A stretch of DNA of 64,000 bases from Candidatus Poribacteria bacterium (GTDB taxonomy: Bacteria; Abyssobacteria; SURF-5), in the NCBI GenBank assembly GCA_016215705.1, contig JACRIR010000207.1, forward strand, positions 19,886-83,885, in the 5' to 3' direction. Position numbers and translations under genes: made by a program. Shown here in pieces: positions 1-64,000 of the stretch. Every line of letters begins with the position of its first letter. Position 1 is the stretch's first letter. The notes under the pieces are model-generated. The model did not search any database. It had not been told where the DNA came from and saw only the letters and a program-made list of their open reading frames with translations.

Positions 1-428
1 CCGATGGCCACAAGATCATCGGTGAGTCGCCGCTCGACATCAACATCGCGAAACAGGTGAACATACTGATCTCCGAAATGGGCTTCAAACTCGAGGATAT
101 AGTGATCTTCCCCGCGACCGGCGCGCTCGGATACGGAATGGAATACAGCTACTCGATCATGGAGCGCGGACGCACAGCCGGACTCTCCGGCGACAGAATG
201 CTCGCCCAGCCCGTCATCTGCACCGTCGGGCAAGAGAGCTGGCGCGTGAAAGAAGCAAGGGGCTCCGAGAAAGATTTCCCGACGTGGGGCGATCTGAAGA
301 AAAGAGGTCCGCTTTGGGAAGCGACCTGCGCGGCCACTCTTATGCAGGCTGGTGGCGAGATAGTGGTTATGCGCCACCCCGACGCAGTCAAGAGCTTCAA
401 GAGCCTTCTAAGGGAATTCACTGCGTAG
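1..428 (+). CDS. Acetyl-CoA decarbonylase/synthase (CODH/ACS) corrinoid FeS subunit, delta-type, C-terminal fragment cut by the window edge
   Basis: Open frame runs into the window start. Residues ...LEDIVIFPATGALGYGMEYSYSIMERGR...AQPVICTVGQESWRVKEA... are typical of the delta subunit C-terminus. acsE follows directly. Confidence 0.82.
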   Translation, partial: DGHKIIGESPLDINIAKQVNILISEMGFKLEDIVIFPATGALGYGMEYSYSIMERGRTAGLSGDRMLAQPVICTVGQESWRVKEARGSEKDFPTWGDLKKRGPLWEATCAATLMQAGGEIVVMRHPDAVKSFKSLLREFTA

Positions 429-648
429 CAATCGGGGACCCGATATCGCGTCTCCAACAAACGAAAGAAGGGGCACGGCAATTGTTATCATTGCGAGAGG
501 AGCGAAGCAATCTCTTTTCTTGGTTTGTTCCCTTTTCGCTTTTGACCTTTCGCCTTTCGCCTCTTTCTTGGGACTCTTTGACCCCGAACCATGAACCGTA
601 AACTGTGGACTGTAAACCGTAAACCCCTTTTCGTAGGAGGAGGAGAGA

Positions 649-1455
649 ATGTTTGTAATAGGCGAAAGACTCAATGGCATGTTCCTGGATGTTCGCAAGG
701 GCATCCAAACCAAGGACAAATCAATTATTCACAAGGTCGCGCTCGACCAGGTCAAAGCGGGCGCGAACGCGCTTGATATCAACGTCGGTCCAGCCTCCGA
801 CAAGCCGCTCGAGACAATGGTCTGGCTCATCGAAACCGTCCAGGAAGTGACGAACATCACCCTGAGCATCGATACCCCGAAGTTCGACGTCATGAAGGCC
901 GGACTGCAGGCATGCACCAAAAACCCCATCCTCATGAACTCGACCAAGGGCGAAGAAGCAAAGCTCGACAAGTACATGCCGCTGGCAAAAGAATACAATG
1001 CGTCCATCATCGGCCTGTGCATCAATGAGAAGGGAATCCCGAAAGACGTGAACAGCCGCGTGGAGACTGCCGCCCTCATTGCCGCCAAAGCGATGGAGCA
1101 CGGAGTCGAAATGGATAGAGTCTATATCGACCCCATCGTGATGCCGGCCAACGTCGCGCAGGAACAGAGCAAGATCGTCCTCGAGTCCATGTCGCAGTTC
1201 CGGCTGCTCAGTGATCCGCCGCCTCATATCGTCGTCGGCTTGAGCAACCTCGGACAAGGCGCGCGCGAGCGCGAGTTGCTTACCCGCACGTGGATCGTCA
1301 TGGGCGTTTTCAACGGGCTCGACGCCGCCATCATGGACGCTGCCGACAAAGAGATGATGGATGCGTTTATCACGGCTGAATTGCTCATGAGCAAGGCGAT
1401 CTACAGCGACTCGTACATAAAGGCTTACCAGGCCAGCCATAACCACGTACAGTAA
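649..1455 (+). CDS. acsE: Methyltetrahydrofolate:corrinoid/iron-sulfur protein methyltransferase
   Basis: 268 aa pterin-binding protein: MFVIGERLNGMF, ANALDINVGPA, LSIDTPKFDVMKAGL, VVGLSNLGQG. RBS aggaggag upstream. Confidence 0.9.
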   Translation: MFVIGERLNGMFLDVRKGIQTKDKSIIHKVALDQVKAGANALDINVGPASDKPLETMVWLIETVQEVTNITLSIDTPKFDVMKAGLQACTKNPILMNSTKGEEAKLDKYMPLAKEYNASIIGLCINEKGIPKDVNSRVETAALIAAKAMEHGVEMDRVYIDPIVMPANVAQEQSKIVLESMSQFRLLSDPPPHIVVGLSNLGQGARERELLTRTWIVMGVFNGLDAAIMDAADKEMMDAFITAELLMSKAIYSDSYIKAYQASHNHVQ

Positions 1456-1579
1456 GGACTGGTTCCTGGTTTCTGGTTGAAAATCGTGGGAACCAACCAA
1501 GCCGGAGGTCATTCCCGCGAAAGCTGTCCCTCGACCTGATCGGAGACTGGGAATCCATGAATGCGGTCACGACATCTTT

Positions 1580-1646
1580 GTAGGGGCGCAGCGTGCTGCG
1601 CCCTTTGCTTCACATGTTACGTAGGGGCGGTTCGCGAACCGTCCCT
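1580..1646. repeat. GTAGGGGCG-type palindromic repeats (two copies)
   Basis: gtaggggcgcagcgtgctgcgccc and gtaggggcggttcgcgaaccgtccct. Confidence 0.8.
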
Positions 1647-1687
1647 AATTCGGGGACACCATGCCGCATGGTGTCCCCGAATTAGGG
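1643..1687. repeat. Dispersed palindrome family P1 (GGGGACACCATGCCGCATGGTGTCCCC)
   Basis: ccctaattcggggacaccatgccgcatggtgtccccgaattaggg. Confidence 0.9.
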
Positions 1688-1813
1688 AAAACAATCACCG
1701 CCTTCAGCGCCAAGCCGGATTCCTGCCTTCACGGGAATGACATGCGGTCTTGAACTCTTTTGGATTCAACCATAAACCATAAACCCTAAACCGAGTTCCT
1801 CAGGAGGATTCCT

Positions 1814-2236
1814 TTGACCCCAATCAGAATCGAAACCACACTTTCAATCGTGAAACCTGATGGCTTCAAGAAACGCCTTATCGGCAAGATTATCCAGAAG
1901 TACGAAGAATCCGGCCTCACCCTCGCGGCAATCCAGCGGTTCGATCTCACGCGCGCGAAGGCCGAAGGTTTTTATTCCGTCCACAAAGAACGACCCTTCT
2001 TCCCCTCGCTCATCGAGTTCATGACCTCCGGACCCGTTGTCGTCATGGCCTGGCGCGGCGAAGGCGCCATCGACAAAGTGCGCGAAATCAACGGCGCCAC
2101 CGACCCCAAGAAGGCCGCCCCCGGCACAATCCGCGCTCTCTGGGGCGAAAGCATCCAGAACAACATCGTCCACGGCTCCGACGGCTCCGGCACCTCCAAA
2201 TTCGAAGTCAGTTACTTCTTCCCCGATTTGCGTTAA
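1814..2236 (+). CDS. ndk: Nucleoside diphosphate kinase
   Basis: TLSIVKPDGFKKRLIGKII and active-site NIVHGSDG. Full length at 140 aa, TTG start. Confidence 0.93.
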   Translation: MTPIRIETTLSIVKPDGFKKRLIGKIIQKYEESGLTLAAIQRFDLTRAKAEGFYSVHKERPFFPSLIEFMTSGPVVVMAWRGEGAIDKVREINGATDPKKAAPGTIRALWGESIQNNIVHGSDGSGTSKFEVSYFFPDLR

Positions 2237-2604
2237 CCGAAAGTCAAGAATCTGGAAGCAAACCGGCGATGGCAAGTCCTTCATCCCACTCTCCCTGAAG
2301 GAAGAAGGAGCTTGCATCCTACATACTGCCGGTCGAGTGTCCGCCGATCCTGATACCAGCTAAGTATCAGGCATGAGGAGTTACAACTCATGGCCATCGC
2401 GGATCGGCATTCTCCTTTTCATTGGCGGCCTCGCATGGCACATTATTTCCAGAGTCCTCGCATGGTGGCGCCACGGCTGATTTCCCTTTCGTCCATCCTG
2501 TCCATTCAGGCCATCTCGTTTTTCCAATTCGTGATGACTCTTCTTCTTTCTGTGGCCGAGTCCGATGCGTGGAAAAGCGCGCTGTCAAGGGTCTGTCAAG
2601 GGTC

Positions 2605-2633
2605 TTGACATCTCGAGAATCTTATGATACAAT
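2605..2633 (+). promoter_or_regulatory. Sigma-70-type promoter for the FadR-type regulator
   Basis: TTGACA (2605-2610), 17-nt spacer, TACAAT (2628-2633). Confidence 0.65.
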
Positions 2634-2636
2634 CTG

Positions 2637-2649
2637 ATGGTCAGACCAT
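2637..2649 (+). promoter_or_regulatory. Palindromic FadR/GntR-type operator ATGGTCAGACCAT
   Basis: Perfect palindrome containing TGGTCAGACCA, which fits the GntR/FadR-subfamily TNGTNNNACNA layout. It lies just past the -10 of the regulator gene. Confidence 0.65.
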
Positions 2650-2734
2650 ATGATCCCCAAACAAAGACTGCCCATGAATTCACGATTTGGAACTTGAGTG
2701 GCGTAGAAATGAATACCGTGCAAGAGGTGAAGTG

Positions 2735-3505
2735 ATGGCAGACTCGATCCGTTCGAAGCCGCTGGACTCTGCAAGGCAAGACAGCATCATGCAGTTCCGT
2801 CCCATAGAGAAAACAACCATTCCGGGGGAGATCATCGACCAGATAGTTTCCATGCTCTTGACCGGAAAGGTTAAACCAGGCGATAAACTCCCGCCCGAAA
2901 GAGAGTTATGCGAGTCGCTCAACGTGGGGCGCAGTTCAGTGCGCGAAGCTCTGAAGGCGTTGGAAACTCTCGGCATAATACGACGGGACATACAAGGGAC
3001 GACCATATGCGCGCCTGAAGACAATCGCTATCCCGGCCTGTCGCTAGCGGCCGGCAATGCCTCTCTCGAACAGCTCTTCGAATCAGCCAGAATCGTGGGA
3101 ATGGAGGCCGCCGGGCTGGCAGCGGAGCGCGCAAGCCGGGAGGACATCGAGAGAATATCGAAAAGCATGGGAGAATCAGAGGATATGCAGAAGGCTGCCG
3201 CCATTCACCTTTCTTTTCACCGAGCCATGGTACATGCCGCGAAGAATCCGCTATTATCACAAATGTACAATATGCTCACGGCGTTGGTAGCTCAATCTCG
3301 GCAACTGTCCGCCGCGGTTCAGAGTATGGGGGAAGATGAGCGGAAGACTTTTATAAGAGATATCTTCAGTGGTCACAGAAGGATTCTCCGTGCGGTTGAA
3401 TCCCATGATCCCGCGGCCGCCAAGAAAGCGATGCGAGAGCATTTTGAATGCATGGAGTCCATGGCCCTGAAAAGTGAAAAGAGAGGAAAGCACGGTCAGC
3501 GGTGA
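2735..3505 (+). CDS. GntR/FadR-family transcriptional regulator
   Basis: N-terminal wHTH: GEIIDQIVSMLLTGKVKPGDKLPPERELCESLNVGRSSVREALKALETLGII. C-terminal helical FCD-like domain. ORF track starts at 2687; 2735 is the likelier start. Confidence 0.9.
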   Translation: MADSIRSKPLDSARQDSIMQFRPIEKTTIPGEIIDQIVSMLLTGKVKPGDKLPPERELCESLNVGRSSVREALKALETLGIIRRDIQGTTICAPEDNRYPGLSLAAGNASLEQLFESARIVGMEAAGLAAERASREDIERISKSMGESEDMQKAAAIHLSFHRAMVHAAKNPLLSQMYNMLTALVAQSRQLSAAVQSMGEDERKTFIRDIFSGHRRILRAVESHDPAAAKKAMREHFECMESMALKSEKRGKHGQR

Positions 3506-3530
3506 AGGTCTTAAGGAACCGGCGACTGTT

Positions 3531-3603
3531 CCCTTAATTCGGGGACACGATGGCGCATCGTGTCCCCGAATTAAGGGTGCGCATCGTGTCCCCGAACTTA
3601 GGG
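3531..3603. repeat. P1 palindrome plus an adjacent half copy
   Basis: cccttaattcggggacacgatggcgcatcgtgtccccgaattaaggg then tgcgcatcgtgtccccgaacttaggg. Confidence 0.9.
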
Positions 3604-3714
3604 CTGTCTCTTCCCCAACTAACCGCGCGGCGGTGAGGTCGGTGTGCTGAGAATGAAGTGAGAACGACCCACAGTCAGCGGCAGAAAGAGCATTAGGCAC
3701 GGAGGAAATAGTTT

Positions 3715-5307
3715 ATGGCTGACGCGAGCTTCGATGCTGTCATAATTGGCGCTGGTCACAATGGCCTGGCCCTCGGATGCTATCTCGCAAAGTGCGGATG
3801 GAGCGTCGGGATATTTGAAAAACGCCACGAAGAGGGCGGGGGGCTATGCACTGAGGAACTCACGCGCCCGGGCTTTCTGCACAACGTACACTCAAATTAC
3901 CATACGCTTGTGGGTGTTTCCCCCGTGTACGAAGACCTGAATCTTTTCCAGCATGGCCTCAAATATGCCCATCCTCCAGTCCAGATGGGAAGCGTCTTCG
4001 AGGATGGCGCCGCGCTTACCATACATACCGACATGAACAAGACCTATGAGTCTATGGCGCGCTTTTCGCAGAAGGACGCTGACACATGGATGCGCCTTTA
4101 CGAAGAAGTCAAGGGCTTCCTGGATTTGCTCGTAGGCGCCTTGATGTTCGCCCCGCCGATAAACCTGAACGAAATCACCAACGCGCTGACGGTTTGGGGT
4201 GTCGAAGATAAGTCTGAATTCCTGATGGCCCACCTGCGCAGTATGACCATAAACGACTTCTTGAACAAGCACTTCGAAAATGAGAGAATAAAGGCAATGC
4301 TCGCGTTTCACGCGGCGGTGTGCGCCTACAGCAACGACGTCGTCGGCCTTGCGGTTTCGTTCCCCCTCCTTGCAGGCAAAATCGACAACTGGCAGTGCTG
4401 CATAGGCGGTTCGCACAAACTGGCGCATGCGTTGTGGTGGACGCTGCTTGCCGACGGCGGCGTGGTTTTCCCTGCTGCGCCAGTCGAGAGAATCCTGGTC
4501 CGGGATGGCCGCGCTGTCGGAGTCAAGCTGCTGGACGGCTCGCAGATACAGGCGCGCAAGCTAGTCGCAAGCAACGTTGACCTCGAGCAGACGTTCCTCA
4601 AGTTTCTTGAAGGAGAGATCAACGACTCGGGGTTCATCGGCAATGTCAAGAACTGTCGGCACAAGGATTGGTCTCTCTTCAGCGTGCATCTTGCGCTGAA
4701 CGAGCCTCCCATGTATTCTGCAGCCGAATTTGACCCCGATATCAACCAGGCTTGGGTGATGAACGTCGGCTACGAGTCGATTGCCGATCTGAACGACCAC
4801 TTCAAGAGGGTTCGCCGGGGCGAGTTGGTCGATCCGAAACTCAACTGCGCCGTGAATTCGCTTTTTGATCCGACCGACGCGCCTCAGGGAAAATATACCG
4901 GCCTCATCAGACAGTTTGCCGCCTTCAAACTCAATGGAAGCGAGGAAGAGTGGGAGAGAGTGAAGGTTGAATATTCCAGGAGGTGCATCGAGAAATGGCG
5001 CGAATACGCCCCTAACCTCGACGACAACGCCATCATAGAGTTCGCGCCGTACACGCCGAAAGACATTTCGGACAGGTTAGTGAGCATGGTCAAGGGCGAC
5101 TGGATGCTGGGCGCCATTGCGCCCGATAACCTGCTCTCTGAACGCCCATTCCCGGCGCTTTCTCAATACCGCACTCCCATTAAGGGATTATACATGTGCG
5201 GCTCGACCCAACATCCGCACGGGTATATCACTTTCGCTCCGGCATACAATGCGCTCCATGTAATAGCCGACGATTTCGGCATCGACAAATGGTGGAAACG
5301 GGTCTAG
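3715..5307 (+). CDS. Phytoene-desaturase-like NAD(P)/FAD-dependent oxidoreductase, copy 1
   Basis: DAVIIGAGHNGLALGCYLAKCGWSVGIFEKR Rossmann motif and C-terminal GLYMCGSTQHPHGYITFAPAYNA. Confidence 0.88.
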   Translation: MADASFDAVIIGAGHNGLALGCYLAKCGWSVGIFEKRHEEGGGLCTEELTRPGFLHNVHSNYHTLVGVSPVYEDLNLFQHGLKYAHPPVQMGSVFEDGAALTIHTDMNKTYESMARFSQKDADTWMRLYEEVKGFLDLLVGALMFAPPINLNEITNALTVWGVEDKSEFLMAHLRSMTINDFLNKHFENERIKAMLAFHAAVCAYSNDVVGLAVSFPLLAGKIDNWQCCIGGSHKLAHALWWTLLADGGVVFPAAPVERILVRDGRAVGVKLLDGSQIQARKLVASNVDLEQTFLKFLEGEINDSGFIGNVKNCRHKDWSLFSVHLALNEPPMYSAAEFDPDINQAWVMNVGYESIADLNDHFKRVRRGELVDPKLNCAVNSLFDPTDAPQGKYTGLIRQFAAFKLNGSEEEWERVKVEYSRRCIEKWREYAPNLDDNAIIEFAPYTPKDISDRLVSMVKGDWMLGAIAPDNLLSERPFPALSQYRTPIKGLYMCGSTQHPHGYITFAPAYNALHVIADDFGIDKWWKRV

Positions 5308-5313
5308 CAGGCA

Positions 5314-5816
5314 TGCGATCCGACATGGTCAAAGTCACCATCGAACAAAGCGGCGAGCCAAGCGGGCTTGCCATGATAATGCAGCAATATTTCGAGCAGA
5401 ACATCCGCGATTTTTCGTACAAAAGCCGGCAGGCCGGAAAAATCGACGGCAAAATGGCGTTTGAAGCCGTCGAGGGCGATGTCGGCGTAACACTGAGTTT
5501 CAAAGGCGAAAGAATCGAGATAACCGACGGATGCGCCGATGACGCGGCAATGTTCGTCCGCGGTGGCATCTTTGACCTCACCGGGATTGCTACCGGCGGA
5601 CCGGGAACTTTGGGAAAGGTACTGTCCGGCAAGGTGCAGGTCAGATCGGCATGGAAACATCCTCTTTTTGCGCTCAGAGTCGCCAGATTCATGCGTCTTC
5701 CAAAGGAGATGCAGACTGGAAATGCGGCAACGATAAGGCTGACAGGATGGAAATTGGCTGCGGGCGCAGGCGCGGCGATCTTGCTGGGTTTGGCCGCATA
5801 TTTTGCGATGAGATAA
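5314..5816 (+). CDS. SCP2 sterol-binding-domain-like protein with C-terminal TM helix, copy 1
   Basis: MRSDMVKVTIEQSGEPSGLAMIMQQYFEQN... with a C-terminal GAGAAILLGLAAYFAMR segment. Same gene order as the second FAD/SCP2 pair. Confidence 0.55.
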
Positions 5817-5822
5817 CAGGCA

Positions 5823-5875
5823 TTAATTCGGGGATCCCGCCGTGGCGGGACCGCAAGGTGTCCCCGAATTAAGGG
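5823..5875. repeat. P1 palindrome variant with different center
   Basis: ttaattcggggatcccgccgtggcgggaccgcaaggtgtccccgaattaaggg. Confidence 0.8.
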
Positions 5876-6019
5876 AAACAGTTGCCGGTTTCTTGCGAAC
5901 GTCTTACTACGCCCCGGCGTCATTGATTGTGAAAGAAAGAGTGAGCACATTGAGGCCATTGCGAGCGAAGCGATGCAAACTTTCTTCTTCTTTAAGATTC
6001 TCCCTTTCGCCTCTTTCAA

Positions 6020-6075
6020 CCCTGAACCATAAAATCTGAACCATAAACCATGAACCGTGAACCGTAAACCATCTA
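6020..6075. repeat. Degenerate heptamer array (AACC[A/G/C]T[A/G]A)
   Basis: aaccctgaaccataaaatctgaaccataaaccatgaaccgtgaaccgtaaaccat. Confidence 0.85.
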
Positions 6076-6094
6076 CTCGGAGGGAAGGTCAACA

Positions 6095-7711
6095 ATGGAA
6101 TCGTACGATGCCATCGTCATTGGCGGCGGGCACAATGGCCTCACACTGGCCGCATACCTGCAACGGGCCGGCATGCAGACACTGCTCCTCGAGAGGCGTC
6201 ACGAATGGGGCAGCGGCCTCAACACCGAGGAGGTCACGCTTCCGGGCTTTCTCCATAACTTGCACGCGCAATACATGGAATTCATCGATTATATGCCCTT
6301 CTACCATGATTTCGGATTAGAGAAACTTGGCGCCAAGATGATCTATCCGGTCAACCAGTGCGGCATAACTTTCGCCGACGGCAGGCCGCCGATAATCGTG
6401 CACACACCCGACCATCTCGATCTTACATATAAGAGCATCGCTCAATACTCGAAGCGCGACGCCGAAGTCTTCTGCGAGCTCAAGCGCAAGACGATGGAAG
6501 TCGACCATCTCTTCTGCACACTCTACTGGAACCCGCCCGTTCCGCCTGCAGAGGAGAGCCTGCGCAGCGGGGACGAGATAACGGCCGCGTTGCTTAAGCA
6601 TCTGGGCCTCGGCAAAGAGATTCTGAGCAAATCAGTAAAAGTCGCGGTTGATGAGACATACGAGACTCCCGAACTGCGGATGATGCTCTACCGACAATCG
6701 ATGGAATGGGGAATACCGCCGGAGTGGGAAGCGAGCGGATTCGGATTCATTGTGTCCATTTGCTGGCTGATAGGCATTTGGAAGATGTGCGTCGGCGGCA
6801 CTCACACGCTCAGTCACGCAATGGAAAGCGCATGCAGGCGAGAGGGCGTCGCCATGCGCGAGAACTCGCTTGTGAAACGTATCATCGTCAAGGCCGGGCG
6901 CGCAGCGGGTGTAGAACTGGCCGATGGAACGAAGTTTGAAGCCCGAAAAGTTGTGGCAAGCAACGCCGATCTCAAGCAGACCTTGCTTGAACTCGCGGGC
7001 AGAGAAAACCTGAGCAGCCAATGGACAAGGCGCACCGAAAACTTCAGGATAGGGCCCGACCATTGTCTTGGCACGACCGCGTTTGCCCTGAAAGAAGCGC
7101 CCGACTACAAATCCGCCAAATGGGACGAGGGCATCAACAAGACCTTCTACACTATCGTCGGTTACGAAACCCCTGACGACGTGGTTAACTACATCCGTGA
7201 GGCGACCCACGGCAGAATACCGGCTCGGCCCGGTTCCGGAACATGGGTAAACTCGCTTTGGGACCCCACACAGGCCCCGCCCGGCAAACATGCGATGACC
7301 GGCTGGTTCTTCTTCCCGAAGGCGAGTGAACTGACTCCAGCCGAATGGGACGAAGTTCGCTCAACCTATAACGAGAAGTTCAGACAACTCTGGCAGCAGT
7401 ACGCTCCTAATATGAAACGCGACAACGTGCTTGCCGACGCGCTCTACACCCCTCTCGATATCGAGCGCAAAAACCTGATGCGTGAGGGATGTTTCTCGAA
7501 CGGATCAATAGCGCCCGATCAGATGGGCTGGATGAGACCGTTCCCCGAGGCTTCGCAATACAGAACGGAAATCGAGGGGCTCTATCTCTGTGGTCCGTTC
7601 ACGCATCCGGGCGGCGGCGTTTTCGCGGCATGCGGATACAACGCATTCAAATCCATCGCGCAGGACTATGATCTGCCAAAACTTTGGGAGCAGACCAACA
7701 GGGGATATTGA
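6095..7711 (+). CDS. Phytoene-desaturase-like NAD(P)/FAD-dependent oxidoreductase, copy 2
   Basis: YDAIVIGGGHNGLTLAAYLQRAGMQTLLLERR and GLYLCGPFTHPGGGVFAACGYNA. Paralog of 3715-5307. Confidence 0.88.
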   Translation: MESYDAIVIGGGHNGLTLAAYLQRAGMQTLLLERRHEWGSGLNTEEVTLPGFLHNLHAQYMEFIDYMPFYHDFGLEKLGAKMIYPVNQCGITFADGRPPIIVHTPDHLDLTYKSIAQYSKRDAEVFCELKRKTMEVDHLFCTLYWNPPVPPAEESLRSGDEITAALLKHLGLGKEILSKSVKVAVDETYETPELRMMLYRQSMEWGIPPEWEASGFGFIVSICWLIGIWKMCVGGTHTLSHAMESACRREGVAMRENSLVKRIIVKAGRAAGVELADGTKFEARKVVASNADLKQTLLELAGRENLSSQWTRRTENFRIGPDHCLGTTAFALKEAPDYKSAKWDEGINKTFYTIVGYETPDDVVNYIREATHGRIPARPGSGTWVNSLWDPTQAPPGKHAMTGWFFFPKASELTPAEWDEVRSTYNEKFRQLWQQYAPNMKRDNVLADALYTPLDIERKNLMREGCFSNGSIAPDQMGWMRPFPEASQYRTEIEGLYLCGPFTHPGGGVFAACGYNAFKSIAQDYDLPKLWEQTNRGY

Positions 7712-7746
7712 GAGACAAAAAACCTGCTTTTCTTAGGAGGTACGGA

Positions 7747-8193
7747 ATGGCTGAGATTTACTCGAAAGAGTGGTACGAAAAACTCAAGGCGCTCGTAAAC
7801 AGCCGCGACGACATCACCGCCCGGGCGCCTCAGGGACAGTGGCGCATATGCATCGAGATCGTCGGAGACCCTAAATCACCCTATGTGACCAAAGGGCAGG
7901 CGAAGTACTTCTTCGTCCTCTTCGACAAGGGGAAATGCCAACAGTATGAGCAGCTATCGGAAACCATGGACGGCAAAGGGCTCGACTTTCGCTTCACAGG
8001 CCCGGCCACCGTATTCGAGGAAGTCGCCGCCGGCGCGCGCGACTTCATCGAGGCCGGACTGCGCGGCGCCATCAAGATACGCGGCGACATGCGAATCTTC
8101 ATGCAGAACGCGGAGCTCGCAAAAATCATAGCCGATCTCTATTCCCAACAAATCGACACCGAATGGCCGCAAGGCAAACCGCCCTACGATTGA
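7747..8193 (+). CDS. SCP2 sterol-binding-domain-like protein, copy 2
   Basis: MAEIYSKEWYEKLKALVNSRDDITARAPQGQWRICIEIVGD... IKIRGDMRIFMQNAELAKII. Preceded by aggagg. Confidence 0.6.
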   Translation: MAEIYSKEWYEKLKALVNSRDDITARAPQGQWRICIEIVGDPKSPYVTKGQAKYFFVLFDKGKCQQYEQLSETMDGKGLDFRFTGPATVFEEVAAGARDFIEAGLRGAIKIRGDMRIFMQNAELAKIIADLYSQQIDTEWPQGKPPYD

Positions 8194-8278
8194 GAAATCC
8201 GAACCCCCAAATTCGAAGGCGGCTACTTTTTCCCGGGCCTGATAAGGGGCGTGGGATCGCAAGCGAAAGAGATGGCGC

Positions 8279-8319
8279 TTAATTCGGGGACACCATGCCG
8301 CATGGTGTCCCCGAATTAA
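8279..8319. repeat. P1 palindrome
   Basis: ttaattcggggacaccatgccgcatggtgtccccgaattaa. Confidence 0.9.
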
Positions 8320-8632
8320 ACGAACCAGTGGCTGGCTTCTCAAGCGCGCCTGACAACGTCTGCCGCGTGGTCATAGACCCAAACATAAGCAAGGCAATAG
8401 GGTCTCCCTTTCGCCTCGCACGTTTGCCTTCACCACTCATCATTCCCCATCAATCCGCAATCGTTTGTCTCCAGAGTAGAAATGGCCTTTCCCCGTGACT
8501 CCCCGTGGTCAAGAAACAGTGAAATTCCGTTTCTTTAGCGAAGCTGGCTGGCGCGATTTGATTCTATCGCGATTCTTTGTATAATATTATCGGAAGGTAA
8601 ATCCCTTGTTGGTTCAGGCGGGGATATCGATC

Positions 8633-8921
8633 ATGGGTATTAGCGAACTGAGAGAAAAACGCCAAGAAATACTTCGCCTTGTCGCAAAGCACGGCGCGCG
8701 GAACATTCGTGTTTTCGGCTTGGTGGTGCGAGACGAAGCTGGGGATGAGAGCGACATTGATTTCCTTGTCGAGATTGGAACAAGGACGCAGCCTGCTTGA
8801 CCTTGGCGCCCTGCTAATGGATTTGAAAGGATTACTGGATCGGGAGGTTGATGTCGTGACTGAGAATGGCATCTACTGGCTCCTTCGCCGCCGGATACTC
8901 AAGGAGGCCGTGCCTCTGTGA
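8633..8921 (+). pseudogene. Frameshifted MntA-type nucleotidyltransferase (antitoxin-like)
   Basis: MGISELREKRQEILRLVAKHGARNIRVFGLVVRDEAGDESDIDFLVEIGTR in frame 2 continues as SLLDLGALLMDLKGLLDREVDVVTENGIYWLLRRRILKEAVPL in frame 3. The usual GS of the GSxARGE motif reads GL. Confidence 0.78.
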
Positions 8922-9079
8922 AGAAAGACCCGCGCGTCTATCTCGCTCACATCCTTGAGTGCGTCGAACAAATCATGGAATTCACCGGTGGTGGCAGGGG
9001 CGAATTCTTGCGAGGGACTCAGATTCAGGACGCTGTTAAGGCCTGGCATTCATCCTCTGGTCTGAACCATGAAACCTGA
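8918..9079 (+). pseudogene. Truncated HepT-like toxin remnant
   Basis: GTG ORF VKKDPRVYLAHILECVEQIMEFTGGGRGEFLRGTQIQDAVKAWHSSSGLNHET* overlaps the MntA stop. It lacks the catalytic RX4HXY part. Confidence 0.7.
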
Positions 9080-9857
9080 AGACATCAGCGATTACTTACG
9101 TCTGAGGAAAAGCATAGAGAACCCGTGGGCGCTTGTCCGGCTGAGAAAACGCCGTCAGCCGCGAGAACACGGTGAGTTGTTCGAAGTGCGGTTCAGGGAC
9201 GGCCGGGTCTTTTGCTTGCGGCCGGGAACCCGCGACGCACATATATTCAATCGTCTGTTCGTGAGAGACGAATACCAAATCGGAAAGAAGGATAGAACCG
9301 GGTTCGAATGCGCAATTGACGTCGGCGGGCATATAGGGACATTCTCTTTTATGGTTGCGCCGCGCTCCCGGCGAGTACTGGTGTTCGAGCCGATTTCGGA
9401 GCATTTCGGGCTCTTGAAAAGAAACATGTCGCAATTCCCGCATGTCCAATGCGTAAATGCCGCGGTCACGGACACGAAGAAAGAATTGAAGATATACAAG
9501 CCTTGGCCCGGCGGCAAGTCTCGCTCCGGCGCCCAAACCAGACCCGCAGAAGACAATTTCGAGACGGCGTCCGGCATATCGCTCAAAGACATTTTTGTGG
9601 AATATGACGTCGAGCGGTGCGATCTTCTCAAGCTCGATTGCGAGGGCGCAGAATACGAGATTCTCTTTACCTTGCCGGACTATGTTCTGTCCCGCATTTC
9701 GCGCATTGTCATGGAGTACCATGACGATTCTCCGAAACCCAAGTCCGAATGGACTGTCGAATCGTTGCGCAAATATCTGAAAGAGAAGGGTTTCAGCGTG
9801 TTCGCAAGGGCGAGAAAGCGCAATCGCCTGGTAGGAATTATGGATTGCACGAGATAG
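9069..9857 (+). CDS. FkbM-family methyltransferase
   Basis: ECAIDVGGHIGTFSFMVAP..VLVFEPISEHFGLLKRNM...CDLLKLDCEGAEYEIL. Confidence 0.85.
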   Translation: MKPEDISDYLRLRKSIENPWALVRLRKRRQPREHGELFEVRFRDGRVFCLRPGTRDAHIFNRLFVRDEYQIGKKDRTGFECAIDVGGHIGTFSFMVAPRSRRVLVFEPISEHFGLLKRNMSQFPHVQCVNAAVTDTKKELKIYKPWPGGKSRSGAQTRPAEDNFETASGISLKDIFVEYDVERCDLLKLDCEGAEYEILFTLPDYVLSRISRIVMEYHDDSPKPKSEWTVESLRKYLKEKGFSVFARARKRNRLVGIMDCTR

Positions 9858-10245
9858 GCGACTAAAGCGCAACCTTCGACCTTGGACCTCTTCCGTCTCG
9901 GGGGATTTCCATTCAGCCTTCGTCGCTTCTCATCCGCGTTCATCGGCGTGCATCGGCGGTTCCAAATGTTTTCTATTGCACGGACGCCCTTCATGCGTCA
10001 CATTCTTGTCCTCATTCAACCAGAAACTCGAAACCAGAGACCCCGCGCGCTTCGCGCGGTGTGCTATAATACCGTTACCGAACAACGGGAGGCTCTGAAA
10101 GAGTGCCTGACCGCGCTTTGGCGCGGCTAATTGCGTAAGAAAGTTGGAGCGAGGGCATGACCCATGACGTCATTCTGAGCGAAGCGAAGAATCTCGCCAA
10201 ACCCTCAAACTCCAAACCGCCAAACCTACTTTCTTAGGGAGGCTC

Positions 10246-11949
10246 ATGACGGTGTATCGTAAATTCTCAAGAAGAGAAGTTGTAAAGGTCATAAGCGCAA
10301 GCGCTCTACTGCCGATTCTGTTGGACGGGCAGAGGGAGGGATTTGCGGCTGACCATAATAGCAAGCTTTCAATGAATCCACCGCTGAACGAGAATCATCC
10401 AACACATTTTGTGGATGACTATATTCCCCGCGCTGACTCGCGTGTCGAACTGAAGAACGGGAGGTTTGTTGACGTCATAAACGGGCGCTATTTCGAGGCT
10501 GGAACGACTGTAGTCGTTGAACGCGGCAAGATTGTCGAAATATGCGGCCCACAGGACCATCCCGGCGCTGTCAAGACGGACTTCAGTATAGACCTCGAGG
10601 GCAAAACCGTCATGCCGGCGCTCTTGAACACACACTGTCATATCGGCATGACATTTCCTTCACGAGTGATGACCTTCCGCGACGTAATGCTCACCCGGCG
10701 ATACCACGAACAACAGATAGCCTACAATATGACTGAATGCCTCGCTCATGGCATCACCAACATCCGGGATGTGTGGATTCCAGACCTTCGAACAACCAGA
10801 TCACTCAAGGAGAAAATCTCACGCGGAACAATGCGGGGCCCACGCATTCTGCAATCAGTAGTAGTCGGACCGCCGGGAGGATATTTTACGGGAAACGTCG
10901 GCTCAATCGACCGGTTCATGCAATCTCTCATCAGTTTTCCTTTTGTCGATTATGAGAAAACCGATGCCGGCTCCGTATTGTTTCCTGTCGATGCGACGGA
11001 GCAGCAGGTCAGGGACGCTGTTGACAGGGCAATGGATGAGCGCGGCGCCGACTGCATAAAAATCGGCGAACAACGCGAGAATATGGTCGATTATAAGCCG
11101 ACCTTGACAATCATGACCAAGAGTCAACTGGCAGCCATCGGAGACCAGGCGCGTAAGCGGGGCCTGAAAAGCACAATTCATCATGTCTCCGTTGAATCGT
11201 TTCGTCGCGCTGTAGAGTGCGGAATATCTTCGCTTGCTCATGCCCCATTCGACGATAAGTTGACCGCGGCCGACATTGAGGCGTTCAACTCATCGGGCTG
11301 CTTCATCGAGCCGACGGCAACCGTTGCGTATGACTTGTGCTGGAGAATCAAGGGCGACGCGATGTACGACCACCCCCAGATGGTTCGTCTGACCCGATTC
11401 AGGGCCGGCAATCTTTCAAGCCTTGCCGGCGAATATTGGATGCCCGGGTTGAGCCGGAGCGTTATGAGCGCCTCCAACAGAATTGCAGAGGGCAAGCTCA
11501 AGAGTATGGGGCTTTTCGACGTCAGAGATTTCTACAAATATTTTTCTACGGTGATCGCAGACGGCGCTGATAATGTGCGGATGCTCTACGAGAGCGGCGC
11601 CGACATGGCTGCCGGGAATGACGGTGGCGTTCCGATGGGCACTCCCGCTATGATCGGACACGAACTCAGCATGCTGGATTTCAGCATAAACATCGATTCT
11701 GACAGTAAGAAGTTCCGAGGGGCCGACGCCGTTAGAACAGCCACACTAAACAGCGCTCGCGCGCTTGGACTCGACGACCGATTCGGATCCATCGAGGTCA
11801 GCAAGATCGCTGACCTCGCGATAGTCGATGGAGACCCGCTTGAGGACCTTCACGTCATCGGCGCGCGCGTTGCGGCCCTCTTCATGGACGGCAAGCTTGT
11901 GATAGACAACTACGGGCTTCGAGTCGACCACGGAGACGCGGCCGTGTGA
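10246..11949 (+). CDS. Amidohydrolase-superfamily protein
   Basis: FSIDLEGKTVMPALLNTHCHIG metal-binding HxH, IHHVSVESFRRAVECGISSLAHA, MAAGNDGGVPMG, ADLAIVDGDPLEDL. Confidence 0.85.
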   Translation: MTVYRKFSRREVVKVISASALLPILLDGQREGFAADHNSKLSMNPPLNENHPTHFVDDYIPRADSRVELKNGRFVDVINGRYFEAGTTVVVERGKIVEICGPQDHPGAVKTDFSIDLEGKTVMPALLNTHCHIGMTFPSRVMTFRDVMLTRRYHEQQIAYNMTECLAHGITNIRDVWIPDLRTTRSLKEKISRGTMRGPRILQSVVVGPPGGYFTGNVGSIDRFMQSLISFPFVDYEKTDAGSVLFPVDATEQQVRDAVDRAMDERGADCIKIGEQRENMVDYKPTLTIMTKSQLAAIGDQARKRGLKSTIHHVSVESFRRAVECGISSLAHAPFDDKLTAADIEAFNSSGCFIEPTATVAYDLCWRIKGDAMYDHPQMVRLTRFRAGNLSSLAGEYWMPGLSRSVMSASNRIAEGKLKSMGLFDVRDFYKYFSTVIADGADNVRMLYESGADMAAGNDGGVPMGTPAMIGHELSMLDFSINIDSDSKKFRGADAVRTATLNSARALGLDDRFGSIEVSKIADLAIVDGDPLEDLHVIGARVAALFMDGKLVIDNYGLRVDHGDAAV

Positions 11950-11981
11950 GTATTCTGAAGCATTGCATAGCCGCCGCTCCG

Positions 11982-12482
11982 TCACCAGTTGTCTGCGAGC
12001 CCGCGCATTTTGGCGTCGGTGATGAGATATTTCATCACGCCTACGAGGTGGCCCTTTTCCGCCTCTATTATTTCTTGAAGCAGTCTGTTCTGCCCCCAGA
12101 TATCAGCTATGGCATGGTAGTAAAGAAGCGTCGCTTTCTCAAATGAAAACGCCCGCAATAGAGCGTCATCCTTTTTCTTGATTCTGTCGACGTCTTTGAA
12201 AGCCCCCTTATCGCCCATGAAGAACTCCGAGATAGAAGCAGCGGCGAGGTACTGGTATCTCGTGTCAGGTTGCTCGGCCTCGGGTTCCGGAGGAACATTT
12301 GCGAGCAGCGACCGGAACTGGCCCTCGTGGGTTACTTCGTCTTTCGCCAGTATCGAGAAAAGCTCGTTCAGCTCGGCGATTTCCTTGAACCGTTCCGACA
12401 ACGTTCTGTAGAAACCTGCGCCCAATTCCTCGGTCGTGACAGCGAGCTCGATGCTCTTTCTCAGAGTGACCGCATCCAACAT
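11982..12482 (-). CDS. Ferritin-like/rubrerythrin-like diiron-domain protein
   Basis: Helical protein with Ex(n)E/DEVTHEGQF and EAEKGHLVGVMKYL patterns. Confidence 0.65.
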   Translation of the reverse strand: MLDAVTLRKSIELAVTTEELGAGFYRTLSERFKEIAELNELFSILAKDEVTHEGQFRSLLANVPPEPEAEQPDTRYQYLAAASISEFFMGDKGAFKDVDRIKKKDDALLRAFSFEKATLLYYHAIADIWGQNRLLQEIIEAEKGHLVGVMKYLITDAKMRGLADNW

Positions 12483-12787
12483 ATAAACCTCCCATTCCTT
12501 TCCGCAAAGACGTTCCTCGACTGGTCAAATCACCTGCCCCATCGTAACAATAAAAAGCCGCACGGGCAATATCTGCTCCTGACAAGAGCGGAGGAGGCAG
12601 TCTCAAAGGAATGCGAAAATAGCCGGATTTCGTATTTGTTCGCGCCCTTTGCTCCCGTGCGGCAAATGAGGTATACTTTGTAGGCCCTTGTTGGCAGCTT
12701 AACTGCATCTCGTTTCACCGCTTTCATGCGGCCGATGTTTACCGCTGTGGTGGGGGAGAAATACAGCAACTTGAACGTGGGGGAACC

Positions 12788-13354
12788 ATGGAACACAGAA
12801 TATCGAGAAGAAGGTCTGCTGTTATTTTGTTATTCATTATCGCGAGTCCAGTGTTTCTGTCGGCTGCATCGTGGTGGCCGCCGAGCATCCTCAGGAGATT
12901 TACGGTAAAGCCGCTGGCTGTCGGCGTGCAGGCGCCGCAGTTCGAGCTTGCGTCAGTCACCGGCGAGAAGGTGTCGCTTGCAGGCTTCAAAGGCAAGCCC
13001 ATGCTCATCAAGTTCTGGAGCGCCGGCTGAAACTCATGTTTGCGGGAGTTTCCCGCAGTCGAGCGGACGTCCAATAGGTTTGCCGCAAATGGACTGGTCG
13101 TTCTTACAATCAGCGACGACACTAACACGGAAAAGCTGAATGAGGTACTGAGCAGGATCAAAACCACCTTGCCGGTTCTCCGCGACAAAGAATCGAAGGT
13201 ATTCAGCGCCTACCACGTCGCTCCTCTTCCGGCGCTGTACCTGCTTGACCGCGAGCAGAAGGTATACAGCGTCTGGATCGGTCCTTCGAAAAAAAGGGAA
13301 GCCGAACTCTCGGAAAGCATCACCGCATTGCTCAATAAACAAACCGCTCCTTAG
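12788..13354 (+). CDS. TlpA/thioredoxin-like protein with in-frame TGA (13028-13030) at the first Cys of CxxC; candidate selenoprotein (188 aa if read through)
   Basis: ORFs 12788-13030 and 13040-13354 are in the same frame. Read-through gives ...GKPMLIKFWSAG-U-NSCLREFPAVE..., matching the TlpA pattern FWAxWCxxCxxExP. Downstream cis-Pro-like VAPLPALYLLD. Confidence 0.75.
13028..13063 (+). promoter_or_regulatory. Candidate bacterial SECIS-like hairpin following UGA
   Basis: TGCGGGA (13041-13047)-GTT-TCCCGCA (13051-13057): perfect 7-bp stem, 3-nt loop starting with G, apical loop beginning 17 nt after the UGA. Possible CUC/GAG lower stem (13033-13035/13061-13063). Confidence 0.65.
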
Positions 13355-13583
13355 TGGGTCGGCCAGATGACGTCCTCGATATTCGACCCGAGCGCCTCTT
13401 TTTTTCAAGAGGAGATGAGATGAAAATAGTGAGTCTCAAGGAACACTCAGCGCGGCGTAGCCGCAACCAAAATGAAGGAATTCACCACCAAGTCACCAAG
13501 AAAAGAAGAAACAAGGTAACACGGATTTGGGGAAAAGAAGAAGAAGAAACAAAGGAAGTATTCTTAACCGCAGATGCACGCCG

Positions 13584-14093
13584 ATGAACGCGGATTTGGG
13601 AAAGAAGAAGAAAAGAAAATCACGACACAAATTCACGATTTCGAAACTGAGTAGTACAGAGTTTATCCCAACGCTGGCTATGTGGCATCACAATCAATGG
13701 GCCTATCTCAATCCGGGCGATTCCGTCGAACAACGGATCTCCTCACTCACTTCCGAATGCGGATCGGATGGAATCCCCAAAACATTTGTGGCCGTTTCAG
13801 GCAACACACTTCTTGGCTCCGCTAGTCTCATTCCGCATGATATGGACACGCGAATGGATTTATCTCCCTGGCTCGCTTCTGTTTTTGTAGACCCCGAAAA
13901 CAGGAAACAAGGCATCGGAGCCGCGCTGGTTCAGCATGTGATAAAGGAAGCAGCCAGGCTTGGCTATCAGACCATTTATCTCTTCACCGAGCCTGACACG
14001 GAAGTGTTTTACGCCCGCCTTGGCTGGTCGTTCATGGAAAGAACCGAATATAGAGGTCATCAGGAGGTGATAATGGCCATCGACACCATGTAA
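13584..14093 (+). CDS. GNAT-family N-acetyltransferase
   Basis: LASVFVDPENRKQGIGAALVQHVIKEAARLGYQTIYLFTEPDTEVFYARLGW. The N-terminus lies in dispersed-repeat sequence, so the start is uncertain. Confidence 0.8.
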   Translation: MNADLGKKKKRKSRHKFTISKLSSTEFIPTLAMWHHNQWAYLNPGDSVEQRISSLTSECGSDGIPKTFVAVSGNTLLGSASLIPHDMDTRMDLSPWLASVFVDPENRKQGIGAALVQHVIKEAARLGYQTIYLFTEPDTEVFYARLGWSFMERTEYRGHQEVIMAIDTM

Positions 14094-14628
14094 TTTTTTT
14101 CTTGCTCTCGTCCTCCCCATTCGGTCTCGCCCGTGGTATAATTCTTCCAAGCATAGTGGTTGAAGAAGATCGGCCAATGTGTTACCGCCCCTTTAATGAA
14201 TTTTCGAGTGTCGAGCGCTGTCGCATCATTTCGAACGCCGACGGAGTATTCTTACTGCCCTCTCTTGAAATCGTGAATCTGCGTCGTGATTTCTTGGGTG
14301 AGGACTACGCATGCAGGCTGCCGGAGCGTAATGGATTACTCCCCCTGCAGGCATGAATGAAGAGAATCGGTACACGATTCGACATCGTGTCCCCGATCTT
14401 CCGAGGCGCCTTGTAGGGGTGCGATTCAACCCGATTCGCGCAGTTTGGCTGCTGCCGTGTTACACCGTAAATCCTGGCATAGATTATGCGAAAAGGAACA
14501 CCTGCTCAGATTCACCCCGTCCAAGTAATGTGAGCGGGTTCCAGGATAACGAGATCAACTACTGACTTCCTAAGAGATCAGAACATTGGAAATGTGAGTT
14601 TTCTCGCCTGGAAATGGGGAGAAAAGCA

Positions 14629-15687
14629 ATGAAGAAAGCATTCGCGCTTGTGCTGACGAATCTTTTCATAGCCGTCGTTCCCTCGACACTTATGGCTTTT
14701 CACGATGGAGGCGTTGCATCCTGCAGCGGGTGCCACATAATTCACAATAGCCAGGACGGACAGATTGTGAACGTGGTCTCAGCAAGCGATAATCCTTACC
14801 TACTTCTTCGCGGCACGCCAAGTGACACCTGCTTGATATGTCATGCCGACTACGGGCAGAAATCCAATGACGGGCAGACGCTCGGCCCCGGAGGCGACTT
14901 CTACTGGATGACGCGCGATGTTTCCTGGAATTCGCCCGACGAGCCCGGTACCGCTACCATATATGCCCGAGAACACGGCCACAACATCGACGCTCCCGGA
15001 AACGGAATAAGACCGGACCCCGTGCTGACCAGAGCGCCCGGCGGAGATTTCAATTCCCAGTACCTCGGATGCAACTCATGTCATGACCCGCACAGTAATA
15101 CCAATTTCCGCCGGCTCTATGGAGTCGGCGCAACCGAAGCGAACTACCCGGGCGGCTACAGCTTCTCCCACCCTGCGCCGACTGCAATAGGCAGCCCGCA
15201 TGAGACTCGGGTAATGGCGCCCGGCGCAGAAAACATGGGCCAACATACCGCTTACATCAGCGGCATGAGCGATTGGTGCGCCAATTGCCATAAAGATATG
15301 CACTCCGGCCTGACGAACAGAATGGTCCACCCGGCCGATGTGACTCTCGGCGCCGAAATCTCCAATAACTACAATGCGTACGTGACAACAAGCAACAAAA
15401 CCGGCGGCGGATACGCAATTGCTTATCTGCCGCTTGTTCCATTTGAGGACGCTGCCAACACCACGGTCAGCTCGAGCGGAACAAGGGCAACAAGCAAAAT
15501 CATGTGCCTCACCTGCCACCGCGCTCATGCGTCTCCCTATCAAAAGGCATGTCGATGGGACATGGGACAGACCGACCTGGCGGCAAGTCAACCTGCGAAC
15601 GAACCGTATCTGGCTCAGTACAAGGGCAACCCCCTGGACATGACCTCGCAGAAGGACCTGTGTAACAAGTGCCATGCGAAGGACTGA
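14629..15687 (+). CDS. Secreted hexaheme c-type cytochrome, OmcS-like
   Basis: Six CxxCH (CSGCH, CLICH, CNSCH, CANCH, CLTCH, CNKCH). FHDGGVASCSGCHIIHNS at the start and LCNKCHAKD at the C-terminus resemble Geobacter OmcS as I recall it. Signal peptide present. Confidence 0.85.
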   Translation: MKKAFALVLTNLFIAVVPSTLMAFHDGGVASCSGCHIIHNSQDGQIVNVVSASDNPYLLLRGTPSDTCLICHADYGQKSNDGQTLGPGGDFYWMTRDVSWNSPDEPGTATIYAREHGHNIDAPGNGIRPDPVLTRAPGGDFNSQYLGCNSCHDPHSNTNFRRLYGVGATEANYPGGYSFSHPAPTAIGSPHETRVMAPGAENMGQHTAYISGMSDWCANCHKDMHSGLTNRMVHPADVTLGAEISNNYNAYVTTSNKTGGGYAIAYLPLVPFEDAANTTVSSSGTRATSKIMCLTCHRAHASPYQKACRWDMGQTDLAASQPANEPYLAQYKGNPLDMTSQKDLCNKCHAKD

Positions 15688-15904
15688 CTCCTATCGGCTA
15701 AGAATCTATGCCGTGTTAAGATATCCGTGTGGCTCACCGTTGATCGCTTGAGTTTCCGTGTCGATTGCTTGAGTTTCCGTCGTGCTCCCCTGCGACATCC
15801 TGCATGAAAATTACGAGGGCGTGATTCATCGTGTCCGGCTCATCCTGTTTCGCTGTGGCTATGCCGCGCTATGGTCCCGGTACTTCAAAAAGAGTAAAAA
15901 AAGC

Positions 15905-15960
15905 TTGACGGCATGTCGGAGCTATGTTATAGTTTTGTGGGAAAATATAATATTGCTATG
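15905..15960 (+). promoter_or_regulatory. Promoter (TTGACG-17-TATAGT) with AT-rich operator-like segment upstream of the tetR gene
   Basis: TTGACG 15905-15910, TATAGT 15928-15933, then AAAATATAATATTGCTATGAC. Confidence 0.55.
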
Positions 15961-15977
15961 ACAACACGGAGAGGACA

Positions 15978-16652
15978 ATGGGTGCACGAAAAAGAAGAGA
16001 AGAGGAGAGACGGGCTCGATGGGAACAGATAGTCGAAGCAGCCCGAAAGGTGTTCTGTCAAAAGGGTTATCATCATGCAACTATCAGTGATATCGAGAAG
16101 GCCAGCCGGCTGACGAGTGGCGCAATCTTCTATTACTTCAAGGGGAAGGACGAGATTTACATTGCCGCTCTCATCAAGGGCTTGCAGGACCTTCGGGACG
16201 AATTCCGGCGCGCCGTAGGCGAGCCCGGTTTAAATCCCGAGCAACAGCTTATTAATGTCGTCAACAGCTTCTTCGAGAACTATCGAAAAGAGCCCGAGTT
16301 TTTCAAGATGGCTCAGTATTACTACTTCGCTTGGGAGAACGACAAGGGACTGCGACCGGAACTCATGGAGCAGGTCAATAAAGTCACACTTGAATCTGTC
16401 TATCTAATGTTCGATATCCTGAAAAAGGGGAATGAAGAAGGTTATTTCTCCGTGGACCCCGTCATCGGAGTGACCAGCGTGTGGATCTTGATTGCAAACT
16501 CGGTGCATCTCACCAAAGAAAACCCCCGCGCCGCTTTTATGGGCGTAACATGGGATTATATGAAAGCCGGCATTACGGACAGCATACTCGCTATCGTGCG
16601 GGGTGGCCTGGCAAGCAAAGAGAACAGTATCATCGCCCGACAGAAGGCTTGA
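15978..16652 (+). CDS. TetR/AcrR-family transcriptional regulator
   Basis: RWEQIVEAARKVFCQKGYHHATISDIEKASRLTSGAIFYYFKGKDEIYIAAL is a canonical TetR HTH. Confidence 0.93.
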   Translation: MGARKRREEERRARWEQIVEAARKVFCQKGYHHATISDIEKASRLTSGAIFYYFKGKDEIYIAALIKGLQDLRDEFRRAVGEPGLNPEQQLINVVNSFFENYRKEPEFFKMAQYYYFAWENDKGLRPELMEQVNKVTLESVYLMFDILKKGNEEGYFSVDPVIGVTSVWILIANSVHLTKENPRAAFMGVTWDYMKAGITDSILAIVRGGLASKENSIIARQKA

Positions 16653-16985
16653 GGCAAGCCAGGGCAAATTCCCGATATTCGACGATGCACGGCCTGTTGC
16701 CCAAAAGATAATAGCTATTTGTCATTCTGAGCGAAGCGAAGAATCTCTGTTCACAAGCACAAATTCGCAGGAAAACCAGAGATTCCTTCTCGCTTCGCTC
16801 GGAAGACCGGGCGCAGGGTCGACCGTGTTTTGGGTAGACCCCCGGCGAGCGCTCACCTTCGTGTGTTTTAGGGCCGGCCTTCTGGAAGAAGGTGCGAGCA
16901 CACTGCGTTTCCAGCGCCTATCCGATTTCGTGGTTGCATCGGTCGTTGACTCGCAATAATCCACGCAGCGAAGTCGAACCGTACC

Positions 16986-17040
16986 TTGACACGGTTACGA
17001 TGTCATGTTATAATAATATCATTATAAAACATAGTGATAC
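16986..17040 (+). promoter_or_regulatory. Consensus promoter (TTGACA-17-TATAAT) with inverted repeat TATCATTAT-aaaac-ATAGTGATA
   Basis: TTGACA 16986-16991, TATAAT 17009-17014, IR directly downstream. Confidence 0.65.
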
Positions 17041-17101
17041 TCTAATGCTGAACGGCAGGTTACATGGTGCTCGGGGTTGATAGTAATAAAGAAACAGGTC
17101 T

Positions 17102-17143
17102 TAGTTCGGGACACGATGCCGCATCGTGTCCCCGAATTAAGGG
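17102..17143. repeat. P1 palindrome
   Basis: tagttcgggacacgatgccgcatcgtgtccccgaattaagggg. Confidence 0.9.
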
Positions 17144-17175
17144 GAACAATAGTCAGTTTCCTTAGGAGGCTCGTC

Positions 17176-18228
17176 ATGAGTGAGAACGTTTACGCCAGGC
17201 TTCGTGAATACCTCGACAAGATGCCGAACGGATATCCCGCAACCGACAGCGGAGTGGAAATTCGCATACTTAAGAAACTGTTTTCGCCGGAGGACGCCGA
17301 GTTCGTGATGAAACTGACCCAACACCCGGAGTCGGCTCGCGAAATTGCCAAACGGCTTGGGATAAACGAATCCAAGACGACAGAGAAGCTGGAGAACTTG
17401 ACGAGACGAGGTCTCATCTTCAGGCTGCGAAAGGGAAAGAGTGTTCGATACAACACCGTTCAATTCCTCAGCGGCATCTTCGATTTCCAACTGCCCCATA
17501 TGGACCGCGAATACGCTGAAATGATAGAAGAGTACATGCCTTCTGTCGCCAGGTCCTTGATGCCTCTCAAGACCAAGCAGGCCCGCGTTGTTCCCGTCGG
17601 CTCTGCCATCGATGCCGCCCCCGAAGTCGCAACATACAATCGCGTGCGTGAACTCGTCAAGAATCACGACCTCATCGCGGTGGCGCATTGCCGCTGCCGC
17701 AGGGAACAAGGGCTCTTGGGTCACAACTGTGATCGCCCGAGCGAGACATGCTTCTTCTTCGGAGTATGGGCGCAATACTATATCGATACCGGCATGGGCC
17801 GAGAGCTATCCAAGGACGAAGCCATGAAACTGTTCGCCATGGCAGAGGAATCGAAGCTCGTGCTCTGTGCCAGCAATACGCAGGAACTAATGTTTATCTG
17901 TTCGTGCTGTCCATGCTGCTGCGTCGCATTCAAATTGCTCAAGCTTACGGAGAATCCGGGCGACCTTGTCCTCTCATATTACAGGGCTGCCATAAATCCT
18001 GACGTGTGCACCGCTTGCGGCGCGTGCCTCGAACGTTGTCAGATCAACGCGATTGCCGAAAAGGACGGAGTCATGGAAGTGCTGCCTGCGCGATGCATAG
18101 GTTGCGGGCTGTGCGTCTCGGCGTGTCCGACCGACGCAATCAAGCTCGAAGAAAAACGTAGACCTGCTCCCCCTGCGACGATGGGGGAATGGCACAAGAG
18201 GCTTTCGGATGAACGCGGAGTGAGTTGA
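17176..18228 (+). CDS. Winged-helix N-terminal plus 2x[4Fe-4S] ferredoxin C-terminal protein
   Basis: SAREIAKRLGINESKTTEKLENLTRRGLIFRLRKGKSVRYNT (wHTH-like), CRCRREQ..CDRPSETC Cys-rich middle, CTACGACLERCQINAI / CIGCGLCVSACPTDAI. Confidence 0.8.
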   Translation: MSENVYARLREYLDKMPNGYPATDSGVEIRILKKLFSPEDAEFVMKLTQHPESAREIAKRLGINESKTTEKLENLTRRGLIFRLRKGKSVRYNTVQFLSGIFDFQLPHMDREYAEMIEEYMPSVARSLMPLKTKQARVVPVGSAIDAAPEVATYNRVRELVKNHDLIAVAHCRCRREQGLLGHNCDRPSETCFFFGVWAQYYIDTGMGRELSKDEAMKLFAMAEESKLVLCASNTQELMFICSCCPCCCVAFKLLKLTENPGDLVLSYYRAAINPDVCTACGACLERCQINAIAEKDGVMEVLPARCIGCGLCVSACPTDAIKLEEKRRPAPPATMGEWHKRLSDERGVS

Positions 18229-18361
18229 ATGGTCCATCCGTCCACAGGGAAAGCGGCAATCATGAGTGTTCGCAGAGGGGTGTGCCTTTCTTTCATAAGT
18301 AATCTGCCAGAGACGAGTTAGCCGTTCCGCAGGAAAAAATAAAATATCCACAGAATAGCCC

Positions 18362-18421
18362 TTGACAGAGTGAAGGACTTCATGATATAATAACGATATA
18401 ATAAAATATAGTATCACTATG
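18362..18421 (+). promoter_or_regulatory. Promoter (TTGACA-18-TATAAT) with AT-rich operator element
   Basis: TTGACA 18362-18367, TATAAT 18386-18391, then CGATATAATAAAATATAGTATCACTATG. Confidence 0.6.
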
Positions 18422-18585
18422 AAACCAAATCTTGACAGCTATTTGAAAGACACGCGGCGGATGTCTGATGAAGGTATCGCGGAAAGCATGGTAAAGACCA
18501 TGCCGAAGCGAGAGTTCAAGAATGCCATAGAGAATATGGGCAAATACCGAATTCCGCTGCAGAAAGTAGTAGACCCGAAACCTTA
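18418..18585 (+). CDS. Small ORF (55 aa), possible truncated relative of the N-terminus of 35981-36394
   Basis: MKPNLDSYLKDTRRMSDEGIAESMVKTMPKREFKNAIENMGKYRIPLQKVVDPKP*. FKNAIENMGKYRI resembles LKNAMLNIGRYRI of the later ORF. Below the ORF-track cutoff. Confidence 0.45.
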
Positions 18586-18840
18586 GTTCTGGCTGTCCAT
18601 TCAACAGGACTCCCAGCAAGTGCAAGGCGCAGGGGGAAAAGGCGTGAAGGCTTTCAGCACGACGGCTTCATTCATGTTCGCAGGTTAGTTTGCTGAGCCT
18701 TTCGACCGACCGATTCCCCCTGCGCTTTGCCTATTGGCGCCTTCGCCCTCGTCAAACTCAAAGATGTTGAGATGTTTCATTTGTGTCCAGTTCATTCCGC
18801 GGCGGCCTGCCCGATTATAGCCGTTAGATAGGGAGCATGG

Positions 18841-19572
18841 ATGCGATACGCAATCATATGTGATGTTCATTCCAACCTTGAGGCTTTGGAGACAGTGCTC
18901 GCAGAAATAAAAAGGCAGAGAGCTGACAAAATCGTGCATCTCGGGGATATTGTGGGCTACAACGCGAACCCCAACGAGTGCATCGAGATTTTCATGGAAG
19001 AGAACATCACTTCAATAATGGGGAACCATGATGCGGCCGCTTGCGGCCTGGATGATCCCTTATGGTTCAATCCTGTCGCGAAGGGGGCGGCGATCTGGAC
19101 ACGCGCCAACCTAGACGCGAAGAAGAGAGATTACCTGCGAGGTCTTCCGGAGAAACTGGCGCTTGACAATACTCTCCTGCTTTCCCATGGGTCCCCTGAA
19201 AACCGTGACGACTATGTCATCGATTGGATAGATGCGATGCGTCAGTTCGCCGTCATGGAGAAGATGTTAGTGAACATTTGCTTCCTCGGACACAGCCATC
19301 TTCCTGCGTTGTTCGCGCACCGCGGCCTGAACCATAACCTCGACAGATACGGCAAACACACCCTTGACGCCAATAATCGATATCTGGTGAATTTCGGAGG
19401 CCTGGGGCAGCCTCGCGACGGTGATCCGCGCACCTGCTTCGGCGTCTTCGATTCCGAACAGATGACGGTCGAATTTTTCAGGCTCAAATACGACGTCCTC
19501 AAATGTGCAAAGAAGGTCAAGAAGGCGGGTCTTGACGGGTCTCTGGCCGACAGACTGATCGAGGGTGTTTGA
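18841..19572 (+). CDS. Metallophosphoesterase (YfcE/ApaH-like)
   Basis: MRYAIICDVHSNLEALETVLAEI, VHLGDIVGYNANPNE, IMGNHDAA, LLSHGSP, FLGHSHLP. Confidence 0.9.
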   Translation: MRYAIICDVHSNLEALETVLAEIKRQRADKIVHLGDIVGYNANPNECIEIFMEENITSIMGNHDAAACGLDDPLWFNPVAKGAAIWTRANLDAKKRDYLRGLPEKLALDNTLLLSHGSPENRDDYVIDWIDAMRQFAVMEKMLVNICFLGHSHLPALFAHRGLNHNLDRYGKHTLDANNRYLVNFGGLGQPRDGDPRTCFGVFDSEQMTVEFFRLKYDVLKCAKKVKKAGLDGSLADRLIEGV

Positions 19573-19596
19573 TCGCGCCTCACTTCCGTTCTCTTT

Positions 19597-19977
19597 GTGT
19601 TGGAGGATAGTAGAGTGACCAAGGCATCTATGGAATGCTCAGCGGGCATTTCAAATCCGTCTATCGAGGACTGGAAGAAACGGGGGAAGCCCGTTCTGGG
19701 CTATATCTGCGCCTACATTCCCCGCGAGCTCATTCACGCGGGCGGAATTCTGCCTTACAGGATCGGGGCAAGAGGCTGCGCCACAACGACTCAGGCCGAT
19801 GCGTGGATGGCTTCGCTCACTTGTTCCTTCAGCCGGTCTTGCCTTGAACTTGCCCTCAGAGGGGAATATTCGTTCCTTGACGGTCTCATCTCCATGAACA
19901 CCTGCGAGTGTATGCGCAGGATGTGCGACAACACTCAGGGAAATAATGCGCCTCAATATCATGAGGACATCAACTGA
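19597..19977 (+). pseudogene. Truncated 2-hydroxyacyl-CoA dehydratase D-component (HgdB/BcrC-like) N-terminal fragment
   Basis: KPVLGYICAYIPRELIHAGGILPYRIGARGCATTTQADAWMASLTCSFSRSCLELALRGEYSFLDGLISMNTCECMRRMCDN is the N-terminal core of this family, but the ORF stops at ~126 aa. Confidence 0.72.
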
Positions 19978-20005
19978 ACAAATAACATAGGTGACAGGGG
20001 GGATC

Positions 20006-21988
20006 ATGCCGGAACTCGCACATCTCTTCTCACCGATTACCATCGGTAAGGTAACGATCCGCAACCGCATCTTCGCGTCCGCTCATATCCTGAATTATGC
20101 AGAGAACGGGCTTCCGTCTGAGCGGCACGCCCGGTACTACGAGGCCCGCGCGAAGGGAGGAATCGGCCTCATCATACAAGAGGGCACGGTCGTCTCGCCT
20201 CGCTCCGAATTCCATTCTGTGATCTCACACGGCTTCAAGGACGAAATCATACCCGGCCTCCGAAGAATCAGTGAGGCCGTCCATTCGCATGGCGCAAAGC
20301 TTCTCCTGCAGTTGGCCCACGGCGGCGCGGTCGCGTCCTCATATTTCGTCGGGGGAAACATGGAGGGGTGCTCGCCGGTGCCTACTCCCGCCATTGGTGA
20401 AATACCACGTGTCATGGATGATGAGGCTATCAGTAAGTCGGTGCAAGATCATGTTGATACCGCTCTGAGGGCAAAGGAGGCAAGCTACGACGGCGTCGAA
20501 CTCCATTTCGGACACGGCTATCTGCAGCAGCAGTTCCTTTCCCCTTATTACAATATTCGCACAGACGCCTTCGGCGGCAGTCTCGAAAACCGCATGCGCT
20601 TCGGAATGCGCATCATCGATGCGGTCAGGAAGGCAGTTGGCGATGATTTTATCGTCGGGGTGCGCACATCGGCCGAGGAACTCATCCCCGAGGGATATAC
20701 CATGGAGTTAGCAAAGCAGTTTATCCCCCTCTGGGTTAAGACTGGAAAGATAGACTTCTTCAATGTTTCAGTCGCGAATTCGACCACGATGGCTTTTGCG
20801 ATACCTCCGATGATGATCCCTCCGCGGCCCTTTGTATTCTGCGCCGCCGAGATCAAACAGCTTGTCGACGTTCCGGTCTTTACGGCGATACGTATCAATG
20901 ACCCCGTTATCGCCAACGACATCATCAAGAACAACGAAGCGGACATGGTCGCCATGACAAGAGCGACCATCTGCGATCCGGAATTGCCCAACAAGGCGAA
21001 GGAAGGGCGCCTCGACGATATACGGCTTTGTATCGCCTGCAATGAGGGTTGCTGGGAACGGTGGGCGCGCAACGCGCCGATCACCTGCATGCAGAATCCC
21101 GAAACAGGCCATGAGGGAGTGTTTAAGATTGTGCCCGCCCCGAAGAAAAAGAAGGTTTTGGTCATCGGCGGCGGGTGCGCCGGAATGGAGGCCGCCATCG
21201 TTGCCAAGCAAAGAGGTCATGATGTGGTTCTTTACGAGAAATCCGTAGAACTCGGAGGCGCGATTCTGATCGCCGCAAAAGCCCCAAGCCGGCAGGAACT
21301 CGGCCAGGCTGTCCGCTTCTTGAAGCATGAGGTGGAGAGGCTCGGAGTCGAGGTGCGCCTGAATCAAGAGGCGACTTCCTCCGCAGTGCTCAAGGAAAGG
21401 CCGGATGCGGTAATCGTCGCAACCGGCGCCACAACGATCACGGACCCGAGACCGGATGTCGTCGGCCCCGGCTCCGCCATTGATATCCAGCCGGGAGCAC
21501 ATGCAGTCACGGCGGAGGATGTGCTCGAGGGAAAGGCGCAGACAGGACAGCGTGTGGTTATTGCAGACCAGCAGAACTATATGAAAGGACTCGTCACAGC
21601 AGAGTTCCTTGCCGATAAGGGCAAAGAAGTTACGATTATCATGCCGTTGCCGCTCCGATATCTGGCAGCCAATCCATATGACATGGACGCCTCCACCCAT
21701 GCGATCCAGATTCTGAACCTCAAGACAAGAAACGTGAAGCGGATCAGCGATTGCAAGGTGAAGAAAGTCAGTCCCGGCAAGGTGGTTATCGAGGACGTAT
21801 TCACCCAAACGCGACAGGAGCTCGATGCGGACACTCTCGTGCTTTCGTACTGGCGTAAGTCCGAGATCAAACTTTACGAAGAGCTCCGCGATAAAGTCAA
21901 GGAACTCTATCTGACCGGCGACGCCCTGTCCCCGCGCCGTCTCATCGAAGCAATCCACGAAAGCTACAAGATCGCAATGAACGTTTAG
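20006..21988 (+). CDS. OYE-family NADH:flavin oxidoreductase / 2,4-dienoyl-CoA-reductase-like FeS flavoenzyme, copy 1
   Basis: LFSPITIGKVTIRNRIFASAH, GHGYLQQQFLSPYYN, FeS ligands CIACNEGCWERWARNAPITC, C-terminal VLVIGGGCAGMEAA. Confidence 0.9.
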   Translation: MPELAHLFSPITIGKVTIRNRIFASAHILNYAENGLPSERHARYYEARAKGGIGLIIQEGTVVSPRSEFHSVISHGFKDEIIPGLRRISEAVHSHGAKLLLQLAHGGAVASSYFVGGNMEGCSPVPTPAIGEIPRVMDDEAISKSVQDHVDTALRAKEASYDGVELHFGHGYLQQQFLSPYYNIRTDAFGGSLENRMRFGMRIIDAVRKAVGDDFIVGVRTSAEELIPEGYTMELAKQFIPLWVKTGKIDFFNVSVANSTTMAFAIPPMMIPPRPFVFCAAEIKQLVDVPVFTAIRINDPVIANDIIKNNEADMVAMTRATICDPELPNKAKEGRLDDIRLCIACNEGCWERWARNAPITCMQNPETGHEGVFKIVPAPKKKKVLVIGGGCAGMEAAIVAKQRGHDVVLYEKSVELGGAILIAAKAPSRQELGQAVRFLKHEVERLGVEVRLNQEATSSAVLKERPDAVIVATGATTITDPRPDVVGPGSAIDIQPGAHAVTAEDVLEGKAQTGQRVVIADQQNYMKGLVTAEFLADKGKEVTIIMPLPLRYLAANPYDMDASTHAIQILNLKTRNVKRISDCKVKKVSPGKVVIEDVFTQTRQELDADTLVLSYWRKSEIKLYEELRDKVKELYLTGDALSPRRLIEAIHESYKIAMNV

Positions 21989-22009
21989 GCCAGACGAAAG
22001 GAGGATTTT

Positions 22010-22855
22010 ATGGGAATGAAAATCTGGTGGCAGAACATCTTCCCGCCGCAGGAACAGATGGAAAAGGAAATAGACCTGAAAACCCCAGTCAGCGTGGAGC
22101 ATGCCAGGCAAAAGCTTCTCGAAAACTTGAAGAGGGTTAGCAGGCCGGACACGCAAGTGGACGTCTATGACCTTAAGCATTCCGCGTACATGATAGAGAC
22201 TCCATATCTGGAGATGCTCAATAACGTGTGGTTGATCGAAGGGGTTATCGAAGCCGAAAAACAGGGATACGACGCCGCAATAATCGGATGCGCGAATGAC
22301 CCGGCCCTTCAGCAGGCCCGGCAGGCGGTTAATATCCCGGTGGTGGCGCCGACAGAGGCGGCGACGCTTCTCGCCTGCACACTGGGCAGCCGGTTCGGCA
22401 TGATCACCGTGATGGATGAGCTCATCGCATTCTGTGATCGCAATATTCGTAACTACGGACTGGAAGCCCGTCTCGCGCGGCCGGTCCGGGTTTTTCAGAT
22501 GGGCGAGAACTGGGTGAGTTTCTTGTTCGAGATGATGATCAATCCGCAAATCATCCAGCCTCAGTTTGATGAGTTGTGCCGCGCCTGCGTAGCAGATGGG
22601 GCGGAGGTTATATTGCCCGAGTGCTGTGCGCTCAGCCCCGCCGTAACAATGCTGGGTTATCACGAGGTGCCCGGCACAGGCGTGCCTATTCTGGACGTTA
22701 CCCACGCGGCGGTGAAAATGGCCGAGACGCTCGTAGACCTCAAGCGTTCGATAGGACTCGGAAAGGCCATGCGAGGTATTTATAAATCCGTGGCGCCGGA
22801 AGTGCGAGACGCAATGCGGTCCCTCGCCGTGCCTGCTGCCGCAGCCGTCTTTTGA
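22010..22855 (+). CDS. Asp/Glu/hydantoin racemase superfamily protein
   Basis: AAIIGCANDPALQQARQAVNIPVVAPTEAATLLACTLGSRFGMITV and second Cys region AEVILPECCALSPAV. Confidence 0.75.
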   Translation: MGMKIWWQNIFPPQEQMEKEIDLKTPVSVEHARQKLLENLKRVSRPDTQVDVYDLKHSAYMIETPYLEMLNNVWLIEGVIEAEKQGYDAAIIGCANDPALQQARQAVNIPVVAPTEAATLLACTLGSRFGMITVMDELIAFCDRNIRNYGLEARLARPVRVFQMGENWVSFLFEMMINPQIIQPQFDELCRACVADGAEVILPECCALSPAVTMLGYHEVPGTGVPILDVTHAAVKMAETLVDLKRSIGLGKAMRGIYKSVAPEVRDAMRSLAVPAAAAVF

Positions 22856-22893
22856 ATTACTGGAACCTGTCTGAAATTAGTAGGGAGACGGTT

Positions 22894-24879
22894 ATGACCG
22901 AACTCACACATCTTTTCTCACCGATAACTATCAGAAGTCTCACCATCCGCAATCGCATCTTTCAGGGGGCCCACGTGACCGGGTTCGGCGAAAACGGCCT
23001 TCCGAGCGATCGTCACGTCCGCTATTACGAGGCCAGAGCCAAGGGAGGGGTCGGCCTCATCGTTCAGGAGGGAACAGTCGTTTCCCAGCGCTGTCAATTC
23101 CATCATAAGGCCTTTGTGCAAGGCTGGAAAGAGGAAATAACGCCTTGGCTCAAGAAGATTTCGGAAGCCGTCCATCCCCATGGAGCGAAACTCTTCTTGC
23201 AGCTCTGGCATGGAGGTTACTTCAGCTCTTCGCTCTATACCAACACTCCGGGCGTCTCCAGTTCCGAGATTCCCTCGTCCATTGTGGGCGAGGTTCCAGT
23301 GCCCCTCGATGAGGCAGCGATACTGGAGGAGACGCAGGCGCATGTTAATCTGGCTTTGAAGGCAAAAGAGGCCGGTTACGACGGCATAGAACTCAACTTC
23401 GGACATGGCTACCTGCAGCAGCAGTTCCTCTCGCCTGCGACAAACATACGAAACGACGCATATGGCGGAAGCCTGGAGAACCGGATGCGCTTCAGCATGA
23501 TGGTCATATCCGCCGTGCGCAGAGCTCTCGGAGACGGTCTTGTCCTTGGCCTTCGGGCCTCCGCAGATGAGTTCATACCGGAAGGTTACACCCTCAAGGA
23601 CATGAAAGAGATTATGTCTATCTGGGCTCGCTCGGGCCTCTTGGACTACTTGAATATCACAGTGGCCACCGGCAAGACGGGCGCGTACGCTATCGCGCCT
23701 ATGATGGTCCCCCCGCGACCTTTCGTCTATTGCGCCGCCGAGATTAAGCAGGTCGTGGACTTGCCGGTTTTTACCGGAATTCGGATCAATGACCCTGTCA
23801 TCGCCAATGATATCATCAAAAACAATGAGGCGGACATGGTGGCCATGGTGCGGGCGCTTCTCTCGGACCCGGAATTCGCTAACAAGGCGAGGGAAGGCCG
23901 CTCGGATGACATCCGCCTCTGCGTTGCCTGCAACGAAGGATGCTGGGCACAATGGGAGCGCCGTGAAGCCATCACTTGTATGCAAAATCCGGAAGCAGGC
24001 CGCGAAGCTACCTTTCGGATCACCCCTGCCGGGAAACCGAAGAGGGTCATGGTCGTGGGTGGCGGATGTGCCGGAATGAAGGCCGCCGTCGTGGCCAAAC
24101 AGAGAGGGCATGATGTGCGCCTTTACGAAAAGACTGCGGAATTGGGAGGCGCGATTCTTATTCCGGCAAAGGTCCCGAGCCGGCAGGAACTCGGCCAGGC
24201 CGTCCGCAATCTCAAGCGCGAAGTGGAGCGACTCGGCATCCCGGTATCCCTGAACACGGAAGTCACAGCGGACATGGTGGCCAAAGAGAAACCCGACGCA
24301 GTAATCATCGCCACGGGCGGCTCTGCCATCCCCGATCCCAGACCGGACGTCGTGGGGCCGTGTGCGGCTATTGAGATCGCGCCCGGAACCCATGTGGTGA
24401 CCGCCGAGGATGTTCTGGAAGGTCAGGTTCAGACCGGCCGGCGAGTCGTGATCGCGGATCAGCAAAACTTCATGAAGGGGCTCATCACGGCAGAGTTCCT
24501 CGCGGACCAGGGCAAGGACGTCACCCTCGTCATGCCCATTTCGATACGGCTCACTTCAGCCAATGCGTACGATATTGACATTCCCACGCTCGGAATCCAG
24601 ACGTTGAACATCAAGACAAAGGGTGTCAAGCGCATCCATGACTGCGAAGTCAAGAAGGCCGGGCCCGGCAAGATCGTACTCAAAGACGTCTTTACCGAGC
24701 AAGTCCAGGAGCTGGACGCAGACACTCTTGTGCTTTCTTACTGGCGCAAGGCCAACGTCAAACTCTACCAGGAACTCCAAGGAAAGGTCCCGGAGCTTTA
24801 TCGCATCGGAGACGCTCTTGCGCCGCGCAGGCTCATCAACGCCGTCTACGACGGCTACAAGGTCGCCATGGAGGTTTGA
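22894..24879 (+). CDS. OYE-family NADH:flavin oxidoreductase, copy 2
   Basis: Close paralog of 20006-21988 along its length (LFSPITIRSLTIRNRIFQGAH, CVACNEGCWAQWERREAITC, VMVVGGGCAGMKAA). Confidence 0.9.
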   Translation: MTELTHLFSPITIRSLTIRNRIFQGAHVTGFGENGLPSDRHVRYYEARAKGGVGLIVQEGTVVSQRCQFHHKAFVQGWKEEITPWLKKISEAVHPHGAKLFLQLWHGGYFSSSLYTNTPGVSSSEIPSSIVGEVPVPLDEAAILEETQAHVNLALKAKEAGYDGIELNFGHGYLQQQFLSPATNIRNDAYGGSLENRMRFSMMVISAVRRALGDGLVLGLRASADEFIPEGYTLKDMKEIMSIWARSGLLDYLNITVATGKTGAYAIAPMMVPPRPFVYCAAEIKQVVDLPVFTGIRINDPVIANDIIKNNEADMVAMVRALLSDPEFANKAREGRSDDIRLCVACNEGCWAQWERREAITCMQNPEAGREATFRITPAGKPKRVMVVGGGCAGMKAAVVAKQRGHDVRLYEKTAELGGAILIPAKVPSRQELGQAVRNLKREVERLGIPVSLNTEVTADMVAKEKPDAVIIATGGSAIPDPRPDVVGPCAAIEIAPGTHVVTAEDVLEGQVQTGRRVVIADQQNFMKGLITAEFLADQGKDVTLVMPISIRLTSANAYDIDIPTLGIQTLNIKTKGVKRIHDCEVKKAGPGKIVLKDVFTEQVQELDADTLVLSYWRKANVKLYQELQGKVPELYRIGDALAPRRLINAVYDGYKVAMEV

Positions 24880-24882
24880 TCG

Positions 24883-25893
24883 GTGAGGGAGATATGGACC
24901 CTCGTGGAGGTCTCCGGTGAGAAGATTCTGAGAGCGTCCCAGGAAGCCCTGTGCGAAGCCGTCAGACAAGGCAGACAACTCCGCGTCAGGACAACGGCTC
25001 TGGTTCTCGGGAGCCGAATTCCCGGACAGATTCTAGAGCGGCTCGGAACATTCGGACCCGATCGCGTGTTGGTAGTTGACAACGAGGCAGTCTCATCCTT
25101 TTCACCGAATGCGTATACGGACGCCCTTGAGCAGCTTCTGGCGGCGCACAAGCCGGATGTCCTTCTCATGGGAAGTTCAGTTCTCTCACGGGAAGTTGCC
25201 CCGCGCCTCGCCTGCAGGCTCGGATGTGGTCTTGTGACAGAGGCAACGTTCCTCAATCCGCAAGACGACGGATTTCTGGTGACGCGATCCGCTTTTCGAC
25301 CCCACGCATCCATGATCGTCTCGTTTCAGAGGCAAGGCTTGCAGATTATCACTCTGGCCGCGAAGGTTATGGACGTGGAGACGGCCGGCCCATTCTCATA
25401 CGCCATCGAATACGTCACCCAGCCTCTATCCTTCACGTCTGACACGGTCCGGGTTGAAGATACGATAAAGGAGATTTCGGCGCACCTCGACCTCACAGAT
25501 GCAGAAGTGATCGTCGCAGGCGGACGCGGAATGCAGAGCAAGGACCATTTCGATCTCCTCGACGAACTCGCCGAAGTTCTCGGCGGCGCAGTGGGCGCCA
25601 GCCGCATGGCCGTCGACATGAAGTGGAGACCGAAAGAGTGTATGGTGGGTATGACCGGCAAGATTGTATCACCAGGCCTGTACGTTGCCTGCGGCATCTC
25701 CGGCGCCATACAACATGTGATGGGCATGCAGTCCTCCGAGACTATCGTCGCCATCAATACGGACCCGCATGCGCCCATCTTTCGAATCGCGACACTCGGC
25801 ATCGTGGGAGACGTGAGAGATGTACTCCCCGTCATGATCGAGTCGTTCCGCAAAGCCGGCGCGGAAGCGGAAAGGCAGGAGTATTCCGCATGA
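24883..25893 (+). CDS. etfA: Electron transfer flavoprotein alpha subunit
   Basis: EVIVAGGRGMQSKDHFDLLDELAEVLGGAVGASRMAVDMKW...GKIVSPGLYVACGISGAIQHVMGMQSSETIVAINTDPHAPIF. Confidence 0.93.
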   Translation: MREIWTLVEVSGEKILRASQEALCEAVRQGRQLRVRTTALVLGSRIPGQILERLGTFGPDRVLVVDNEAVSSFSPNAYTDALEQLLAAHKPDVLLMGSSVLSREVAPRLACRLGCGLVTEATFLNPQDDGFLVTRSAFRPHASMIVSFQRQGLQIITLAAKVMDVETAGPFSYAIEYVTQPLSFTSDTVRVEDTIKEISAHLDLTDAEVIVAGGRGMQSKDHFDLLDELAEVLGGAVGASRMAVDMKWRPKECMVGMTGKIVSPGLYVACGISGAIQHVMGMQSSETIVAINTDPHAPIFRIATLGIVGDVRDVLPVMIESFRKAGAEAERQEYSA

Positions 25894-26795
25894 ATGAGAC
25901 GGGACTGAACATCGCCGTCCTCGTCGCGCCTGTGCATGATTGCCGGAATCCCGTTCTCATCGACCCTGTTCGAAAGCAGGTCGATCCCTCATCCCTTCAC
26001 TGGATCCTGAATCCACCCGACACTATCGCGCTGGAACAAGCCTTGAGGCTGAGGGATCGCATTCCCCGATCGGGAGTCCGAGTGGTCAGTGTTGCCCCTC
26101 CATCAACAGAGCGTGTTCTTCGAGAGTGCCTTGCCGTCGGAGCCGATGAGCTCGCGCGGTTGTGGGACGAGCGTATCGAAGAGGCGGATACCCATAGCAT
26201 TGCCGCACTGTTGGCCGCCGTGATTCGCAGCGGACCGGTCGACTTGGTCTTGGCCGGATGGCGAAGTGCAGACATGGAACACGCGCAAACGGGCTCGATC
26301 GTGGCTGAACTCCTGGGGTTTCCTCAAATCACGTGTGCTCGAAGCGTCGAACCAGGCAGGGACCCGGCGCATATTCGAGTGGAGAAACGCATTCCGGGAT
26401 GCCTGCTCGCAATGTCGTGCGCTCTGCCCGCTTTAGTTACCGTGGAAAAAGGCCCTCCGTTGCGGTACCCTCGGTACTCCGATCGCCGCAATGCCTGGCG
26501 CACGCCCATTCGGGGTCTCGATCTCCGAGCCATCGGTTTGACAGAAGCTCCTCAGTCCCGACTCAGGGTAGAACGCATGACACCTCCCAAGCCGAGACGA
26601 AGGAGCGCCATTGGGGACGGCGCCAACATGCCCGTCGCGGCCAGGCTCCAGCGAATTATGGCCGGGGGCGCGCAGGCAAAGAAGGAGACGAACGTCCACC
26701 GATGCCCGGACAGGTCCTCCACGCTGAAGGTTATAGAACACATACTGAAAGAAAGGTTGGTCGTGCTCCCTGAAAAGAGCGGCAACGGAAGATAG
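25890..26795 (+). CDS. etfB: Electron transfer flavoprotein beta subunit
   Basis: LNPPDTIALEQALRLRDR, DLVLAGWRSADMEHAQTGSIVAELLGFPQITCA, ALPALVTVEKG. The ORF track starts upstream in this frame; ATG 25890 overlaps the etfA stop. Confidence 0.88.
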   Translation: MNETGLNIAVLVAPVHDCRNPVLIDPVRKQVDPSSLHWILNPPDTIALEQALRLRDRIPRSGVRVVSVAPPSTERVLRECLAVGADELARLWDERIEEADTHSIAALLAAVIRSGPVDLVLAGWRSADMEHAQTGSIVAELLGFPQITCARSVEPGRDPAHIRVEKRIPGCLLAMSCALPALVTVEKGPPLRYPRYSDRRNAWRTPIRGLDLRAIGLTEAPQSRLRVERMTPPKPRRRSAIGDGANMPVAARLQRIMAGGAQAKKETNVHRCPDRSSTLKVIEHILKERLVVLPEKSGNGR

Positions 26796-26829
26796 GGGAC
26801 ACGATGCCGCATCCTGTCCCCTATCTTCC
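26788..26829. repeat. P1 palindrome between etfB and the FeS oxidoreductase gene
   Basis: gaagataggggacacgatgccgcatcctgtcccctatcttcc. Confidence 0.85.
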
Positions 26830-26850
26830 CAAGCGAAAAGGCAAGATTAG

Positions 26851-28815
26851 GTGAACGCAACCCGCGAGATTTTTTGGAACATAAACGGCCATGGGATCAT
26901 TTACTTCCTGTTTATTCTCGCGACCATCGCGTTTGGATACGGGATATTTCGCAGATATTACCTGTGGAGGCGCGGGCGGAGCGCCAATCGGAACGACCAA
27001 AAATGGGTGAGGATAAAGCTCGCTGTGGGTCTCGTTCTTGGGCACGAACGGATACTACGCAAACGTCAAGAAGGAATAATGCACCTTCTGATCTTCTGGG
27101 GCGTGGTCACCCTGTTTGCAGGAACGATTATGGTTGCTCTCCAGGCCGATTTGGGATTGAAGGTAATGGAGGGAAGGTTTTATCTGTGCCTCAAACCGAC
27201 ACTGGACATGGCAGGACTGGCAACATTAGTCGGACTTCTGATTGCTATATCTCGGCGCTATCTCAAACGGGCTGAAGGGCTGGATAACCAATCAACTGAC
27301 GGAATTGTCCTTGCGCTCTTGGCTGGCATCATCGTTTCCGGCTTCATAGTTGAAGGCCTCAGAATCGCGTCAACTCATGACCAGTGGGGCACATGGTCTC
27401 CGATAGGCGTCACTTTGGCCGGTGCGCTTGGTAGTGTAGATCGAGAGAATCTCGTCGCCGCACATAAGATTCTTTGGTGGACACACGCGGCGCTGGCCCT
27501 TGGTTTCATCGGCTATATTCCTCATTCAAAGTTGATTCATATCATAACCGCGCCCCTGAATACGTATTTCAGGTCGCTTGACGCCAAAGGGGCTATCCCC
27601 GCTCTAGACCTTGAAGATGACGCTGTCAAAAGCTTTGGAATAAATTCGCTCGAAGACTTCACATGGAAGGATTTGTTTGACGCCGACGCATGCGTCAGAT
27701 GCGGCCGTTGCGAGATTCATTGTCCCGCCCATTTGGCGGCGAAGCCTCTGTCGCCCAAGAAACTGATTCAAGATTTGAGAACTCACATGGCCGACGAAGG
27801 GCACGTGGTCGGCACTATTGTTGAAGAAGAGGCCGTCTGGGCTTGTACCACCTGCGGAGCATGCATGGAACAGTGTCCTGTTCTTGTAGAGCATATTCCG
27901 AAGATCGTAGAAATGCGTCGAGGGCAGGTACTGATGAAAAGTAATTTCCCCTCCGAGCTGAATCTCATCTTCCGGAATGCTGAAAGCAATGGCAACCCAT
28001 ACGGGCTGGGCCAGGCGAAACGGTCAGAATGGGCTAACGGATTGGAAGTGGAGATAGTTTCGGAAGGTCCGGCCCCGGAGTATCTCTATTGGGTAGGATG
28101 CGCCGGCTCATTCGACGACCGTAATCGACGTGTTTCCGCGGCCATGGCCGGAATACTGAAGCTTGCCGGTATTCATTTTGCCATCCTCGGAAATAGGGAA
28201 ACATGCTGCGGCGATTTCGCCAGAAGACTCGGAAATGAATATCTCTTCCAATCCATGGTTCGAGAGAATCTGGAAATACTAAACGGCTATGGTATCACAA
28301 AACTTGTTACCCAATGTCCGCATTGTTTTAATACTTTGCGAAACGAATATCCGCAATACGGAGGGAATCTCGAAGTAATACATCACACTGAGTTAATCGC
28401 CCAACTGCTCAAGTCCGGAAATCTCAAAATTAAAAGCAAGCTGGGGGGAACTGTTACCTACCAGGACCCTTGTTATATCGGACGGCATAATGATATTTAC
28501 GAAGCGCCTCGCGATATTATCGAGGCTTTGGGCGTTGAACTGGCCGAAATGCGCGGTTCCCACAATGAAAGTTTCTGTTGCGGCGCGGGTGGCGGACGGA
28601 TGTGGATGGAGGAACACACCGGGGAGAGAATCAATGTCAAGCGAACCGAAGACGCCCTGTGCACGAATTCGCAAACCATCGCGGCTGCCTGTCCTTACTG
28701 TCTGACCATGCTGGAGGACGGCATCAAGTTTAAAGATATGAACAATAAAGTAAGAACAGTTGACTTGGCGGAACTGGTAATTGAGGCAGTTCGCGGGAAA
28801 GGGGATTTTCGGTAG
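26851..28815 (+). CDS. Membrane-anchored heterodisulfide-reductase-like FeS oxidoreductase (DUF224/CCG type; candidate ETF:menaquinone oxidoreductase)
   Basis: N-terminal TM region, CVRCGRCEIHCPAHL / CTTCGACMEQCPVL ferredoxin motifs, two CCG-type modules (ETCCGDF, SFCCGAGGGRMWMEE). Follows etfAB. Confidence 0.83.
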   Translation: MNATREIFWNINGHGIIYFLFILATIAFGYGIFRRYYLWRRGRSANRNDQKWVRIKLAVGLVLGHERILRKRQEGIMHLLIFWGVVTLFAGTIMVALQADLGLKVMEGRFYLCLKPTLDMAGLATLVGLLIAISRRYLKRAEGLDNQSTDGIVLALLAGIIVSGFIVEGLRIASTHDQWGTWSPIGVTLAGALGSVDRENLVAAHKILWWTHAALALGFIGYIPHSKLIHIITAPLNTYFRSLDAKGAIPALDLEDDAVKSFGINSLEDFTWKDLFDADACVRCGRCEIHCPAHLAAKPLSPKKLIQDLRTHMADEGHVVGTIVEEEAVWACTTCGACMEQCPVLVEHIPKIVEMRRGQVLMKSNFPSELNLIFRNAESNGNPYGLGQAKRSEWANGLEVEIVSEGPAPEYLYWVGCAGSFDDRNRRVSAAMAGILKLAGIHFAILGNRETCCGDFARRLGNEYLFQSMVRENLEILNGYGITKLVTQCPHCFNTLRNEYPQYGGNLEVIHHTELIAQLLKSGNLKIKSKLGGTVTYQDPCYIGRHNDIYEAPRDIIEALGVELAEMRGSHNESFCCGAGGGRMWMEEHTGERINVKRTEDALCTNSQTIAAACPYCLTMLEDGIKFKDMNNKVRTVDLAELVIEAVRGKGDFR

Positions 28816-28844
28816 GATTCTTATTGTCTTATCGAAAAAAAGAC

Positions 28845-28905
28845 TTGACATGGGTAAGACCAAGTGTTACAATAGTGATATAATAAAATATAATTTCACT
28901 ATGAA
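28845..28905 (+). promoter_or_regulatory. Promoter (TTGACA-17-TACAAT) with operator ATAGTGA-N17-TCACTAT
   Basis: TTGACA 28845-28850, TACAAT 28868-28873, perfect 7-bp inverted repeat. Nearly copies the element at 18362-18421. Confidence 0.65.
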
Positions 28906-29025
28906 ATGTGATGGTGCTAATCCATAATTCGCGCAAGGCGGAGAGAGGTAACACTGAGGCGAATCTTTCGACCCTGTATGGATTCGGAGATTCTCTGACG
29001 GCAAGCGAGAAAGGGGAGAGCTGTT

Positions 29026-29895
29026 TTGGATAGATTTATTGTCGAAGCGAAACGCAACAAAGAATGGAATTTCCCGGTCGCTTTGAGTTTCTCGAGTGAA
29101 GGAATTGGAGCCGCGCTGTTTGCCCTCGGAGTTGGCGCGAATTCCAGGACCGGTATGATAGCAGGACTGCTCTTCGTGTTCATTGGAGCATTTGCGCTAT
29201 TCCTTGACCTTGGCCATCCCTCGCGGTTTTGGCGAGTCATCTCGAACACAACAAAGGCGTGGATGAGCCGGGGCGCTGTTTCCATGTCCGCATTGATCCT
29301 TCTGGGGGGAGTCAGCATTGCGCCAGCAGTCAGCATTTCGGATGGATTATCTGCAACCGTTAGATTCGTTGCGCTGATCTCCTCACTCTTCGTTATGTTA
29401 TACGGTGGATTCCTTCTCGCGTCCATGACTTCGATTCGCCTCTGGAAGACCCTCTGGATACCGATTCTGTTTCTTGCCCATTCGATGACTTCAGCAATCG
29501 TGATCTTCGCCGGGATTTCGGCCTTGGCCCCCGGAGGAGGTGGAATGGACCCCCGATATCGAGTCGCCGCCATGGCTTCGATGTTTGGTTGTCTCGTTGT
29601 GAGCCTGGCATACATTTGGGCGATGTCCTCATCAAACGTTTCAACGGTCGCTTCCAGGGAATCTGTGCGTCTCTTGATTCGCGGCGATTCCATGCCTTTC
29701 TTTGTGGGAGGCGGTCTTGTTTGTGGTATTATTTTGCCTTTAGTAATCACCGCCGTCTTTCACCCGGGTTCTTCTGCGTCCGGAGGAGCCGCGTCCCTGT
29801 TGTTCCTTATCGCCGCAATCGTTCTTCGGGCGGGTGGCGATGTGAGCTTCCGCTATTCTCTTTTGAAAGCGGGAACATATGAGCCACCGCTATGA
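29026..29895 (+). CDS. NrfD/PsrC-type polytopic membrane quinone-interacting subunit
   Basis: About 8 hydrophobic segments, LDLGHPSRFWRV motif typical of NrfD. Precedes a MopB and a 4Fe-4S subunit. Confidence 0.83.
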   Translation: MDRFIVEAKRNKEWNFPVALSFSSEGIGAALFALGVGANSRTGMIAGLLFVFIGAFALFLDLGHPSRFWRVISNTTKAWMSRGAVSMSALILLGGVSIAPAVSISDGLSATVRFVALISSLFVMLYGGFLLASMTSIRLWKTLWIPILFLAHSMTSAIVIFAGISALAPGGGGMDPRYRVAAMASMFGCLVVSLAYIWAMSSSNVSTVASRESVRLLIRGDSMPFFVGGGLVCGIILPLVITAVFHPGSSASGGAASLLFLIAAIVLRAGGDVSFRYSLLKAGTYEPPL

Positions 29896-29963
29896 CGACG
29901 AGGTAATCTCATTGAGGGCCGATCGGGCATCGAACAATGGCATTTGATCCGAAAGGAGTACAC

Positions 29964-32564
29964 ATGGCCACCAAGGGTTTTGATAAAGAGGCGTGGATTC
30001 CGACTTCCTGCAACGGATGCTTCAATGTCTGCGCCATCAAGGTGCATCGGAAAGATGGAAAAGTCGTAGGTGTCAAAGGCGACTCTTCGGTCTTGAGTTC
30101 GAAGGGGAAAGTGTGCGGGAAATCGATGGCGCGCGTCGCAGACCTCTACGACCCAAATCGCGTGACGGTCCCTCTAAAGAGAACCAATCCGGAAAAAGGG
30201 ATAGGCGTCGACCCAAAATGGAAAGAGATATCATGGGAAGAAGCGATGACGACGATTGTCGAAAGACTCGACAAAGTCCGCAAAGATGATCCCAGAAAAC
30301 TGGTGCTTGCGAATTTTGACCTATGTAATATGGCGGTCGTGAGCGGTTTTGGTGAGGGGTTCGGAACTCCCAACTACGACTTGTACAACGCCACCTATTG
30401 CGGAAGCGGTCTTCACACGATCTTCTTTCTAACCCTTGGAACGGTCAATTCAGAGATAGACCTCGAGCGCTGTAACTATATGGTCCTCTGGGGCGCGCAA
30501 TTGGGGCTCGGCGCAAACAACAACTGCATGCGCGCAATCGACAACATGGCAAAGGCGCGCAAAAGGGGTGCCCGCCTCGTGGTAATTGACCCCATCTGCG
30601 GCCATGCCGGCGCAAAAGCTGACGAATGGGTCCCGATCCTGCCGGGGACCGACGGCGCCCTGGCTCTCGGAATGGTGAACGTCTTATTGAACGAACTCGG
30701 GCTCTACGACGCGGAATTCCTGAAACGAAAAACGAACGCCCCGTATCTCGTTCGGCCTGATGGCCGCTACGCAAGAGACCCTCAAAGTCACGAGCCATTG
30801 GTGTGGGACCCGGTAGAAAAGAAAGCCAAGCAATACGACGCAGCGGATGTGGAGGATTATGCCCTGGCGGGAGTCTATCACCTGACTGATGGAGCGTGCA
30901 CTCCCGCGTTCGAACTTCTTAAGCAGCATGTGCGAAAATATTCAGTCGAGGAGGTTTCGCGAATCACAACGGTCCCCGTAGATACGATACGGCGGATCGC
31001 TCGAGAGTTCGGAGAAGCTTCCCAGATCGGCGCCACAATCGAGATGGACGGTCAAACACTTCCGCTGCGTCCCGCCGCGATAGATTTCAAAAGAGGGGTC
31101 AACGCCCACAAGAACGGTTACTTTAACTGTTTCTCGCTTCAACTGCTCAATATTGTGGTCGGCGCCCCGAACAATCCGGGTGGTCTGCTCGGCACGAACG
31201 CAATCGGGCCGTATTCCTTGTGGCGGGCCTATAAGGGAAAAGACGGGCTTCTCACGAACAATCATTATGAGCTTGCCCGTGGAGCGGCATTCTTTTCCCC
31301 ATATCCTCCGAAGAAAGCAGCTCCTCCGGACTCTCTCAATTTGATGAGCTTGTTCCCCGCGACGGGCTTCCTTCCAGCGATGCCGCATTTTACAATGCAC
31401 GACCCGGGGAAATTCCGTCTGCCATATAAGCCGTCGGCCCTGATTATGTGCCGCTCAAACTTCATCAAGAGTTACCTCGATCCGCGGGCAATCGCGGATA
31501 ATCTCAAGAAGCTCGATTTCATCCTTGCATTCGCTCGCCAAATCGATGAGGTATCCGAATTCGCCGACATCCTGTTGCCGGAAGCCCACGATTTCGAGCG
31601 ATATTGGACGTTTCCCGCCAACCAGCCTCTCGGCTTTATCACGCCCGGCCCCGGCAAATGGTACGGCCAGATTGTCCAACCGGTTGTTGACCCGCCCCCC
31701 GGCGTGAGGAACTGGCTTGACGTCCTAATGGATATTGCCGAACGGCTGGGCATTCTGGCCGGGATGAACGAAGTAATAAACCGGCGCACCGGCTTTGATG
31801 TCGCGTTCGAACTCGGTGTGGCTTCCGAGAAACTTCGACCCGACAAGAAATATACCGTTGAAGAAATCTGCAAGAAGCAAGTTGAAGTTTACACCGGCGG
31901 GGTACCCTATAACGATGAGATGTTCCGCGAGAGCGCGGCGATAGATTTCTACCCGAAGAGCATCGAGGAGTCATTCCCCGGTCCCTTCGTGGAAGGACGT
32001 ATCCCCATCTATCTCGAGCATCTGATTGACGTCGGAGAAGATGTGAAGAAAGTGACAAAGAAACTGGGCATGGACTGGTGGGACACCTCCCCTTATCGTC
32101 CTCTGGCCGACTGGCGCCCGTGTCCTCCGTTCGAAAGCAAGGCGGAGGGATACGATCTGTTCCTCGCCAACAGCAAGACGGCTCTGGTCGCCCATTCGCT
32201 CAACGCAGAGAATGCCTGGATAGACGATGTCTGCAAGAGGCATCGCATGGACCATTACATTCTCGTCCACACGAGCGCCGCGGCGAAAAAAGGAATCAAG
32301 GATGGCGACATGATCTGGGTGGAGTCCGAAACAGAAGTCAGAGTAAAAGGGAAAGCGCGGGTGACGGAATGCGTCCATCCGAAAGTAGTTGGGACACTCG
32401 GTAATCTCGGCGGGTGGGCTCGTGGGAAACCGATCGCAAAAGGAAAAGGAATACATTCAAACTCGCTTATCAAGTTTGATTGGGAGATGGTCGACCCGGT
32501 CTCGGGACAAATTGATACCTGTGCCAGGGTGAAAATCTACAAGGCAGGGAACAACAATGAGTAA
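29964..32564 (+). CDS. Molybdopterin-dependent oxidoreductase catalytic subunit (DMSO reductase superfamily)
   Basis: CNGCFNVCAIKV...GKVCGKS FeS motif, TYCGSGLHT putative Mo ligand Cys, MopB segments RGARLVVIDPICGHAGAKADEWVPILPGTDGALALGM. No Tat leader visible. Confidence 0.9.
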   Translation: MATKGFDKEAWIPTSCNGCFNVCAIKVHRKDGKVVGVKGDSSVLSSKGKVCGKSMARVADLYDPNRVTVPLKRTNPEKGIGVDPKWKEISWEEAMTTIVERLDKVRKDDPRKLVLANFDLCNMAVVSGFGEGFGTPNYDLYNATYCGSGLHTIFFLTLGTVNSEIDLERCNYMVLWGAQLGLGANNNCMRAIDNMAKARKRGARLVVIDPICGHAGAKADEWVPILPGTDGALALGMVNVLLNELGLYDAEFLKRKTNAPYLVRPDGRYARDPQSHEPLVWDPVEKKAKQYDAADVEDYALAGVYHLTDGACTPAFELLKQHVRKYSVEEVSRITTVPVDTIRRIAREFGEASQIGATIEMDGQTLPLRPAAIDFKRGVNAHKNGYFNCFSLQLLNIVVGAPNNPGGLLGTNAIGPYSLWRAYKGKDGLLTNNHYELARGAAFFSPYPPKKAAPPDSLNLMSLFPATGFLPAMPHFTMHDPGKFRLPYKPSALIMCRSNFIKSYLDPRAIADNLKKLDFILAFARQIDEVSEFADILLPEAHDFERYWTFPANQPLGFITPGPGKWYGQIVQPVVDPPPGVRNWLDVLMDIAERLGILAGMNEVINRRTGFDVAFELGVASEKLRPDKKYTVEEICKKQVEVYTGGVPYNDEMFRESAAIDFYPKSIEESFPGPFVEGRIPIYLEHLIDVGEDVKKVTKKLGMDWWDTSPYRPLADWRPCPPFESKAEGYDLFLANSKTALVAHSLNAENAWIDDVCKRHRMDHYILVHTSAAAKKGIKDGDMIWVESETEVRVKGKARVTECVHPKVVGTLGNLGGWARGKPIAKGKGIHSNSLIKFDWEMVDPVSGQIDTCARVKIYKAGNNNE

Positions 32565-33189
32565 ATATGCGATGTTCATTGATCTGGACCTCTGTATCGG
32601 CTGTAATGCGTGTACTATGGCGTGCAAGGCCGAGCACGGCACACAGCCCGGAGTCTTTTGGGCCTTTGTCCTCGAAAAGGAAGAGGGCAAACAGCCGGAT
32701 GTCAAGAGACAGTTTATCCCCGTTCTCTGCAATCACTGCGAGAAACCGCTGTGCGAAAAAGTCTGTCCCACACGTGCGACACACCGGGACGCAAAGGGCA
32801 TCGTTCTGATTGACTACGACAAGTGCGTCGGCTGTAAAGCCTGCATCTCAGCCTGCCCGTACAATATCCGCACATACGTAAAGCGGGAGGAGTTCTATTT
32901 CCCCAACACACCTATCCCATACGGTGTAAATGAATTGCGAGGCATCGAGGGAGTCGTCCAAAAATGCAACTTGTGTGCGGACAGGCTGAAAAACGGCCAG
33001 GAGCCTGCTTGCGTCGAGGTTTGCCCTACAAGCTGTCGGACCTTCGGCGACCTCGAAAACCCGGAAAGCGACGTTGCGAAACTGAAGAAAACCGTGAAAA
33101 GCTTTCAATTGCTTCCCGAAATGGGAACCGAACCTTCAGTGTATTATATGAGGACCGACAGAAAGCGGGCATTCGTCAGGGCCAAATGA
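32557..33189 (+). CDS. 4x[4Fe-4S] ferredoxin subunit (PsrB/HybA-like)
   Basis: CIGCNACTMACKAEH, CNHCEKPLCEKVCPTRA, CVGCKACISACPYNIR, CNLCADRLKNGQEPACVEVCPTS. Confidence 0.93.
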   Translation: MSKYAMFIDLDLCIGCNACTMACKAEHGTQPGVFWAFVLEKEEGKQPDVKRQFIPVLCNHCEKPLCEKVCPTRATHRDAKGIVLIDYDKCVGCKACISACPYNIRTYVKREEFYFPNTPIPYGVNELRGIEGVVQKCNLCADRLKNGQEPACVEVCPTSCRTFGDLENPESDVAKLKKTVKSFQLLPEMGTEPSVYYMRTDRKRAFVRAK

Positions 33190-33199
33190 GGGCGTAACC

Positions 33200-34450
33200 A
33201 TGGGGCAGACCATAGCCGAAAAAATCTTCTCCGAGAAACTCTCGCGGCCCGTCAGGGCGGGAGAATACGTTATTGCGCCCATCGATTGCGCAATGCTTCA
33301 TGAAGGATTCGTCCGGAGCTGGATGCAACTCATGTCCGCAGGTGTGAGCACAGTCTGGGACCCTGACAAAATCGTCGTGCTGTTTGACCACTATGTCCCC
33401 GCGCCGACCGAACGAATGGCCTCCGCGCATATGATGGTGCGCAACGTCATCCAGGCCACGGGAATAAAACATTACTATGGCGAACGAGAAGGCATCTGCC
33501 ATCAGGTCATGATCGAAAAAGGCCATGCGCTCCCCGGCGCTCTCGTTGTCGGCACCGACTCGCACACATGCAGTTACGGAGCGTTGGGCGCAGCGGGCAC
33601 AGGCATCGGGACGACCGAAATGGCCTACGTGCTGGCGCGCGGCGAGCTGTGGTTCAGAGTCCCCGAGACAGTCAAGTTCGCGCTGCGTGGCAAGCTTCCC
33701 AAAATTGTCGCCTCAAAAGATATCCTCTTGCACATTGCCGGAAGATTCGGCGTGGAAATCGCTCAGTATAAATCCGCTGAATTTGTTGGCGAAGCCGCCG
33801 ATGCCATGAGCATCGAAGGGCGGATTACAATGAGCAACATGGCAGTAGAGATCGGCGCCAAGTTCGGATTCTTCAATACAGACGACAAAACATTGGAGTA
33901 TCTCAAGGGGCGTGCCGCTGTCCCCTCCAGGAAACTGGCCGCCGATGCCGATGCCGCATACGCGAGCGCCTACGATGTCGACGTGAGCGACCTCGAACCT
34001 CAGGTGGCATGCCCTCATTCGGTCGGCAACGTGAAGCCGGTCCGCGAAGCGCAAGGCACGCCGGTTAATCAGGCGCTCCTCGGCTCGTGCACAAACGGAC
34101 GGCTTGAAGACCTGCGGGTTGCGGCCGAAATACTCAAAGGTCGCAGCGTCAACCGCTTCACGCGCCTTTATGTGTACCCCGCCTCACGTGAAGTCTATAT
34201 CGATGCGATGAAATCCGGCGTAATACAGACGCTCTCGGAAGCCGGCGCAATAATCTGCAATCCATGCTGCGGCCCCTGTTTCGGAGGGCACGCAGGCTTG
34301 CTTGCGCCCGGTGAGAGATGCATCTCCTCGACAAACCGGAACTTCAAGGGACGCATGGGAAGCGCCGATGCCGAGGTCTATCTTGCCTCGCCCGCCACCG
34401 TCGCGGCATCCGCTCTCAGAGGCGCTATTACCGACCCGAGGGAGGTGTGA
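33200..34450 (+). CDS. Aconitase-superfamily (LeuC/homoaconitase/DmdA-like) large subunit
   Basis: VVGTDSHTCSYGALGAAGTGIGTTEMAYVL, LLGSCTNGRLEDLRVAAEIL, ICNPCCGPCFGGHAGLLAPGERCISSTNRNFKGRMG. Confidence 0.9.
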   Translation: MGQTIAEKIFSEKLSRPVRAGEYVIAPIDCAMLHEGFVRSWMQLMSAGVSTVWDPDKIVVLFDHYVPAPTERMASAHMMVRNVIQATGIKHYYGEREGICHQVMIEKGHALPGALVVGTDSHTCSYGALGAAGTGIGTTEMAYVLARGELWFRVPETVKFALRGKLPKIVASKDILLHIAGRFGVEIAQYKSAEFVGEAADAMSIEGRITMSNMAVEIGAKFGFFNTDDKTLEYLKGRAAVPSRKLAADADAAYASAYDVDVSDLEPQVACPHSVGNVKPVREAQGTPVNQALLGSCTNGRLEDLRVAAEILKGRSVNRFTRLYVYPASREVYIDAMKSGVIQTLSEAGAIICNPCCGPCFGGHAGLLAPGERCISSTNRNFKGRMGSADAEVYLASPATVAASALRGAITDPREV

Positions 34451-34453
34451 TCG

Positions 34454-34945
<492 letters not shown>

Positions 34946-35043
34946 CGGATAGTGCAATATATCACAACTATTGTTCCTCTTTTGCCTCTTTTGACCATGA
35001 ATCATGAACCCGGAACCATGAACCCTTTCAGGAGGTCAACCAA

Positions 35044-35901
35044 ATGAGCTCTGACAGCCGGTTTAAGGAAATGCTTTCAAGGGGCAAGCTCATAGTGGCG
35101 CCAGGCGCATATGACGCACTCACCGCCAAATTGATAGAAGGCGCAGGATTTGAAGCCCTGTACATGACGGGATATGGGACAGCGGCCTCAAGATTCGGAT
35201 TCCCGGATATTGGACTTCTGACGATGACCGAAATGCTCATGAACGCGCGGGCGATAGCAGACGCGGTTCAGATACCCCTCATAGCCGACGCGGACACCGG
35301 CTACGGGAACCCGATAAATATGATTCGGACAGTTAGAGAATATGAGAGAGCCGGCGCGGCCGCCATCCACGTCGAAGACCAGGTCTGGCCCAAACGGTGC
35401 GGCCATATGAGCGGCAAGCAGGTGATACCCAAGAACGAGATGGTTGCAAAGATAAGGGCCGCCGTCGACAGCAGAAAGTCGGATGGTTTCATTATTATCG
35501 CACGCTGCGACGCGCTGGCGGTCGAAGGATGGGATGCGGCCATCGAAAGGGGCCATTCATATGAAGAGGCCGGAGCGGACGTCATCTTCATCGAAGCGCC
35601 GGAGTCGGTCGAGCAAATGAGCCGGATACCGAAGCTATTCAAAAAGCCGTGCCTGATAAACATGGCGCCCCGCACGCCTTCACTCCCGGCCAAAACCCTC
35701 GAAGAGTTTGGATTCGCCATTGCCATCTACCCCGGCATCTGTCTTGCCACCACCATCCAGACAAACATGGATTGTCTCCGGAAATTCAAAGAGGAGGGGA
35801 CGCCTCCCGATTTCGGGGGATTCCTCGCGGCCTTCATACAGTTCAACCAGTTTCTCGGCGTGCCCGAATACAACGCGCTTGAGGAAAAATACAAGTCATA
35901 A
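35044..35901 (+). CDS. Isocitrate lyase/PEP mutase family lyase (2-methylisocitrate or 2,3-dimethylmalate lyase-like)
   Basis: LIVAPGAYDALTAKLIEGAGFEALYMTGYG, IADADTGYGNPINMIRTVREYERAGAAAIHVEDQVWPKRCGHM. Confidence 0.85.
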   Translation: MSSDSRFKEMLSRGKLIVAPGAYDALTAKLIEGAGFEALYMTGYGTAASRFGFPDIGLLTMTEMLMNARAIADAVQIPLIADADTGYGNPINMIRTVREYERAGAAAIHVEDQVWPKRCGHMSGKQVIPKNEMVAKIRAAVDSRKSDGFIIIARCDALAVEGWDAAIERGHSYEEAGADVIFIEAPESVEQMSRIPKLFKKPCLINMAPRTPSLPAKTLEEFGFAIAIYPGICLATTIQTNMDCLRKFKEEGTPPDFGGFLAAFIQFNQFLGVPEYNALEEKYKS

Positions 35902-35980
35902 GCAATTTTGAATCTTTTCTTGTTTTCAACCGTAAACAGTGGACTGTAAACCGTAGACCCTAACACAAGGAGATCGGAAA

Positions 35981-36394
35981 ATGGATGAGATGTTGAAAGA
36001 ATTCGCAACCAACGTCATGGGAATGACCGAGGAAGACCTCGCCAAAATCTCGCCCGAGATGGGAGAAGGTCTCAAGAACGCAATGCTCAATATCGGACGC
36101 TACAGGATCGTCGCCGAAGTTATTAGCTCCCAGTACTGCTTCGCTGGTCTCCAGCCGGGACAGAAGTACATACTCCAGAATGGTCCACAGCTCAACACCG
36201 CAGAAAGCACTGCTCCGGTCTGTGTTGGCGCGCTCCCCCCGCTGGCCGAGCGAGCCAACTTGTTACTCGACCGTGTATACAACAACGTCAACGTGACCGC
36301 GCCCATGGCGGGATTCCGCTGCCATGATCCAGGCATCAACCTCGGCGGGCTGGGACACGTCCAGTTCAAGGTTACAGTCGAGGAAATCGCGTAA
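35981..36394 (+). CDS. Uncharacterised protein (137 aa), possibly TIGR04076-like
   Basis: Complete ORF with aaggag RBS; YRIVAEVISSQYCFAGLQPGQKYIL. Weak family recall only. Confidence 0.55.
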   Translation: MDEMLKEFATNVMGMTEEDLAKISPEMGEGLKNAMLNIGRYRIVAEVISSQYCFAGLQPGQKYILQNGPQLNTAESTAPVCVGALPPLAERANLLLDRVYNNVNVTAPMAGFRCHDPGINLGGLGHVQFKVTVEEIA

Positions 36395-36470
36395 TCCTAG
36401 GGGAACAAAGACCTGCTCCACAAATCTGACGCAATGATGGGAGTGGGATTCATTCGAGGGGGGAGCCTCC

Positions 36471-37562
36471 ATGCCTTACAAATCGGTCATGATGCCAATA
36501 ACAATCCGGAACTTCACGTTTCCCAACAGATTAGTGATGGCGCCGATGCACGTCAACCTGGCCGACGCGCATGGTCGGGTGACCGACGCGCTTATCGAAT
36601 TCTACAAGCCAGTGGCGGAAAACGGCATGGGCACGATCATCGTTGGCGCAACCTCGCCTGCCCCCGGCGGCGGGTTTGGGCCCAAAGGCCTCAACGCATT
36701 CGATGATGAACATGTCCACGGGTTTTCAAGGCTGTTTCGAATGATTGCTGATCGAGGCGCAGTGCCGGGCGTGCAAATCAGTCATGTGGGTCGCCAAAAC
36801 ATAGTCCCGGGCGTGACGATGGTGGCGCCTTCCGCCATCCCGGCCCCGTTTTTCGAAGGCAAAGTCCGCGAACTCACACACGATGAAGTTCTGGAGATGG
36901 AGGACAGATTTGCCATATCCGCTTCGATGTTATGGAGTGCAGGCGCACGTTTGATCGAGATTCATTGCGCGCACGGCTTTCTGCTCAATCAGTTCATTTC
37001 GCCGGCCAGCAATCGACGAAAAGACGAATACGGGGGCGACCTCGGAAATCGTCTGCGGATTGTGTTGAACATCCTCAGAAAGATCAGAGAACGCGTGGAT
37101 CAACGCCTCATCATCTCGTGCAGAATCAGCAGCGAGGAGTTGGTAGAGGATGGAACCACCCTCGAGCAAAGCTGCGAGATTGCCTCGACACTGCTCTGGA
37201 ATGGCGCAGATATCATCCATGTGTCGGGAGGAGTGGGCTACGCGAGCGGGTTGATGTTGAAGGCCATCTCCGACGGCATATGGCTCAAGAACGCCGGAAT
37301 CATCAAGAAACACGTAAGAGGCCCGGTAATTGCCGTCGGCTGTGTCAACTCCCTGACGCGAGCCGAAGAGATTCTGGACGCCGGAGCAGCCGACTTCGTG
37401 GCGATGGCTCGCGCGCTTCTTGCCGATCCTGAACTTGTTTCAAAGTCTCTGGCCGGTCGCGAGGACGAAGTCAACACTTGTATTGACTGCAACGCCTGTT
37501 ACGCGATTATTTCACCTGAATTTCCACCTGTATGCTGCACGCAGAAACCGGTTCTCTCTTAG
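36471..37562 (+). CDS. OYE-family flavin oxidoreductase, short form lacking the C-terminal FAD/NAD domain
   Basis: MPYKSVMMPITIRNFTFPNRLVMAPMH, HCAHGFLLNQFISPASNRRKDEYGGDLGNRLR. Ends just after the Cys cluster CIDCNACYAIISPEFPPVCC. Confidence 0.88.
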   Translation: MPYKSVMMPITIRNFTFPNRLVMAPMHVNLADAHGRVTDALIEFYKPVAENGMGTIIVGATSPAPGGGFGPKGLNAFDDEHVHGFSRLFRMIADRGAVPGVQISHVGRQNIVPGVTMVAPSAIPAPFFEGKVRELTHDEVLEMEDRFAISASMLWSAGARLIEIHCAHGFLLNQFISPASNRRKDEYGGDLGNRLRIVLNILRKIRERVDQRLIISCRISSEELVEDGTTLEQSCEIASTLLWNGADIIHVSGGVGYASGLMLKAISDGIWLKNAGIIKKHVRGPVIAVGCVNSLTRAEEILDAGAADFVAMARALLADPELVSKSLAGREDEVNTCIDCNACYAIISPEFPPVCCTQKPVLS

Positions 37563-37678
37563 GGGCACGCCGATCCCATCTACCGTGGGTTACGTATGAA
37601 AAAACGGGATTTTCGATGGCGAAAGATGGATTTCCGCAAAACCAGCCCATAAATTAAGGAATTCTTGCAAGAAAACAC

Positions 37679-37755
37679 TTGACAAATGATAGACTGCATG
37701 TTATAATCTCGCTATAAAACATAAGATTGTTGTGATATAACATAGCGTTACGATA
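37679..37755 (+). promoter_or_regulatory. Consensus promoter (TTGACA-17-TATAAT) with operator-like CGCTAT...ATAGCG
   Basis: TTGACA 37679-37684, TATAAT 37702-37707, then ctCGCTATaaaacataagattgttgtgatataacATAGCG. Confidence 0.6.
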
Positions 37756-38009
37756 ATACTGCAAAAGAGGATATCATGCCGTCAAAATCCTCCGTAACTC
37801 GGCCAGAAACAGTATGAACAAACAAACGATTGCGCCCTGACACGCCTGCCAAGAAGGGCCTGCCATCCAAACACTTCATTGAAAGGGGGGATGATTGGAA
37901 CACTCCAGGGGTTTCACCACGTCCGCCTGCAACAAGGGGTGGATGTAGTCCAGTGCAGGGGGGAAGTGAGTCGCTGCATCGGTTCTACAAGCGAAAGGAG
38001 CAGATTAGG

Positions 38010-38906
38010 ATGAGTAAAGTGTTTCGTGGTAAAAAGGGATTCACTCTTGTCGAGTTGCTGGTGGTCATAGCTATTATCGGTATCTTAGCTGCGATCCTGC
38101 TGCCGGCGCTTGCAAAGGCAAGAGAATCGGCCCGCCGTTCTGCTTGCGTGAACAACCTCAAGCAGATCGGTCTGGTGCTGGGCCTGTACGCGACCGAGAA
38201 CAAAGAAATATTCCCGCCGCTTGCGAATATCTCCGAGAGGTTCCTTTGGGACGCCAATTGCCTGTATCCGGAATATCTGACGGATGCAGCCATTCTGGCG
38301 TGTCCTTCTGACCCTGAAACGAATCCCAAAACGAACTTCCGCCTGACCGTGAACACGAGCTTGAGCGACAACTCGTGGGGCGCTACAACGGCGGCCTTCA
38401 GCAAAGGCACTGTCCATCCCGACTGTATCGGGACGCTGAGCTACGCGTATGCCGGTTATATGATCATGCAAAACAGCGAACTGGCGGGTGGTCTCACCTG
38501 CTACAAGTTAATCGATGCGGCGTTGGCGATCAGCCTTGCGAACACTGACGGCTGGCGCGACCGCAACTTGAACCTGGCGTCCTTCGGGTTCACCGGCTCG
38601 GGCAATGCAAGAAGCAGCACCGTCAACAGACTGTCCACGAGCGTTGACAGGTTCCTCGTCACCGACATCAACACGATCCTCACCGGCTCAGAGTCCGGCT
38701 CGAGCGTGATACCGATCATGTGGGACCAGATTTCAACAATGATCAGCGAGTTCAGCCATGTTCCGGCTGGTCAGAACGTGTTGTTCATGGACGGGCACGT
38801 CGAATTCTATCGTTATGACAGAGCCTCGACGAAGTTCCCGGTATCTCCTCTCATGGCTGCTATTAACGGCGGCCTTGGTGACAAGACGTACGCATATTGT
38901 CCATAA
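38010..38906 (+). CDS. Type II secretion/type IV pilin-like prepilin with N-terminal methylation motif (DUF1559-like)
   Basis: [57 protein letters not shown] and [15 protein letters not shown] near the C-terminus. Confidence 0.88.
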
Positions 38907-38953
38907 TCATACAGTGATTTGACCCAACCCCCCATGCACCATAGTAACACCAG

Positions 38954-38985
38954 AGAAGGGGAAGACCAGGAGGTCTTCCCCTTCT
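38954..38985 (+). terminator. Rho-independent-type terminator hairpin
   Basis: AGAAGGGGAAGACC-agga-GGTCTTCCCCTTCT, perfect 14-bp stem, T-rich tail tctgtgttt, ~48 nt after the prepilin stop. Confidence 0.78.
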
Positions 38986-39065
38986 TCTGTGTTTGGAGTA
39001 CGGTCGAGAATGGCTCTTCCGGAGGCTGTCCCGTAGCTCTGTCAGAGCGAATTTATTCGCACGCG

Positions 39066-40436
39066 CTATTTCAGCCCGAACTTCTGGAGTCGGTAGCGGA
39101 GAGTGTCGCGTGAGATGCCGAGAAGCTCGGCAGCGCGGGTCTGGTTGCCGCCGGCCATGCTCATAGCCTTGCGAATGAGTTCTCTCTCGACTTCCTCGAG
39201 AGAAAGCCCTGTTGTGGGAAACTCGTCGACAAGCTTGATCATCTGGCTTCCCTCGACAAACTGGGTTATCTCAGGTGGAAGACCTTGAACCTCAATGCGG
39301 TCGCCGGTCTCGAGAATGAGCACTCTCTCGACAATGTTCCTTAGCTCGCGCACGTTCCCCGGCCAAGGGTATCGCTTGAGCAACTCGAGCGCCTCGGGCG
39401 AGATGCCGGTCACGGATTTCTTGAACTCGGCGTTGAATCTGTCGATGAAGAATTGAACCAGCTTGGGAATGTCCTCCGGATGTTCACGCAACGGCGGAAG
39501 ATATATGGGGATTACCTGAAGCCGGTAGAAGAGATCATTGCGGAACCTGCCGGTCGCAACCTCGGTTTTCAAATCCTTATTTGTTGCGGCTATAATGCGG
39601 ACGTCGACCGAAATCTCGACCGTGCCGCCGACTCTGCGGAATCGCTTGCTCTCGATGGCTTTCAGCAGCTTACCCTGGAGCGTGAGCGGCATGTCGCCTA
39701 TCTCATCGAGATAAATAGTGCCGCCTTCGGCAAGCTCGAACAGTCCCTTTTTCGTGGCGCTCGCGCCGGTAAAGGCGCCTTTCTCATGGCCGAAAAGCTC
39801 GCTCTCGAGCAAATGCTCGGGAAACGCGGAACAATTGATGTCGAGAAATACGGCCTCCGAGCGGTCGCTCAAGGAATGAATCGTCCGCGCAATGAGGTCC
39901 TTGCCCGTTCCGCTTTCTCCCTGAAGCAAGACGGTCGAGAACTTGCTTGCAGCAACTTTACTGACCGTCGAGAAGACGTCTTGCATCGATGCGGCATCGC
40001 CAATCAAATTCTCGAACGCATAGCGTCCTTTCAACTCATCTTTCAAACTGGTGAGCTCGCGCTTCATCTTCGCAGTTTCAAGCGCCATCTCGATCCGGAG
40101 TTTGACGTCTTCGATCTCGAAAGGCTTGCAAATGTAATCGACTGCGCCCTCCTTGACCGCCCGCACCGCTGTCTTTACGTCGCCCATCCCGGTCACAATG
40201 ATGAAAAGCGGGCTTAAGCCTTTTTTCCTGGCTACTTCCATCACCTTGAAGCCGTCGATCCCGGGCATTTTCAAATCGAGCAAAACGGCGTCGGGCTCAT
40301 GCTGCTCCATCATCGCGAGGGCCTCCTCGCCGGACGCCGCCTGCGCCGTTTCATAGCCTGCCTGCCGAAGGTCTTTCTCGAGTGACCAACGTATCAGATG
40401 TTCGTCGTCTACGACCAGTATCCTGAACTTTCCCAT
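39066..40436 (-). CDS. Sigma-54-dependent NtrC-type response regulator
   Basis: Receiver ([14 protein letters not shown]), AAA+ [21 protein letters not shown] motif, Fis-type [28 protein letters not shown]. Confidence 0.95.
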
Positions 40437-40591
40437 GTGCCTCGCTCAGTCAAAACTTAAGGCCTACCCACTTGACCCTTCTCAGTCTGTCTGTGACTCA
40501 CTCCCCAAAATCTATACTACTTATTGGGAGTAATGGAGTCAAGTGCATAGGCCCATATCCGTGGGTCAGAGAACTGTAACGCGGCTTATCT

Positions 40592-40996
40592 CTATGTCAA
40601 ATCCTCCTCGAGGCATTTGATTGTGTCAAGCAACATCAGCAGGTTCCGGCTGTCTTCCTCTCCCAGTTCCGCAAACTCCGACCCCACAATATAGAATCCG
40701 CTAGTGGCAGAGGGCTGCGTATGCATGACTCTTATTGTTGCAATCACTTCCGGTCCGACAATAGGCCGCATCTCAAAACGCAGGCGCGAGCCCTCCGACG
40801 GCTCGAAATTCGTCTCGAGGCAAATCCCCTGTGGGCACACGTTCAACAGGACCGCCCCATGTCTCTTATTGTTGTCTGATTGGATCAGGGGTGAATCAGG
40901 CCTCAAAGTGCAAGAACAAACGAACCTGACGCAATCGAATCTGGCGCCCTTACGGAGTTCCTCTTTCGGTTGTTCATACATATCAATACTTCTCAT
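40592..40996 (-). CDS. PilZ-domain-like protein
   Basis: RKGARFDCVRFVCSC...VCPQGICLETNFEPSEGSRLRFEMRP...IRVMHTQPSATSGFYIVGSEFAELGEEDSRNL. Confidence 0.65.
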   Translation of the reverse strand: MRSIDMYEQPKEELRKGARFDCVRFVCSCTLRPDSPLIQSDNNKRHGAVLLNVCPQGICLETNFEPSEGSRLRFEMRPIVGPEVIATIRVMHTQPSATSGFYIVGSEFAELGEEDSRNLLMLLDTIKCLEEDLT

Positions 40997-41033
40997 CCCG
41001 GCTTGCGTTCAAAGATTTCCAATGACGCCGTCC

Positions 41034-42992
41034 TCAATTCCTCTCGGGGGCCGCAGAGCTTGAAGCGGGCACTCCCTCCGCCATTTCCTCGCTGGCTACG
41101 GGCAGAATCACGGTGAAAGTGCTTCCTTCGTCCACCTTGCTGTCGACCAGTATCTCCCCGCCGTGGTCGCGGATGATTCCGTAACTTATCGAGAGTCCGA
41201 GTCCGGTTCCTTCTCCGGGCTCGCGGGTCGTGAAAAACGGATCAAATATCTTGTCCATTATTTCCGGCTTGATCCCCTCGCCGGTATCTTTTACGGAGGC
41301 GCGCACCAGACGGTCTTCCTTGTCTGCGCTTGTTCCGACAATCAGCTTGCCGCCTCTCGACATCGCCTTGCGCGCATTCACGATTATGTTGAGAAAAACC
41401 TGCTGTAGCTCGTTCGAGTCGCCCTTGACCGGTGGCAGATCCTCGGCAAAATGAGTCTCCACCTCGACGTTGCCCTTTTTGAGATTGCTTTGCATGAACC
41501 CGAGGGTATCTCTAACAATGCTATTGAGATCGAGCAACGCAAAATTCTTCTCGGAGACGCGGGCGAACGTCAGCAGGCTCCCTATGATGGATTTGCATCT
41601 CCGTATTTCGCGTTCCACGTACACGAGATTCTTCTCAAAACTTTCTGCCTCCTCATCGCTGAGGTGCTTCAGGCCGCGCGCGCGCACAGCGTCCGCCAAT
41701 ACCTGTAGGAAGGCATATATGCCGGCGAGCGGATTATTCAGCTCGTGGGCAAGGCCCGCAGCCAGTTCACCGATAGCGGCGAGCTTGGTGGACTGAATCA
41801 GTTTCGCCTGCGCGTCCGCCAATTGCCTTCCCCTCTCCGCCACACGCTCCTCGAGGGTCTGATTCCATCGCTCGAGCTCTTCCCTGTATTTCTTCAAGTC
41901 GGCAACCATCTTGTTAAAGGACTCGCTGAGTTCGCCCACCTCGTCACCGGTCCGGACCGGGACATACTGGTCAAGGTCGCCTTCCGCCACGGCTGCGCTT
42001 GCCCGCGAAAGTTCCCGAATTGGGCCCACTGTTCTCGACACGGTCAGAATGAAGATCGGCACAATGACTAAAAGCGTCAAGCCGACAACTATGACGGTTG
42101 TAGTAATAATGTTCCGCTTGGCCCGTGACAAGTCATCGACTGACTCGAAGATGGCAACCAGAGCTTCCTTTCTGAAATTGACGATCAAAGGAGAAAGTAT
42201 CATCCTCACGGAATGATCCCCGCAATCGAATTCCGCAAAATAAGGCACATCTTCATTCAGTATATGGCCCAGGAGTTTTGGAGTGAAAATCTTCCTGATC
42301 TCCTCATCGCATGCATCCGGGCCGGAGCTTGATTCGACGAGCTCTCCCCGGTAATACACCTGAACCCTGTAAGCCCCCGTCTTCTGACGCAAATCCTGCA
42401 AAAACTCCTTGTCAATCGGCCTCGACACGGTTATTACCGAGCGGCTGCCCGCGCGCCCCTCTATCGGGGCCACGGCGGCAAACTCAAGAGTTTTCTTTCC
42501 GTCCTCCAGGCGGGCGACAAGGTCGGTCGCCCTAATACCAAGCAGGCCAAGACGGTTCAGGCCGGGGTTGACCGAGGCAAGGTCGCTCCCGCCGCCTATG
42601 TTGGACAGAATCTTGTTTTCTCTTAGGAACTCCAGCAGGTAGATGATAACGAGACGGCTGTCTCTCGCTTCGGAAATGTGTCCGGCGAGACGCTCCGTAT
42701 CGGCCATGAATTGCGCATAGAACGCAAGGCTTTTCTCTATGTCCACAACGATTTCCTGCGTCAGACGGATGTCGCTTTTCAGCTTATCATTGACCCTTGC
42801 CTCAACGTTGGCCGAAACCAGGTCGATCATGGTATAGATGATGAGCGCCCCTATCAGCACCATCACGGCGACAAACGGCAAGAAAATCTTGTTCAGCACC
42901 GTGTTGCTGCTTGAAAAGAATTTTTTTGTGGAATCTCTCATGCCGCCACTAGTCCTGCGAAATCGGAAACCCGGCTTATTCGGGGACACCAT
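41034..42992 (-). CDS. Membrane sensor histidine kinase with dCache-like sensor and HAMP
   Basis: TM + extracytoplasmic domain + HAMP (RTVGPIRELSRASAAVAEGDLDQYVPVRTGDEVGELSESFNKM) + GELAAGLAHELNNPLAGIYAFLQVL + EGTGLGLSISYGIIRDHGG. Confidence 0.93.
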   Translation of the reverse strand: MVSPNKPGFRFRRTSGGMRDSTKKFFSSSNTVLNKIFLPFVAVMVLIGALIIYTMIDLVSANVEARVNDKLKSDIRLTQEIVVDIEKSLAFYAQFMADTERLAGHISEARDSRLVIIYLLEFLRENKILSNIGGGSDLASVNPGLNRLGLLGIRATDLVARLEDGKKTLEFAAVAPIEGRAGSRSVITVSRPIDKEFLQDLRQKTGAYRVQVYYRGELVESSSGPDACDEEIRKIFTPKLLGHILNEDVPYFAEFDCGDHSVRMILSPLIVNFRKEALVAIFESVDDLSRAKRNIITTTVIVVGLTLLVIVPIFILTVSRTVGPIRELSRASAAVAEGDLDQYVPVRTGDEVGELSESFNKMVADLKKYREELERWNQTLEERVAERGRQLADAQAKLIQSTKLAAIGELAAGLAHELNNPLAGIYAFLQVLADAVRARGLKHLSDEEAESFEKNLVYVEREIRRCKSIIGSLLTFARVSEKNFALLDLNSIVRDTLGFMQSNLKKGNVEVETHFAEDLPPVKGDSNELQQVFLNIIVNARKAMSRGGKLIVGTSADKEDRLVRASVKDTGEGIKPEIMDKIFDPFFTTREPGEGTGLGLSISYGIIRDHGGEILVDSKVDEGSTFTVILPVASEEMAEGVPASSSAAPERN

Positions 42993-43027
42993 GCGGCATG
43001 GTGTCCCCGAATAAGCGCCGGTTTCCT
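42965..43027. repeat. P1 palindrome with extended GGAAACCCGGC/GCCGGTTTCC arms
   Basis: ggaaacccggcttattcggggacaccatgcggcatggtgtccccgaataagcgccggtttcc. Confidence 0.9.
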
Positions 43028-43186
43028 AGGAGCTCTTGACCCCACTGCGCGGTGTTGATTGTAAAAGAAACGCACCAGCAGCCCCAATGTCATTCCCGCG
43101 AAAGCGAGAATGACGCAGGGTGTTGCGTCTCCGGAGTTTAACCATGAACCATGAACCATGAACCGAGTTTCTTAGGAGAAACCGTG

Positions 43187-44959
43187 TTATCCCGGGTTTC
43201 TCTGGTCTTCCTCCCTGAGCAGGGTCTCAGGCTTCAGGTCGATTTTCTCCAGCATCTTGTAAAGCTCGCCGTAGTCAGAGTCATTCGTCTCGACAAACTT
43301 TGTCGCATTCCCTAACGCTGAAAGCGCCTCTCTGCCCTGAGGGTCTTGATCCATCGAGATCAGATAATGCTTTATCGCAGAGCGTATATTGAATTCAGAA
43401 GGCAGGTTCTTTGTTTCATCTTCACTGCGGGCCATTGTCTGATGGCACTCGAAACACGGAAGTTCAAGGTCCTTTCTCATCACAAAGGCATTCGATGGCG
43501 CCGGAGGAGACTGCGCCAGAATCTTGAGGTTCGACCCCATCAGATGATTCTCCCTTGCAATCATGTAGTAAATCAGGTCTTTTGCCGCTCCCACGTCCGC
43601 CTTGTTATGGAGCACCGCGAGAATGGCGTCCTCATGGGTCCCCGTAAAATAGATATCCGAGAAATATCTCCGATAGTCGGTGATCCCATTCTTCTTGAAA
43701 TAATAAAGCGGGAAGACGTACCCTGCTGTCGTCGTCTTGCCTCCCATCACGAGACGTTTGCCCTTCATTTGTTCGAGACCCTCGATACCGCTGTCGGCGC
43801 GTACGAATATGATTCCCCTGTAGGTGGAGACGTCGCCGTAACTGGGCCGGGCGACCACCTCGACGTGCTCACGCACGGTGGTATAGGCCAGACTGCCGAG
43901 AAACGCAGCGTTAATGTCTCCTCGCTCCAGGCTCTGGCAAGCTTCAATATACGTTGAAAAAAGCTTGAGCGTTACCGAGAATCTCTCGCCGAGCTTTTGC
44001 GACAAATAATTCGCCAGGGGCTCGTACCGCTGACTCTGAACCATCACATCTTGCTCCGGCACCAATCCGATTAGAATCTCGTATCGCTGCGGCACGTATC
44101 CGGAATTCTCTATGACCCTTGCGCCTTCCTCCGAAAAGATGAAGTTGACAAACCGCATCGTCGAAGGCTTCGGATGCGGGCCCAAGACCAGCCCGAATGG
44201 TCTCAGGAATTTGTACCGATGCTCCTTCAGATTCGACAGCGTCGGCGCGACACCATTGATCGAAATTATGTTGACAGGCGGGTTTTCGGTGACGATCTCG
44301 CCAAGCGACATGTAACCAATAGAATGAGTTATCAACTGCAGTGACTCACTTACCTGCCAGGGCCTTTCGACCGTGATTGCTTCCGGCGTGACTCGCAGAC
44401 TCTCACCCAGAAATGTCTTGCGGACCATAAGCTTCGCCGAGGTATGTTCAGGCCGGTCAACAACCGCAATCTTGGCGTTTGGTCCGCCGACTTGCGCCCA
44501 ATTAGCGATCTTACCCGCATAGATATCTCTGATCTGGTCAGAGTTCAAATTCGTGATTCCGACGTTCGTATTGGTGGCGAAAACTAGGCCGTCTACCGCC
44601 AGGTGCAAATAGCGAACAGGATTCTCCCTTTCGTGTGGCGCCATCTCACGCGAAATCGCGCCGATATCATAATGTTCCTCGGTAGTTCCCGCGATTCCAG
44701 CCTCCGAATGAGAGTCGGGCAGGAACACAATCTCCGTGTCTCTCTCCTTCTTTGAAAACTCATTTGCCAGTGTCTTGAGCAGGGGCATTACTGCCGCTGA
44801 ACCCGAAATAAACACGCGCTTTTCACCGGTTGCGCGCGGCTCGGGAGCGGGTTTCTTGCTCTTACACGTCAGCGCCGAAGGGAACGTGAGCGCAATTACA
44901 AGAAAGAGACAGATTAATGCCTTCTTCTTCAATATGTTTTCCTTCAATACAAAACTATA
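43187..44959 (-). CDS. Double periplasmic substrate-binding protein (PstS-like + PhnD-like) with an internal CxxCH motif
   Basis: Lipoprotein-like leader then VFISGSAAVMPLLKTLANEFSKK...GIAGT (PstS-like); second half IGLVPEQDVMVQSQRYEPLANYLSQKLG...FLGSLAYTTV (PhnD-like); CFECH within MRKDLELPCFECHQTMARSEDE. ORF track start 45151 is probably too early. Confidence 0.8.
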   Translation of the reverse strand, partial: YSFVLKENILKKKALICLFLVIALTFPSALTCKSKKPAPEPRATGEKRVFISGSAAVMPLLKTLANEFSKKERDTEIVFLPDSHSEAGIAGTTEEHYDIGAISREMAPHERENPVRYLHLAVDGLVFATNTNVGITNLNSDQIRDIYAGKIANWAQVGGPNAKIAVVDRPEHTSAKLMVRKTFLGESLRVTPEAITVERPWQVSESLQLITHSIGYMSLGEIVTENPPVNIISINGVAPTLSNLKEHRYKFLRPFGLVLGPHPKPSTMRFVNFIFSEEGARVIENSGYVPQRYEILIGLVPEQDVMVQSQRYEPLANYLSQKLGERFSVTLKLFSTYIEACQSLERGDINAAFLGSLAYTTVREHVEVVARPSYGDVSTYRGIIFVRADSGIEGLEQMKGKRLVMGGKTTTAGYVFPLYYFKKNGITDYRRYFSDIYFTGTHEDAILAVLHNKADVGAAKDLIYYMIARENHLMGSNLKILAQSPPAPSNAFVMRKDLELPCFECHQTMARSEDETKNLPSEFNIRSAIKHYLISMDQDPQGREALSALGNATKFVETNDSDYGELYKMLEKIDLKPETLLREEDQRNPG

Positions 44960-45018
44960 CCCGAAATGAGTATAGCATAAATCCGGCCAAATCGCGTAAA
45001 CACAATGGGATAGCTCAG

Positions 45019-45058
45019 AAAATTGGGGACACGATGCCGCATCATGTCCCCAATTTTT
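45019..45058. repeat. P1 palindrome
   Basis: aaaattggggacacgatgccgcatcatgtccccaattttt. Confidence 0.85.
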
Positions 45059-45251
45059 GCTCAAATGTGATTTCTTGAAGACGAGACTTATGATTAAGGT
45101 CTGAGAATCTGTCCCGCAATTCTGTATATGCGAATCTATTCGCACGTGCAATGTGAAAAGAGCCCGAAAATATTGTGCGAATATATTGGCGCCGACAGAA
45201 GCCTATGCCGGCTCGCCAATTGCGCGATTGATTCTCTGACGCCGGAGGCAG

Positions 45252-46784
45252 CTAGCGTATATGGCACTCGTAACAGAGTTCGCCGCCAATGACGCCCGCA
45301 CGCAGCAGGAATACAATATCGCCGCTGTGGGGCGTGTGACACGTTGTGCAGCCCACTTCACTCTCCCGCGTGAAGTTCAGCTTGTTATTTGGGGGAACCT
45401 CGAAAGTCGAGGACGCTTTCACACCCGTTGGATGCGGGAATTCTTTATGTCCTTTAGGGTGGCACAACGCGCACAAACGCGCGGATTCCATTGTCAGGTT
45501 GGCATCTCCCGCACCTGAGTGGGGCATATGACACACCGAACAGTTTCCTTCCCTATACGGATAGTGCACGAACCGATTGATCTGCTTCTGTCGTGACTCA
45601 TGGCAGCGAAAACATAACGCTTCTCCCTCTTCTTTGAGGAGAGCTTTGTCTTTCGCCATATGGGGCTTGTGGCAGGCAACACATCCTTGCTGCGCCGCCG
45701 TATGGGGATGATTCGTCTCGAGAAGTTTCGCTATAGGCTGATGACACTTGAGACAAGTGTCTTTCTCTGCATTCGCCAGGATGCCCTGGTTGTCCGAGCC
45801 ATGAGGGTTGTGACACTCCGTGCACTTCCCATCCGAGAATGGCGGGTGCAGGTGGTCGCCCTCCGCAGGCTTGATCGATTCGCCGTGGCATCGGGCGCAA
45901 AGGCTTGCCCCCGTCTCGATAAGCAGAGAGGGATTGGTTGTTGCGTGCGGCCCGTGGCAATTCAGGCAATTCTCACCGGCTGGAAGATGGGCGAACTTGG
46001 ACTTTAGGGAGGTCTCGATATCAGCATGGCATGGAGTGCAAAGCTGCGCCCCGACGGCCTCCAGCTTAATCTCGCCGGGGGTCTCCGATATTACGTGACA
46101 GCTATCACACATTCCCTCCGCAAACGGAGGATGAGCATTCTCGATAATAAGCTTACGGTTCGGCGAGAAGTGTCCCCGGTGACACGAGGCGCATTCCGAA
46201 TCCGCCTTGAGCAGGTTTATGTGCGTTTTGTTGAATGCCGCATCTGCAACGTCGTGACATTTGGAACAAAGATTCCGGGATTTATCAAGCAGAAGCGCCC
46301 GGTTGGGCGATATGTGAGGATTGTGACACGTCAGGCATTCTCCCTCCTCGAACGGAGCGTGCACCGAAAGAGGTCTCTTCTCGACGGGCATACTCTCGTG
46401 ACAAGTAAAGCAAAGCGCCGGAACTCGGTCCGCCAGCATTTTCGGATAATCGGACGCATGAGGATTGTGACACGTCAGGCAGTCCTCCTTAACCGGAGCA
46501 TGCACGATGTTTTCTCCTGTTTCAGCCGCGAAATCCCGGTGGCAGACCGTACAACGGGTGGTCCCCTCTTCCACGAAGCCGAACGTATCGGCGTTGTGAC
46601 AAGCATCGCATTGACCAGCCTCGAACGGATAGTGCACATACTTCTTCCGCAATGCCACTTTCATGTCGTCATGACAATCCAGGCAATTGGCTTTCGATGG
46701 GTCGCGGCCGCGATTGAAGCCGGTTGCGCCGAAAAATACAAACAGAAGAAAGAACGAAACAACAAGGTTTTTTCGCGATATCAA
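45252..46784 (-). CDS. 20-heme c-type cytochrome (paired CxxCH repeats)
   Basis: 20 CxxCH motifs counted; alternating CLTCHNPHAS / LCFTCHE repeats; N-terminal signal segment. Confidence 0.93.
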   Translation of the reverse strand: MISRKNLVVSFFLLFVFFGATGFNRGRDPSKANCLDCHDDMKVALRKKYVHYPFEAGQCDACHNADTFGFVEEGTTRCTVCHRDFAAETGENIVHAPVKEDCLTCHNPHASDYPKMLADRVPALCFTCHESMPVEKRPLSVHAPFEEGECLTCHNPHISPNRALLLDKSRNLCSKCHDVADAAFNKTHINLLKADSECASCHRGHFSPNRKLIIENAHPPFAEGMCDSCHVISETPGEIKLEAVGAQLCTPCHADIETSLKSKFAHLPAGENCLNCHGPHATTNPSLLIETGASLCARCHGESIKPAEGDHLHPPFSDGKCTECHNPHGSDNQGILANAEKDTCLKCHQPIAKLLETNHPHTAAQQGCVACHKPHMAKDKALLKEEGEALCFRCHESRQKQINRFVHYPYREGNCSVCHMPHSGAGDANLTMESARLCALCHPKGHKEFPHPTGVKASSTFEVPPNNKLNFTRESEVGCTTCHTPHSGDIVFLLRAGVIGGELCYECHIR

Positions 46785-46842
46785 GTTTACCCGCTCCTTT
46801 TCAGAGGCCCGTATAGATGCGAACTTATCTGCAATCCTTACT

Positions 46843-47631
46843 CTATCGAGTCACTCCCTTAATATCTTCCCACTCTTTCAATACGGCGCCGTGCGCTCTC
46901 TCTTTCTCTGCCTGAATGTCTCCGCCTTCAGGCTTCACGGGCGCGGTCGGAAGCACGGGCGCCTCGGATGGCTTCGCCGCCTCCAGGCCGGGCTTGATGG
47001 CCGCTTTGGTCGGTTTAGCCTTGCCGGCGTACAGTTCCTTCTTTTCCGGATACATTGCCACGCCAAGCGCCTCGATCAGGTCATCGGCCACAATCTCAGA
47101 GAGCGTTACCACCGAGTTCACTCTCCCTATTCCGAACACCGTTTCCTTGAAATCTCCTTGCAGCGAGTGAGTTGCCGCCCAAACGATCTCGCCCGTGTTT
47201 GCATCCACGAGCCGCAGCGCCATCGAGACAGTGGGCAACTGCCCCAGGTCCGTCGTGATGTAAGTGTATTCATTCACGCTCCCGAATATCATTCCATCCG
47301 CAGCAAGCTGGCGGCTGGCCTCGCGGATGGTGTCGAGATCGAGCTCGCCTGCTACCCGTATGCGGGACCGGAGGATGAATTGCTCGACCTCCCCCGGCTC
47401 GACCAGATTCACAAGATTCGAGTTGTAGAGCTTTGAGACCAATGAAGCCGTCGCCCGGTCACCGGCATCGGGCGTCCCGCTGAGGTTTTCCAGCGGAAAA
47501 ACCGCGATGCGATTGAGACGGGCGGCCGCGGGAGCGGGCCGCACCAGAAATTGCCTCGATTGGGAACAACCCGATAACATAAGGGCGAACACAATAATCC
47601 GGCAGACAATCGCGCGTTTGGTTTTCATCAT
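46843..47631 (-). CDS. CsgG/GNA1162-like lipoprotein, copy 1
   Basis: Lipobox MLSGC; LNRIAVFPLENLSGTPDAGDRATASLVSKLYNSNLVNLVEPGEVEQFI...FGSVNEYTY. Confidence 0.65.
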   Translation of the reverse strand: MMKTKRAIVCRIIVFALMLSGCSQSRQFLVRPAPAAARLNRIAVFPLENLSGTPDAGDRATASLVSKLYNSNLVNLVEPGEVEQFILRSRIRVAGELDLDTIREASRQLAADGMIFGSVNEYTYITTDLGQLPTVSMALRLVDANTGEIVWAATHSLQGDFKETVFGIGRVNSVVTLSEIVADDLIEALGVAMYPEKKELYAGKAKPTKAAIKPGLEAAKPSEAPVLPTAPVKPEGGDIQAEKERAHGAVLKEWEDIKGVTR

Positions 47632-48338
47632 CTCACCATGGTTATCAGTTTGTGACAGACCCGTTGTGTGAGCACGGAGAAAAGCTGCTCCTGGCCGACG
47701 TCAACGACCGGAACCTTGGGACTTCCCTCATCGGAAGCGGTCCCCATGAAGATTATAGTGCCTGTGTTCACGTCCACCCATCGCACGTTGACCGACACGA
47801 CCGGATACGTTTCGTTCCTCACTCGCTCTTGACCATATTCGAGGACGGTTCCAAATATGAGGGTGTCGGCCTTCAGCGAGTTGCCGATCTTCCTGACATC
47901 GTCTTGGCTCAGCTTCCCTCCCGTTATATTGCTCTCACGGAGAACACGGGATACCTCTCCGGGCTCAACGACGTCGACATCTATGTCCATCAACAGCGCG
48001 GTAATGTAAATTGTCGTCACCTTCTCGGCCGCAAACTGTGTTCCGGTATAGTTGTCAAAAGGGATCACTGCCACACGCGTGATTGCGCTCAAATCCGCAT
48101 CCGGATGCCTGAAAGATTGTGCACGTCTGCTCGGAAAAACAGAAGGCGCGTCCCTCGAGCCGCTTTTTGCCGCGAAGTTTAAACCCTGCTCTCGGGCCGT
48201 TCGTGAAGGTTCTTCTTCTGAGCTTTCCTTTGCGCTATGTTCGTTGGACCGTTTCTGTGTGCCCGTCGCACAGCCCGCGACGAGAGCCAACACGACCAGG
48301 CAATAGAGAACACGTGTTTGGAAAATATGCGATTTCAC
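47628..48338 (-). CDS. CsgG/GNA1162-like lipoprotein, copy 2
   Basis: Lipobox LVAGC; ITRVAVIPFDNYTGTQFAAEKVTTIYITALLMDIDVDVVEPGEVSRVL...FGTVLEYGQ. Paralog of the previous gene. Confidence 0.65.
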   Translation of the reverse strand: MKSHIFQTRVLYCLVVLALVAGCATGTQKRSNEHSAKESSEEEPSRTAREQGLNFAAKSGSRDAPSVFPSRRAQSFRHPDADLSAITRVAVIPFDNYTGTQFAAEKVTTIYITALLMDIDVDVVEPGEVSRVLRESNITGGKLSQDDVRKIGNSLKADTLIFGTVLEYGQERVRNETYPVVSVNVRWVDVNTGTIIFMGTASDEGSPKVPVVDVGQEQLFSVLTQRVCHKLITMVR

Positions 48339-48443
48339 TCTTGCCTCCCTGGGATGTACTTTCTCTGATCTGATTTACCCAATGGACTCACCACCGCAAC
48401 CGTGACGCCATGCATTACTGTCCATCTCCCAAGAAACCATCAA

Positions 48444-48487
48444 CTTATTCGAGGACACGATACCGCATCGTGTCCTCAATAAAGGGT
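48444..48487. repeat. P1 palindrome
   Basis: cttattcgaggacacgataccgcatcgtgtcctcaataaaggg. Confidence 0.82.
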
Positions 48488-48498
48488 AGCCGCATGCG

Positions 48499-50952
48499 TC
48501 AAAATATCTTCGTTAGCTCCACAAAAAGAAACTTGCTGTCGGTTTCCTCCCCCTCCTCGATGTCGTAGTTGACGGACATCAAAGTATCCCAGTAGAAAGG
48601 GAATTTAGCCTGAGATCTGAAGCTCAGGACTTTCTCTTCATTGGTCCCACCCCGGTAGCCCAAAAAGAACGTCAACTTATCGTTCATTCTCCACACAAGG
48701 TCTAAGAAATAGCTCAGGTTGTCAGTCGTCTCGCCGGCCGATTTGCTTTTTATGAAGTCCGCGTTCGTAAAGAGATCGAGGCGATGACTTATTGCCCACG
48801 CAAAATCCACACTTGCGAGCACAGTCTCCGAACTGGCATCGGGTTGACCGGCAAACGCGCTGTCACTCGTATTATACTCAGCCGAAGTGTTTACTGTCAT
48901 GCTCGCTCTCGGTTTAAGCCTCAGATTGCCGCGAACACGCCGGCTGTTGGTCTCTCCGTCAGACTCGAAGTCCTGTGTCTGACTAGTGCTCAATTGCAGG
49001 TTAAAATCAACGCCGCGGTATATTCTCAGGTCGGTCGCCGCGGCGAAGGTGTCCGTTTCCAGAATCTTTTCGCTGTCCTGCTCGTTCTGCTGGTTCGAAT
49101 AGGTGAAGTTCACGGTGGCCCGGGTGGTGGGAAGCAGATTGAGGCTCAGTGTCGTAAACGTACTGTCCTCGTCCGGTCCCACATTCGAGTCCAGGTTGTC
49201 GAGAGTGTAAGAGGCCGACATATTCACTTTGGGCACGGGCTGAAGACTTGCCGTGTACGTTTGAGTGAGTTCGTCACGGTCGGTTTCAACATCCCCTGTC
49301 TCTGTGCTGAAAAGCTGCAATCTGTAGAGAGAAGAAAGCGATACCCAGCGATAAGGCTGGAACCGGAGTTGGGCGTTGACGTCATGGTTCAGAGTTGAGA
49401 CAAGGCCCTGTCCGGTGTCCTTGTCCTCTTCATCCGACTTGAAAACTTCGTAGTCTATCGACCCGAAGATTCCCTGGAATAACTCACGGGCATAGAGCAC
49501 GCTGAAAGAATCCGACACAAGACGCGTGCTCCGGCTCCGTTCTTCAGCATTTACGGCCCCAACCTCAAACAAAAAAACACCGTTGTTGGTCAAGACTTGC
49601 AGCCTGCTGTTGCCGGTGTCGGCCACGACAACATCTCCGCCAGGCGTGACGGCGATTCCTTGCGGAGCATTGAACTGTCCCGGCCCTGCCCCCAGTTCTC
49701 CGAATTCGTCAAGTAACAAACCCGTTGTCGTGAAAACCTGAACCCTGCTGTTGCCCCTGTCCGTCACATACACCCGGTTCGCGAAATCCACCGCCACATC
49801 AGTTGGATTCTGGAACTGACCGGGCGCCGACCCGAATGTGCCCCATTCGGTCACAAACGCGCCCGTCGTAGTGAATACCTGGATGCGATGATCGAGCGTG
49901 TCCGCCACGAACACCAGGGTCCCATTCGATGTTATACCCGAAGGCGACGAAAAATTGCCCGGACCGGCTCCGGTTGTGCCGAAAGAGAACAAGAACACAC
50001 CATCGGCCGTGAATTTCTGAACGCGGTCGTTCCCCTGGTCGGTCACATACACGCCGGTGCTGTCCACGGCGACTCCATACGGGGTATCAAATTCGCCTGG
50101 CCCGATTCCGAATGTGCCCCATTCTGATATGAATCTCCCCGTCAGGTCAAACCGCTGAACGCGGTTGTTTCCGGAATCGACAACGTAGATGAAGCTCGGG
50201 CTTACGTCTATTCCCAGAGGGTTTATGAACAATCCCTCGCCGGAGCCAAAGCCGCCAAATTCACCCAGAAACACGCCTGACGGACTGAACCTGAATACCA
50301 GGTTTGCAGCGGAGTCGGTCACGTAGATGATTCCCGCCTGGTCAACTGCAGCACCCGAGACTCCTTGCAGGTTTATCGTGGCGAGTGTCGTCAGCTCATT
50401 GTCGAACTCATTCTCCCGATGCGAATATCTCAACGAGAGCGGACCCTTCTGGTAAGTCGACCGCAAGCCCCAGTCGGTTTCCACAAAGTCGGTCTGCGGC
50501 TGAGGCAGGTCATCCTTGGATTCCGTTCTCGAGAAATCCAGCGTCAGGTCCGGATATTCTGGATCAGGCTTGAAGGTGAACGTAGTGAAGAGAGTGTCGG
50601 TCGTCTGGGTGAATCCGCCCGGCTCATCGTTTATCTGCTCGAACTCGCGGTATTCAAGAAGCCACCGGTATTCCGGCCCGGACAGGTTGAAACCGAATAA
50701 GGGCCTGATCTCCTCGGCGTCGGGATTCTTCTGTTCCTGCTGTGAGTACTGGAAGTAAAGGTCGAGCAGATCCACATTGCTTAAAGCCGTATTCCAGTCA
50801 AGCCGGAGCCTTTGTTCCGAGGCCGAGAAGGTCTCCCCATCCTGTTCCTGTTTACGGTAGTTAACAGTTGCCGACCCGGTCAATTCGCCAGCTCCCGCCG
50901 CCATTGGCCACATCAACAACACGGCAATGAGGAAAAGCCGACTCTTTTTCAT
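48499..50952 (-). CDS. Outer-membrane beta-barrel-like protein with inserted ~6-blade NHL propeller
   Basis: Signal peptide; amphipathic strand-rich N- and C-regions; C-terminal ...DSKFLFVELTKIF (terminal Phe); NHL repeats roughly aa 200-476 of the 827-aa ORF. Confidence 0.82.
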   Translation of the reverse strand: MKKSRLFLIAVLLMWPMAAGAGELTGSATVNYRKQEQDGETFSASEQRLRLDWNTALSNVDLLDLYFQYSQQEQKNPDAEEIRPLFGFNLSGPEYRWLLEYREFEQINDEPGGFTQTTDTLFTTFTFKPDPEYPDLTLDFSRTESKDDLPQPQTDFVETDWGLRSTYQKGPLSLRYSHRENEFDNELTTLATINLQGVSGAAVDQAGIIYVTDSAANLVFRFSPSGVFLGEFGGFGSGEGLFINPLGIDVSPSFIYVVDSGNNRVQRFDLTGRFISEWGTFGIGPGEFDTPYGVAVDSTGVYVTDQGNDRVQKFTADGVFLFSFGTTGAGPGNFSSPSGITSNGTLVFVADTLDHRIQVFTTTGAFVTEWGTFGSAPGQFQNPTDVAVDFANRVYVTDRGNSRVQVFTTTGLLLDEFGELGAGPGQFNAPQGIAVTPGGDVVVADTGNSRLQVLTNNGVFLFEVGAVNAEERSRSTRLVSDSFSVLYARELFQGIFGSIDYEVFKSDEEDKDTGQGLVSTLNHDVNAQLRFQPYRWVSLSSLYRLQLFSTETGDVETDRDELTQTYTASLQPVPKVNMSASYTLDNLDSNVGPDEDSTFTTLSLNLLPTTRATVNFTYSNQQNEQDSEKILETDTFAAATDLRIYRGVDFNLQLSTSQTQDFESDGETNSRRVRGNLRLKPRASMTVNTSAEYNTSDSAFAGQPDASSETVLASVDFAWAISHRLDLFTNADFIKSKSAGETTDNLSYFLDLVWRMNDKLTFFLGYRGGTNEEKVLSFRSQAKFPFYWDTLMSVNYDIEEGEETDSKFLFVELTKIF

Positions 50953-51015
50953 GCATGAGGTAGCGATTCTGTGTAGTCGCACATTCGATTTCTGGTTGAC
51001 TGGCGCTTCTTGTTG

Positions 51016-51060
51016 ATCTTATTCGGGGACACCATGCCGCATGGTGTCCCCGAATAAGAT
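51016..51060. repeat. P1 palindrome
   Basis: atcttattcggggacaccatgccgcatggtgtccccgaataagat. Confidence 0.9.
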
Positions 51061-51077
51061 CGGCTTTCTCGGGACGC

Positions 51078-52553
51078 CTAATGACAAACGACCGTACAGT
51101 CGCCTTCGTCCCAGTTGCCGCTAGGACCCCAGTTCGGGACGTCGCTCTGTTTCAAGAGCACTGTGCCGCCGAGCAATCGAGCCGGATCGCTAGAGGTTAC
51201 TAGCAGCGCCCGTCGATTGATGCCATGCGGGACCTTGCTGTGACAATCCATGCAGCCGATAGGTCTGTTCGCAACCGGATTGTCCTCGTTCGCGTGCAAT
51301 CCGTGGAGATTCTCTCCAAAATTATTCCTCGAAAAGCCCGTGTTACGATTGTCGTTCCTTTGGGCATAAGTGGTAAAGTCATGACACAGGAAGCACAGGT
51401 GACTGCTTGTGTTCTGAGTGCGCTGGCCCGAAGTCACGTCCCATCGAGCTTTCACGAGGAACGGCAACTGGGAGCCATGCGGCCCTTTTGGGTCATTCGC
51501 ATTGCTGCTGCCGTGACAGTCTGTGCAGACCATCTGAAAGTCCCATCGCCAGCCGTTCACGAAAACGCCGATGCCGTTCAAATTCGGAGCCTGGATAACA
51601 TTGTGCGAACTGACATTGTTCGGATTGAACTCGATGGACGGATCCGTTTGCTGGCCGCCCGAAGGCGCAAACGGCGGAAATGAACCATAGGCCCAGTACG
51701 AATGACACTTGAAACAAAGCTGATACTCGAACTGGATGTCGAATATCTGGCCACGCGGCTGAAACGTCGGAAACGTGTCAGGCAGGCTCCCGTAATTGGC
51801 CTCGATGAAGCTCGAGCCTCTCAAAACCCCGCCGGCGCGGTTCGAGCCCTGAGTATGCAAGTCCCTTGTGTGGACGTGAGAGTTGTGGCAGTCAGCGCAC
51901 TCGTTGTGCCGATTCTGACCTGAAAAACTATCCGGGATTATCTCCTCGGATGCGTGGTGGCGTCCCTCCAACTGACTGTTCGTCATCTGGTGCGTATACT
52001 GGTAATTCATCTGAGTGTCGATCTTCTCCTGCGCCGAGCCGGCAACCTTGTGGCAGCCCAGACAAAGCTCCTCCTCACGCTTGAATAGAAGCGTTGGCAT
52101 CAATCCTTTAGAATCGCCCCACCCGTGGGGCGTGTGGCAGTTGACACATTTCCCCTTGGCGTCGGGTTCCATGCGCGCCGGCGGCTCCGGCCCCGGCCAT
52201 CGCATGAGAGAGTCGTCTTCGTGAATTGACTGCTCGTACACCGACGAGCCCCTATAGATGGCGTTCGAGCTCTGACCGAAATGGCATGTGAAACAAAGCT
52301 GATTGTTGTCCGCTGTCCAGAGAGCAAAGTCGGTCGTTGTGCCCCCTGCGCCATGCATCGAATGACAATGGCCGCAATCACCCCGTGGAAGCGCGGAATC
52401 CCGCCTCACGCCACTCGTCGGGTCCCCGTGTCGCGTGGATGAGTACAATCCGCCGCGCGCCCATACGACGTAAGAGCTGCCCAGTATGAGGATGACAACC
52501 GCAATTAGTGCAGCGCTTGCTTTGGCGATTCTTCTCAAGACTCTATTTTCCAT
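51078..52553 (-). CDS. Decaheme c-type cytochrome (9 CxxCH + one C-terminal CxxxCH)
   Basis: CGHCH, CFTCH, CVNCH, CLGCH, CADCH, CFKCH, CTDCH, CFLCH, CMDCH, and terminal CTVVCH*. Confidence 0.9.
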   Translation of the reverse strand: MENRVLRRIAKASAALIAVVILILGSSYVVWARGGLYSSTRHGDPTSGVRRDSALPRGDCGHCHSMHGAGGTTTDFALWTADNNQLCFTCHFGQSSNAIYRGSSVYEQSIHEDDSLMRWPGPEPPARMEPDAKGKCVNCHTPHGWGDSKGLMPTLLFKREEELCLGCHKVAGSAQEKIDTQMNYQYTHQMTNSQLEGRHHASEEIIPDSFSGQNRHNECADCHNSHVHTRDLHTQGSNRAGGVLRGSSFIEANYGSLPDTFPTFQPRGQIFDIQFEYQLCFKCHSYWAYGSFPPFAPSGGQQTDPSIEFNPNNVSSHNVIQAPNLNGIGVFVNGWRWDFQMVCTDCHGSSNANDPKGPHGSQLPFLVKARWDVTSGQRTQNTSSHLCFLCHDFTTYAQRNDNRNTGFSRNNFGENLHGLHANEDNPVANRPIGCMDCHSKVPHGINRRALLVTSSDPARLLGGTVLLKQSDVPNWGPSGNWDEGDCTVVCH

Positions 52554-52801
52554 GGCATCGTTTAGAATCCGTCCGACAACTGCATATTTGGGTCAGACCA
52601 TTGTGGGCGCCAATTCATTCGCACGGCATTCCCTGCTTTTCTCCGCGCTGCTCATGTCATGTCACGCTTGAGCTTATAGGAATAAGCGCATGCATATGTA
52701 GGGGCGCAGCATGCTGCGCCTTCGCAGAAACCGACAAAGCAAACTTGACAGAACACTAATGCGAATGAATTCACGCCTACAAGACTAATGAACGTATTCA
52801 T

Positions 52802-53812
52802 TCACTGGTTGTGACATTGTTGGCATGGGGCCATTGCGTCAGCGATATTCCCGGGAGACTTGAATGGCCACGTCGCTCCGGCCTCGTAAGGGCTCCCGTG
52901 CGCAAAATGACAAGTTTCACAAAAGACTTCGTTGGTCGGAGAGACTAGTCGGGCCGCCTCATAGTTCGGCGCTGACGGCGTCTGGAAACGCACCCTCGGA
53001 ATACCCGGAGCGCCGTCTCCCGTCGCCGGACCAAAGCCCGAGCCGGTCCCGGCAAGCCAATGCTGCTCATCCACGTGGAGGCCGGCGCCGCTCGCAATGC
53101 TTACGTCTGCCGGATGCGCCTGAAAATGCGCGGGCAGCGTGCCCAAAGGGTTCGGAAGCGCCCGGTCATGGCACTCTGCGCACCACTTCGACATATCCGA
53201 GCGATAACTAATGTTCGACAGCCTGTATGCCTGGCCCGGATTCCTCCCGTCAGGACGAACCTGCTCGAATACGGTATCCATCGGCAAAGGAGGATTGCTA
53301 AGGACTACAGGGGTCCCCGCTCCGCTTCCCGGGCGGCTCTTGAGATTCCTGTAGTTCTCGTTCCCATGTGGATCGTGGCAACTTGTGCAACTAAGTATAC
53401 TGGCTGCCATGCCGCTTAACGGAACCTGAGCCGGCAAAAGGCCGAGGTCATGCCCCTTCGCGCTCTGAATCCCGCCGCTGTATTCAAAGAATCCTCCGGC
53501 CGAAAATTCATCGGGCGAATAGGAAGTGGATACCGGCGTCAAGACATCCGGCGCATCCACGTCCGAACCATCGTGACAGTTCAGGCACAGCTTGGTAGAC
53601 GATGACGCAAGAAGAAGTTTTGCAAATGGTCCGCCCGGCTCGGCCCCCACCGGAGGCCTGCCGTGCTGGCTGAAGTGGGTCGTGTGACAGTCCGAGCAAA
53701 CTTGCTGCTCAACGTGGTATTCTCCGCCTGCAACCGGGTCGGAATAGGCCGTCGTTAGGAAAATAGATAAAAGCAGCAGCGATAATCTTCGCAACACAAG
53801 CAAGGCGATCAC
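52802..53812 (-). CDS. Hexaheme c-type cytochrome, divergent OmcS-like layout
   Basis: CSDCH, CLNCH, CTSCH (CHDPHGNENYR), CAECH (MSKWCAECH), CETCH (CHFAHGSPYEAG), CQQCH. Confidence 0.88.
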   Translation of the reverse strand: MIALLVLRRLSLLLLSIFLTTAYSDPVAGGEYHVEQQVCSDCHTTHFSQHGRPPVGAEPGGPFAKLLLASSSTKLCLNCHDGSDVDAPDVLTPVSTSYSPDEFSAGGFFEYSGGIQSAKGHDLGLLPAQVPLSGMAASILSCTSCHDPHGNENYRNLKSRPGSGAGTPVVLSNPPLPMDTVFEQVRPDGRNPGQAYRLSNISYRSDMSKWCAECHDRALPNPLGTLPAHFQAHPADVSIASGAGLHVDEQHWLAGTGSGFGPATGDGAPGIPRVRFQTPSAPNYEAARLVSPTNEVFCETCHFAHGSPYEAGATWPFKSPGNIADAMAPCQQCHNQ

Positions 53813-53910
53813 GCTTTTCCTAAGAAACCGAGTGTTCAGAACCCCTCCTAAGTAGTCAGTTTCCTAAATCCTATTAAGTGGTCAGTTTCTTAAGTCCTAT
53901 GACGTATTTT

Positions 53911-53938
53911 GTAGGGGCGACCCGCCGGGTCGCCCCTG
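53911..53938. repeat. GTAGGGGCG-type palindromic repeat
   Basis: gtaggggcgacccgccgggtcgcccctg. Confidence 0.8.
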
Positions 53939-53982
53939 CGTGAGGTTGCGCCGATACGTCAGCGTATTTGTGAAAATGAGTA

Positions 53983-54936
53983 CTAAGGCTTCCTTGATAT
54001 CTCGAAAGCCTGAAGCCTGGATGCCCCTTTCTCAAGAACATACAGAATCCCTTTTCCGAATGCGATATCTATTGGATAGAAAAGCTCTCCGTCACCCATA
54101 CCCGTAATACCCCATCGAGAGAGGAATTCGCCCCTCGGATCGAAGACCTTGATCTCGTGTCTGAAACTGTCGGCTATCCAGAGATTTCCTTCGGGACCGA
54201 TCGCCACTCCCGTCGGAAAAGAAAACTGATCTTCATTTGAACCGTGTTGTCCGAAGCTCCTCAAGTGGTGGCCGTTGGCATCGAAAACATGCACAGCCAA
54301 TCCTTGAGAGCTTAGTATGTATATATTGCCGACGCCGTCGACCTCGACGTCCTGAACCTTCCACTGAGGCTCGCGTGATCCGGGCGTCTGCTGTATCTGT
54401 CGCGTCATGTAGTCCGAACCAGAAATAATCAGGACCCTTGGTTCGGCCCTGTCTGCCGCATAAATATTGCCTTTGCCGTCAACGATGATCCTTCCCGGCA
54501 GCGGAGAAGTCTCATCGTGTGTTTGAGGGACTATGGGTGGAAGCGGGCTCCCGTTGAAACTAAGCCGCTTGATCTGGCGCGTTCCTATCTCCGTGAGATA
54601 TATTCCCTCATCTTTTCCAAACGCAGCGCCAATGGGACTTTGGATGCCTGCCACCCGCCCAACGCTCTTCACAAGAACCCCGTGCGCGCTGAGAATACAA
54701 AGACGATCATTCCCTGTGTCGGCAATCAGGATATCTCCGGTCTCTCTCGACACAGCCAACCCCTGCGGATCGCGCAAGTTGGCGCCGTCGCTGAGGCGGG
54801 AGACGGAAAAAAGAAAATGCAAATTATCGAACGATTGGACGCTGGTGCTGCAGAGCAGAAGCGAGAAAGTTATGATGAATGCCGTGGCAGATCGCCTTTT
54901 CATGGCTATCCCGTCATTTCCCGTGAAGCTCATCAA
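53983..54936 (-). CDS. Secreted NHL-repeat protein, copy A
   Basis: Repeats such as LRDPQGLAVSRETGDILIADTGNDRLCILSAHG and FSFPTGVAIGPEGNLWIADSFRHEIKVFDPRGEFL. Confidence 0.85.
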   Translation of the reverse strand: MMSFTGNDGIAMKRRSATAFIITFSLLLCSTSVQSFDNLHFLFSVSRLSDGANLRDPQGLAVSRETGDILIADTGNDRLCILSAHGVLVKSVGRVAGIQSPIGAAFGKDEGIYLTEIGTRQIKRLSFNGSPLPPIVPQTHDETSPLPGRIIVDGKGNIYAADRAEPRVLIISGSDYMTRQIQQTPGSREPQWKVQDVEVDGVGNIYILSSQGLAVHVFDANGHHLRSFGQHGSNEDQFSFPTGVAIGPEGNLWIADSFRHEIKVFDPRGEFLSRWGITGMGDGELFYPIDIAFGKGILYVLEKGASRLQAFEISRKP

Positions 54937-55023
54937 GACCGCTTCCCTTTATCAAAACACATATTATCAATATTGCGGGCAAAACGCAATCCTTAATATG
55001 CACGCCGTTCCGGCGCTGACCGG

Positions 55024-55068
55024 CGTTTATTCGGGGACACCATGCGGCATGGTGTCCCCGAATAAACG
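55024..55068. repeat. P1 palindrome
   Basis: gcgtttattcggggacaccatgcggcatggtgtccccgaataaacgc. Confidence 0.9.
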
Positions 55069-55175
55069 CGTGTTCCCCATGGACCAAACGGAGAAGTCGC
55101 GTGGTTATCATCAAGAAAAAGGAGGAGACGCCGCCTTACGGAAGCGTCTCCTCCGCGTTTTGTTACAGTCTCAGA

Positions 55176-56240
55176 TCAATCTTGTATGTGGCACTTGTTG
55201 CACAAGCTTCTCTGAGCAGTCAGATCGAGCGGATTGCCGCCGCTCCACTCCGCGAGATAAGGTTCACCTGCGGGATGGCTTGCAGACAATTCCGTGGCTC
55301 TGAAGTCCCAACGGCCCGCATCCGGATACGGAGACGCATGAGCACGGTGACAGGTCAAGCACATGACTTTGCTCGCTGCTGTCGGACCAGTCGTGCTGGT
55401 CGTCGTGTTCGCTGCGTCCTCGAACGGAACCAGGCCCAGGTATGACGTGGACACGTCGCCTGTCAGTACGCCCGTCGTGACATACGCGTTATAATTGCCC
55501 GCGTGGTCGGAGCCGAGGCCCTGATCCGTCGGGTGCACGATATTGGAAGTCATGCCGGAATGGAAATTAGCATGACAGTTCGCGCACCAGTCGCTCATGC
55601 CGCTGATGTAAGCGGTATGTTGCGCATGCTTTTCCGCGCCCGCATCCGCGATCTTGGTTCTGCGCGAATTGCCCGTTGCTGTTGGAGCAGGTTCCGCGAA
55701 GGCGTAATCGCCCGGATAGTTCGCGGCGGTCTCGCTCTCAATGCCGTACAGCAAGCGGAAATTGACGTTTCCGTGCGGATCGTGACAGGAGTTGCAGCCG
55801 AGCTGATCCGAGATGTACGTTCCACCGGGCGCAGTCGTCAGTACTGTATCCGCCGACAAACCGTTACCGGGAGCATTGAGGTTATGCCCATGTTCGCGAC
55901 CGAATATGGTTACACTCGTTCCACCTCCGCCCACATACGACACGTCCGTTTTCGCCCAATAGAAGTCGCCGCCAGGGCCGAGTGACAAACCGTCGGTCGT
56001 CAACTGGCCATAACTGGCATGGCAGGCCAGGCAGGTATCGCTGGGCGAGCCCTTCTTCAACAGGTAAGCGTTGCCTGTTGGATGATCCGCGTCCACAAGC
56101 ACGCCACCCTGGCTGTTATGCATGGTGTGGCATCCGCCGCAGTACGCGACTCCGGCATCATGGAATGCCATGACCGCTGAGGAATAGCCCGCCACAAAGA
56201 GAACCGCCATCATGACTACGAACAGTCTTTTCATTATTCT
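55176..56240 (-). CDS. Secreted hexaheme c-type cytochrome, OmcS-like (paralog of 14629-15687)
   Basis: MKRLFVVMMAVL..FHDAGVAYCGGCHTMHNSQGG; six CxxCH; GREHGHNLNAPGNGL..TTAPGGTY..LGCNSCHDPHGNVNFR; WCANCH; MCLTCHRAHASPYPDAGRWDF; LCNKCHIQD. Start chosen at the MKRLF Met. Confidence 0.88.
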   Translation of the reverse strand, partial: RIMKRLFVVMMAVLFVAGYSSAVMAFHDAGVAYCGGCHTMHNSQGGVLVDADHPTGNAYLLKKGSPSDTCLACHASYGQLTTDGLSLGPGGDFYWAKTDVSYVGGGGTSVTIFGREHGHNLNAPGNGLSADTVLTTAPGGTYISDQLGCNSCHDPHGNVNFRLLYGIESETAANYPGDYAFAEPAPTATGNSRRTKIADAGAEKHAQHTAYISGMSDWCANCHANFHSGMTSNIVHPTDQGLGSDHAGNYNAYVTTGVLTGDVSTSYLGLVPFEDAANTTTSTTGPTAASKVMCLTCHRAHASPYPDAGRWDFRATELSASHPAGEPYLAEWSGGNPLDLTAQRSLCNKCHIQD

Positions 56241-56296
56241 TTCACCTCCCCCCGTTTTAGAATGACTAGTTTCACATGAATACTTTTCATAGGCGC

Positions 56297-57376
56297 TCAT
56301 CGGTTTTCCTCCTTTAGTTTAAGTACCTGCACCTTGTTGCCGAACATCTGGGAAACATAAATCCGTCCATACCTGTCAATTTCCAAACTGTTCGGATAGT
56401 AGAACCATCCCTTGCTCGGGCCCATTCCGCCGAACTCGGTCAGATAATTACCATCCCGGTCATACACCGCGATGCAATGCCTCTGCTTATCAAGCACAAG
56501 GTAACGCCCGCCCTTGTCCACAACCACGTCCACCGGGAACGCCAGCCTCCCGGGGCCGCCACCTTGTATCCCGAAGTTCATCAGATGCTTTCCCTCATTG
56601 TTGAATACGTAAACCGTACCGAGGGTCGCAACCGGAAGATACACTCTGTTATTTTTGTCCACGCTGAGACTTCCGAAAACAGCCTCCTCACGATCCTTAT
56701 CATTCATCGTCGGCATGATCTTGAATCGATACTGCCCATCAGAATCGAACGAAACGATGCAGCCGTGCTTCTGGTCGGATATATAGAGATTGTCCTGTGA
56801 ATCCAGGGCAATATCCGTCGGCTCGCAAGTGTCGCCTTCCGGCAGACCCTTCAGCTCGAGCCGGGAAAGGCGCTTGCCGCGATAATCGAAAACATCTATG
56901 TTTCTGCCGCCAAACCCGCCCTGAAGCACATAGATGTCACCGCTCTTGGTTACGGCCACGTCCAGCGGAACTCCAAGTTCCCCATTCTCGCCGAATTGGA
57001 AAAGCTCCAAGCCTTCCTTCCCGAATATCCGGATGCAATGATTACCCGTGTCCGCTACGTAAATCTCATTTCGCTCCGGATCAGAGAATATCTCACCCTG
57101 GCTCTGAAAATGTGAATCTTCGGTAAGACCTTCAAGGTCATAGAGATATTCGGCCTTTATGTCCAGAACGGCGTAGGCCGATGAAGTCAATGCCATTAAG
57201 ATGAAAAGAGCGGTTATCGCTGCCAGAGCCATGACAACCATCCCGTAGGAACCAGGGATTGCTTCGGCTGCGCAGGCAAAACCAGCATTCCCGCTTCTCG
57301 CCGTTCGCCAGTCCATCTTTTTTGCCGTTTTCTTCATTGAGAACCTTGCTCCAACTGAATGCTCTTCCAAACTCAT
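56297..57376 (-). CDS. NHL-repeat protein, copy B, with N-terminal TM/signal segment
   Basis: FSDPERNEIYVADTGNHCIRIFGKEGLELFQFGENG; LAFPVDVVVDKGGRYLVLDKQRHCIAVYDRDGNYLTEFGG. Confidence 0.85.
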   Translation of the reverse strand: MSLEEHSVGARFSMKKTAKKMDWRTARSGNAGFACAAEAIPGSYGMVVMALAAITALFILMALTSSAYAVLDIKAEYLYDLEGLTEDSHFQSQGEIFSDPERNEIYVADTGNHCIRIFGKEGLELFQFGENGELGVPLDVAVTKSGDIYVLQGGFGGRNIDVFDYRGKRLSRLELKGLPEGDTCEPTDIALDSQDNLYISDQKHGCIVSFDSDGQYRFKIMPTMNDKDREEAVFGSLSVDKNNRVYLPVATLGTVYVFNNEGKHLMNFGIQGGGPGRLAFPVDVVVDKGGRYLVLDKQRHCIAVYDRDGNYLTEFGGMGPSKGWFYYPNSLEIDRYGRIYVSQMFGNKVQVLKLKEENR

Positions 57377-57696
57377 ACGCTAATTCCATAAGGCAAGGCG
57401 CATGCCACGTTTTTCTCCGGAGGAAGGGCGCGGCAAGCATTTTGGGCGGGCGTGACGCTCAGATCGGTTCGTGCAATGGGGAATTATCCCATAATATCTT
57501 TGGCATCAACAGGTTATGATGTAGAAATGGAGGGCTTTCATCTGAGGTGTGAAAGCTGAAAAAAAGTGAGGAGAGGAATGGAGAGGGTAAAAGGTGTCTG
57601 AAAAAGCCACTTATATTTGAGAATGTCGGTCGGTAAAGTGTGAAATCCCCCAAACTACGGGGTCATTTCACCCAAGAACCGCGTCTCCTGGCAGCC

Positions 57697-57769
57697 CCTA
57701 AACCCTAAACCCTAAACCCTAAACCGTGAACCGTGAACTGTGAACCATAAACCATGAACCCTAAACCCC
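57697..57769. repeat. Telomere-like degenerate heptamer array (CCCTAAA / ACCGTGA)
   Basis: cctaaaccctaaaccctaaaccctaaaccgtgaaccgtgaactgtgaaccataaaccatgaaccctaaacccc. Confidence 0.9.
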
Positions 57770-57773
57770 TCAT

Positions 57774-59102
57774 TCAAACCTTCTTGTGGCACTGAATGCA
57801 AAGCTCTCGATCACGGTTGTAATAGGTGAGGAATTCCTCATCTGAGGAGTGCGGATCGTGGCAGCTCACACAATCGAGCGTCGAGCCGGTGCGCGGGTCG
57901 AGAACCCCTTTGCCATAGGGATGGCTTGTCTTATGTTCCTCGGCGTGGCATCGCTTGCACAACTCCAGAACCTCAGCCTTCAGCAGTTGGGTCGTGCTTC
58001 CCGCGTGTGGCTCGTGACATAGTTCGCATTGCCCTTTTGCGACCGGATCATGGACCACCTTAAGGCTGAGTTTCTGCTCAAATTCCTTGTGACAATCAGC
58101 GCAAAGGGTGGTCTTGTTCTGCTTCATAAGGAATCTCTCATCCGAGGCATGAGGCGAATGACAAGCGGTGCATTTACCTTGCGTGACAGGGGCGTGGACT
58201 ATGGGCCTTGAGAACTCTTTCCATGCGTCCGCATGACAGGTCCGGCAAAGAGTGTCCTCAGCCTTCACAAGTTTGAAGGGCGTCGGGTTATCCGGCGGCA
58301 AGTGGCAGTACGAGCACAGCTTCTTGGCCATCGGGACGTGTGCGACCTTGCGTGTGAGGTTTCGTTGGGATGACGCATGAGGATCATGGCAATCGGCGCA
58401 TCCTTTGTTCTGGACGGGGTAATTCGCGTGCGCCGTCTTGAAGTTGGGTGTGGCGCCGTTGTGGCACTGGGCGCACAATTCGGAAGGCCCTTTCTTCAGG
58501 AGGTCAGTCCTCGAAGAGCTGTGAACGGAATGGCATTTCAGACATTCGGCGCGGCCGACCGGCTGATGCACGTACTGCTGCGCAAACTTCTCTTTCTCTT
58601 TCTGATGGCAGCCATAACACAGGTCTTTCTGTGGAACACTCAGAAGCTTCGGTTGCAACGAAGCATGCGGCTGGTGACAACTCAAGCACAGTCCATCTTG
58701 CACCGGCTTATGCTCATGCCCGGAGTTGAACTCCGGCGAGTTCTTCTCGTGGCAATCAAAGCAATACTGGTTTCGAGGGCTCAGAACGAGCTTTTGATTG
58801 TTCGAGGCGTGTGGATTGTGGCAGCCGACACAGTTCCCAAGCGCAACCGGCGCGTGAACGTTCTTGCCCTCCCATGTCTGCTTGAGGTCCTTGTGGCAGG
58901 TGTAACAAAGCTTCTCGTAACTCTTCTCTTTTGCTACTTCTTTGCCCGCCCCAAGGACCGGAGCCCCCGCAGAAAATATCCCAACAACGGCAATTGCGGC
59001 AAGAATAAGATATGTAGTTCTCTTTTTCATCCCAATTTTAGATTTCAATGTTTCTTTGTTTTGACCTTTGACCTTCGACTCCGCTAATGACACAGCTCGC
59101 AT
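57774..59102 (-). CDS. 16-heme c-type cytochrome (paired CxxCH repeats)
   Basis: 16 CxxCH motifs counted; CVGCHNPHASNNQKL.../LCYGCHQK alternation; signal segment. Confidence 0.92.
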   Translation of the reverse strand: MRAVSLAESKVKGQNKETLKSKIGMKKRTTYLILAAIAVVGIFSAGAPVLGAGKEVAKEKSYEKLCYTCHKDLKQTWEGKNVHAPVALGNCVGCHNPHASNNQKLVLSPRNQYCFDCHEKNSPEFNSGHEHKPVQDGLCLSCHQPHASLQPKLLSVPQKDLCYGCHQKEKEKFAQQYVHQPVGRAECLKCHSVHSSSRTDLLKKGPSELCAQCHNGATPNFKTAHANYPVQNKGCADCHDPHASSQRNLTRKVAHVPMAKKLCSYCHLPPDNPTPFKLVKAEDTLCRTCHADAWKEFSRPIVHAPVTQGKCTACHSPHASDERFLMKQNKTTLCADCHKEFEQKLSLKVVHDPVAKGQCELCHEPHAGSTTQLLKAEVLELCKRCHAEEHKTSHPYGKGVLDPRTGSTLDCVSCHDPHSSDEEFLTYYNRDRELCIQCHKKV

Positions 59103-61057
59103 TTCGATTCGCCATACGGCTCGTGGACAACTGCCGGTGTCAGTCCCTTTTGCTTCGAGGCGTGCGGATCATGACATCCCGTGCAATCCGCCGAGGCGAC
59201 ATTATAACCCTTGTGCGCCGAAAGGAATTTCGCTTCCGCCGTATCATGACACGTCGCGCACAGCGCGCTCGGGGTTTCTCTTATCAACGTTTTGAACTTG
59301 CTCAAGTGCGGCGTATGGCAAGTCAGGCAAGCGCCTTCGCTCACCGGCGCATGGACGTCATCCTTCTTGAACGCTTCCTGCTCGGCAGTATGGCACTCGA
59401 AGCACAGTGCGGCGCCCGCTTTCTTCAAAATTCGCGCCTCAGACGAGGCGTGCGCCTCATGGCAGCCGAGGCATTCTTTCTTATCGACCGGTTCATGCAG
59501 ATAGCCGCCTGCGGCTTCCGCGGCATAGTCCGCGTGGCACTGGTAGCAAAGCGCGCCCGGGTCGCTCGTCAGCAAACCTTTGTTGTCGCTTGCATGCGAT
59601 TTGTGGCAGGAAGAACAGGCGCCTTCGCCCGCCGGCGCATGAACGCTCTTTTGCTTCAATGATTCTTCCACTTTGTCATGACAGGTATAACAAAGACGCG
59701 GCTCCGCCGATTTCAGGTAATTGGCCTGATCGCCGGAGTGCGGGTCGTGGCACTTGTTGCATTCTCCTGCGACAAAGGGGTCATGGAGGCTCCTGCTCTT
59801 CTCCTGCTCCTTTACGCCCGGGTGGCATTCATAACACAGCGTGAAGAGCTGCCCACGCATGAGCGGTGTGGTTGCCGACGTATGCGGCACGTGGCATTTG
59901 AGGCAATCTCCTTCTTTGAATGGGGTATGAAGTTTGCTCTTCTTGAATTTCGGCTCTTCTTTATGGCAATCCACGCATAGCTTGTCGCGCGGCTGCCGCA
60001 TCAGGAAGGAATATGCGCTCGCATGCGAATCGTGGCAAGCCGAGCAGTTCCCTTCACTGAACGGGACGTGTTCCGAAGGCTGCTTCTTTGTGGGGAAGAC
60101 CGCTTCATCTTTATGGCATTGCTGGCAAAGCAGTTTCTGCCGTTCCTTGAGGAGCGGTCCATACTTCGAGGCGTGAGGCTCATGACAACTCTGACAGGTT
60201 TTATCCTTGAAGGGCGGATGAACGTCCTTGAGATTCAACTTTTGCTTCAGGTCCTCATGACATGAAAGACACAGGTCGCCTTCCGCCTGAGTCAGCTTCG
60301 CTTTTTCTCCGGGAACCGGGGCGGCGTGACAGGCCTGGCATTCTCCGCCCGCCAATGGCGCATGCAAGGACACCTGGAATAGACCTTTGATATCCGAAGA
60401 GTGAGGCTCATGGCACGAATCACACGCTGCCTGCGAAACATCATAGTTCCGGTGCTTTTGAACAAATTCTGTATCCTGCAATTTGTGGCAGTCGGCGCAT
60501 ACGTCAGTCTCTGGTTTTTGCAGCAGCGAGGCGTTTACACCCGCATGCGGCACGTGGCACGAGAGACACTTCTCTTCTCTTACCGGCGTGTGGACTATCG
60601 CCCTGGCGAATTCCTGTTTCTGTCCTCCATGGCAAGTGAGGCAAAGGTTGACACCCTTTTCTTTCAAGAGTTTCGGGTTCCGGCTCGAGTGGGGGTCGTG
60701 GCATTTCCAGCATACCCCCTTCTCATTCTTGAAATGTTGAACGGGCTGCTCGAACATGCCCTTTTGGGCTTCGTGACAGGGGAAACAGAGAGAGGCGTCA
60801 TACTTCTTTAAGAGCAGTACTTTCACCAGCCCGTGGCGATCATGACATTTCTCGCAGTCTTCGGTTTTGAACGGCTGATGCGCCGCCTTGTCGCGGAGTC
60901 GCTCGCGCATTTCCTCATGGCAATCAAGACACGTCTTTCCCAGCCGCCTGCGCGATGACCTTTCGGCTCCATACGCGACCAAAGGCAGCGCAAGCACAAC
61001 AATGAGGAGAGAGAGAATGATTCGACGCGAACGCATTGAGAATTGTCTTGTTGACAA
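59084..61057 (-). CDS. 26-heme c-type cytochrome (paired CxxCH repeats)
   Basis: 26 CxxCH motifs counted in 657 aa; the last (CELCH) is at the C-terminus. Confidence 0.92.
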   Translation of the reverse strand: MSTRQFSMRSRRIILSLLIVVLALPLVAYGAERSSRRRLGKTCLDCHEEMRERLRDKAAHQPFKTEDCEKCHDRHGLVKVLLLKKYDASLCFPCHEAQKGMFEQPVQHFKNEKGVCWKCHDPHSSRNPKLLKEKGVNLCLTCHGGQKQEFARAIVHTPVREEKCLSCHVPHAGVNASLLQKPETDVCADCHKLQDTEFVQKHRNYDVSQAACDSCHEPHSSDIKGLFQVSLHAPLAGGECQACHAAPVPGEKAKLTQAEGDLCLSCHEDLKQKLNLKDVHPPFKDKTCQSCHEPHASKYGPLLKERQKLLCQQCHKDEAVFPTKKQPSEHVPFSEGNCSACHDSHASAYSFLMRQPRDKLCVDCHKEEPKFKKSKLHTPFKEGDCLKCHVPHTSATTPLMRGQLFTLCYECHPGVKEQEKSRSLHDPFVAGECNKCHDPHSGDQANYLKSAEPRLCYTCHDKVEESLKQKSVHAPAGEGACSSCHKSHASDNKGLLTSDPGALCYQCHADYAAEAAGGYLHEPVDKKECLGCHEAHASSEARILKKAGAALCFECHTAEQEAFKKDDVHAPVSEGACLTCHTPHLSKFKTLIRETPSALCATCHDTAEAKFLSAHKGYNVASADCTGCHDPHASKQKGLTPAVVHEPYGESKCELCH

Positions 61058-61058
61058 A

Positions 61059-61676
61059 CTATCGACCTTTCGGTCCCGGATTCGAATAGCCTACGTTTTC
61101 ATACGAGATGAACTGAAAGTAGTAGCCCGGGTCGTGAATCGTGTGTGGAATCGGGTCCTGATACAAGACCCATGTCTCATATGACAACTGTTCCTGATAC
61201 GATACTGCCAATTCCACGGCCGGATTGAGGAGCTTATCAGACCTCGACACCGCCTTCCTGGTCTTCAAGCTGATCGCAAAATCGGGAATAAAGCTCTTCA
61301 TTTTGGCCGAGTATTCCGTGTCGGCAATAAAGAACTCTTCCCCGAGCCGTACTCTGTGGTCTTCAAAAGCCGCCACGTCCGAGATGTGACGAACCCGGAT
61401 CGTGAAAAAGGGCCCTGTTGCCTTTGTCGTCGCGCAGGCGGCAACCACAAAAAGGAACGTCCATGCAAGAGTTGCAATTATTATTTGCCGCGTGGTTCGA
61501 CATTCAAGTTTCAAGGGCCGGTCGATCCCCTCATGACAACAGTGTCTCATACAAATATTACGAATCCATGCCTCGACACAATCTTGCGCGTTATGAGCAA
61601 GCATTGTGCCAGCGAGTGTTATGCGACTTTTCGTTGCCTGAAGATGGGCGATGTTTTTCTCGTGCAAGCAAGACAA
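61059..61676 (-). CDS. Putative lipoprotein of unknown function heading the cytochrome cluster
   Basis: Hydrophobic segment ATLAWTFLFVVAACATTK resembles a lipobox. Real start uncertain and probably internal to the ORF. Confidence 0.5.
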   Translation of the reverse strand: MSCLHEKNIAHLQATKSRITLAGTMLAHNAQDCVEAWIRNICMRHCCHEGIDRPLKLECRTTRQIIIATLAWTFLFVVAACATTKATGPFFTIRVRHISDVAAFEDHRVRLGEEFFIADTEYSAKMKSFIPDFAISLKTRKAVSRSDKLLNPAVELAVSYQEQLSYETWVLYQDPIPHTIHDPGYYFQFISYENVGYSNPGPKGR

Positions 61677-62030
61677 CTATCACATTATACAAACTTTCCG
61701 GAAAAAAGCAATTGCGGCGCTCGACGAAGCAACATGAATGCGACGAATCGCGAATCACGAATGGGGCGATTTGGGATTGTGGATTTCGGATTGCGGATTG
61801 GAGAAAAAGAGGCATCTCTCAGTCGTGGCGCTGAGAGGTATCACCATCGAAAAGATGCAAGACCTCCTTCAGAACTGGGAGGCGGTTCTGTGAATTTTGA
61901 ACACATCCAGCGTCTTTGATATAATTGCATCGAGCATCGGGCGTTTGTTCTCGTGCCGGAACACGCTGAATTGCCGTGGCGGTCTTTGCGCCGGAGCTGC
62001 AATTGAAAGGACCGGAAGGAATTCATTCAA

Positions 62031-62336
62031 ATGGCTGATCACAAGATGGACATACCAAAAGAAGCAATCGCCGATTTCTGTCGCCGCTGGAAGGTGACTG
62101 AATTCGCGCTTTTCGGTTCCGTTCTACGAGAGGATTTCAAGCCCGACAGCGACGTGGATGTGCTTGTGACGTTTGCGCCGGATGCTCCATGGAGTCTTCT
62201 TGATATTGTGACAATGCAGGAAGAATTGAAGGCGATATTTGGTCGCGAGGTGGACCTGGTGGAAAAAGAAGGCTTGAGAAACCCCTTCCGCCGGCACTCG
62301 ATACTGACGACGCGAAGGATCATATATGCAGCCTAG
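62031..62336 (+). CDS. mntA: MntA-like nucleotidyltransferase antitoxin
   Basis: FALFGSVLREDFKPDSDVDVLVTF (GSx9DxD nucleotidyltransferase motif). Confidence 0.85.
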   Translation: MADHKMDIPKEAIADFCRRWKVTEFALFGSVLREDFKPDSDVDVLVTFAPDAPWSLLDIVTMQEELKAIFGREVDLVEKEGLRNPFRRHSILTTRRIIYAA

Positions 62337-62688
62337 TGAGCGTGACAAGGCATATCTGTGGGACATGCTTGATGCAGCGCAGTTGATTTGCGAGTTCACG
62401 GCCGAGATGAAGTATCACGAATATCTGCGAGACCGGAAATTGCAGCTTGCAGTCGAGCGCAGCGTGGAGATTATTGGAGAGGCATCGCGTCGCATTTCAG
62501 ACGTTTTCAAGCAAGCGCATCCTGACATTCCGTGGCGGTTAATGATCGCCCAGCGCAATGTGCTCGCCCATGAATACGGTGAGATCAAGCAAGAACGCAT
62601 GTGGACACTTGCCACGACACACGTTCCCGATCTTATGGCAAAACTCAAATCATTGGTTCCTCCGTCTCCCCCGAAGATAGAAGGCTGA
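62326..62688 (+). CDS. hepT: HepT-like HEPN ribonuclease toxin
   Basis: RNVLAHEYG (RX4HXY) in a 120-aa helical protein overlapping mntA by ~11 nt. Confidence 0.87.
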   Translation: MQPSERDKAYLWDMLDAAQLICEFTAEMKYHEYLRDRKLQLAVERSVEIIGEASRRISDVFKQAHPDIPWRLMIAQRNVLAHEYGEIKQERMWTLATTHVPDLMAKLKSLVPPSPPKIEG

Positions 62689-62783
62689 CAGTGTGCAGCC
62701 TTCCGGTTTTGCCGTAGTGGTTGATGACTTTGATGGCGATTTTCCCGTGGGAGGGAGGGGCGAAGGGGCGGCTTGGCGCAAGG

Positions 62784-63041
62784 CTACTTGATAAGCTTAA
62801 TTCTTCGCATTTCCTCTTCGGACCAATCAATGCTCTCCAATATACCTTTCAAGAGCTTAGGTCCATATGTTTTGTGTGGATGATAATGAATTGTGACCCG
62901 CCGCCTACTCCGGGGATGTAAATAAACATAAAAGTTCCCTCTGCTTTCGTCTTTTATCCATCCACTTTTCTCGAGACCCTTAATGAGATCGTCCGCAGTG
63001 ATATTCTTGAGTTGATCCCATACTTGCGGGGAATATTTCAT
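62784..63041 (-). CDS. hicA: HicA-like (YcfA family) mRNA interferase toxin
   Basis: DDLIKGLEKSGWIKDESRGNFYVYLHPRSRRRVTIHYHPHKTYGPKLLKGIL; dsRBD-like with conserved His. Confidence 0.72.
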   Translation of the reverse strand: MKYSPQVWDQLKNITADDLIKGLEKSGWIKDESRGNFYVYLHPRSRRRVTIHYHPHKTYGPKLLKGILESIDWSEEEMRRIKLIK

Positions 63042-63050
63042 TTGCCGGTC

Positions 63051-63401
63051 TCAGACATAGACGAGGATATTCTCGATGCATTTGGGAGGGCATGCGGGGG
63101 TGGGGGTTTGAAGTGTTTCCTGGGCTCCCGTCGAAGATACCGTTTGCACGGGAGCTATCGGAATGGGCTCATTGTGTTTTATCAGAGATTGAAGATAAAG
63201 GATGACAGCTTTTCTCGCATTCTCAAGAGCTTCTTCTTTCGTATCTCCGTCGACATGCAGGCCTTTTAAAGCGGGACAAAAGGCATGGAATCCCTCTCCG
63301 TCGTTTTCAACGCAGATTCCAATCTCAAATACGGTTTTGACGTGACTTCTTTTCTTGAACATACTCGCTCCCATTTTCTTCTCTTGTTCCAAGCCCTTCA
63401 A
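63051..63401 (-). CDS. hicB: HicB-like antitoxin
   Basis: FEIGICVENDGEGFHAFCPALKGLHVDGDTKEEALENARKAVILYLQSLIKHNEPIPI; just upstream of hicA. Confidence 0.78.
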   Translation of the reverse strand: MKGLEQEKKMGASMFKKRSHVKTVFEIGICVENDGEGFHAFCPALKGLHVDGDTKEEALENARKAVILYLQSLIKHNEPIPIAPVQTVSSTGAQETLQTPTPACPPKCIENILVYV

Positions 63402-63437
63402 AAATGGGTTGTCTTGATTTTGGCACTCTCACTGTCA

Positions 63438-63852
63438 TTATAACAGGAATATTAGGAAGGTGTTACACTCATAATTTTTATCATAAATATACCTTTCTGT
63501 CAAGTTTTCCATTGCGTTCCACGGATCGTCAATCTCAATGAATGTCCAGCGTCCGAAGCCGCCGTGGTTGTTGACGGCGGGAATCCAGAGAGTGCGGGCC
63601 GTGGAGACTTTCACTGCGAACTCGGTTGATGAATTTGTTCTCCCGGGGTTGGTCTTGCGGCCAGTCACTGTCGAACGTGAGTTGCGGCGATTTGCCTTTT
63701 TTCTTCGGTCGTGCAATGGGAATGAGGTAAGAACTTACGCGGCGGCCTTCTACGATTTCGTACGTGATCCCTTCTTCAGAAAATTTAAAGTGGCAGGTGG
63801 GTTCGAGGAAGGGAGAGTTGAGGATCGGGTTGTCGATGACAACTTGTTTCAT
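63438..63852 (-). pseudogene. Internally deleted type III-like restriction/DEAD-helicase gene: N-terminal ~78 aa joined out of frame to C-terminal ~45 aa
   Basis: MKQVVIDNPILNSPFLEPTCHFKFSEEGITYEIVEGRRVSSYLIPIARPKKKGK..RENKFINRV in one frame, TARTLWIPAVNNHGGFGRWTFIEIDDPWNAM in the other; junction near 63617-63625. Confidence 0.7.
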
Positions 63853-63928
63853 TTATACCCTGTACTACTCACATTCGAAATCTTGAATTCCTGTCGCGAT
63901 TCTCATGACACACCGTATGAAACTCACA

Positions 63929-64000
63929 CGGGCGCAATGAATTGCGCCCCTACAGGAGTATACGAGGGATTTCCGTAGGGGCGCGATTCATCGCGCCCGA
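63929..64000. repeat. Two GTAGGGGCG-type palindromes in opposite orientation
   Basis: cgggcgcaatgaattgcgcccctac ... gtaggggcgcgattcatcgcgcccga. Confidence 0.8.

Follow-up and report, generated by a model that had tools for sequence, protein, structure and literature searches.

Does an uncultured bacterium outside Geobacter encode an OmcS-type nanowire subunit together with the genes for its export? OmcS nanowires are extracellular helical filaments with a rise of ∼4.7 nm. A first-pass annotation of the 64-kb stretch of DNA analyzed here (the window) had proposed an OmcS-like hexaheme cytochrome in a likely non-Geobacter background. The host proved to be a relative of Candidatus Abyssobacteria SURF_17, from a deep-subsurface lineage without cultured members: its genome falls in one family with SURF_17, whose class NCBI places in Candidatus Hydrogenedentota. 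Because no match to 16S rRNA was found in the host genome, this placement rests on protein and genome kinship. We estimate a probability of about 0.68 that the gene product is a wire protein of the OmcS type, accompanied by an export set and serving long-range extracellular electron transfer. The basis of this reading is the homology to OmcS, the 12 axial-His positions, the clade, the operon synteny and a sigma-54 site.

Identification of an OmcS-type gene

The first-pass annotation named no strand for 55176-56240. Plus-strand coding was ruled out since the translation is interrupted by stops, and the gene was called on the minus strand:

55176..56234, minus strand: OmcS-type hexaheme cytochrome, the main finding (phmmer; 12/12 axial His; ATG with Shine-Dalgarno)

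The reading frame extends from the ATG at 56234 to the stop at 55178-55176, with a good to strong Shine-Dalgarno sequence (GGGGGAGG) 5' of the ATG. A longer ORF starting at 56300 overlaps the upstream gene and its start lacks a signal peptide; the MKRLF start was therefore favored. The precursor of 352 aa carries a signal peptide; its removal leaves a mature form of 329 aa that begins with FHDAGVAYCGGCHTMHNS. All six CxxCH motifs that had been proposed are present in the minus-strand product, as are the landmarks FHDAGVAYCGGCHTMHNS, GHN, CNSCHDPHG, ISGMSDWCANCH, CLTCHRAHASPY...RWDF and the C-terminal LCNKCHIQD; the landmark given as TLTTAPGGTY reads VLTTAPGGTY in the window protein.

In a phmmer search of all PDB chains, the sole match was OmcS (6EF8/6NEF, E 1.9e-44), with an alignment spanning residues 26-315 in two stretches. 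The identity of the window protein as an OmcS homologue, rather than a protein matching soluble hexaheme cytochromes only, is thus as the first-pass annotation had proposed. OmcE, OmcZ and the archaeal AvECN/PcECN wires, which like OmcS are polymerizing multiheme cytochromes, gave no sequence match to it in the PDB search. The window protein is 42% identical to OmcS over 318 aligned positions, and the full-length homology with six CxxCH in order places it in the OmcS-type sequence family. It has the six CxxCH in the same order as OmcS of Geobacter sulfurreducens (GSU2504; 6EF8, 6NEF) and shares with it FHxxGVAxCxGCHTMHNS, GHN, APGGTY, SCHDPHG, GMSxWCANCH, CLxCHRAHAS and LCNKCH. The two proteins differ in length: mature OmcS has 407 aa and the window protein 329 aa, and most of the 78-residue difference falls in the inter-heme loops. 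The heme spacings are 36, 79, 70, 75 and 53 in the window protein vs. 38, 93, 99, 89 and 72 in OmcS, the first (heme 1 to heme 2) being almost the same.

Relatives and distribution

The nearest relatives of the window protein come from Abyssobacteria (61-74%), followed at about 44-58% by sequences from Krumholzibacteria, Zixibacteria, a Fibrobacter-labelled MAG and unnamed bacteria, and then by Desulfuromonadia. In a tree of 60 members, the window protein belongs to a short clade of 28 members (support 100), drawn from Abyssobacteria, Zixibacteria, Krumholzibacteria, and Fibrobacter-labelled and unnamed MAGs. Geobacter-type OmcS sequences form a separate group, also with support 100. The short clade appears to adjoin the Geobacter OmcS clade, with support of only 80 in this tree and 82 in a larger one.

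A first contig scan with narrow patterns gave nine loci, and wider sampling came from genome searches. Matches of any kind were found in 82 of the 277 genomes of the class to which a Desulfuromonas MAG belongs and in 31 of 99 genomes in a Zixibacteria phylum. Long fusions apparent upstream of OmcS in two loci (L052 and L060) were rejected as low-complexity frame read-through with no real domains.

Gene organization of the locus and comparison with the Geobacter osc operon

The main gene lies in a minus-strand locus whose order is small gene, 26-heme, 16-heme, NHL, OmcS, NHL, hexaheme, nine-heme, NHL-inserted barrel, CsgG-like, LpoB/CsgG-like, 20-heme, PstS/PhnD, histidine kinase and sigma-54 regulator. 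In the Desulfuromonadia genomes used for comparison, Osc letters were assigned to the ORFs by gene order and heme count. Besides the main gene, the features are:

61059..61550, minus strand: small conserved first operon gene (64% to SURF_17; ATG at about 61550)
59084..61057, minus strand: 26-heme cytochrome, OscI (GSU2495)-type (26 CxxCH; BLAST to OscI 1e-128)
57774..59102, minus strand: 16-heme cytochrome, OscJ-type (16 CxxCH, as in Desulfuromonadia OscJ; BLAST 1e-83)
56297..57376, minus strand: NHL beta-propeller protein directly upstream of omcS (Pfam NHL 3.2e-22; synteny)
53983..54936, minus strand: second NHL beta-propeller protein (Pfam NHL 2.1e-18)
52802..53812, minus strand: divergent hexaheme OmcS homologue (six CxxCH; CSDCHTTH keeps the H16-type His)
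51078..52553, minus strand: nine-heme cytochrome (CxxCH count; SURF_17 synteny, 69%)
48499..50982, minus strand: predicted outer-membrane beta-barrel of 827 aa with an inserted NHL propeller at about residues 210-480 (NHL 4.6e-34)
47628..48338, minus strand: OscF-type lipoprotein, CsgG/GNA1162-like (BLAST to Desulfuromonadia OscF 6e-18; Pfam CsgG 7.8e-8)
46843..47631, minus strand: OscF/OscG-type lipoprotein, LpoB/CsgG-like (BLAST to OscF 6e-13 and OscG 4e-10; Pfam LpoB 7.4e-8)
45252..46784, minus strand: 20-heme paired-CxxCH cytochrome (20 CxxCH; BLAST to OscI 1e-62)
43187-45151, minus strand: PstS-like and phosphonate-binding-like domain fusion with a single CxxCH, between kinase and cytochromes (kept in SURF_17)
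41034..42992, minus strand: sensor histidine kinase at the operon end (Pfam; 66% in SURF_17)
39066..40436, minus strand: sigma-54-dependent response regulator (Pfam Sigma54_activat 5e-69; 77% in SURF_17)

The giant paired-heme cytochromes that had been noticed nearby were borne out by counts of 26, 16 and 20 CxxCH. In SURF_17 (L004/L117) the whole locus is found in matching order at 58-77% per protein, and a third family genome (L116) keeps the part of the locus that its contig covers. The host draft is split into 270 contigs and its contamination is estimated at 2.44%, which could suggest a misassembly or a contig from another organism; the identical order in the independent SURF_17 MAG and the matching part in the third genome make this very improbable.

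The Geobacter osc operon (GSU2505-GSU2493) includes omcS, omcT, oscC (GSU2501), OscI (GSU2495, reported to have 26 hemes) and OscJ (GSU2494), and the proposed roles are morphology for OscD, secretion for OscE, F and G, and folding for OscH (PMC13194489; PMC12977616). The order that we found in Desulfuromonadia is NHL, hexaheme, propeller, barrel, two CsgG-like lipoproteins, PPIase, 26-heme and 16-heme. By sequence comparison the window locus resembles this nanowire maturation/secretion operon in its synteny. Both contain an NHL gene before the omcS-type gene (as also seen in Desulfuromonadia), a hexaheme paralogue, CsgG-like OscF/OscG, OscI and OscJ. The OscI and OscJ counterparts show strong BLAST matches and identical heme counts, and those of OscF and OscG show clear BLAST matches (best values 6e-18 and 4e-10), with CsgG/LpoB assigned by Pfam on both sides. 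A sigma-54 regulator with a histidine kinase close by is also common to both: in the window the pair stands at the locus end, and in Geobacter GSU2506 and GSU2507 adjoin omcS.

Unlike the osc operon, the window locus has OscI-OscJ ahead of NHL-omcS, an NHL propeller inserted in the barrel instead of a separate OscD (no BLAST match to OscD was found in the locus), and an extra nine-heme cytochrome, 20-heme cytochrome and PstS/PhnD-type protein. The nine-heme cytochrome has no clear counterpart in the Geobacter operon. The barrel protein is a candidate OscE-type pore by its position before OscF/OscG. It gave no BLAST match to OscE, and its C-terminal barrel matched OscE barrels weakly in hhalign (probability 47.7, E 1.9e-4, 107 columns). 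An OscH PPIase is missing from the locus. The lack of OscH in the operon and the weak OscE homology speak against the reading as a wire protein with an export set.

Several observations were made beside this comparison. A 587-aa Rotamase_2 PPIase, weakly OscH-like (E 6e-10), is encoded on a separate 4.3-kb contig (G000:C140, L139) and flanked by multiheme ORFs; the contig may be a broken piece of another osc-type locus. At L122:9434-12727, L124:8361-12005 and L123:12972-16202, a single ORF with 41-42 CxxCH appears to combine the 26- and 16-heme osc cytochromes (26+16=42). The genomes concerned are two uncultured lake bins and a Fibrobacter-labelled genome, all with short-type OmcS genes. In two Desulfuromonadia loci (L113 and L126), the kinase gene is adjacent to one for a PstS-like counterpart of the 43187-45151 fusion. 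A pseudopilin-like protein (N_methyl and DUF1559; 37830-38906, plus strand) adjoins the operon regulator, and a link between pilins and OmcS secretion has been reported for Geobacter.

Additional OmcS homologues and cytochrome loci

The window holds three hexaheme OmcS-type genes: the main gene, 52802-53812 and a solitary paralogue:

14629..15687, plus strand: second OmcS-type hexaheme cytochrome (60% to the main finding; 38.8% to OmcS)

The product of the solitary paralogue has six CxxCH and the H16-type His. Its gene adjoins that of a TetR regulator, and neither osc genes nor a sigma-54 site occur in its vicinity. SURF_17 likewise has a second OmcS-type copy (L005). OmcT, OmcJ and OscC (GSU2501) of Geobacter and the window copies belong to one hexaheme family with multiple copies per genome or operon. 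The Geobacter proteins OmcT, OmcJ and OscC are not known to form wires. OmcS1 and OmcS2 of the window arose within their own lineage (one Abyssobacteria clade).

The divergent homologue 52802..53812 is 30% identical to the main finding, and its sole significant PDB match was OmcS (E 6.9e-6). It sits at the oscC/GSU2501 position and is a candidate oscC orthologue. With two hexaheme OmcS homologues in the same operon, the filament could be formed by the 52802-53812 product (or a mixture), and the main gene could encode a capping or anchoring subunit; Geobacter genomes with the secretion block all have a GSU2501-type gene and not all have omcS (PMC12977616). We consider this arrangement improbable, as the product of the main gene is far nearer to OmcS, for which wires are proven (E 1.9e-44 vs. 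6.9e-6).

Between the two OmcS loci, the region 19991-32561 (plus strand) encodes old-yellow-enzyme-type reductases, EtfA/EtfB, membrane CCG/Fe-S and NrfD-like proteins and a molybdopterin oxidoreductase; this electron-transfer run could be an electron source. In a second cytochrome locus of the host genome (G000:C215; L143, L144), genes for multiheme cytochromes alternate with those for five or more NHL proteins; among the ORFs is one of 1283 aa with 30 CxxCH. The host genome gave 80 paired-CxxCH matches, i.e., many further multiheme cytochromes, and their abundance fits an extracellular-respiration lifestyle.

Conservation of heme ligands and of the inter-subunit histidine

We aligned the 407-residue OmcS with 57 relatives from the window and other genomes (58 members). 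Exactly twelve columns have His in 95-100% of the members, namely the six CxxCH His and H2, H16, H110, H147, H257 and H335 (OmcS numbering). The window protein keeps 12/12, including all the distal positions, and the set fits six bis-His hemes. H16 is reported to be the OmcS ligand donated by the neighboring subunit (Wang et al. 2019). In the window protein it is present within CGGCHTMHN, so the loss of the inter-subunit His, which the first-pass annotation had named as a result that would count against a wire, was not observed. The twelve columns agree in number with the His ligands published for OmcS, eleven from its own subunit and one, for heme 5, from the neighbor (PMC6584659; PMC12203936), and inter-subunit His ligation is also found in OmcE (PMC9473688).

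H16 is invariant in the short clade (29/29 members) and missing in 3 of the 58 alignment members, which indicates that its retention cannot be taken for granted. H16 is also kept in most of those OmcS paralogues that are not known to form filaments; it is therefore a necessary but not a sufficient sign of wires. An earlier report that sequence cannot reliably tell OmcS from its paralogues (PMC12977616) likewise counts against reading the gene as that of a wire protein.

The short clade has two extra conserved His, mature H183 (29/29 members; OmcS has Arg228 there) and H202 (28/29 members), so that a self-ligated monomer is possible. If H183, invariant in the short clade and absent in Geobacter OmcS, or H202 ligated heme 5, the protein might act singly, as a hexaheme carrier outside the cell or in the periplasm or as a terminal reductase, and not polymerize. 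We regard such a protein as rather unlikely, because a monomer with another heme-5 ligand gives no reason for the invariance of H16, and because the gene is located with an osc-type secretion set. AlphaFold2 prediction of the mature window protein from 13 sequences gave no usable monomer model (pLDDT 29, pTM 0.21).

Sigma-54 promoter and regulation

An exact match to the sigma-54 promoter was found at the operon head, about 45 bases ahead of the first operon ATG (61550):

61596..61611, minus strand: sigma-54 -24/-12 promoter TGGCACAATGCTTGCT (exact match)

The TTG listed at 61676 as a start of the first operon gene was rejected because it lies ahead of this promoter. The exact site occurs once in the window vs. 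0.10 expected. Sites with ≤2 mismatches occur at chance frequency (29 seen vs. 30 expected), and only the exact match was therefore used. SURF_17 has an exact site at the equivalent operon head (L004:4662-4677); no exact match was found at the operon head of the third family genome. The response regulator 39066..40436 is the probable regulator of the operon.

Discussion

In the favored reading as a wire protein, the OmcS-type cytochrome would be exported by Sec, as its signal peptide suggests, and receive six c-type hemes in the periplasm. The osc-like secretion set (barrel with propeller and CsgG-like lipoproteins) would then move it through the outer membrane. Subunits would join head to tail, with His16 supplying the missing axial ligand of the neighbor's heme 5, and the resulting continuous heme stack could carry respiratory electrons outward to extracellular acceptors or partners. 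The 26-, 16- and 20-heme cytochromes would most likely act as a periplasmic electron feed or charge store, and the sigma-54 two-component system encoded at the locus end would switch expression. We infer polymerization, ligand-heme pairing (taken from OmcS), the secretion route, electron flow and its direction, and regulation. Caution is needed on the role of the wire, since even in Geobacter there is dispute over what OmcS wires contribute to Fe(III) reduction: in one study, deletion of omcS left Fe(III) oxide reduction unimpaired (PMC11077965).

Published work describes a wide distribution of OmcS homologues with Ppc partners (PMC10954620), and the secretion machinery is called widespread and ancient in the title of Shen et al. 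2025, as cited in PMC12977616. An Abyssubacteria MAG was listed among holders of iron-reduction genes in a set that includes OmcS (PMC12501874). We found no description of an osc-type locus in Abyssobacteria in the literature searched. The expectation that an OmcS-type filament here would extend the class is partly supported: the gene is from a non-Geobacter host, and its locus is osc-like, a resemblance that the first-pass annotation had not named. As a claim of novelty the expectation is weaker than it sounds, because such homologues and osc machinery had already been reported outside Geobacter. What is new here is an Abyssobacteria OmcS-type gene with a variant osc-type operon, of an already known kind.

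Wire-building probably extends across bacteria beyond the cultured examples. Only tentatively do we suggest the more specific model that wires are built by a shortened OmcS lineage spread over candidate phyla beyond Desulfuromonadia, by means of a distinct secretion apparatus that has pore and beta-propeller in one protein and the isomerase encoded elsewhere, with the operon controlled by a sigma-54 two-component system. The NHL protein, the CsgG-like lipoproteins and the 26- and 16-heme cytochromes travel with OmcS across phyla, whereas the separate propeller and the PPIase do not; such a minimal companion list opens to experiment the question of which osc genes wire secretion requires. With its 78 fewer residues, this natural OmcS variant would also be useful for cryo-EM and for work on heterologous wires. 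If the protein polymerizes, the making of cytochrome wires would extend to uncultured bacteria of the subsurface well beyond Desulfuromonadia, which would bear on the question of which organisms take part in mineral reduction and electron exchange in the deep biosphere.
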